Shown here piece by piece: positions 1-32,118 of a DNA stretch of 32,118 nucleotides. A program made the position numbers and the translations under genes. A model generated the notes under the pieces. The model saw only the letters and a list, made by a program, of their open reading frames with translations, did no database searches and was not told the origin of the DNA. The DNA comes from Pleomorphomonas carboxyditropha. Lineage in GTDB: Bacteria > Pseudomonadota > Alphaproteobacteria > Rhizobiales > Pleomorphomonadaceae. The stretch lies in assembly GCF_002770725.1 (NCBI RefSeq), contig NZ_NQVN01000036.1, forward strand, positions 1 to 32,118, read 5' to 3'. Within the stretch, counting starts at the first letter, position 1. The number at the start of each line of letters is the position of its first letter.

Positions 1-68
1 CCTCACCTATGTGGCGATGACCCGGCACCGGGAGGGCGTTCAGCTCCACGTCGCCCGCGACGAGTTCG
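1..68. repeat. Terminal direct repeat, left copy (circle junction)
   Basis: Bases 1-68 are identical to bases 32051-32118. The repeat lies inside traA, and the reading frame is continuous across it, so it is best read as the overlap of a circular contig and not as a biological repeat. The unique circle would be 32,050 bp. Confidence 0.93.
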
Positions 69-1492
69 CGAGCCGGCAGGCCGGCGTTCTGGTGGAGCAC
101 GGCAAGGCGCCGTTCGAGCACGATGCGGCGAACCGGGCGAGCTACTTCGTGACGGTGGAGACTGCCGCCGGCGAGCGTCACACCACCTGGGGCGTCGACC
201 TTGAGCGCGCCATGGCCGAGGCGGCGCCGGCGATTGGCGACACGATCGGGCTGCGGCATCAGGGAGCGGTGCCGGTTCGCCTTCCGGACGGGACCGAGGT
301 GGAGCGGAACACGTGGAAGGTGCTCGGCGCCGACGAGCTGGCCTGGCAAAGGCTGGAAAGCCGTCTCAGCCGGTCGGGCGCCAAGGAAACCACGCTCGAC
401 TATCGCGAGGGTGGCGAGTTGGTCGCCGCCGAGCGGCAGTTCGCGGAACGGCGCGGGATCGCCGAGAGCTTCGGCATCCGCAGCGAGATCGAGATTGCCG
501 TCGAACCCGCCGGGCTACGTGCGGGCAGGGTGTCGACGGCCGAGGATTCTGCTCTTGTACGAGGACCTGCCCGAAAAGAACGTGCGGATCTCGCGCAGGA
601 TCCTCGCAAGGATCTCGACACCGATCGGCAGCAGCGCCGCAGCCGATTCGAGGGCCTGAATCTGTCGCGCTCGGCGTTGCCGTCGCCAGTGTCGGGGGCG
701 AAGCCGCGGGAACAGGGGCGGGGCGCGGCGGCCGAGGCGCAGCCGGAGAAGGCCGTCACGGCGCGGCGCGGCCTGTTCGATGGGCTGAAGCTCGGTGTCG
801 GCCGTGGGGGCTCTCCGGAGCATGCGGAGGCGTCACCCGTGCATCGGCCGGCGCGGGAGGCGGGATTGTCGACCTCGCCCCATGAGGCGACGCCGGAACG
901 CGACCGTCTGGCGGAGCGGGTGCGGGCATCATCGGCCTTCGAAGCGGCCGTCGACCGTTACGCACGGGCGCATAGTGCCGCCAATCGGCAGGTTCGCGAG
1001 GGGCTTCCCCTCCTCGAGGGGCAGAAGCAGGAACTCGTAGTTGCGGGGCAGCAGCTCGACCAGGTGCGGCCCGGCGCGCAGGCGCTGATGCAATCGGCCT
1101 TGCAGCATGATCCGGAGGCGCGGCGCGTCGTGGCGGAGCTGGCCGGCCGGGATCGCGTCGGCCAGCTCGTCGCCGGCATGGAGCGAGAACGGGCGGCGCT
1201 GGCCGATCCGGGGGTGCGGGCCGAGCGCTTCGTCGAGCGCTGGAACGAGCTGAAGGCCGAGCGGCGGACGCTGACGACTGGCTGGCATGTCGAGGCGCGC
1301 CAGAAGGTCGAGGCGGAGATGCGGGGCCTTGCGAAGACCCTGGAACGCGATCCCCAGGTGGAGTCCCTGTTGCGCAACCGGCGCCAGGATCTCGGGATCG
1401 ACCGGAGTGCACGTGAAAGCGCAGGGCTGTCCCACGAGCTGGAACAGAGCCTGACGCGCGGCCGGAACCAGAACCTCGGGCTCGGGATGTAG
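1..1492 (+). CDS. traA: TraA relaxase/helicase, C-terminal part (continues from the right end)
   Basis: This is the 3' part of the conjugative relaxase-helicase whose 5' part begins at 29775. Joining 29775-32050 to 1-1492 gives 3,768 nt in one frame, a protein of 1,255 residues. The segment opens with the end of the helicase domain (YVAMTRH, a motif VI-like sequence of SF1 helicases). A long charged, Arg/Glu/Ala-rich region follows, and it contains two related short motifs, RSRFEGLNL (about 632-664) and RRGLFDGLKL (about 763-795). The rest looks helical and probably coiled. It ends at TAG 1490-1492, nine bases before the next gene. The MobA/MobL plus helicase layout is typical of TraA from Ti-type and related rhizobial plasmids. 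The length is at the long end for the family. Confidence 0.93.
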   Translation, partial: LTYVAMTRHREGVQLHVARDEFASRQAGVLVEHGKAPFEHDAANRASYFVTVETAAGERHTTWGVDLERAMAEAAPAIGDTIGLRHQGAVPVRLPDGTEVERNTWKVLGADELAWQRLESRLSRSGAKETTLDYREGGELVAAERQFAERRGIAESFGIRSEIEIAVEPAGLRAGRVSTAEDSALVRGPARKERADLAQDPRKDLDTDRQQRRSRFEGLNLSRSALPSPVSGAKPREQGRGAAAEAQPEKAVTARRGLFDGLKLGVGRGGSPEHAEASPVHRPAREAGLSTSPHEATPERDRLAERVRASSAFEAAVDRYARAHSAANRQVREGLPLLEGQKQELVVAGQQLDQVRPGAQALMQSALQHDPEARRVVAELAGRDRVGQLVAGMERERAALADPGVRAERFVERWNELKAERRTLTTGWHVEARQKVEAEMRGLAKTLERDPQVESLLRNRRQDLGIDRSARESAGLSHELEQSLTRGRNQNLGLGM

Positions 1493-1500
1493 GAGTGACG

Positions 1501-2232
1501 ATGACCGACGACAGGGAAGACACCGAGGACGAGGCCGGCGCTGGCGATCCCGCCGCCGCCTTCGAGGCGTTGCGGCGGACGGTCGAGGGGCAAGGCGTGG
1601 CGCTCGCCGCCGAGATGGCCATCATCCGGCGGGGCGTGGAAGCGGCCTTCGACCAGTTTGACAAGCTGTCCTCGCCGCCGGACTACGGCGCTGACCTCGG
1701 ACGCATCCTGCAGCAGCTTGGGCAGGCGACGGAACGGCTCGCTGGCGTCGAGCAATCGCCCGTTCTACGGCAAGGCGCGGAGCATTACGCCAGGGCGCTC
1801 GAACGCAGCGGTGAGGGCCTGGTTCGTTCCGCCGCCCAGCAGCTCGAGCGCCAGGCGGCCGACCTCGAACGGACCGGGCGGCAACTCGCCGGCTATATCG
1901 ACAGCGCTCGCGCATTCGACCGGCAGAACTTATGGCTGGTCGGCGTTGGCGTGGCCGGCGTCATGCTCGGCGTGGCTCTGACGTTGTTCGTGCCGCGCAT
2001 CCTGCCGTTCTCGGCGGCCCCGCACATTGCCAGCATCGTCATGGCGGACACGCCGTGGCAATCCGGCATGAGTTTGATGCGGTTCGCTAGCCCGGAAGGA
2101 TGGGACCGGCTCAGGGAGGCCGACCAGCTCGTCGAGGCGAACAAGGGTGAAGTAGCAGCCTGCCGGGAAACCGCCGCCAAGGCCGGCAGGGAACAGAAAT
2201 GCACGATTACCGTCGCTGTGCCGGTGAAGTGA
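1501..2232 (+). CDS. DUF6118-like membrane-anchored protein downstream of traA
   Basis: A protein of about 243 residues follows traA and is probably cotranscribed with it. I chose ATG 1501 because AGGAG at 1491-1495 overlaps the traA stop and sits five bases upstream. The in-frame GTG at 1495 would overlap that ribosome site. The N-terminal 140 residues are acidic and then helical, with many Leu/Glu/Arg heptad-like stretches. One hydrophobic segment (about residues 144-164) is followed by a soluble tail of about 75 residues. That layout suggests a single-pass inner-membrane protein with a cytoplasmic coiled coil. Proteins of this size and layout, annotated DUF6118, are common directly after traA on alphaproteobacterial plasmids. 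The role in transfer is unknown, and the family name is from memory of such neighbourhoods. Confidence 0.75.
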   Translation: MTDDREDTEDEAGAGDPAAAFEALRRTVEGQGVALAAEMAIIRRGVEAAFDQFDKLSSPPDYGADLGRILQQLGQATERLAGVEQSPVLRQGAEHYARALERSGEGLVRSAAQQLERQAADLERTGRQLAGYIDSARAFDRQNLWLVGVGVAGVMLGVALTLFVPRILPFSAAPHIASIVMADTPWQSGMSLMRFASPEGWDRLREADQLVEANKGEVAACRETAAKAGREQKCTITVAVPVK

Positions 2233-2278
2233 GGTGAGCTGGAATTCTGTTTAGGACTGCCGATGGATAGGAGCCAAG

Positions 2279-2370
2279 ATGACACGACGTCCCCGCCGCA
2301 ATCACAGCCCTTGACCTGCCTTCAAGGCGAAGGTCAGGCTGCCTGATGGCGGCTCCGGGCTCAGCGCTTA
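2279..2370 (+). pseudogene. IS3-family transposase OrfA remnant
   Basis: A start codon at 2279 follows GGAG and opens the sequence MTRRPRRNHSP. An in-frame stop and then AFKAKVRL come next, matching the N-terminus of IS3-family OrfA proteins (RRPRRNHSPAFKAKVAL). The similarity fades after about 2350. Nothing else is recognisable in the 2233-2519 gap apart from a weak TATAAT at 2475-2480. The remnant marks the left border of the glycan cargo. Confidence 0.65.
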
Positions 2371-2519
2371 CGCCAAATCCTATTCCACACCAATCGCTTA
2401 TGCTATATTCGCCAGCCTAAAGCCGTATCCCGGTGTACAGTGCGGTCTAAGGAGCAATCCTGACTGAGCCTAGCTATAATTTTACATTAGGATCCAGAAT
2501 TAGAACTCCGGAAATTGTA

Positions 2520-3500
2520 ATGAGCAACCTACGTAACTCTCAAAAAACTCTAAGTGTTGGCATCGTCACCCGTACGAAAAATCGGGCTGTGTTGCTGCGT
2601 CGGGCACTCGAAAGTGTTCGCAATCAGACCTTTACAAGCTGGCAGCTCATCATTGTCAATGATGGTGGTACGAAAGAGCCTGTCGATCTTCTGGTCCAGC
2701 AAATGTTTAACGGCGATCCTCGCGTACGGATTGTCCATCATGACACATCAAGGGGAATGGAGGCTGCAAGCAACGCTGGTATTGCCCTTCTCAATACCGA
2801 TTACGCAATCATCCATGATGATGACGATAGCTGGGCACCGGAATTTCTGGCCGTTACGACACGTGTGTTGAGTGAGAAACGGAAACAGTATCCCAGTATC
2901 CGCGGAATAGTGAGTCAGCTCAACGCAGTCTACGAGACCGTGACAGCAAATCTGATACAGATCGAAGATGTCCGGCCTTGGTATGCCGGCGAGATGGACC
3001 GGCTGGAAGAGGGATTTCTTAGCATCCAGACAATACTGGTTCGCAATCAGTTCCCGCCTATTGCGTTCCTGTTTGATCTTGGCGTCTGCAAGGAACTGGG
3101 CATGTTTGACGCCAACTTACCTGTTCTGGGAGACTGGGATTTTCATACACGCTTTGTGCTCAAGCACGATATTTGGGTGCATCCCGAGTTCCTTGCGTTC
3201 TATCACCATCGCGTTACTGCCGATGGCGACATGGGTAACAGTGTCCATACGGGCAATCACCTTCATGCTCTTTATCGCCAGATGCTGCGCAACAAATGGA
3301 TTCGCGATGGGGTGAACGACCCGACGACAAGTGGGCGAATGGGACTTATGCTGGCTATGGAGATCCAGGACTCCCTAGCCAAGACATTCAACAAAAGGGA
3401 CACTAGGCGCAAATACAAATCCCCAATTCGACAGGCTCTGTCCGACGGCGTAAAGCGGATAAAGAAATACTTCAAAGGCTCAGGGCATGTCCGACATTGA
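2520..3500 (+). CDS. Family 2 glycosyltransferase
   Basis: This 326-residue GT-A fold glycosyltransferase should transfer a sugar from a nucleotide-sugar donor in the cytoplasm. The N-terminal nucleotide-binding strand is VGIVTRTKNRAVLLRRAL (about 13-30), and IIVNDGG follows at 44-50. The metal-binding DXD-type motif is IIHDDDD at 97-103. The conserved PVLGDWDFHTRF follows, and the last 50 residues are basic. The protein closely resembles the C-terminal half of the protein at 12114-14177, sharing RGMEAASN, the HDDDD motif, FPPI[AS]F and PVLGDWDF. Its stop overlaps the start of the next gene by 14 bases, so the two are probably translationally coupled. The ribosome site (GGAAATT) is weak. Donor and acceptor are unknown. 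Confidence 0.88.
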   Translation: MSNLRNSQKTLSVGIVTRTKNRAVLLRRALESVRNQTFTSWQLIIVNDGGTKEPVDLLVQQMFNGDPRVRIVHHDTSRGMEAASNAGIALLNTDYAIIHDDDDSWAPEFLAVTTRVLSEKRKQYPSIRGIVSQLNAVYETVTANLIQIEDVRPWYAGEMDRLEEGFLSIQTILVRNQFPPIAFLFDLGVCKELGMFDANLPVLGDWDFHTRFVLKHDIWVHPEFLAFYHHRVTADGDMGNSVHTGNHLHALYRQMLRNKWIRDGVNDPTTSGRMGLMLAMEIQDSLAKTFNKRDTRRKYKSPIRQALSDGVKRIKKYFKGSGHVRH

Positions 3501-5418
3501 TTCGGTCGACTTGGTTACATTCGACATATTCGATACCCTTCTTCACCGGAAGGTCTTGGCTCCTGTAGACGTTTTTGAACTGGTGAGACTTAAGGCCTTC
3601 GAAGAAAGCCTATCTCTTCTGGTCCATGACCAATTGTCAAAATTTGTTTATGACCGGATCGAGGCGGAAAGAAAAAGCAGGCAGCGACGGCGGGAACTCT
3701 ATGGCGGTGAGGGAGAAGTCACTCTTGATGAAATTTATCAGGAGTATGGGCGGCTAACCAGCCTGAATGATACGATTGGTAAATTTCTGAAATCCACTGA
3801 GCTGCATATCGAGAAAAATATTCTCGTGGCGAGTCCCAAGGGATTGGAAATCTATAACAAATGTCGCCGGAGCGGAAAGAAAATCGCTTTTATTTCCGAC
3901 ATGTATCTATCACCGGATTGGCTCTCCCACACACTGGAGGATAAAGGTTTCGAAGGTGCGGCCTCGTTGCGAATCTTCGTGTCGAACCAGTATCGCGTAA
4001 GCAAGCACTCCGGTCAGCTTTATGAACAGGTGCGACAAACCCTGGGGATCTCGCCCGCTCGTTGGCTACATGTCGGCGACAATCGGACAGCGGACATTGA
4101 GAGTGCGAGCAAGCTCGGGATCAAGACGCAACATGCCGACTGGGCGAAGGTGGATAACCGTTTCGTTCCGAGGGGCGGTGTGGGACCAGTCCATCTCGTA
4201 TCAAGTCTGACTGCGTTTCTAGATACGCCGCAGGCGTCTCAGTACATTCCTGAGGATGCTTTAGAGTCGATCGGATATCGGGTGTTCGGCCCCTTGCTGT
4301 TTGGTTTCATCGCTTGGCTGACCAAGGCTTGTAAGGACAACAAGTTCGAGCGCCTTATTTTCGTGGCGCGGGATGGATGGCTGCTACGGTCCTTGTTCGA
4401 CAGATGCAAGAACGCTACAGGGCTAACCGGAGTCCACTCGACCTATTTCCAGATGTCTCGTAAGGTCGGTTACCAAGTTGGTATCCGCGAGTGGGATATT
4501 GCGCTAAATCGGTATTTGATCTCTGGGAGGACGTCGCGAAGCGCTAAGAATATACTTAAAAATGCAAATCTTGATGCTGAAAAAATGCTCCATCAGCTGG
4601 CGAGATTTGGCCTGGAGGATATCCATCGCCCAAGAGACAATCGCGACCATGCTGCGTTAACGCAAGCCTTGAGTACAATGTTTCAGGATGCGCTCAACGC
4701 AGGCGTCACCAATCGTGCTAAATATCAAACTTACTTCGATATCTTGCCCGAAGGAAACGGGCCGGTAGGCTTGGTAGACATTGGGTGGGCCGGCAATATT
4801 CAGAAAGCATTCGTTCACGCGATGCGAGATCCATTGGTGCGCGATCGAATCTATGGCTTTTATCTTGGAACGCTAGAATCGAGTAAGGCAGTCACCGCCA
4901 AGGGACTGAAGTTGCAGGGCTGGCTCTGCAATGGTGGCGAGCCAGAGCAATGGGAGCGGTTGCTGACCAATGGCGGTGTCGAGTTGCTGGAATTTGTGCT
5001 GACCGCTAATCACGGATCGATTTTGGGTTTACACCGAGACAGAAATGGGTGTGTAGCTCCGATTATCGAGGAACTGAGTGAATCGGAAGCGCCTTATCGA
5101 GCAAAGGCAATGCGAGCGCAAGCGGGAGTCAGAAAGTTCTTCGATGATTATGAGTTTCTGCTGTCCCTCTTTGAGCCGGGAACATTGATGACATCGGCTT
5201 GGTTCCAGCCCTTCGAGCGCTTGGTCAGCAAACCGACTGATCTCGAACTGAAAGAACTGGCGAGTCTGACGCACTCTGATGCGACTGGTGCCAACAATCT
5301 GCGACTCCCGTTGGCTAGTCGGCAGCCTTTAGGCGTACGCATCTTGAAAGGGCGGTTGCGAAGAGCACGCAAGAAAGCCTTTTGGAAGGCTGCCTTCGAC
5401 AAGCTCAACAAGTGGTAA
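3487..5418 (+). CDS. HAD-family protein with uncharacterised C-terminal domain (COG5610-like)
   Basis: This 643-residue protein has a HAD domain at about 5-220 followed by a second, uncharacterised domain. The HAD motifs are visible: motif I FDIFDTLL (nucleophile Asp13), motif II FISDMYL (Ser137), motif III Lys173, and motif IV HVGDN with a second Asp at 203. Motif I has Phe at the nucleophile+2 position, where phosphatases carry the general-acid Asp. The C-terminal domain has FVARDGWLL (about 292-300), MSRK (323-326) and VDIGWAGNIQ (430-439). All three recur in the proteins at 5465-7600 and, less well conserved, at 12114-14177. The start lies inside the upstream GT2 gene, indicating coupling. 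The family resembles COG5610 HAD proteins often found with polysaccharide genes. The substrate is unknown. Confidence 0.83.
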   Translation: MSDIDSVDLVTFDIFDTLLHRKVLAPVDVFELVRLKAFEESLSLLVHDQLSKFVYDRIEAERKSRQRRRELYGGEGEVTLDEIYQEYGRLTSLNDTIGKFLKSTELHIEKNILVASPKGLEIYNKCRRSGKKIAFISDMYLSPDWLSHTLEDKGFEGAASLRIFVSNQYRVSKHSGQLYEQVRQTLGISPARWLHVGDNRTADIESASKLGIKTQHADWAKVDNRFVPRGGVGPVHLVSSLTAFLDTPQASQYIPEDALESIGYRVFGPLLFGFIAWLTKACKDNKFERLIFVARDGWLLRSLFDRCKNATGLTGVHSTYFQMSRKVGYQVGIREWDIALNRYLISGRTSRSAKNILKNANLDAEKMLHQLARFGLEDIHRPRDNRDHAALTQALSTMFQDALNAGVTNRAKYQTYFDILPEGNGPVGLVDIGWAGNIQKAFVHAMRDPLVRDRIYGFYLGTLESSKAVTAKGLKLQGWLCNGGEPEQWERLLTNGGVELLEFVLTANHGSILGLHRDRNGCVAPIIEELSESEAPYRAKAMRAQAGVRKFFDDYEFLLSLFEPGTLMTSAWFQPFERLVSKPTDLELKELASLTHSDATGANNLRLPLASRQPLGVRILKGRLRRARKKAFWKAAFDKLNKW

Positions 5419-5464
5419 CACCTGTGATAGACCGATCTGAGCCGGGATCAGAGGGGGAGTGACC

Positions 5465-7600
5465 TCAACTGGTCAGGCGTCCCCACCAAAGAAGAAACGA
5501 AGACCGCGAAGCCGCGAAAAAACGGTCACGGTCTTGCCTATACTGTCCGTACTGTCGCGAGGCTCTTCCAAGAACCACTTTAGCAAGTCTGCGTTCGACC
5601 GCCAGACCAACCTTGCGCATGGAGTATAACAGCCAGCTACGGTGCAAGAAGAAGAGCTTACCCTTCTGCCAACGACAGAAAGCAACCGTTCCTTCCTTCC
5701 AAAGAGCCCTATAAAGCGCCCCTGGATCGTCAAGCAAGTCTCGCGGCGGCACGATAAAGAGTGGTTTCTCGCCGCCGTAAATATTAGTGAAAGCAATCCC
5801 TTCGAATAGGACCGCATCCTCTCCTTCCGGATAACGGATGAAATCTTGCAGTAAACGAGCGGCAAGGTCCGACTTCGGGTCGAGATAGGGCAACAGAGGG
5901 CTTGCAGCTGAGGCCATATCGGCTGCCAGAATCCGGCACCCCTCATGAACTTTACGAATAAACATGATTCTTGCGTGGTCAAACGGTGAGTGTGCCTCTC
6001 GATCAACTTCGAAACCACCATCCTCCCGTCGCCCGCAAAAATGCAGGATCGATGCCTCCTCGGTGCAAAAAAGAGTTTCCAGTAGACGGGTATTTCGCAT
6101 GATGGGATGAGGGTGCCGGCGCCGGCGAGCCAAGTGGCCAACATAGCCGCGCATCACAAGCCCCCTCTTGATACGCGGCAGCGCCGCGTCAAGAAGGAAA
6201 AAGTAAAGCCCTGTCAATTTGGTGCCCAGCACCTTAGCATAACCTTCCTGAAGCGTCCCAGCATAGCCGATCTCGACAAAGACAGGAGCGCTGGCCACCG
6301 ACATACCCACATAGTCGCAATAATCGCGGAGATCTTGCAGCCGTGACAGCATCATTTCCCGGAAATAAGGGAAAATATCGACGACATAAGACCGGAACCG
6401 CTCGCAATCGGCCTCAGTTTCCAACCGTGCATCGACGTCGAAGTCGCACCGCTTGGCCCGTGCATTCAGTTCGTGCAGATCGACGGACATCGTACGCCAG
6501 AAGAGGGAAGCCGGCGTTTCCTGGCTAGGGTCACCCAAGAGGTCCAGAAGATCACTCAACTCCGTTGTCGTGCAGGAACGGATGAAGCGGCGTGAGCCAT
6601 AGACGTACTCGGTACGAATTTCTTGCGGGAATAGAAGTTCATAACATTCCTGCACGATCCGGTTATCGCGGGCAGCAAAAAAGGCGGCGTCGTGTCCCCC
6701 CTCCTTGATCTGCCGATGTATCCAGAGACAGAAATCAGCAACTACAGGCCCAAGGCCGGCATAGCCGAGCTCTATCGCATCCCCACCGAAATGGCTATTC
6801 TCTCTGGTCGAAGAAAATGGATTGTCAAACAATCGTTCGGCCAAAAGATGAATGAGCAAAGACCTTTGCAAGGTTCGCGGCTCATCGCGCTGAAAGAGAC
6901 AGGTGAAGCGAGGATTTTTCTTCATCGCGTCAATGCCGCATCGCAACCGTTCTGTCAGGATACCCAAAGACCGTGGGATATTTTCGTCCCCTTGCGGATT
7001 ATTGCCCACATGGAGAAGAAGCCCTGGCGCCAGTTGCTGCTCGGCTAGAATATGCCGAAAAAGTGACCCGCTACGCTTGCTGAGACCGAGGCTGTTGGAA
7101 AGATAAAGCGTTGTCGTTCCGTCATAACCGCACTTGTCTAGCAGTCGCCGGATGAAGGGCTCTGGCAGATAGATGTCCGAGGTGAAGATCATCCGCTTGC
7201 CGAGTTTGCAGCACACCTCATAGAGAGCCCTGCCGATCGGGCGAGCCTTGGCAAGCTCAAATTCTAGCGTTGCTTCAAGTTCTTGTAATCGTCTTGCCTC
7301 CGCATCGCTCAGTTCATTGATCTCGGCAAGCATTTGATAGATATCGTCAAAAGTGCATTCTTCCCGTTCTGGCGGCAGACGCTTGTGAGCCAGATTCTCA
7401 GCAGTTCGCCGAGCCACCTGGAAGTTAAACGGAAATGCCCTTCCCTCAGCGTTCATATGGAGTTGCATCAGAAGGTGTAGATCGGTTGGCTCGGCGAGTG
7501 GTCGCCCAATCAAGGTTTCGAATAAATCGAACGAAACGATTTCTGCATCGGTGATCTTGCGAAGCACGCGTTCCGGGATATCCAACAGTGCTGAGGTCAT
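5465..7600 (-). CDS. HAD-family protein with uncharacterised C-terminal domain (second copy)
   Basis: This 711-residue relative of the protein at 3487-5418 lies on the opposite strand and converges with it across a 46-base gap. HAD motifs: I SFDLFETLIGR (Asp25, Phe at +2, Glu at +3), II FTSDIYLP (Ser141), III Lys175, IV HVGNNPQGD (Asn200 where the relative has Asp, then Asp205). The C-terminal domain carries FFAARDN, YGSRRF and FVEIGYAGTLQ. It is a divergent paralogue, not a recent duplicate. The Asp-to-Asn change in motif IV may weaken metal binding. The start codon at 7600 sits directly against the IS481 remnant ending at 7601, so the original promoter and possibly the true N-terminus may have been displaced. 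No family partner glycosyltransferase is fused to it or adjacent. Confidence 0.8.
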   Translation of the reverse strand: MTSALLDIPERVLRKITDAEIVSFDLFETLIGRPLAEPTDLHLLMQLHMNAEGRAFPFNFQVARRTAENLAHKRLPPEREECTFDDIYQMLAEINELSDAEARRLQELEATLEFELAKARPIGRALYEVCCKLGKRMIFTSDIYLPEPFIRRLLDKCGYDGTTTLYLSNSLGLSKRSGSLFRHILAEQQLAPGLLLHVGNNPQGDENIPRSLGILTERLRCGIDAMKKNPRFTCLFQRDEPRTLQRSLLIHLLAERLFDNPFSSTRENSHFGGDAIELGYAGLGPVVADFCLWIHRQIKEGGHDAAFFAARDNRIVQECYELLFPQEIRTEYVYGSRRFIRSCTTTELSDLLDLLGDPSQETPASLFWRTMSVDLHELNARAKRCDFDVDARLETEADCERFRSYVVDIFPYFREMMLSRLQDLRDYCDYVGMSVASAPVFVEIGYAGTLQEGYAKVLGTKLTGLYFFLLDAALPRIKRGLVMRGYVGHLARRRRHPHPIMRNTRLLETLFCTEEASILHFCGRREDGGFEVDREAHSPFDHARIMFIRKVHEGCRILAADMASAASPLLPYLDPKSDLAARLLQDFIRYPEGEDAVLFEGIAFTNIYGGEKPLFIVPPRDLLDDPGALYRALWKEGTVAFCRWQKGKLFFLHRSWLLYSMRKVGLAVERRLAKVVLGRASRQYGQYRQDRDRFFAASRSSFLLWWGRLTS

Positions 7601-8456
7601 CTAGGTGTGAAACCTTGAGAGGTTGTCAGTGGTTGGGTTGGGGCGATTGATTGGCGCTTTGGCGTCTAGGCTGCCGTGTGCTCTGTGCCAATTGCACATG
7701 TGGATCCAATCTGGCAAATGGGCTTTTCGGTGATCTGAGGTCGGATAGGCACGTGCGTATTCCCATTCACGCAAAGCAATCCGATGAACCGCTCGGCCTT
7801 TCCTTTTGTCTTGGATGTGTAGGGCTTTTGGTTCGGATATACTTCAGACAGAGTTCCCGGCAAGCCTTTTCAAAGGCTTTGGATTTGCAGCATGATCCGT
7901 TGTCAGTCATCAGGCGGGTTACGGTGATGCCGAGGCCATTGTAATAAGCGATCGCGGCTTTCAGGAGGGCCACACGGCATTGACGGTTTTTTCATCAGGG
8001 AAGATGTTGGAGCTGGGGTGATCGATGCGTGAAGCGTCGTTGAGATAGCAACATGGACATATTTCCAGCCGGCGCCGCGCGAGTTGCTCTGTCTGGTGCG
8101 ATCACCGGTGATCCGGGGACCAACCCGGCCGAAACAACCCAAGCGTTTGATGTCGAAATGAATCAAGCCACCGGGCTCGGAATATTGATAGCGGATGATC
8201 GGGTCTGCTGGAGCGAGGTCCTTCAACTGTGACAGTCCGGCCCTTGGTTTCATGGGCAATATGCTTGGCGGCCAGTCGTTCGCGTCGCAAAGCCGGAATC
8301 CGAGCGTGCACTCCCGCTGCGATTTGACTGGGGCTGGTCTTCGGGCGAGGCGAACGGTCGGCCATTCCGACTGATTCTTCGACACGAAAACGCTCGATCC
8401 AACGTAACAATCTTCGCGCAGACGCTGTAGTGGCCGGCATTCTTATGAATGTTCAT
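7601..8456 (-). pseudogene. IS481-family transposase, multiply frameshifted
   Basis: Fragments in three frames line up in order with an IS481-type transposase. They are the start MNIHKNA (8456), a winged-helix region with RWIERFRVEE, GLIHFDIKRLG then RVGPRITGDR, YVHVAIS, ITVTRLMTDNGSC, KTKGKAERFI, and a C-terminus containing NWHRAHGSL with a stop at 7601-7603. Catalytic DDE regions are present, but the frame changes several times, so no functional enzyme can be made. It sits exactly between the genes at 5465-7600 and 8453-9322, and both gene ends touch it. Confidence 0.85.
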
Positions 8457-9322
8457 TCGTCGCGATACTGGAAAACTGACGTGTGGTAACTCCAGTCTCT
8501 AGAATCCGCTCCGAATGGACGACCTCCTGAAAGCTCACGTCTAGGCTGCGCTGTCTGTAAGGAGATTGAAAGCGCCCTAGAAAAATCCATTCTGGGAATT
8601 GACGTCAGATTACCGCCAACTCCGCAGTTAAATATGCCCCTTCCTACCGCCTCGAACTGCGCCCTTATGACGCGAAATTCGTCATTGGTTCGTGGAAGGG
8701 AGGCGCGCTTAGCCTGTGTCTCGGGAAGAGACTCGTGCTGCCGATCAGTATCTGACATTTCATAAGCATAACTATAGTTGTAGTTTATATCTAGATCACA
8801 CCCGATAATAAAAACATTCTGAAATCCAAGAAAATAACAAATCTGAACTGCAAACGAAATGACACTAGAGTCATTGCCTATGCCGAGATTCATCTGCGGC
8901 TGAAAACCTCTTTTCAGAATACCCCCATTCCGGTACGGCACCCAATGTATGTCGTAAGGTAAATCCTCTTCTTGAGGAGTGACTGAATAAAACCTCTTAC
9001 GGTAAAAAGCAGTCCTGATTTTTAAGTCACTCCAATCGGCGCTGTAGTCTCGAAAACAGTCTATATCGGAGACAACGTGAAATGGGATTATCCAATCCTT
9101 AAAAAGTCGCACGCCATTATTGACAACCATATAAGATACGTTCTGAATCGGAAGTTGCTCATAAGGCAAAAGTTTTAGAGATGGTGCGGACCCCACAAGA
9201 AAAACGCTCTGACCAGAGTTTATATTATTTAGAGAACGGAGCGCTCGTTGAGCCCGAGTATCGGCTTGAATTATCGCCCTTTCTACCACTCTTCTTGCAA
9301 ATTTAAACATTGTGATACTCAT
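8453..9322 (-). CDS. DUF115/GT42-like glycan protein
   Basis: This 289-residue protein has the pattern of the DUF115 (MptE-like) and GT42 sialyltransferase group: an N-terminal VFLVGSAPSL (about 40-49), VVNNGVRLF (66-74), GIGNDSSVISFA (147-158), then a LG...VFIIGCDLD segment (165-178). In those families the GxGPSL-type loop binds a nucleotide or nucleotide sugar. A role in adding a nonulosonic acid or another sugar is plausible but inferred. The gene is visibly richer in A/T than its neighbours, a sign of separate acquisition. The stop codon lies at the edge of the IS481 remnant, overlapping its start codon, so the C-terminus may have been trimmed. An alternative start is the Met at codon 5. 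The family link rests on motif pattern only. Confidence 0.7.
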   Translation of the reverse strand: MSITMFKFARRVVERAIIQADTRAQRALRSLNNINSGQSVFLVGSAPSLKLLPYEQLPIQNVSYMVVNNGVRLFKDWIIPFHVVSDIDCFRDYSADWSDLKIRTAFYRKRFYSVTPQEEDLPYDIHWVPYRNGGILKRGFQPQMNLGIGNDSSVISFAVQICYFLGFQNVFIIGCDLDINYNYSYAYEMSDTDRQHESLPETQAKRASLPRTNDEFRVIRAQFEAVGRGIFNCGVGGNLTSIPRMDFSRALSISLQTAQPRRELSGGRPFGADSRDWSYHTSVFQYRDE

Positions 9323-9838
9323 ATTATCTTGGAGGCTATTGCAGAATGAGCACGCTTAGCGAGCGTGGATCGCTCGGATGACGATCCAACGGTGCCTTTT
9401 CAGGCAGCATTTCGGCTCACTTCCCCACCCTTTCCGGCCTTCTCGGCCAGACTCCCGGTGCAGTTTCGTGATCCGCTATCCAGATCGATCTTCCACACCG
9501 CAATCTTCCCCGCTGGAGAAGCGACCGCGGCCACTGTCCGATCCACTCGCTTCCTCGTCCGAACTGACAATCCTCCCGCCTATCGACCGCTTCCGTTTCC
9601 TTCAACGTCCTGTCGATCTCATCTTCGATAGAGCTAGCAAGACGATTAGCCTCAAGGACGCCCTAGCCTTGATCTTGATCCCGTCGAGTTCACCACGACC
9701 CCAACCACACAGGATAGTATTATCCTCCAATAACACTACCATAAAGTGAAATCCTGCAACACTCTCCATGAAAATAAATTTAACATGTGAGGGTATTATC
9801 CAGATCTTCGTTGTTCCCTTCCACGTCGTGGCTGATCC
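9323..9838. other. Intergenic stretch without a convincing gene
   Basis: No intact gene is seen here. The minus strand holds short open fragments that change frame, for example one opening MVVLLEDNTILCGWGR near 9747, which could be decayed coding sequence. I could not assign them to a family. The gap separates the AT-rich gene at 8453-9322 from the GC-rich genes that start at 9839. Confidence 0.5.
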
Positions 9839-11698
9839 TCAGCGCTGGCCGGGCACCGAGGCGGAATCCGCCAATTGTTCGAGCGCAATGTTAGTGATCA
9901 CGCAGATGAGTCGGTTCGGATTGTCGAGCTGAGGTTTGATGTCGAAGATGTAGGCGTCGGGTAGGTGTCGCCAGAACAGCGCAAGCCACGTTGCGGGCGG
10001 GTAGACCGCAACGTGGTTATGGTCATCGTCGTAGCATGCAATTACATGGAACTGCAGTGGTCCGGCCTGGGTAAGCTTTCTGATAGCGGAGTCGATCGAG
10101 GCGCCCGGAATGTGCTCGAGTACGCTCGCTGAGCAGACGAGGTCTGCCGGCGGCACCGGGTCCTCGATAAGGTTGGTGCGGACGAACCGGACGTTTATCA
10201 TTTCGAGGGGAAGAGTGTCGGTTTGCACCCAGTCCGCCCCCACGACTTCGTCGAAGACCTCGGCGGCAAGTCGTAGGAACTGGCCGTTGCCACATCCGAC
10301 TTCAGTGACCCTGCCCGCCTTCTGCGTGGCAAGCGTCGGCAGGTAGCTCACGAGCCAGTTGTTGCTCTTGTACGCGTCGAGTGTGCTGTAGAAATCCGCG
10401 TAGCAAGACTGGTCGGGCGCTGACCGCACGTCGGGCGGAAGCGATGGTTGCGGCTGTGGTGGCGGGTACCCGAGCATTCGACGCACGCCGGCGAGCATCC
10501 CTGAAGATGCCAGAGCCTGCAATCGCCAGAGGTCGAGGAGTACCGAGGCTGCGGTGTCGTGGGCGGCAATCGCGATCCGCTGCTGGACTGTAGTTCTGGC
10601 GAGGACGGTCTGGCGTCGGGACGACTCAGCATTGGCAAACGCCCGCTTGAGAAGTTCCCGCATCGAAGGGATAACGGGTGGCTCCCGGCCTGTTTCGAGC
10701 GCTACGATCTGCGAGATACGGTTGCGGATTTTCGTCAGGTCGTTCGCCTCGATGCAGTATGCGACGAGGTACCAACCGAGAAAGCGTGTGACGTCGGCAG
10801 CCGAGGGGCCAGCGTAGGGGCAGAAGACAGCCTCGAGGCCATTAATGTCCTCAATGCGCTGCGTCGCGGTCTCGAAATCGCTGACGGCATAGCTGTAGAC
10901 TGGTTTTCCATGTAGCAACGCCTCGAAGAGGACGCCGGAGTTGGCGCCGACCACGGCGCGCGCGCCGGAAATGAGGCGGTGAACCGAAGCGGTCGAAACC
11001 CGAATCGCTTCTTGCTCTGCAAGCCGATCCAGAAGCGCTCCCGTTTCGTCGTGGCGACACAGAGGATGGCGTTTGACAACCAAAGGAATGCCATGCCTAG
11101 CTGCGTGTACGGCAAGAACCTCAAGCGCGTCCGTCTGGAGTATACGCGAGCATCGCGAGACCGTATCCTCGGTTGTCTGCAGGGGCAGAAACAGATAACC
11201 GGGGGCGAGATCCTGCCCCCGTGCGTCGTCGGGCTGATTGTATTTCGAGACGTTATCGGCGACCAGCTTCTCCTTCAGCTGGCGGACGGTTTCCTCGGCG
11301 AGGACCATGTCAAAGCCGGCTATCGCGTCCGTGAAGGTCGCGGGGTAGCGCGCGAGTTCGGAGAAGCCCGAGTACCCGAGCCGGTCCAGCGTGAAGTATT
11401 CTAGGACGTAGCTTTCCTTTATCCGCCAGACCCGCGGCTCATCGCCAAAGCTGTGATACGAGAAGCAGACCTGCCCTGCCTCGGGAAGACGTGGAGATGG
11501 GTCGTCCCAGTAGCTCGCGCTGCTCAGCTCGGTGCGGTATCCGAGCTCGATCGACGCTGTGCAGAAATTTGCGAAGAGGCGGCGCACGCTACTCCCGAGA
11601 TTGGGGTGCCGCAACCAGTCGGTCGGCACCTCGATCAGGATGTCGCTGTCGGATGCGGACCCGGACGACGGGCGTTGTTCGAATGTTTCCACTGTCAT
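9839..11698 (-). CDS. Capsule-type glycosyltransferase fused to a SAM methyltransferase
   Basis: This 619-residue protein has two enzymatic parts. Residues about 20-340 resemble the KpsC/KpsS-like capsule synthesis family (Kdo-transferase type): LFLPLQ near 169-174, VVKRHP at 207-212 and a sugar-nucleotide motif GANSGVLFEALLHGKPVYSY at 251-270. A helical, Pro-rich linker (about 345-430) follows. Residues about 435-600 form a class I SAM-dependent methyltransferase with motif I VTEVGCGNGQFL (464-475), an acidic residue in VVGADW (485-490), and SASVLEHIPG. A plausible job is to extend a surface glycan and methylate it, perhaps as a cap, but this is inferred. The start at 11698 has only a weak ribosome site. 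The gene is GC-rich, like the genes at 12114-15462 and unlike 8453-9322. Confidence 0.75.
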   Translation of the reverse strand: MTVETFEQRPSSGSASDSDILIEVPTDWLRHPNLGSSVRRLFANFCTASIELGYRTELSSASYWDDPSPRLPEAGQVCFSYHSFGDEPRVWRIKESYVLEYFTLDRLGYSGFSELARYPATFTDAIAGFDMVLAEETVRQLKEKLVADNVSKYNQPDDARGQDLAPGYLFLPLQTTEDTVSRCSRILQTDALEVLAVHAARHGIPLVVKRHPLCRHDETGALLDRLAEQEAIRVSTASVHRLISGARAVVGANSGVLFEALLHGKPVYSYAVSDFETATQRIEDINGLEAVFCPYAGPSAADVTRFLGWYLVAYCIEANDLTKIRNRISQIVALETGREPPVIPSMRELLKRAFANAESSRRQTVLARTTVQQRIAIAAHDTAASVLLDLWRLQALASSGMLAGVRRMLGYPPPQPQPSLPPDVRSAPDQSCYADFYSTLDAYKSNNWLVSYLPTLATQKAGRVTEVGCGNGQFLRLAAEVFDEVVGADWVQTDTLPLEMINVRFVRTNLIEDPVPPADLVCSASVLEHIPGASIDSAIRKLTQAGPLQFHVIACYDDDHNHVAVYPPATWLALFWRHLPDAYIFDIKPQLDNPNRLICVITNIALEQLADSASVPGQR

Positions 11699-11817
11699 CG
11701 TCTCGTTCTTCTAACGTTAGCAGGAGCCCCTTGCTATGCCGGGGTGGCTGTAGGAGTTTGACGTTGGCGGTGACTTTCGTGTTTCTATCACGCAGACACG
11801 AAAGAACTCAGCCCAAT

Positions 11818-11877
11818 TGACGTGCTCCCCTTGATTTAGGCCAGTTCAAACTGGCCTAATTTGATGGGAGCACGTCA
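11818..11877. repeat. Near-perfect 60-bp palindrome
   Basis: Arms at 11819-11846 and 11849-11876 are inverted copies around a two-base centre with only a few mismatches, and one further base pairs on each side. The outer ends read TGACGTGCTCC, and part of that motif recurs just downstream (GAGCACGTCA at 11881-11890). It may be two insertion-sequence ends brought together head to head. It could also act as a terminator-like hairpin between the genes on either side. Confidence 0.6.
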
Positions 11878-11894
11878 GAGGAGCACGTCACTTT

Positions 11895-12011
11895 TGGGCG
11901 AGGGGCTACTTCGTCTCGACCGTCAGGAGAGATGAAGTAGCGATCCGTGATTACATCCGCAACCAGGAAAAAGAGGACGCGCGCCTGGAGCAGCTTGCAC
12001 TATGGCGATAA
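11895..12011 (+). pseudogene. IS200/IS605-family Y1 transposase, C-terminal remnant
   Basis: A 39-codon segment encodes WARGYFVSTVRRDE, then IRDYIRNQEKED and ends with LEQLALWR and TAA. This matches the C-terminal tail of IS200-type TnpA proteins. The catalytic HUH and Tyr parts are missing. The following 100 bases (to about 12113) hold short hairpins, such as GCCGCTTTGCGCGGC, typical of the right end of such elements. The remnant ends against the stop codon of the gene at 12114-14177. Confidence 0.75.
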
Positions 12012-12113
12012 ACCGCCTTCAGACGGTGCCAATCTGGTGGGGACGCGTAGGCGCCCCCACTAGCCGCTTTGCGCGGCTATAACTATAAAGCCTCTGGCTT
12101 TGCCGGGGGATAC

Positions 12114-14177
12114 TTACAGCTTGTGCAGTATCCGGTTCCTCATGGCTTCGATCTGGGCGCCGGCCCCGACTAGGCTTCCGAAGTTGGTCCTGCTGCTATC
12201 CCCCCGCACAAATGCGTTTCGCAAAACCGAGGAATACTCAATATGCTTGTCGACGCCATCAATGACCGAGTTGCCGAAGAACCCCGTCTCGCCAACGTCG
12301 CGAAAATGGTAGAAGGCAAGTTCTTCGGGCAGGACGCCGATATCGGCGATCTGCAGGAAGCGCAAGTTGAAGTCCCAGTCGCCAAGGACGGGGAAGCGTT
12401 CGTCGAACCCCCCGATAGCGTCGTAGACCGAACGGCGAAACACGAAGCTGATCGGCGGGAACATGTTTGAGATCGACATCTCGCTGATCGCCACGTTGAC
12501 GAGGCCAGGGTTGTAGGAGCGCTGCCCTTCGATCCGGATGCCCTCGGGCGTCACACGCTCGGAGACGTAGGTGGACCGAGTCGTGACCCCCCCGTACTTT
12601 GCCCCCCGCGCGCTTTCGAGAAAGCCCACGGAGCGCTCGAGGAACTCCGACGTCCAGGTATCGTCGTCGTCATGGATTACGACGTAATCGCTGGGTGCCG
12701 CCCGGATGCCTATGTTCGATGCCGATTCCATGCCACGGTTCTCGACGGCGTCGACAAGCATAATCCTCGAATGATCGACGTTGGCCTGCGCCACGGTTTC
12801 ACGGATGGTGGCAATGTCCCCACCGTCGCAGACGATCACATGGCGGTAGGTTCGCCACGTCTGGCGGTGGACCGATAGCAGGGCTCGCCGAAGGAACATC
12901 GGGCGGTCCATCGTGCGGGTCACTACGGTCACGAGCGGCCTGGGCTGCGGCACGGCGGGGTGGCGCTCCGGACGAGATCCAAAGGGGAGTCCGAAACGTT
13001 TTCGCTGGATGCTTGCCGCCATCCCCCGCTCGTATTCGACTGCGATCTGTCCCGCCTTCCACAGCGATCGGGCAATCCGGTCGGAGGCGCTTGCGGCGTG
13101 TCCTTCGTCGAGGATCACCGGAACCGTAAACCGGCGACCGAAATCCGCGCTGCGTTCCAGCGACCTGAAACAGTAGGCCCAAGCTCGGCTCGGGGTGAGT
13201 AGGATGTCGGCCAGTTCCCGAGTAGCTCTGGCCGCCGCAGCCTCGACCTCGAGTGGGTCGGTGGGAGCGCTACGCAGGTGCTCGAGGACTCCCATGAACA
13301 TCGGATCTTCGTCCCGCTCGAGCGAGGCTAGGTTCTCCCGGGCGCCGGGGATGCTCACTTCGCCCGAGGACGTACCCTCGTAGCATTCGATGCTCGGAGC
13401 CACGGGTTCGAACAGACTCTCGATGACGTGCCGATGCTCGATGATTGCCGTTTCCGGTCGGGTCGCGTCGACATCATCCGCCTGGAAGATGAGGGGAATT
13501 GCCCGGTTCCAGTGCTTGCGCGACGCGAGGCCCGACGCAGAAAGCCCGAAATACGCCCCCCACCATTCGACCTCAGGCCAGCCCGCCATGAGCATCCGCT
13601 GGGTAGTGGCGGCCCAGCCAGTGTCGACGATGAGGGCGGCCTCTCGGCCGCCGAGTAGGCGTGTCGTCTCGGCTCGAAAGAGGCGAGACTGTTCGATCAG
13701 ATGATGTCGCAGCGCAGCCGTCCGCGGATCCTTCGCGGCAAGGAGTTGGTCGATAGAGTCCTTGTTTCTGTCCACGTAGAACTGATCGGCTGACTGCGCT
13801 GCCGTGACATCCTTTTTCCCGATCAGGCATTCCTGCGCGAGCGCCCAGGGCGTGTGCTCATACTCGGAGCGGAACACCGAGACTGTCTCGTCCGGCGACG
13901 TGTCGTACACTCCCTTGGCAACCATCAGCCGCGAAACCCAAAAGTGATCCCAGCCAGCGGGCAGGGAGAAGCCCATGCGCTCGGCATAGACGCCGAGCGC
14001 ATGACGGATCCTCACACCGGCGCGGGCGGCAAACAGGATCTTCGCGTTCCGGCTCTTGTCGAAGTAGAGGCAGGTCGACAGGAGGCGGCTCAGGTAGGCC
14101 GCGACGAGCGGTCCCAGCACGTCACGCCCGAGGACGTCGAGTGAAGGATTGGTCGGACTGCGCACATCACTCTTCAC
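12114..14177 (-). CDS. Uncharacterised HAD-partner domain fused to a family 2 glycosyltransferase
   Basis: I prefer GTG 14177 as start: AAGGAG lies seven bases upstream, and the upstream gene stops at 14182. An in-frame ATG at 14207 lacks such a site. The product has 687 residues. The N-terminal half corresponds to the C-terminal domain of the HAD proteins at 3487-5418 and 5465-7600: LFAARAG (about 49-55), VSRL and IVDTGWAATTQ (about 183-193). The Asp of the usual ARD motif is Ala here. From about residue 415 to the end is a GT-A family 2 glycosyltransferase with VTVVTRTMDRP, VCDGGD, RGMESASN, VIHDDDD and PVLGDWDFNLRF, closely similar to the protein at 2520-3500. The HAD half of the system is the separate upstream gene. 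The substrate is unknown. Confidence 0.83.
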   Translation of the reverse strand: MKSDVRSPTNPSLDVLGRDVLGPLVAAYLSRLLSTCLYFDKSRNAKILFAARAGVRIRHALGVYAERMGFSLPAGWDHFWVSRLMVAKGVYDTSPDETVSVFRSEYEHTPWALAQECLIGKKDVTAAQSADQFYVDRNKDSIDQLLAAKDPRTAALRHHLIEQSRLFRAETTRLLGGREAALIVDTGWAATTQRMLMAGWPEVEWWGAYFGLSASGLASRKHWNRAIPLIFQADDVDATRPETAIIEHRHVIESLFEPVAPSIECYEGTSSGEVSIPGARENLASLERDEDPMFMGVLEHLRSAPTDPLEVEAAAARATRELADILLTPSRAWAYCFRSLERSADFGRRFTVPVILDEGHAASASDRIARSLWKAGQIAVEYERGMAASIQRKRFGLPFGSRPERHPAVPQPRPLVTVVTRTMDRPMFLRRALLSVHRQTWRTYRHVIVCDGGDIATIRETVAQANVDHSRIMLVDAVENRGMESASNIGIRAAPSDYVVIHDDDDTWTSEFLERSVGFLESARGAKYGGVTTRSTYVSERVTPEGIRIEGQRSYNPGLVNVAISEMSISNMFPPISFVFRRSVYDAIGGFDERFPVLGDWDFNLRFLQIADIGVLPEELAFYHFRDVGETGFFGNSVIDGVDKHIEYSSVLRNAFVRGDSSRTNFGSLVGAGAQIEAMRNRILHKL

Positions 14178-14181
14178 TGAA

Positions 14182-15462
14182 TCACTCCTTCGCCCAGTCC
14201 GTAACATCGACTCCCCGGTCGCGGAAGTGCTGCACGAGTGCGGCGAGCGACTGCGAACGGGCTCTGGCTTCGCCGGAAGACACCGGGAAGTGCAGGGCGT
14301 CCCATCTTGAGTTCCTAGGCATCTCGACGTCTCCCATGAACGAGTCGCCTACGTGAAGGAATCCTGATGGCGCTACGCCCATTGCCTCGCCCACCAGATC
14401 GAAGATGCGACCCGATCGCTTACTGTAGAGTTCGTCCGCGCTGCTAAAGAGCCGGTCGGTCGCCTCGGGGATCGCCGGGCTGATGAGTCTGGCGATAGCG
14501 GCGATCATGCTGCCCGGGAGGTACATGTCGCTGACTAGCACGACCTTCCCACCCGCCGACCTGAACCATTCGGCGACGCGCAGCAGCGGACGGTTTGCGA
14601 CGAGCTTGCCGGCTTCGTAGGCAATTTCCGCATCAAGCAGAGGCTGAACAAGCCTGTCGTCTCCGACCAGACGGTGCGATAGGAGAGTCATCACGTCAAC
14701 GATCGTTCCCTCCTTGCATCCGTCCTTACCGGGCCGCGCCCGGTAACTGAGCCGCATCGCGTCGGCGCGAAGGAGACACAGCCCCTCCGCCGTCGTGTTC
14801 GCGGGCAGGGGACCTACACGGCCTAGGATGAAGTCCGATACCTCGAGAAAACGAGCCGCCTCGGCTTCGGGTCCCCTGAGCAGCAGTGTGTCGAACACAT
14901 CGAGTGACAGGCACTCCTTGCCGATCATGGCGTTGCGCATCACTGCTTCGAAGGTCTCGTGGTTCGCGTCCAGCCAGGCCTGCCTACTGTCGCAGGAATA
15001 GAAGTCGTCCGGGAAGGGACGCATGTCATGAACGACGCTGAATCCCAGTTCATCCACGGTTGATGGAAGCGGAACCACCTTGTCGCCGGTGATCTCTTTG
15101 GTGGCTGACGGTGGAAGGAATGCCTGCGCAAAGCTGACGCCGGACAGAAATGAAGCCGTTTGTCCCGGCGCAGGATCGCGCTTCGGATCCAGCAGCGCGG
15201 CTGTCACGCAGGACAACTCTTTTCGCAGGCGCACGAGATCAAATTTGAGCGCCGAGCGGCGCAGTTTCAGCCAAGTCTTTGAGTCCCGGCGGAACAGATT
15301 GCTTGCGGCTCTCGCGGCGGCTCTCGCAATCCAGGGTTTTGAACGGCCCGATCCCAGAAGCGGATTCTTCTCCAAATGCGCAAGCAACGCAAATACTTGG
15401 TTGATCCACTCGGAATCTTTCTTCTTCTGGGTTATCAAATCCGCACCCCATTGAACCGACAT
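14182..15462 (-). CDS. HAD-family protein lacking the C-terminal partner domain
   Basis: This 426-residue protein has an unassigned helical N-terminal region (about 1-180) and a HAD domain (about 183-395). Motifs: I SLDVFDTLLLR (Asp188, Phe at +2), II LVSDMYLPGS (Ser311), III Lys348, IV HVGDSFMGD (Asp373, Asp378). It ends where its relatives continue into the uncharacterised domain. That domain is encoded by the next gene, which starts five bases after the TGA with its ribosome site inside this gene's last codons. The two are therefore very likely cotranslated and may form a complex equivalent to the single-chain relatives. The start at 15462 lies just downstream of the IS5 remnant, so the promoter may come from that element. 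Confidence 0.8.
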   Translation of the reverse strand: MSVQWGADLITQKKKDSEWINQVFALLAHLEKNPLLGSGRSKPWIARAAARAASNLFRRDSKTWLKLRRSALKFDLVRLRKELSCVTAALLDPKRDPAPGQTASFLSGVSFAQAFLPPSATKEITGDKVVPLPSTVDELGFSVVHDMRPFPDDFYSCDSRQAWLDANHETFEAVMRNAMIGKECLSLDVFDTLLLRGPEAEAARFLEVSDFILGRVGPLPANTTAEGLCLLRADAMRLSYRARPGKDGCKEGTIVDVMTLLSHRLVGDDRLVQPLLDAEIAYEAGKLVANRPLLRVAEWFRSAGGKVVLVSDMYLPGSMIAAIARLISPAIPEATDRLFSSADELYSKRSGRIFDLVGEAMGVAPSGFLHVGDSFMGDVEMPRNSRWDALHFPVSSGEARARSQSLAALVQHFRDRGVDVTDWAKE

Positions 15463-15519
15463 TTCCCAGATGGACTGCCTTTCGACGGTAGTTAGGCCGG
15501 CAGGGCCGATTGATCAATT

Positions 15520-15770
15520 GTTTTCTTAGCGAATAGCCCTGGACTTTCGACGGCGGTGGAAAGTTCTTCGGCAACATCCGCCACTGGCAGCCACTCGTTG
15601 CCAGATAGAGAACCGCGTTCATCACCTCCCGTAGATCGGAGGTTCACGGCCGACCGCTGGATTTGGCAAGGGAAGCAACAATCAGCGTCTACTCCCCATC
15701 CGCCAATCGCTTGGATATACGGCCCTCTGGCCCGGCGATGCTCTCGGCGGGCGATGTCGGTCCGGGTCAT
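15520..15770 (-). pseudogene. IS5-family transposase N-terminal remnant
   Basis: The minus strand opens at 15770 with MTRTDIARREHRRA. It then shifts frame through YPSD, and further on reads VMNAVLYLATSGCQWRMLP then KNFPPPS in another frame. This matches the N-terminus of IS5 (IS427-like) transposases. The catalytic core is absent. The rest of the 15463-16362 gap shows no gene. Confidence 0.8.
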
Positions 15771-16362
15771 CTGGTCCTCCATTTGTTCCGATAACAAACA
15801 AGAATCACAACCGACTGATATCGCGGAACTTCTTTTCAGATGGGCTCTCAGGCCGAAGTATAGAGTAGTTGACAATACAGACGTGCCGATAGTACACGCT
15901 GCGACGTCGATATGACCGATGCTCGTTCTACAAGCAGGTTGGGAAGCCGTGCCCCGTGTTGAGGGAGCAGCAAATACGATTCAGTTGGCGCAACGTACCA
16001 ACTGATTTTGCGTGCTACAATAACCGGTAGAAATCCGTATTTTATTGTATAGCTCTTTCCAACTCTCCCCCTGTCTGTTTTGGATATTGCGACTATGTGG
16101 TCGCGGAGAGAAGCCGGTCCCCATAAGAAGTAGCCCCGCAGGGGCGACCTTTTTCCGGTGCTTGGTGGGGTGAGGCTCACTGTTGACAGGCGCTGCCGAG
16201 CATAGCATGTCCTTGCGGACTATTTTCCGGCGGCCGTTTTTGCGAAAAGGTGAGCGACTTTCCGGGCGAATGCTTGCCTGGGAACACCCGCTTGTCCGAG
16301 AAGTCGGACAACTTTTCGGCGGATGATTTGGCCGATGGGCCGGCCAGACGTGGAGTGCGTAC
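15771..16362. other. Intergenic stretch upstream of the ABC exporter
   Basis: No convincing gene is seen. The stretch contains a terminator-like hairpin at 16133-16154 and a short inverted repeat GCGAC/GTCGC near 16090-16104. I see no clear promoter for the exporter gene. Base composition changes from mixed to GC-rich at about 16,150, probably the border of the block carrying the exporter. Confidence 0.5.
16133..16154 (+). terminator. Terminator-like hairpin
   Basis: GCCCC and GGGGC pair around GCA, and five T residues follow after a four-base spacer. No intact plus-strand gene lies directly upstream, so it may be a leftover of the exporter's original neighbourhood. The spacer before the T-run makes it imperfect. 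Confidence 0.4.
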
Positions 16363-18171
<1,809 letters not shown>

Positions 18172-18309
18172 ATCGCGGCCTGTTCGAGGGTGGAGTCTTA
18201 TTATCTTCCGCCACAGTAGTCGCTTGAAGTGTAATTTTCTGAGCCATTAGGTTAGGTGTTCAGTCCCGGCCCAGACAATATGACCGTCGTCGCGTGCACG
18301 ATCTCGTAA

Positions 18310-18350
18310 GGGGCGTTTGCAGGAGGGGGCGAAAAAAATCCTACGCTAAG
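18310..18350. repeat. Tn3-family terminal inverted repeat, degraded copy
   Basis: A 41-base sequence beginning GGGGCGTTTGC and ending TACGCTAAG corresponds to the 38-base repeat at 19569-19606, with one base lost and four extra A/C positions. It overlaps the stop of the truncated resolvase copy and marks the outer end of an old Tn3-family element. Confidence 0.75.
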
Positions 18351-18688
18351 CCGAGGACGCGGTTTCCATAGTCCCTGAGTTCGCCCTTCGGGCCGACATA
18401 TCTGTATAGAGTGACGCGCTCGATCCCGAGTTCCTTGCACAGATCGGAAACGGAAGTGTCGCGCTGTGCCATGGCGGCCTGGGCGAGACGCACCTGTGCT
18501 TTGGTCAGGGCGAATTTTCGGCCCCCTTTGCGACCACGGGCTCTGGCGGCGGCGAGCCCAGCCATGGTGCGCTCGCGGATTAGGTCACGCTCGAACTCGG
18601 CCAGGGTGGCGAAAATGCCGAACACCATGCGTCCGGATGTGGTCGTGGTGTCGATCTGAGCGCCCTTTCCGGTCAGCACCCGCAGACC
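18341..18688 (-). pseudogene. tnpR: Serine resolvase, truncated (3' part)
   Basis: This is a near copy of the C-terminal 115 or so residues of the resolvase at 19597-20211. It covers [14 protein letters not shown], the [10 protein letters not shown] helix and the helix-turn-helix [15 protein letters not shown] through VTLYRYVG. The catalytic N-terminus is missing because another Tn3-type end (18689-18726) interrupts the gene. It cannot be functional. Confidence 0.88.
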
Positions 18689-18726
18689 GGGGTCGGAACA
18701 GGAGCAGTTCAAAATCGTACGCTAAG
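18689..18726. repeat. Tn3-family terminal inverted repeat, tnpA side
   Basis: Exactly 38 bases, GGGGTCGGAACAGG... to ...CGTACGCTAAG, with the GGGG start and TAAG inner end usual for Tn3-family ends. It lies 19 bases from the end of the tnpA fragment, the normal arrangement, and it interrupts the resolvase copy on its left. Confidence 0.8.
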
Positions 18727-18745
18727 GTCGAACGAGCCCTGAACG

Positions 18746-19568
18746 TTACGCGGCTCGGAGGATTTTGCCGTGAAGCCGCAAGGGCCTGAAGCCCTCGGAC
18801 ATCTGCTGCTCTGCGTCCCAGGAATAGATGCCGGTGAGATTGATATGCTCCCAACTGAGCGGCGAGACGTGTTTGAGCAGTTCGTCAGGAATATGCCGAC
18901 CCTGATGGCGCAGGTGGGCCGTGGCCCGGCTAAGATAGACGATATTCCAATGCACGATGGCGCTGACCACCAGGTTGAGGCCAGAAGCTCGGAATGCCTG
19001 ACTGTCAAAGGATCGATCACGGATTTCGCCGCGCTCGTGGAAAAAGACGGCACGTTTGAGCTTGTGAGCGGCCTCGCCCTTGTTGAGCCCGGCCTGACAG
19101 CGCCGCCGCAATGCAGGGCTGGAATACCATTCGATCATGAACAGCGTGCGCTCGAAGCGGCCGAGTTCGCGCAATGCTTTGGCCAGGTCGCTGGATTTCG
19201 ACGAGGCGGACAATCTCTTGAGGATGGCCGACGGCGCGACGGTTCGCGTGGTGATCGATGCGGCAAGATGCAGGAGCTCGTCCCAATGATCCATGATGAG
19301 GGCGGCATTGATCGGCATACCGACATGATCTGCCAGCGCCGGATAGGCATCGGCCTTTTCGAAGGTATGGAATTTTCGGTCCTTGATATTGCGGAGCCTC
19401 GGCGCGAAGCGCTTACCAATCAGGCAGAATAGCGCAAAAACATGATCGCTAGCGCCTCCGGTATCCGTGAACAACTCCTCGATCTCCAGAATCGTGTCGT
19501 GGTCGAACAGGCCGTCGAGCACATAGACGGCCTCGCTCTCGGTCGGGCTGATCGGCAGGATGCTAATA
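18746..19568 (-). pseudogene. tnpA: Tn3-family transposase TnpA, C-terminal fragment
   Basis: About 273 codons of a Tn3-type DDE transposase (normally near 1,000 residues) run from [19 protein letters not shown] to the stop at 18746. Conserved landmarks are [36 protein letters not shown] and [10 protein letters not shown]. The 5' end is cut by the Tn3-type end at 19569. A GTG at 19522 opens a 258-residue frame, but this is inside the domain and is not a real start. The fragment is inactive and records an insertion into an older transposon. Confidence 0.9.
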
Positions 19569-19606
19569 GGGGTCGTTTGCGGGAGAGGGCGAAATCCTAC
19601 GCTAAG
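19569..19606. repeat. Tn3-family terminal inverted repeat, intact 38 bp
   Basis: GGGGTCGTTTGCGGG... to ...CTACGCTAAG is 38 bases with canonical Tn3-family ends. The resolvase stop codon (19597-19599) lies inside it. The element has inserted into tnpA. The five bases TAATA (19564-19568) would be its target duplication if a matching copy survives elsewhere, and I did not find the partner end. Confidence 0.82.
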
Positions 19607-20211
19607 CCGAGGACGCGCCTTCCATAGTCCCTGAGTTCACCTTTCGGACCGACATAGCGATAGAGGGTGACGCGTTCGATCCCCAGTTCCTTGCACAGAT
19701 CGGAAACGGAAGTGTCACGCTGGGCCATGGCGGCCTGAGCGAGACGGACCTGTGCTTTGGTCAGGGCGAATTTTCGTCCGCCCTTTCGTCCACGCGCTCT
19801 GGCAGCGGCAAGACCGGCCATGGTCCGTTCGCGGATTAGGTCACGCTCGAACTCGGCCAGGGTGGCGAAGATACCGAACACCATGCGGCCGGATGCGGTG
19901 GTGGTGTCAATCTGAGCGCCCTTTCCGGTCAGCACGCGCAGACCGACCTTGCGGTCTGATAGGTCCTTCACGGTGTTGACCAGGTGAGCAAGCGACCGCC
20001 CCAGGCGGTCGAGCTTCCAGACCACCAGCACATCGCCGTCGCGCAAGGATTTCAGGCAGGTGGCCAGTCCGGGCCGATCGTCGCGGCCGCCGGAAGCGCG
20101 ATCCTCATAAATGTTGTCCTGATCGACGCCGGCGGCGCGCAAGTCGTCGTGCTGCAGGTCGAGGGACTGTGAGCCATCGGCTTTTGAGACTCGGGCGTAT
20201 CCGATCAGCAT
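19597..20211 (-). CDS. tnpR: Serine resolvase/invertase (Tn3-family TnpR)
   Basis: This 204-residue serine recombinase resolves transposon cointegrates at a res site. It starts at ATG 20211 with [15 protein letters not shown], where the Ser in RVS is the catalytic nucleophile. [14 protein letters not shown] and [11 protein letters not shown] follow, then the long helix [10 protein letters not shown] and a C-terminal helix-turn-helix ending [11 protein letters not shown]. Length and all catalytic Arg-containing motifs look complete. It belongs to the youngest of the nested Tn3-type elements, whose transposase is not seen in the window. It could still act on its own res site and so help resolve plasmid multimers. 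Confidence 0.93.
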
Positions 20212-20340
20212 GTTTCTTAAACGTTGGTTTGAGTTAGCACAGCGGGCGCGATCGTTTTGTTCGCTGGAAATGTATCTCAACCAGCGTCATAAACAAAGCA
20301 TCTTGAATGCCGTGTGAATTTGAAAAAGAAACATGAATGC
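20212..20340. promoter_or_regulatory. Probable res site region upstream of tnpR
   Basis: In Tn3-family elements the resolvase binds three subsites just upstream of its own gene. This AT-richer stretch contains short repeated pieces such as TTAAACGTTGGTTTGAG and CATAAACAAAG. The subsite boundaries cannot be set by eye. Confidence 0.35.
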
Positions 20341-20382
20341 CCGTTGCGCCATACGAACATTTCGACAGGGGGTCGATGGGCC

Positions 20383-20903
20383 TCAACTGCCCACAGTGAG
20401 CCGTTTCAGCGTGTCGACGCTGACCTCCATGACGAGGCATGGCTTTTCGATCTTGTCGAAGATCTCCGTCAGCTCCTCGTCAATCTCGGCGAAGCCATGC
20501 TTTCGATAGAAGGAAATCGCGGCTGGGCTGGAACCGAGAACTCTGATCTCGATTCTTTTCGCCGCTTGGATGCCGAGCGCGCCGGCGAGTAGAAGACGGG
20601 AGCCGGCTCCTCGCCGTTGCCAATCGGGTCGAACGTACATTCCCAGAGATAGGCTGTTTCGCCGCGTTCGGCGATGATGGCGCTGCCGATGATTTCTTTC
20701 CGTAAGGCGATGCAATAGCCGCGATCATCAGCCCCCGGCAGCATCCCCGTCGCTTCATGCTGATCCAGTTCGGCCAGCATATTTGCGAGCGTACCCGCGC
20801 CCAGGACTATGCCATAGGTTGCTATCCAGGTTTCTCGCCACAAGGCCAGTAACCCGTCCACGTCCTTCGGTGCGATCAATCTAGTGTCAAATGTGGCCGT
20901 CAT
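20383..20903 (-). pseudogene. GNAT-family acetyltransferase with one frameshift
   Basis: The minus strand from ATG 20903 reads MTATFDTRLIAPKDVDGLLA and continues through an acetyltransferase N-half to AERGETAYLWE. The frame is then lost near 20641. The second half continues one frame away as MYVRPDWQRRGAGSRLLLAG, containing the acetyl-CoA loop (Q/R-x-x-G-x-G/A), then ISFYRKHGF. Restoring one A in the GAATG at the junction joins the halves into a normal protein of about 173 residues. It is a simple GNAT enzyme of unknown substrate, and resistance or detoxification are possible roles. The frameshift could also be a sequencing error. It lies next to the resolvase as probable transposon cargo. 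Confidence 0.82.
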
Positions 20904-21153
20904 CGTCTTCTGATGGTTCTGCAACTGCTGGGCTATTCCTCCCGTGGTTTGGCTCCGAGCGGGATCGATCTTGTCCGAAACCAGGCGAGGGGTGCCCCCA
21001 TCCTCATACCCTCATCCTGCCCAGCTGTGTGCTTATAAAGGGCGAGAATCTGCGGATTTCCTTCACGAGGTTGGCTGCGAACTGAAGATTTTCACCTCTT
21101 CGATTGCAGTTTTAGGGTTGCAGAATCGCAAGAAAGCGCCGTTACTCGTAACT

Positions 21154-21363
21154 ATGGCAGAGGACGCGGCAGAGATTCGCAGAAAAGTTGCCGCTCATCG
21201 AGAGCGGGTAAAGGCGGCTGGCCGTGTCTTCGTCAACACGTCTCTTCCGGCAGAGCTGGTCATCCGTCTCGACCAGATCAAGGAAGCGAAAGGCGCATCG
21301 TCGCGTGCGCCTCTCATTGAGGAAGCCGTGAGGTTGTTGATCGAGAAAGAGCAAGGGTCATAA
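21154..21363 (+). CDS. Small ribbon-helix-helix (CopG-like) protein
   Basis: This 69-residue protein has a strand FVNTSLP, helix AELVIRLDQIKEAKG and helix SSRAPLIEEAVRLLIEKEQ, the layout of ribbon-helix-helix DNA-binding proteins. Its charged N-terminal helix is unassigned. ATG 21154 was chosen because conserved-looking sequence starts there, although the ribosome site is poor. The frame is open further upstream to 20944. It may regulate plasmid copy number or the downstream winged-helix gene. This is inferred from size and position only. Confidence 0.6.
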   Translation: MAEDAAEIRRKVAAHRERVKAAGRVFVNTSLPAELVIRLDQIKEAKGASSRAPLIEEAVRLLIEKEQGS

Positions 21364-21367
21364 CGGC

Positions 21368-21401
21368 GAAACGCCCAACCGTTGGCGCGGTTGAGCGTTT
21401 C
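21368..21401. terminator. Stem-loop after the ribbon-helix-helix gene
   Basis: Arms 21368-21381 and 21388-21401 pair over 14 bases with one mismatch, around a six-base loop. No T-run follows on either strand. A transcription end or RNA-stabilising hairpin is possible. Confidence 0.45.
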
Positions 21402-21474
21402 AAAAGGCCGTCAGACACACCGTAGAACGGGGCCAACCAAAGCTATCCCTTTTCTACGCTAGAGCCCGAAAACT

Positions 21475-21493
21475 CGCAAGAATGATTCTTGCG
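21475..21493. promoter_or_regulatory. Perfect 19-bp palindrome upstream of the winged-helix gene
   Basis: CGCAAGAAT and ATTCTTGCG pair perfectly around a single G, 62 bases upstream of the ATG at 21556. The position and symmetry fit an operator for the winged-helix protein or the ribbon-helix-helix protein. Confidence 0.5.
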
Positions 21494-21555
21494 GGAAGGA
21501 GGTTTTGTGTCTCTCGTCCACAGCCGTCATGCCCTCCTGATGGAGGACGAAGACG

Positions 21556-22335
21556 ATGTTCATGGAGCAGATCGCTACTGCGATCAGCTGCGCGCGTGCG
21601 CCTGCGCTCGACGCACTGGCGCGAACCGTCGCCGGGGCATGCGCCGAAGGGCACCTGTCCGAAGCAGACCTGGAAATGGCCTTCGCGTTGATCGAGGCGC
21701 GGCGGGATCAATTCCGACGTTCGGCGGCGCAGCTCACGCTTTCGGGTGTGCCGGCGAGCCCTTATGGCGACCGCCCTCCCCTGCCCCGATCGCGGTTCCC
21801 CATGCCGCACTACCAGCCGGCTCGGCGCCATCCGGAGCGGATCGCCCGCCGGCGTCAGCTCGCGGCCTCGGGACCGTTGCCGCCGCAACTTGCGGCCGAG
21901 TTCACCACGAGTCAGCTTTCGGTCTTGGCGATCGTCGCCGACGCGGCCGGCGCCGAGGGGCAATGCGCCCTCTATCTTGACGAGATAGCCGCCAGGGCCG
22001 GCGTCTGCCGGACGACGGCGCGGACGGCGCTACGGCTTGCCGAGAAGGCTGGTCTTCTCATCCGCACGGAGCGCCGCCAACCAGGTCGGGTTAGCCTGAC
22101 GACGGTTCTGCGGATCGTCTCCCGAGAGTGGCGAGTGTGGATCAAGCATGGTGGGCGGCGAGCGTCGAAAACCCGCCGTGATCTCTTCGAAGCAATAGGG
22201 GTCAAAAAATCGTCGCGCACGGACAGACTTCGTCTTTATCCAAGCGGACAGCCGCTTTCAGCAGCGCCAAAAGGCCCTCCGGGCGGCCATAGGCCGCCGG
22301 CTAAAGCCGGCCTTGGCGCTGCGCGGCTGACTTAG
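21556..22335 (+). CDS. Winged-helix protein, candidate replication initiator or regulator
   Basis: This 259-residue protein starts at ATG 21556, eight bases after GGAGGA (21542-21547). The N-terminal 60 residues are helical (LARTVAGACAEGHLSEADLEMAFALIEARRDQF). A basic Pro/Arg-rich linker follows, then a winged helix-turn-helix at about 115-195 (QLSVLAIVADAA, LDEIAARAGVCRTTARTAL, EKAGLLIRTERRQPGR). The last 30 residues are encoded by GC-rich hairpins and look like read-through into a structured region. On an otherwise complete plasmid with no RepABC or other known initiator, this is the best candidate for Rep, but I do not recognise it as a known Rep family. It could equally be a transcriptional regulator. 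Confidence 0.6.
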   Translation: MFMEQIATAISCARAPALDALARTVAGACAEGHLSEADLEMAFALIEARRDQFRRSAAQLTLSGVPASPYGDRPPLPRSRFPMPHYQPARRHPERIARRRQLAASGPLPPQLAAEFTTSQLSVLAIVADAAGAEGQCALYLDEIAARAGVCRTTARTALRLAEKAGLLIRTERRQPGRVSLTTVLRIVSREWRVWIKHGGRRASKTRRDLFEAIGVKKSSRTDRLRLYPSGQPLSAAPKGPPGGHRPPAKAGLGAARLT

Positions 22336-22407
22336 ATAAGTGGACGCCGCTGTTCGGGCCGCTTACGCGGCCCTGCGGCGGTTCCGGCCCGCGTAAAGGC
22401 GGGCCGG
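22263..22407. repeat. Nested GC-rich hairpin array
   Basis: Perfect hairpins stand in series: 22282-22288/22292-22298 (7 bp), 22296-22301/22306-22311 (6 bp), 22354-22360/22365-22371 (7 bp) and 22384-22392/22399-22407 (9 bp). An outer pair, AGCGCCAA 22263-22270 and TTGGCGCT 22313-22320, encloses the first two. The array spans the 3' end of the winged-helix gene. It could be a transcription-termination or mRNA structure, or part of a replication origin. Confidence 0.65.
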
Positions 22408-22504
22408 CAAGCTGCACCCTCACCACCTAATCCACAACGTTTGCGCCTGCGGCTACCGTCCTATGGGCTTTCGAGAAGGAGCGAGAGGCGAAATCGGCGC
22501 TTAG

Positions 22505-22550
22505 AATGCAATCATGTAGACATGATTTCATGTCATCATGAAATGCACGA
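22505..22550. promoter_or_regulatory. Candidate partition site, distal repeat cluster
   Basis: Contains CATGTAGAC (22513-22521), the perfect inverted repeat ATTTCATG/CATGAAAT (22525-22532, 22537-22544) and CATGAAATGCA (22537-22547). The same CATGTAGAC and CATGAAATGCA words recur directly upstream of parA. Confidence 0.5.
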
Positions 22551-22601
22551 TTATCGTTTCGTACGACACAAAATAGGTCGCCATATTCCCCGTCAAGCTA
22601 A

Positions 22602-22847
22602 CCGCAAAACTTATGCCGCGCTGAATCGGGCGTTCGACTTTTCGGAGGCGAGCTGGCGGCACAACGCGACTTTTCCACCCTCTATGTCGAGCTTTGGGAC
22701 GATACCGACGCTCGGAAGAAGCGCAAGATGAAGTCGGCCAGCAAAACCCGCTACACCTGCCTGTCATGCGACATGAACGCTTGGGCCAAACCGGGTGTGC
22801 GCTTGCTGTGCGGCGAGCCGACAACGGCAGAGGAATCGGAGGGCTAG
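22602..22847 (+). pseudogene. SprT-like protein, C-terminal fragment
   Basis: An open stretch with no good start ends with KTRYTCLSCDMNAWAKPG, then VRLLCGEP and a short acidic tail. This matches the zinc-ribbon C-terminus of plasmid SprT-like proteins (YTCPxCGxNAWAKPGxxLxCGxC). The last Cys is replaced by Pro, and the metalloprotease part with its HExxH motif is missing. It is most likely a remnant, and it separates the two candidate partition repeat clusters. Confidence 0.6.
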
Positions 22848-22855
22848 TTAACAAC

Positions 22856-22923
22856 CATGAAATGCAAACATGCTTTCATACTGGAAGGAAAGCATGTAGA
22901 CTTCCTTGCATGAAAGGATGCAA
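22856..22923. promoter_or_regulatory. Candidate parA operator/centromere, proximal repeat cluster
   Basis: Immediately upstream of parA are CATGAAATGCA (22856-22866), AAGGAA/TTCCTT flanking a core with CATGTAGAC (22893-22901), and GCATGAAAGGATGCA. Two of the words are identical to those at 22505-22550. Related CATGAAAGG and TTTCATGCAAGC words occur at 23566-23574 and near 23935. ParA-linked ribbon-helix-helix partners often bind such short repeats. Confidence 0.55.
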
Positions 22924-22925
22924 CC

Positions 22926-23585
22926 ATGATTACAGTAGCGTTCTGTACGCAAAAGGGTGGGACAGGCAAGACGACGATCGCGACGGCGCTTGCGGTCGCG
23001 GCTCATCGGGCTGGGAAGAAATCGGCCTTGCTCGACCTCGATCCACAGACGAACGCCGTCAACTGGTTTGACCGGCGCGAGGGCGACGGCCCGGACGTAG
23101 CCTCGATCCAGCCCGGCGCTATCCGGCGCTCACTGGACGCCTATCGCGGCCTTGGCATGGATTGGGTGTTCATCGACACTCCCGGCAAGATGGACAGCGC
23201 GTCGACCGAAGCAGCCAAACACGCCGATATGGTCGTGATCCCGACGCAGGCGCAGATTTTTGCAATCGACACCTTGGATCCGCTAAAGCGGCTGCTGGAC
23301 ATGGCCGGCAATCCACCAGCGTTCGTGGTGCTGAATCTGGTGCATCCGAACGCAGGGGGTAGGGCGGCTGACGACGCAGCCGCGATAGCCGAGCGGTTCA
23401 ACGTGTCGGTTGCGCCTGTCCATATGTCCCGCTTGAAAGCGCATGAGGACGCGCCGGCCTTGGGCCAAACGGCGCAGGAATTGGAGCCGGAAGGGCGCGC
23501 AGCGCAGGAAATAGCCAGCTTGTTCGCTTTTCTTTCGGAACAGGCAAGCATGATTGCAGGAAATCATGAAAGGGAGAAAGCATGA
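22926..23585 (+). CDS. parA: ParA-family partition ATPase
   Basis: This 219-residue small ParA/ParF-type ATPase segregates plasmid copies by moving on nucleoid DNA. The deviant Walker A motif KGGTGKTT is at residues 10-17, followed by LLDLDPQTNAVNWFDRR (Walker A' region) and WVFIDTPGK (Walker B). It lacks an N-terminal helix-turn-helix, as in type Ib systems, so its partner probably binds the operator. The gene overlaps the next by ATGA (23582-23585), indicating translational coupling. Repeats upstream (22856-22923) are a likely operator or centromere. Confidence 0.93.
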   Translation: MITVAFCTQKGGTGKTTIATALAVAAHRAGKKSALLDLDPQTNAVNWFDRREGDGPDVASIQPGAIRRSLDAYRGLGMDWVFIDTPGKMDSASTEAAKHADMVVIPTQAQIFAIDTLDPLKRLLDMAGNPPAFVVLNLVHPNAGGRAADDAAAIAERFNVSVAPVHMSRLKAHEDAPALGQTAQELEPEGRAAQEIASLFAFLSEQASMIAGNHEREKA

Positions 23586-23920
23586 GCCGCAAGCCTTCCC
23601 TCTTGGCGAGCGCCATCAAGACCGCAGAGCCGCCGGCCACAGTGCCGACCATCACGGAGGTTTTCGATACGCCGGCCGAACCCAAACACCGTGCTCGCAG
23701 CGTGCAATCAACTGGGAGCTATGTTGCACCGTCGCGGGCCAACAAGACGGCCAAAACGCACTACCTGCCGCCTGCCTATTGGGAAACGCTGGAAGAGCTC
23801 AGCTTCCGGACGCGCGATACGCAGGGCAAGCGGATTCCGCAAGAGCGGCTTGTTGCCGAGGCGCTGAACCTGCTTTTCGCCAAATACAATTTTCCGGTTG
23901 TTCGAGAGGGCGGGGAATAG
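23582..23920 (+). CDS. ParB/ParG-like centromere-binding partner of ParA
   Basis: This 112-residue protein is coupled to parA. Its N-terminal 60 residues are basic and probably disordered. The C-terminal part (about 60-105), HYLPPAYWETLEELSFRTRD, then RIPQERLVAEALNLLFAKY, has the strand-helix-helix layout of ribbon-helix-helix proteins, as in ParG/Omega-type partners. It is not a classical large ParB. The flexible tail would stimulate ParA ATPase in that model. The assignment rests on position and predicted fold. Confidence 0.78.
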   Translation: MSRKPSLLASAIKTAEPPATVPTITEVFDTPAEPKHRARSVQSTGSYVAPSRANKTAKTHYLPPAYWETLEELSFRTRDTQGKRIPQERLVAEALNLLFAKYNFPVVREGGE

Positions 23921-23998
23921 GATGAAAACATATTTTCATGCAAGCATACTTGCACAGCGTAAGAAACAGGTTGCGCATTATTCCCTTTCAGGTATAAA

Positions 23999-24382
23999 AT
24001 GACCATGAGCCAGAACCAACGCCCACTCGAATGGATAGCGAGCAGCTACAAGGATTTGATGGCGTTGCCGCCCGCCGTGCGTAATTATTTCGGTTTTGCG
24101 CTGTGGTTGGCTCAAGCGGGCGACCAAGCCGATACGGCTAAGGTTCTCAAGGGCTTCGGCGGTGCCGGCGTGCTGGAGGTTGTCGAGAACGATGTCGGCG
24201 GCACGTATAGGGCCGTCTACACGGTGAGATTCGCGGAGGCGGTCTTTGTTCTGCATTGCTTCCAGAAGAAAAGCAAAAGCGGGATCGCCACGCCCAAGGC
24301 AGATGTGGACATCATTCGGACTCGTCTGAAGGTAGCCGAAGCGATGGCGCAGGAGATGCGAGATGGAAAAAAAGATCGTTGA
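23999..24382 (+). CDS. higB: RelE/HigB-type toxin (Gp49-like)
   Basis: This 127-residue protein matches the phage-derived Gp49/HigB group of mRNA-cleaving toxins: PLEWIASSYKDLMALPPAVR, LEVVENDVGGTYRAVYTVRF, AVFVLHCFQKKSKSG and a helical C-terminus. The ATG at 23999 or the one at 24005 could be the start. It overlaps the next gene by 20 bases in the toxin-first order usual for HigBA. The pair would kill plasmid-free cells. Repeats at about 23920-23960 just upstream may be shared with the par locus. Confidence 0.88.
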   Translation: MTMSQNQRPLEWIASSYKDLMALPPAVRNYFGFALWLAQAGDQADTAKVLKGFGGAGVLEVVENDVGGTYRAVYTVRFAEAVFVLHCFQKKSKSGIATPKADVDIIRTRLKVAEAMAQEMRDGKKDR

Positions 24383-24698
24383 AGGTGTCGAAGTTTATCG
24401 CAGCTCTGGCAATGTTTTTGCTGATCTCGGGTTGCCTGATGCCGAAAAGCTCAAGATCAAGGCCGGTCTGGTGGTTGAGATCAGGAAGGCAATGCGTGCT
24501 CTTGGGTTGAATCAGCAGGAGGCCGCGAAACGTATGGGCATCCCACAGCCGAAGGTGTCGGGGATGATGCGTGGCGACTTCACCAACCTGTCTGAGCGCA
24601 AGCTTATGGACTGCCTGAATCGCCTTGGCTACGATATCGAAATCAAAGTGAAGCCGGCCGCCGATCCAGTCGGACATTTGACGCTTGCCGTCGCGTGA
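24363..24698 (+). CDS. higA: XRE-family antitoxin (HigA-like)
   Basis: This 111-residue partner of the upstream toxin has an N-terminal strand/helix (VEVYRSSGNVFADLGLPDAE) and a Cro/C1-type helix-turn-helix at about 45-85 (LNQQEAAKRMGIPQPKVSGMMRG). It should neutralise the toxin and repress the operon. The pair looks intact. Confidence 0.88.
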   Translation: MEKKIVEGVEVYRSSGNVFADLGLPDAEKLKIKAGLVVEIRKAMRALGLNQQEAAKRMGIPQPKVSGMMRGDFTNLSERKLMDCLNRLGYDIEIKVKPAADPVGHLTLAVA

Positions 24699-24745
24699 GG
24701 GCGAAATTCGTTCCAACTCGCGCCAAATGTTAGCGGTGAATTGCG

Positions 24746-24916
24746 GTGGCTAAGGCATACAAGAGCGAAGCAATGGCGGCGATCCATGAAACTATGGAGA
24801 GCCTGTTTGAAGTCGGCGCGATCGACAAACAGACCATGCGTGAGTTTGATGACGCCTGTCTGACGGCGATTGAGCCGCTAACTCCCGAGGAAATCCTTTC
24901 CATTCGAGAAGCGTGA
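24746..24916 (+). pseudogene. XRE antitoxin, N-terminal fragment
   Basis: From GTG 24746 the frame encodes MAKAYKSEAMAAIHETMESL, then DKQTMREFDDACL and PEEILSIREA before TGA at 24914. This is the stretch that normally precedes the helix-turn-helix in a common HigA/XRE antitoxin. The DNA-binding domain is gone. The sequence joins directly to a toxin fragment at about 24903. Confidence 0.7.
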
Positions 24917-25070
24917 AATCCGCATCCGCGACGAGGCCGGAGCGTTTCGGGTGCTCTACATCGCTAATATAGAGGATGCCGTTTATGTGCTGCACGTTTT
25001 CCAGAAGAAGACGCAGCAAACAGCGAAACGGGACTTGGATCTAGCCGCGACCCGTTTGCGGCAAATCTAG
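24903..25070 (+). pseudogene. RelE/HigB-type toxin, C-terminal fragment
   Basis: The frame FEKREIRIRDEAGAFRVLY, then VYVLHVFQKKTQQTAKRDLD ending TRLRQI at TAG 25068-25070 is the second half of a Gp49-like toxin. Its 5' half has been replaced by the antitoxin fragment. The toxin cannot be complete, leaving the next antitoxin without its partner. Confidence 0.8.
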
Positions 25071-25083
25071 TGGGGGCGTAACG

Positions 25084-25365
25084 ATGGAGCGTCAGAGCTT
25101 TGCGAATGTATGGGATGCATTGGAAGACACGCCGGCCGAGGCCGCGAGTATGACCATGCGTTCCAATTTGTTGATCGCTGTTGAGCAGCGGGTTCGGAGT
25201 TGGGGCGTGACTCAGGCCGAGGCGGCGAAGCGTCTCGGGATCACACAGCCCCGGCTTAACGACCTATTGCGCGGCCGGATCACGAATTTCAGCCTCGACA
25301 TGCTGATTAATCTCGCCACCCAGGCTGGGCTTACGGTGCGGCTCGATATTGCCGACGCCGCATAG
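25084..25365 (+). CDS. Orphan XRE-family antitoxin
   Basis: This intact 93-residue protein has a helix-turn-helix at about 40-75 (VTQAEAAKRLGITQPRLNDLLRG). It follows the toxin remnant by 13 bases with a G-rich ribosome site. It was probably the cognate antitoxin of that broken toxin. It may persist as a repressor or as an antidote against a related toxin, including the one at 23999. Confidence 0.85.
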   Translation: MERQSFANVWDALEDTPAEAASMTMRSNLLIAVEQRVRSWGVTQAEAAKRLGITQPRLNDLLRGRITNFSLDMLINLATQAGLTVRLDIADAA

Positions 25366-25440
25366 TAACAGGACGCGACGCAGCGCAAGCGTATGGATGC
25401 GCAGACTAGAAATTCGCTAGTCGAGAGGTGAATTATTTTG

Positions 25441-25463
25441 GTGCACACATGCACAGGTGCACG
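25441..25463. promoter_or_regulatory. Clustered GTGCAC/TGCAC repeats
   Basis: Three GTGCAC or TGCAC words lie in 23 bases, the outer two as GTGCAC at 25441-25446 and 25457-25462. Just upstream (25408-25422) is CTAG...CTAG. The layout could be an operator. No binder is known. Confidence 0.3.
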
Positions 25464-25517
25464 GTTGCAATCCTCCCTTGTCCGGACGGATCGCAGAAAT
25501 GGCCTTAGCCGCTTATT

Positions 25518-25789
25518 CTACGACAGCTTGACCCATTCCATCTCGCGGCGCTTACGTGGGAGCAGATGGTCGAGGGCGCTATCGGTCAAGATTTCGGCTT
25601 GGGTCGGAGCGAGAGCGTTGCCCGCCGGCGATCGGGGGGTGCCTTCGCAGCGGGGCCGGGGGCCTGGTCGTCGGCGTCGTTGAGGACCGCGCCGAGATCA
25701 AGGTTGCCCCAGATCGAGGCTGAGGCGCTGTCCGGCGTGGTGCGGCGTCGGGTTTTGCGCTCGACAATGTAGGGCTTGGGGCTTCGCAT
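25518..25789 (-). pseudogene. Small hypothetical gene with a homopolymer frameshift
   Basis: From ATG 25789 the minus strand reads MRSPKPYIVERKTRRR, then ASIWGNLDLGAVLNDADDQA. At the run of six C (G on the plus strand, 25634-25639) the frame fails. Adding one C restores a frame ending LAPTQAEILTDSALDHLLPR, then REMEWVKLS and TAG at 25518-25520, giving about 90 residues. Both halves have coding character. I do not recognise the family. It lies downstream of a traG 3' remnant in the same direction and probably once belonged to that transfer operon. Confidence 0.55.
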
Positions 25790-25912
25790 GTGGCGGGGTT
25801 CCTTTCGAGGGCGGCAGTCGTCCATCCGCATGTGACGCGGACGGGGTTCGGGTGATCAGCGGCGGCGGCGTTATCAAACAGCGTGTTGCTAGGGCAGGGC
25901 AAGGGAAGTCGG

Positions 25913-25991
25913 GCAACTCGAGATCTGCAAAGTAGCGGAGTTTTTGACGAAGACGGGTCACTGTCCCTGCTTGAGCAAGATCATCTTCGTT
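25913..25991 (-). pseudogene. traG 3'-end remnant
   Basis: This stretch aligns with the end of the intact traG (27354-27430) at most positions. It encodes KMILLKQGQ and QKLRYFADLE, against MILLQQGQ and EKLRYFADPE in TraG, with a one-base deletion between them. The rest of the 25790-26159 gap holds no gene that I can see. Confidence 0.75.
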
Positions 25992-26159
25992 GTTTTGTTA
26001 CGTCAAAAATGGTTCGAATGCGCTGACCGCTATGAATAGATTCTCAACCAAGATCGCATTTTTTTGTTGCGTTCGCGTGTGCGTGGACAGGGTGTAACGG
26101 CAATTTAGATACAACTTGGATAAGAATAGTTACAGTTTCTCGGAAGAGGACCTGTCCAA

Positions 26160-26702
26160 ATGAATTTTCTGTGGCTTCTTTTCAATTTCGATGGCCGGAT
26201 TGGCCGCTTGTCCTACTGGTTGGGATGCCTGCTCTCGACCGTCATAGGTCTTGCCCCCATTGCCTTCGTAGCGACACTTGGTCGCTCTGCTGGTATGAGC
26301 GGCGTTTCTCTGGCAACGCTGCTATTTCTATTTCTGCTGTTTCTGATCCTGCTCACAGTCATGAATCTCGCCATCGTTGCCAAGCGTCTACACGACCGCG
26401 ACAAGTCTCTGCTCTGGTACTTGGTCATCTTCATTCCGATCATTGGACCACTATGGATGTTTATCGAGCTTGGCTTTCTCGCCGGATCGCAGGGGATCAA
26501 CCGCTTTGGAAGCCCTCCGGGCTCGATGGCTTACACCGACGATTCCGACTTCGACGCCGGTGCCGTTGTCAGGCGCTGGCAGGAGAAGCAGGCGCGCGAA
26601 ACTGCCTATTCGCAGGCACCAGCGGTGGTTGAGCGCGTCTCCGGTCCGCAGCGATCGCTGCCAAATAGCCGCCCGACGTTCGGCCGCCGGGGCCTGACCT
26701 GA
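26160..26702 (+). CDS. DUF805 membrane protein (first of a tandem pair)
   Basis: This 180-residue inner-membrane protein opens with the DUF805 hallmark FDGRIGRLSYW (about 9-19). It has three or four hydrophobic segments (about 20-40, 48-75, 85-108) and the family motif AKRLHDRDKS before the last of them. It then has GINRFG and a soluble tail of about 60 residues ending SRPTFGRRGL. No enzymatic function is known for the family. It lies 26 bases from its paralogue and is probably cotranscribed with it. Confidence 0.88.
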   Translation: MNFLWLLFNFDGRIGRLSYWLGCLLSTVIGLAPIAFVATLGRSAGMSGVSLATLLFLFLLFLILLTVMNLAIVAKRLHDRDKSLLWYLVIFIPIIGPLWMFIELGFLAGSQGINRFGSPPGSMAYTDDSDFDAGAVVRRWQEKQARETAYSQAPAVVERVSGPQRSLPNSRPTFGRRGLT

Positions 26703-26728
26703 CCCGCTGAACGTGGGGAAGTATCATT

Positions 26729-27280
26729 GTGAGCGTGGCCTGGCTTCTCTTCGGTTTTCGCGGTCGGATCGGCCGGCTGGCCTATTGGCTCGGGGGGTTG
26801 GCCCAGCTCTTCGGCTGGTATGTCTTGGTGGTGAGCGTCATCGCTTTCGTTGAGGCTACCGATGCCGGAATGATTGTCCATGGCCCCGGCGGCCTGACAA
26901 TCGTTCTGGTTATCGGATCGCTGTTTGCCGTCGTGCTCGTGGTGGTCAATTTCGCGCTATGCGCCAAGCGCTTCCATGATCGCGACCATTCGCTCTGGCG
27001 CTTCCTGATCGTTCTCGTGCCCATCGCCGGTCCGACTTGGCTCCTGATTGAACTTGGCTGTCTTCCCGGCACGTCTAGCACCAATCGCTACGGCCCGGTG
27101 CCCGAGCCCCTGTTTCGCCACTCTTCCGGTGATGATCGCGGTTGGCATGGTCAGCGGACGGCCCCTGATCCTTACGTCCCTAGCGCGTCGTCGTCAGAGG
27201 TCGTTGAGCGCCTTACAGGTCCGGCGCGTACGGTTCCGTCGCGGCTTCAGTTCGGGCGGCGGGGGCTCGGTGGCCGGTAG
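26729..27280 (+). CDS. DUF805 membrane protein (second of a tandem pair)
   Basis: This 183-residue paralogue of the preceding protein starts at GTG 26729, after GGGGAA. It has FRGRIGRLAYW, similar membrane segments, AKRFHDRDHS, a TNRYG motif and the same type of C-terminal tail (VVERLTGPARTVPS to LQFGRRGL). The shared tails show an old tandem duplication. It converges with traG, whose stop is at 27330. Confidence 0.88.
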   Translation: MSVAWLLFGFRGRIGRLAYWLGGLAQLFGWYVLVVSVIAFVEATDAGMIVHGPGGLTIVLVIGSLFAVVLVVVNFALCAKRFHDRDHSLWRFLIVLVPIAGPTWLLIELGCLPGTSSTNRYGPVPEPLFRHSSGDDRGWHGQRTAPDPYVPSASSSEVVERLTGPARTVPSRLQFGRRGLGGR

Positions 27281-27329
27281 GCGCTAAGCCAGCGCGCGGC
27301 GCTTGGCGTCTGGTAGATGCTCGAAGCCG

Positions 27330-28907
27330 TCACGGTGTCTCGAACATTCCCTTGAACTCAGGATCTGCAAAGTATCGGAGTTTTTCGACCACGGCCGGTC
27401 GTTGTCCCTGTTGGAGCAGGATCATGCTCGTCTGCGGCAGGCGCATGATCTCATCGGGGTTGACGAGATCGCGGGCCGAGACGTGCTGGCTGGTGGAGGT
27501 TTCGCCCTTGCTCCAGGCGTCGGTGGTGTACCAGGCATCGGTCTTGCCGATGGTGCGGGCGATCCACTCAGCCGTGTCGACGTCGTTGACACCAAACAGC
27601 TGCAGCAGGCCGGCGTTGGAGAGGAAGGTTCCGGCCTTCTGTCCGTAGGTGGCGCGCAGCTGGTGGAGATCCTGGAGGATGGGCCAGAGCTGGACGCCGT
27701 AGCCGGCCATCAGGCCCATGGCGCGCTCGACCGGCTCGAGGTGGCCGAGGGCGGCGAACTCGTCGAGAAGATAGAGGACGGGGGCGGCCGGCTTCGCCGG
27801 ATCGCGGGCCATGTCCATGAGGCTCTGGGATACGAGGAGGCGCAGCCACCTTGAATAGGTGGCGAGGCGATCGGGCGGCAGGACGAGGAAGACGGTGGCC
27901 GTGTGGTGCTTGAGATCGGCGAAGGAGAAGAAGCTGTCGTCGAGCACGCGATACATGCGCGGGGAATCGAGGAAATGGGTGTGGCGCTGAGCGGCGGAGA
28001 GGACGCCGGCGGCTTCGCGATCGGATTTGCCGAGGTGGCGGTTGGCAGCACGGGCGACTAGGCCGTTCGCGGCCGTCGACGCCTGCATGGCCTCGAGGAG
28101 GGCGGCGAAGGCCTTGGGGGCGAGGGTGAGATATTCGCGGAGGGTGGCGAGGTGCCGGCGGCCGAGCGGTTCGGTCGCGACGACATGCAGGATGAGGCCG
28201 GCGATCAGCGCCTTGGCTTCCTCGTTCCAGTGCGCTTCGCCGGCCATGCCCGGTTCGTCGAAGACGAGGGCGTCGGCGAGCGTTGCGGCATCCTCGGCGA
28301 CATCGAGGCCGGCGGGGTCGAGCCTGTCGAGGGGATTGAAGGCGGCGGAACTGCGGCCGGTGACGCCGAAGGGATCGAGGACATGGACAGGCCCGAAGCG
28401 CTCACGGGCGTGGCTGGCGATCCTGGCATTCTCGCCTTTGGGATCAATGCAGATCACCGAGCGATCGAGGGTCAAAAGGTTCGGGATGATGGTGCCGACG
28501 CCCTTGCCGGTGCGGGTCGGGGCCATGGTGAGGAGATGGGCCGAACCATCGTAGCGTAACAGCTTGTTCGTCCGGGGATCGCGGCCGACGATGAGGCCGC
28601 CGGCGCCCTTGGCAAGGGCAGCGATTTCTTTTCCGGTAGCCCATCTGGCCGAGCCGAACACGGACCAGCTCTGACGGCTCTGAGGGAACAGGCCTGCGAG
28701 GAAGCCGCCAACACCAAGGACGAGCGGCAGATAGCCGGCGCCGGCGTCGATCGCGCTGGCTATTGCGCCGTATTGCCATCCGAAGACGCGATGAAGGATG
28801 TAGTCGGCGAGAAGGACGAGACCGGCCAGAAGCATGCCGAGGAGGGCACCGGCGAGACCGCAGATCGGCGCCCAGAGCAGCCGGCCGAGGAGGTCGAGGA
28901 TCTTCAT
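27330..28907 (-). CDS. traG: TraG/VirD4-type coupling protein
   Basis: This 525-residue type IV coupling protein would deliver the TraA-bound strand to a mating channel. Two N-terminal membrane helices (about 10-38 and 57-73) are followed by FGSARWA, Walker A TRTGKGVG (131-138), IDPKGEN, and Walker B YLLDEFAALG (379-388). Late motifs include LFGVNDVDTAEWI and MILLQQGQRP. It looks complete although shorter than Ti-plasmid TraG. Its ATG overlaps the traD stop (28904-28907), so traD and traG are coupled. No T4SS channel genes accompany it. Confidence 0.95.
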   Translation of the reverse strand: MKILDLLGRLLWAPICGLAGALLGMLLAGLVLLADYILHRVFGWQYGAIASAIDAGAGYLPLVLGVGGFLAGLFPQSRQSWSVFGSARWATGKEIAALAKGAGGLIVGRDPRTNKLLRYDGSAHLLTMAPTRTGKGVGTIIPNLLTLDRSVICIDPKGENARIASHARERFGPVHVLDPFGVTGRSSAAFNPLDRLDPAGLDVAEDAATLADALVFDEPGMAGEAHWNEEAKALIAGLILHVVATEPLGRRHLATLREYLTLAPKAFAALLEAMQASTAANGLVARAANRHLGKSDREAAGVLSAAQRHTHFLDSPRMYRVLDDSFFSFADLKHHTATVFLVLPPDRLATYSRWLRLLVSQSLMDMARDPAKPAAPVLYLLDEFAALGHLEPVERAMGLMAGYGVQLWPILQDLHQLRATYGQKAGTFLSNAGLLQLFGVNDVDTAEWIARTIGKTDAWYTTDAWSKGETSTSQHVSARDLVNPDEIMRLPQTSMILLQQGQRPAVVEKLRYFADPEFKGMFETP

Positions 28908-29212
28908 TTGCCGTTTGCCGCCGGCGCCGATTCCGTGGTCTCGCTCTCCGGCTCTTTCTCCTTCAGCAGCTCGTCGAACAGCGGTCGGTCGGTGTCGCGG
29001 GTTAGGAAGCCGGGCAGCTCGCGCCGCAGCCAGTCGGCGAGGTTCCTGGAGATCTCGTCGCGGCCGTGCTCGAGGCGATGGAGGACGAAGGCGCCGAGCA
29101 GCACCTTGCGGCGAGTGTCCTCGGTGCGCTCCTGCTTACTCAACCGAGCCTTGAGCGCTTTCTTCCGGGCTTCGAGCTGGGCCAGCCGTTCCTCGATGGT
29201 TTTGCGGGGCAT
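28904..29212 (-). CDS. traD: TraD-like transfer accessory protein
   Basis: This 102-residue protein begins with a charged coiled-coil-like helix (IEERLAQLEARKKALKARLS). The TraD-family core follows: DTRRKVLLGAFVLHRL, then LRRELPGFLTRDTDRPLFDEL. TraD proteins of this plasmid family sit between the accessory genes and traG and are thought to act at oriT. It is coupled to traG by an ATGA overlap. The start at 29212 has GGAG six bases upstream. Confidence 0.82.
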   Translation of the reverse strand: MPRKTIEERLAQLEARKKALKARLSKQERTEDTRRKVLLGAFVLHRLEHGRDEISRNLADWLRRELPGFLTRDTDRPLFDELLKEKEPESETTESAPAANGK

Positions 29213-29224
29213 GGAGATCTCCGA

Positions 29225-29548
29225 TCAGCTCAGGGCTCTGGCGCGGCGCTGGATGCCTTCGAGCAGGTAGGCCATCAGCAGAGGAAGGCCGTGGTTCTCG
29301 ACGCCGAACTTCTTTCCGGCAGGAATAGCGGTTTCCATGTCCTGCCATTCAGCCAGAAGTTCTACTTTTGCCTCGGGGTCGAGAATCGAAAGGTCGATGT
29401 CGGTGTCCAGCTTCTTTGCCAGAAAGTCGAAGATGGTTCCGAAGCGAATTTCCCAGCGAACTTCTTCGATCGACAGATCGTCATAGCGGCCGGTGTCGAT
29501 GGCGCTGTTGAAGTAGAAGGCGATGAACGTCAGCGTCGAGATTTTCAT
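29225..29548 (-). CDS. Hypothetical protein in the tra operon
   Basis: This 107-residue acidic protein starts at ATG 29548, with GGAGGA four bases upstream. It begins MKISTLTFIAFYFNSAIDTG and ends GIQRRARALS. It has no membrane segment and no motif that I recognise. It occupies the position of traC in Ti-type operons but does not look like TraC. It lies 12 bases from traD, and its 5' end faces oriT. Confidence 0.7.
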   Translation of the reverse strand: MKISTLTFIAFYFNSAIDTGRYDDLSIEEVRWEIRFGTIFDFLAKKLDTDIDLSILDPEAKVELLAEWQDMETAIPAGKKFGVENHGLPLLMAYLLEGIQRRARALS

Positions 29549-29699
29549 GCTGTCCTCCATGGGGCGATCCATCTTATTCCGAAGCTCAATGATTTCAAAC
29601 TCGAAGCCGATGCGCCAACAGCATATGCGACGATTCCCTCTATTCACAAACGCCGGTGCAAGCGCCATCCCGAGGAATGTCTGAAGCGTAGCGCAGGAA

Positions 29700-29740
29700 T
29701 TCTGAAGGGCGCACTTACGAGTTGCTGCGCAACTCAGTGC
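29700..29740 (-). other. oriT: Q-type nick region with adjacent hairpin
   Basis: The minus strand of 29706-29718 reads GTAAGTGCGCCCT, the nick region of RSF1010/Ti-type (MOBQ) transfer origins, with cleavage expected in the TGCG/CCCT step. Directly beside it, 29719-29725 and 29729-29735 (GAGTTGC/GCAACTC) form a seven-base stem around TGC, the usual relaxase-binding hairpin. It lies between the divergent tra operons, just before traA. Confidence 0.88.
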
Positions 29741-29774
29741 TTGATACCCTGCATCCAGCTTGGAGCATGTCGGT

Positions 29775-32118
29775 TTGGCGATCTATCATTTCAGCGGCAA
29801 GGTGGTCTCGCGGGCGAGTGGCCGTAGCGCCGTCGCCTCGGCCGCCTATCGCGCTGCCGAACGGCTGACCAATGAACGCGACGGCCTGACGCATGACTTC
29901 ACCCGGAAAGAAGGGGTGGAGCATTCCGAGATCGTGCTTCCGGACGGTGTGACAGCGGATTGGGCGAAGGACCGGGCGGCGCTGTGGAATGCCGCCGAGT
30001 TCGCCGAGAAGCGCAAGGACGCGCGCGTGGCGCGGGAATTCCAGATCGCCCTGCCGCACGAGCTGACGGGCGAACAGCGCTTGGAGCTCTGCCGGGATTT
30101 TGCGCGGGAGCTGTCGAGCCGTTACGGGGCGGCGGTGGATTTTGCGATCCATGCGCCGCACGAGGCGAGCGACGTTCGCAACACCCACGCCCACGTGATG
30201 ATGACGACGCGGGTGGTGACGGTCGAAGGGCTGGGCGAGAAGACGCTTCTGGAGCGGGAGAACAAGTGGCTACTGGCGCAGGGCCTCGCCACGACCGACG
30301 TGCAGATCCGCGACCTTAGGCAAGCGTGGGAGGGGGTGGCGAACGAGCACTTGGCGCGGGCGGGGCTGGATGTGCGGATCGATCATCGCTCGCACCTGAC
30401 GCGGGGGCTGTCGATCGAGCCGACCGAGCATATGGGCGTTCACGCCACGCAGATGCAGCGCAAGGGGATGGAGGTCTCCCGGGGACGGCTCGACGAGGAG
30501 GCAAGCCGGCGCAATGCCGAACTGATCGCCGAGAAGCCGGAGCAGGTGCTCAGTCTCATCACGACCGAGAAGAGCGTGTTCGACCGGCGCGACATCGCCC
30601 GCGCGCTGCACCGGGCGATCGACGATCCTGAGGCGTTCCAGACGGCGCTTGCCTCGGTGATGGCGTCGCCGGCGCTGGTCGAGCTCCAGGCGGAGCGAGC
30701 CGACGCGGAGACGGGTGAGATCCTCGCGGCGCGCTATTCGACGCGGGAAATGGTGGCGATCGAATCCGACATGGCGGCGGCGGCCGAGCGGATGGCGGAA
30801 GCGCGGAGCCATGGCGTCGACCGGCGTCGGGTGGACCGGGCGATCGAGCACCAGGACGCGGCGATCCGGTCGGGCGTGGCGGCTGGTCTGTCCGCGAAGA
30901 TGGAGAGCGGCGAAATCGACGCGGCCGAGCGGGGTCGGCAGGTCGCCGGGGCGCGGCTTTCGGACGAGCAGCGGCGGGCGATCGGGCATGTGACCGGGCC
31001 GGAAGGCATTGCCGTGGTGGTCGGCTTTGCCGGCGCCGGTAAGAGCACCATGCTCGCCGCTGCGCGCGAGGCATGGGAAGCGCAAGGCTATTCTGTTCAT
31101 GGGGCGGCGCTGTCTGGCAAGGCGACCGAGGGACTGGAAGAGAGTTCGGGCATCGCATCGCGGACGCTGGCGTCGTGGAACCGGAGTTGGCAGAACGAGC
31201 GTCACCAGCTCGGCCGCGGCGACGTGCTGGTGATCGACGAGGCCGGTATGGTTGGAAGCCGGCAGCTCGCCCGTTTCGTCGGGGAGGCGGAGGCGCGCGG
31301 GGCGAAGCTCGTCCTGGTCGGAGACCACGAGCAGCTTCAGGCGATCGGCGCCGGCGCTCCGTTCCGGGCGATCGCCGAGGTGGTCGGGCATGTCGAACTC
31401 TCCGACATCCGGCGGCAACGGGAGAGCTGGCAGCGGGAGGCATCGGTTGCTTTCGCCACGCATCGGACGGCGGAGGGTCTCGCAGCCTATCGCGCGGCCG
31501 GAGCGATCCGGCTTGCGGGTGACATGGCAGAGGCGCGGGCGGCAATCGTGCGCGCGTACCTTGCCGATCGCGACCAGCGTCCGGAGGGCACCCGGGTTGC
31601 CATGGCGCACCGTCGCGCCGACGTGCGGGCGCTCAACGAGGAGATCCGGTCGGCGCTTCAGGAGCGGGGCGAACTGGCGCGCGTCCGCCCGTCCGATGGG
31701 ATCGGGGACGGGCCGCCACATGCCCAGGAGCGGCCGCGTGCGTTGATCTACCAGACCAACGACGGCAAGCGGGAGTTCGCCGAGGGTGACCGGATCGTGT
31801 TCCTGGAGAACAACCGCGACCTCGGGGTGAAGAACGGCATGCTGGGGACGGTGGAAGCCGTCGAGTCAGGTCGGGTGGTGGTCCAGCTCGACGGCCCAGC
31901 GCGCGGCAGAGGGGAGGATGCGCGTGCTGTTTCTGTGTCCACGGATAGTTATAACGCGATCGATCATGGCTATGCGACGACGATTCACAAGAACCAGGGG
32001 GCGACGGTCGACCGGGCCTATGTGCTGGCGTCGGGGACGATGGACCGGCACCTCACCTATGTGGCGATGACCCGGCACCGGGAGGGCGTTCAGCTCCACG
32101 TCGCCCGCGACGAGTTCG
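29775..32118 (+). CDS. traA: TraA relaxase/helicase, N-terminal part (continues at base 1)
   Basis: This is the conjugative relaxase that nicks oriT and unwinds the transferred strand. I chose TTG 29775, nine bases after GGAG, because it gives the standard (M)AIYHFSGKV start. Residues 1 to about 230 are the MobA/MobL (MOBQ) nuclease, with candidate catalytic Tyr25 (SAAYRAA) and metal-binding NTHAHVMM (137-144). The RecD/TraI-type helicase follows, with Walker A GFAGAGKST (417-425) and Walker B VIDEAGM (486-492), then GDHEQLQAIGAG. The coding frame runs through the end of the window and resumes at base 2. The full protein would be 1,255 residues. Confidence 0.95.
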   Translation, partial: MAIYHFSGKVVSRASGRSAVASAAYRAAERLTNERDGLTHDFTRKEGVEHSEIVLPDGVTADWAKDRAALWNAAEFAEKRKDARVAREFQIALPHELTGEQRLELCRDFARELSSRYGAAVDFAIHAPHEASDVRNTHAHVMMTTRVVTVEGLGEKTLLERENKWLLAQGLATTDVQIRDLRQAWEGVANEHLARAGLDVRIDHRSHLTRGLSIEPTEHMGVHATQMQRKGMEVSRGRLDEEASRRNAELIAEKPEQVLSLITTEKSVFDRRDIARALHRAIDDPEAFQTALASVMASPALVELQAERADAETGEILAARYSTREMVAIESDMAAAAERMAEARSHGVDRRRVDRAIEHQDAAIRSGVAAGLSAKMESGEIDAAERGRQVAGARLSDEQRRAIGHVTGPEGIAVVVGFAGAGKSTMLAAAREAWEAQGYSVHGAALSGKATEGLEESSGIASRTLASWNRSWQNERHQLGRGDVLVIDEAGMVGSRQLARFVGEAEARGAKLVLVGDHEQLQAIGAGAPFRAIAEVVGHVELSDIRRQRESWQREASVAFATHRTAEGLAAYRAAGAIRLAGDMAEARAAIVRAYLADRDQRPEGTRVAMAHRRADVRALNEEIRSALQERGELARVRPSDGIGDGPPHAQERPRALIYQTNDGKREFAEGDRIVFLENNRDLGVKNGMLGTVEAVESGRVVVQLDGPARGRGEDARAVSVSTDSYNAIDHGYATTIHKNQGATVDRAYVLASGTMDRHLTYVAMTRHREGVQLHVARDEF
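32051..32118. repeat. Terminal direct repeat, right copy (circle junction)
   Basis: Identical to bases 1-68. It is the overlap that closes the circle within the traA helicase domain. Confidence 0.93.

What the first reader, a model, noticed from the sequence alone, without database searches (positions are those of the whole stretch)
2520..15462. Rearranged HAD / unknown domain / GT2 modules: a candidate undescribed glycan system
The same three modules occur in two arrangements. At 2520-5418, GT2 and HAD-CTD are overlapping genes. At 12114-15462, HAD is one gene and CTD is fused to GT2 in the next. A stand-alone HAD-CTD lies at 5465-7600. Domains that are fused in one arrangement and separate in another usually act on one pathway. 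With a capsule-type GT-methyltransferase fusion, a DUF115/GT42-like protein and an ABC exporter nearby, the plasmid may carry a surface-glycan modification system that could alter phage or host recognition.
Basis: partly seen in the sequence, partly recalled or inferred. Interest (0 to 1): 0.78.

Follow-up and report, generated by a model that had tools for sequence, protein, structure and literature searches.

The report
Plasmid ribose-adding enzymes, rewired active site
A bacterial plasmid carries three sets of relatives of the enzymes that add ribose to bacterial sugar chains, and one set belongs to a clade that lacks an acidic residue known to matter in a studied relative, so it may add ribose in a different way or add another sugar.

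Summary

New: the gPRT-GT2 form sits beside a separate PRP gene in 12 of 12 relatives. In 27 of 27 rows of this form Ala replaces the loop-1 acid whose change to Ala lowers Bcs3 activity. Its wider clade shows other fixed changes, such as an acid at 267 in 33 of 35 rows against 0 of 98: a rewired sister clade rather than decay. Donor, acceptor and product are untested.

The parts
2520..3500 (+). P0001, GT2 glycosyltransferase, 326 aa
   Evidence: Pfam Glycos_transf_2 E 1e-20; 41% identical to the GT2 of P0006 over 251 residues
3487..5418 (+). P0002, PRP-gPRT in one chain (PRP about 3508-4137, gPRT about 4168-5415), loop 1 R-D-G
   Evidence: Bcs3 E 3.9e-23 and 7SHG E 2.3e-19; motifs
5465..7600 (-). 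P0003, PRP-gPRT in one chain, loop 1 R-D-N; PRP motif IV Asp replaced by Asn (7001-7003)
   Evidence: Bcs3 E 3.7e-22 over residues 3-341; motif IV count
8453..9322 (-). P0004, MptE/DUF115-like protein, role unknown
   Evidence: PF01973 E 6e-4, below the cut-off
9839..11698 (-). P0005, capsule-synthesis-like domain fused to a methyltransferase
   Evidence: PF05159 23 bits (cut-off 20) and PF13489
12114..14207 (-). P0006, gPRT-GT2 fusion
12987..14141 (-). gPRT domain of P0006 (residues 23-407)
12153..12953 (-). GT2 domain of P0006 (residues 419-685)
   Evidence: HMM range; Pfam E 3.1e-14
14016..14024 (-). Loop 1 triplet R62-A63-G64 of P0006; A63 stands where Bcs3 has D680
   Evidence: alignments
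13407..13409 (-). Glu267 codon of P0006, acid specific to the R-A-G/R-G-G clade
   Evidence: 33 of 35 rows Glu (2 Gln) against 0 of 98 acidic
14182..15462 (-). P0007, stand-alone PRP phosphatase (HAD part about 14269-14922) with an N-terminal extension; true start uncertain
   Evidence: 7SHG PRP domain E 9.6e-8; catalytic residues kept
16363..18171 (+). P0008, MsbA-like ABC exporter; link to the glycan genes not tested
   Evidence: TIGR02203 E 9.2e-149, below the equivalog cut-off

Best explanation
The region is a plasmid-borne set of glycan genes whose HAD and 'CTD' modules are homologous to the phosphatase (PRP) and phosphoribosyltransferase (gPRT) of PRPP-dependent ribofuranosyltransferases, and together with the GT2 modules they are predicted to build a glycan that contains ribofuranose. 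[quoted passage not shown] P0001+P0002 would be one such unit and P0007+P0006 a second; P0003 is a third ribosyltransferase relative whose phosphatase probably needs help in trans. Shown here: homology, fold, gene arrangement, residues kept and lost. Inferred: donor, acceptor, product, order of steps, surface location, export. For the P0006 clade, which lacks the loop-1 acid, the working guess is that it still uses PRPP through a rearranged site.
For: Sequence matches of P0002, P0003 and P0007 to Bcs3 and 7SHG; profile match of the P0006 domain to the gPRT of 7SHG, E 9.8e-12, next E 0.5; model of P0006 1-410 matches 7SHG and Bcs3 far above all else. PRP gene directly upstream in 12 of 12 gPRT-GT2 loci. 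The three modules occur in every arrangement, one protein included. Phosphate-pocket and base residues (R62, S92, R93, D195, E263) are kept in the P0006 clade. The PRP of P0007 keeps the HAD residues, which makes sense only if the product carries a phosphate (inference). Bcs3 parts work in trans, so a split is workable.
Against: No activity has been measured. The P0006 clade lacks the loop-1 acid whose change to Ala lowers Bcs3 activity. 56 of 67 loci with only the GT2 have neither PRP nor gPRT. The genes lie on both strands and differ in GC (45-54% for P0001-P0004, 61-63% for P0005-P0008), so they may not be one pathway. P0003 has an odd PRP.
Confidence: 0.7

Rival explanations
1. P0002 is an ordinary PRPP ribosyltransferase, but the P0006/P0007 clade transfers a different phosphorylated sugar (another pentose phosphate, or one changed at C2 or C3) from its pyrophosphate, because the acid that holds the ribose is replaced.
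For: 27 of 27 gPRT-GT2 rows have Ala at the loop-1 site and 9 related rows Gly; the change comes with other clade-wide changes, R66, E267, R352, D355; the clade is one side of a strongly supported branch; the phosphate-pocket residues and the PRP are kept.
Against: The remaining site looks like a PRPP site, and an acid at 267 may simply replace the lost one. No other donor of this type is known to me in polysaccharide synthesis (recalled).
Confidence: 0.17
2. The island is a mosaic of separately acquired glycan genes, some no longer working, and not one cluster with a single product.
For: Two GC blocks; genes on both strands; Tn3 transposase fragment and resolvase next to it; P0003 with an unusual PRP.
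Against: No gene of P0001-P0008 is broken; two complete GT2+PRP+gPRT sets are present; a conjugative Acetobacter plasmid carries an overlapping glycosyltransferase | PRP-gPRT pair too.
Confidence: 0.3
3. The gPRT domain of P0006-type proteins is no longer a transferase but an acceptor-binding or scaffolding domain for the GT2.
For: Loss of the loop-1 acid in 27 of 27 rows.
Against: R62, D195 and E263 stay fixed in 35 of 35 rows; a PRP gene stands beside the fusion in 12 of 12 loci, which a non-transferase would not need.
Confidence: 0.1

Closest known systems
Dual-domain PRP-gPRT ribofuranosyltransferases (Thermobacillus composti ORF11, PDB 7SHG; K. pneumoniae O4 ORF5 and O7 ORF7)
   Different: In P0006/P0007 the PRP is a separate gene, the gPRT is fused to GT2, and the loop-1 acid is Ala (7SHG has Glu)
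Bcs3 of H. influenzae type b (CroT-CrpP-CriT)
   Same: CrpP and CriT are homologous to PRP and gPRT; three activities make one polymerase
   Different: Partner is a ribitol-phosphate transferase, not GT2; single chain; D680 present
Cj1432 of C. jejuni (GT4-PRP-gPRT)
   Same: A glycosyltransferase, PRP and gPRT work in turn, and the glycosyltransferase acts on the new ribose
   Different: GT4 rather than GT2; single chain; chromosomal capsule locus
E. coli K13-type capsule enzymes (Kdo transferase + ribofuranosyltransferase-phosphatase)
   Same: Glycosyltransferase fused to the two ribofuranose domains
   Different: GT99-like Kdo transferase partner; no PRP | gPRT-GT2 form mentioned in the passages read
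Three-component pentofuranose systems (C. youngae O1)
   Same: PRP domain and PRPP as first donor
   Different: There a membrane PRT, a MATE flippase and a GT-C enzyme act; here the gPRT has the 7SHG fold

Membership tests
PRPP-dependent PRP-gPRT ribofuranosyltransferase, for P0002 | PRP and gPRT domains in one chain | tested here: met
   7SHG over residues 3-522, E 2.3e-19; HMM ranges
PRPP-dependent PRP-gPRT ribofuranosyltransferase, for P0002 | HAD catalytic residues and loop-1 acid | tested here: met
   FDIFDTLL, FISDMYL, HVGDNRTAD; R-D-G
PRPP-dependent PRP-gPRT ribofuranosyltransferase, for P0002 | Transfer of Ribf-5-P from PRPP, then dephosphorylation | not testable with these tools
   needs enzyme assay
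PRPP-dependent PRP-gPRT ribofuranosyltransferase, for P0003 | Intact PRP motif IV | tested here: not met
   HVGNN; 156 of 160 rows have Asp, the Asn rows are P0003 (twice), P0130, P0137
PRPP-dependent PRP-gPRT ribofuranosyltransferase, for P0006/P0007 | gPRT fold | tested here: met
PRPP-dependent PRP-gPRT ribofuranosyltransferase, for P0006/P0007 | Both domains in one chain | tested here: not met
   separate overlapping genes; related R-G-G proteins are fused (L086, L087, L096, L097, L101)
PRPP-dependent PRP-gPRT ribofuranosyltransferase, for P0006/P0007 | Loop-1 acid (Bcs3 D680) | tested here: not met
   A63; Ala in 27 of 27 rows of this form
PRPP-dependent PRP-gPRT ribofuranosyltransferase, for P0006/P0007 | Other matched site residues (R679, S707, R708, E818, proposed base E874) | tested here: met
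   R62, S92, R93, D195, E263 in 35 of 35 rows; matching to Bcs3 numbers is by alignment and spacing
Three-component pentofuranose system | Membrane PRT, MATE flippase and GT-C in the locus | tested here: inconclusive
   not found among the proteins scanned, but not every ORF nor the rest of the genome was searched for them
Known anti-phage defence system | Match to PADLOC models | tested here: inconclusive
   no match for 6 of 8 proteins; weak for P0005, ABC-type for P0008

The most novel reading that the evidence does not exclude
The R-A-G clade is a new class of glycan phosphoglycosyltransferase: it has given up the loop-1 acid that holds ribose, put a new acid (Glu267) by the site, and transfers a pentose phosphate other than ribose, or ribose with a different outcome, working with a separate phosphatase and a fused GT2 to build a glycan not yet known.
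Probability: 0.17. Interest if true: 0.75.

Novelty: new variant of a known kind. Interest (0 to 1): 0.5.

Why it matters
PRPP-dependent ribose addition has been placed only since 2022 and rests on few characterised enzymes. A clade that lacks one of the two ribose-holding acids, yet keeps the other matched residues and stands beside the phosphatase gene in every locus examined here, makes the role of that acid and the donor range of the fold directly testable with two proteins. The shuffling of GT2, PRP and gPRT from three genes to one protein supports joint action, and the loop-1 triplet (R-D-G, R-G-G or R-A-G) gives a simple rule for annotating genes now named 'HAD family hydrolase' or 'hypothetical protein'. 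That a small plasmid could change the surface glycans of its host in this way is inference.

Tried and rejected
A new domain: rejected; the CTD is the gPRT of 7SHG and Bcs3.

Anti-phage system: PADLOC had nothing for 6 of 8 proteins, a weak match for P0005 and ABC-type matches for P0008; PHROGs, scanned for P0001-P0007, gave only glycosyltransferase-type families (P0001) and a methyltransferase (P0005).

Viral carriage: a scan of IMG/VR with two peptide patterns from alignment A2 gave 17 pattern matches, none confirmed as a relative; P0006 against phage records matched in 8 records, through the GT2 part only.

Plain decay of the P0006 site: rejected because the change is fixed in the clade and other clade-specific residues are equally fixed. 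Limits: rows come from searches seeded with P0006 and P0002. One R-G-A protein (L102) falls on the Asp/Glu side of the tree and was left out of both residue classes. In one search one row is a fragment (L026) and one a gap (P0071). The 27 Ala rows include P0022, the same protein as L006, so 26 are distinct. In one search I dropped P0022, P0064, P0066, P0067, P0071 and L026 and kept one in three of P0072-P0124; the tree is the quick method without bootstraps. P0003 and some others have long branches.

Rarity counts are lower bounds: at most 4 candidates per genome were scored. L012 is cut by its contig end inside the GT2. In one search only 80 of 101 confirmed stretches were kept by the tool.

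The second structure job was not used. Model coordinates were not at hand, so the place of Glu267 rests on spacing to Bcs3 E874 and S884, not on measurement.

Full report
What was checked. The two pairs overlap by 14 and 26 nt. The two GT2 modules are 41% identical over 251 residues.

Literature. All papers were seen as passages only. PMC10299916: CriT of Bcs3 moves Ribf-5-P from PRPP, CrpP removes the phosphate, separated parts work in trans; D680 and E818 hold the ribose and their alanine variants are (partially) inactive; the authors found both residues in all homologs they identified. PMC11127046: gPRT and PRP as the domains of the prototypical family; a different membrane pathway for alpha-linked Ribf. 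PMC11231755: K. pneumoniae O4 and O7. PMC12096443 and PMC11800397: Cj1432 is GT4-PRP-gPRT, the GT4 acting on the new ribose. PMC13171606: Kdo transferase with ribofuranosyltransferase-phosphatase in E. coli capsules. Kelly et al. 2022 was seen only as a reference. Six library searches listed no paper that I recognised as describing a separate PRP with a gPRT-GT2 fusion or a loop-1 Ala clade; most subscription papers are not held.

Arrangements elsewhere. A scan of species genomes with P0006 returned 79 loci. In 12 (L006-L017) the match covers gPRT and GT2, and in 12 of 12 a PRP gene lies directly upstream on the same strand, overlapping or at most 129 nt away. Scans of the held loci show: PRP | gPRT-GT2 (window and those 12); GT2 | PRP-gPRT (window, L018, L027, L049) or PRP-gPRT | GT2 (L031, L045); separate genes (L022, L023, L085, and L020 with its GT2 about 5 kb away on the other strand); one protein GT2-PRP-gPRT (L029 1113 aa, L030 1021 aa; L026 as two overlapping frames); PRP-gPRT without this GT2 in the stretch held (L086, L087, L096, L097, L098, L101, L102). 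Against a tight link, 56 of the 67 loci that matched through GT2 only (L018-L084) have neither PRP nor gPRT; of the 14 best of these (L018-L031) 9 have.

The active site. In a 137-row alignment the residue at the place of Bcs3 D680 is Asp in 93, Glu in 5, Ala in 27, Gly in 10, Arg in one fragment and a gap in one. The 27 Ala rows are all the gPRT-GT2 rows (26 distinct). For P0002 and P0003 the match to Bcs3 is direct in the HMMER alignments; for P0006 it runs through 7SHG, which has Glu there. On a tree of 96 rows made without the triplet, the 26 Ala rows and nine Gly rows are one side of a branch (SH-aLRT 100) and the Ala rows are one group (94); the tenth Gly row, L102, is on the other side. 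Comparing these 35 rows with 98 Asp/Glu rows: R62, D195 and E263 are kept in both, S92 and R93 nearly so; position 66 is Arg in 33 of 35 against mostly Leu or Ile; 267 is Glu in 33 and Gln in 2 of 35 against 0 of 98 acidic; 352 is Arg in 35 of 35 against His in 79 of 98; 355 is Asp in 35 of 35 against 11 of 98 acidic; 115 is Glu in 31 of 35 against 0 of 98. By spacing, E263 and S272 fall where Bcs3 has E874 (proposed base) and S884 (pyrophosphate pocket), so Glu267 should lie near the site; this is inference.

The phosphatases. P0002 and P0007 keep the HAD catalytic residues. P0003 has Asn at the motif IV Asp and Glu at the second motif I Asp. At motif IV 156 of 160 rows have Asp; the Asn rows are P0003 (listed twice), P0130 and P0137. 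Its PRP is probably weak and may rely on P0007 or P0002 in trans (inference, with the trans activity of Bcs3 parts as precedent).

The plasmid. The contig ends share a 68-bp direct repeat; with one copy removed a TraA-type frame of 1260 codons runs across the join, so the window is a circular plasmid of 32,050 bp. It has a coupling protein (27330-28907) and a ParA (22926-23585), and its backbone resembles small alphaproteobacterial plasmids such as those of Pseudochrobactrum algeriensis (39% of 18500-32118 covered at 78% identity). GC is 45-54% for P0001-P0004 and 61-63% for P0005-P0008. A conjugative Acetobacter plasmid carries a glycosyltransferase gene overlapping a PRP-gPRT gene, with a sulfotransferase beside it.

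How common. Of 60 related genomes (own included) 4 matched the 15-row profile: own and G040 with the Ala type, G007 with the Gly type, and G048 weakly. Of 385 genomes of the class (own included) 4 matched; the other three are of the Gly type. These are lower bounds.

Verdict. New are the gPRT-GT2 form with its separate PRP and the fixed, coordinated change of the ribose-holding site. P0002 can be filed with the known ribofuranosyltransferases; P0006/P0007 works like them in fold and partners but fails two defining features and is best called a sister clade. Donor, acceptor, product and any effect on phages or hosts are untested.

Noticed in passing
L098 (G000:C2:1-19000), 7822-10308 and 3824-5521: The host's own chromosome has a further PRP-gPRT protein (828 aa, R-D-G type) about 2.3 kb from a fliD gene, which hints at glycosylation of the flagellum.
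   Followed up: partly
window 1-68 and 32051-32118: A 68-bp direct repeat at the two contig ends; with one copy removed the TraA frame runs across the join, so the contig is a closed circle.
   Followed up: yes
window 18746-20280: A Tn3 transposase fragment and a resolvase lie directly beside the glycan island and may have brought part of it in.
   Followed up: no
L105 4899-7911 (Acetobacter ascendens pAP1447-1): A conjugative plasmid with a glycosyltransferase gene overlapping a PRP-gPRT gene by 11 nt, and a sulfotransferase gene next to it.
   Followed up: partly
L104 2669-6130 (Pseudomonas sp. TMW 2.1634 plasmid): A 1153-aa protein with PRP-gPRT part near kdsA, kdsB and ABC export genes on a mobilisable plasmid, a likely Kdo-ribose glycan locus.
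   Followed up: no
L102 8450-12433: A 1327-aa protein whose loop 1 reads R-G-A but which groups with the Asp/Glu rows, so the acid may have been lost more than once.
   Followed up: no
L007 12542-14046 and L006 14118-15926: FkbM methyltransferase and sulfotransferase domains near two gPRT-GT2 loci (one fused protein in L006), which suggests methylated and sulfated glycans.
   Followed up: no
window 8453-9322: P0004 is a weak match to the MptE/DUF115 family, below Pfam's cut-off; no match was found that would support the GT42 label.
   Followed up: no
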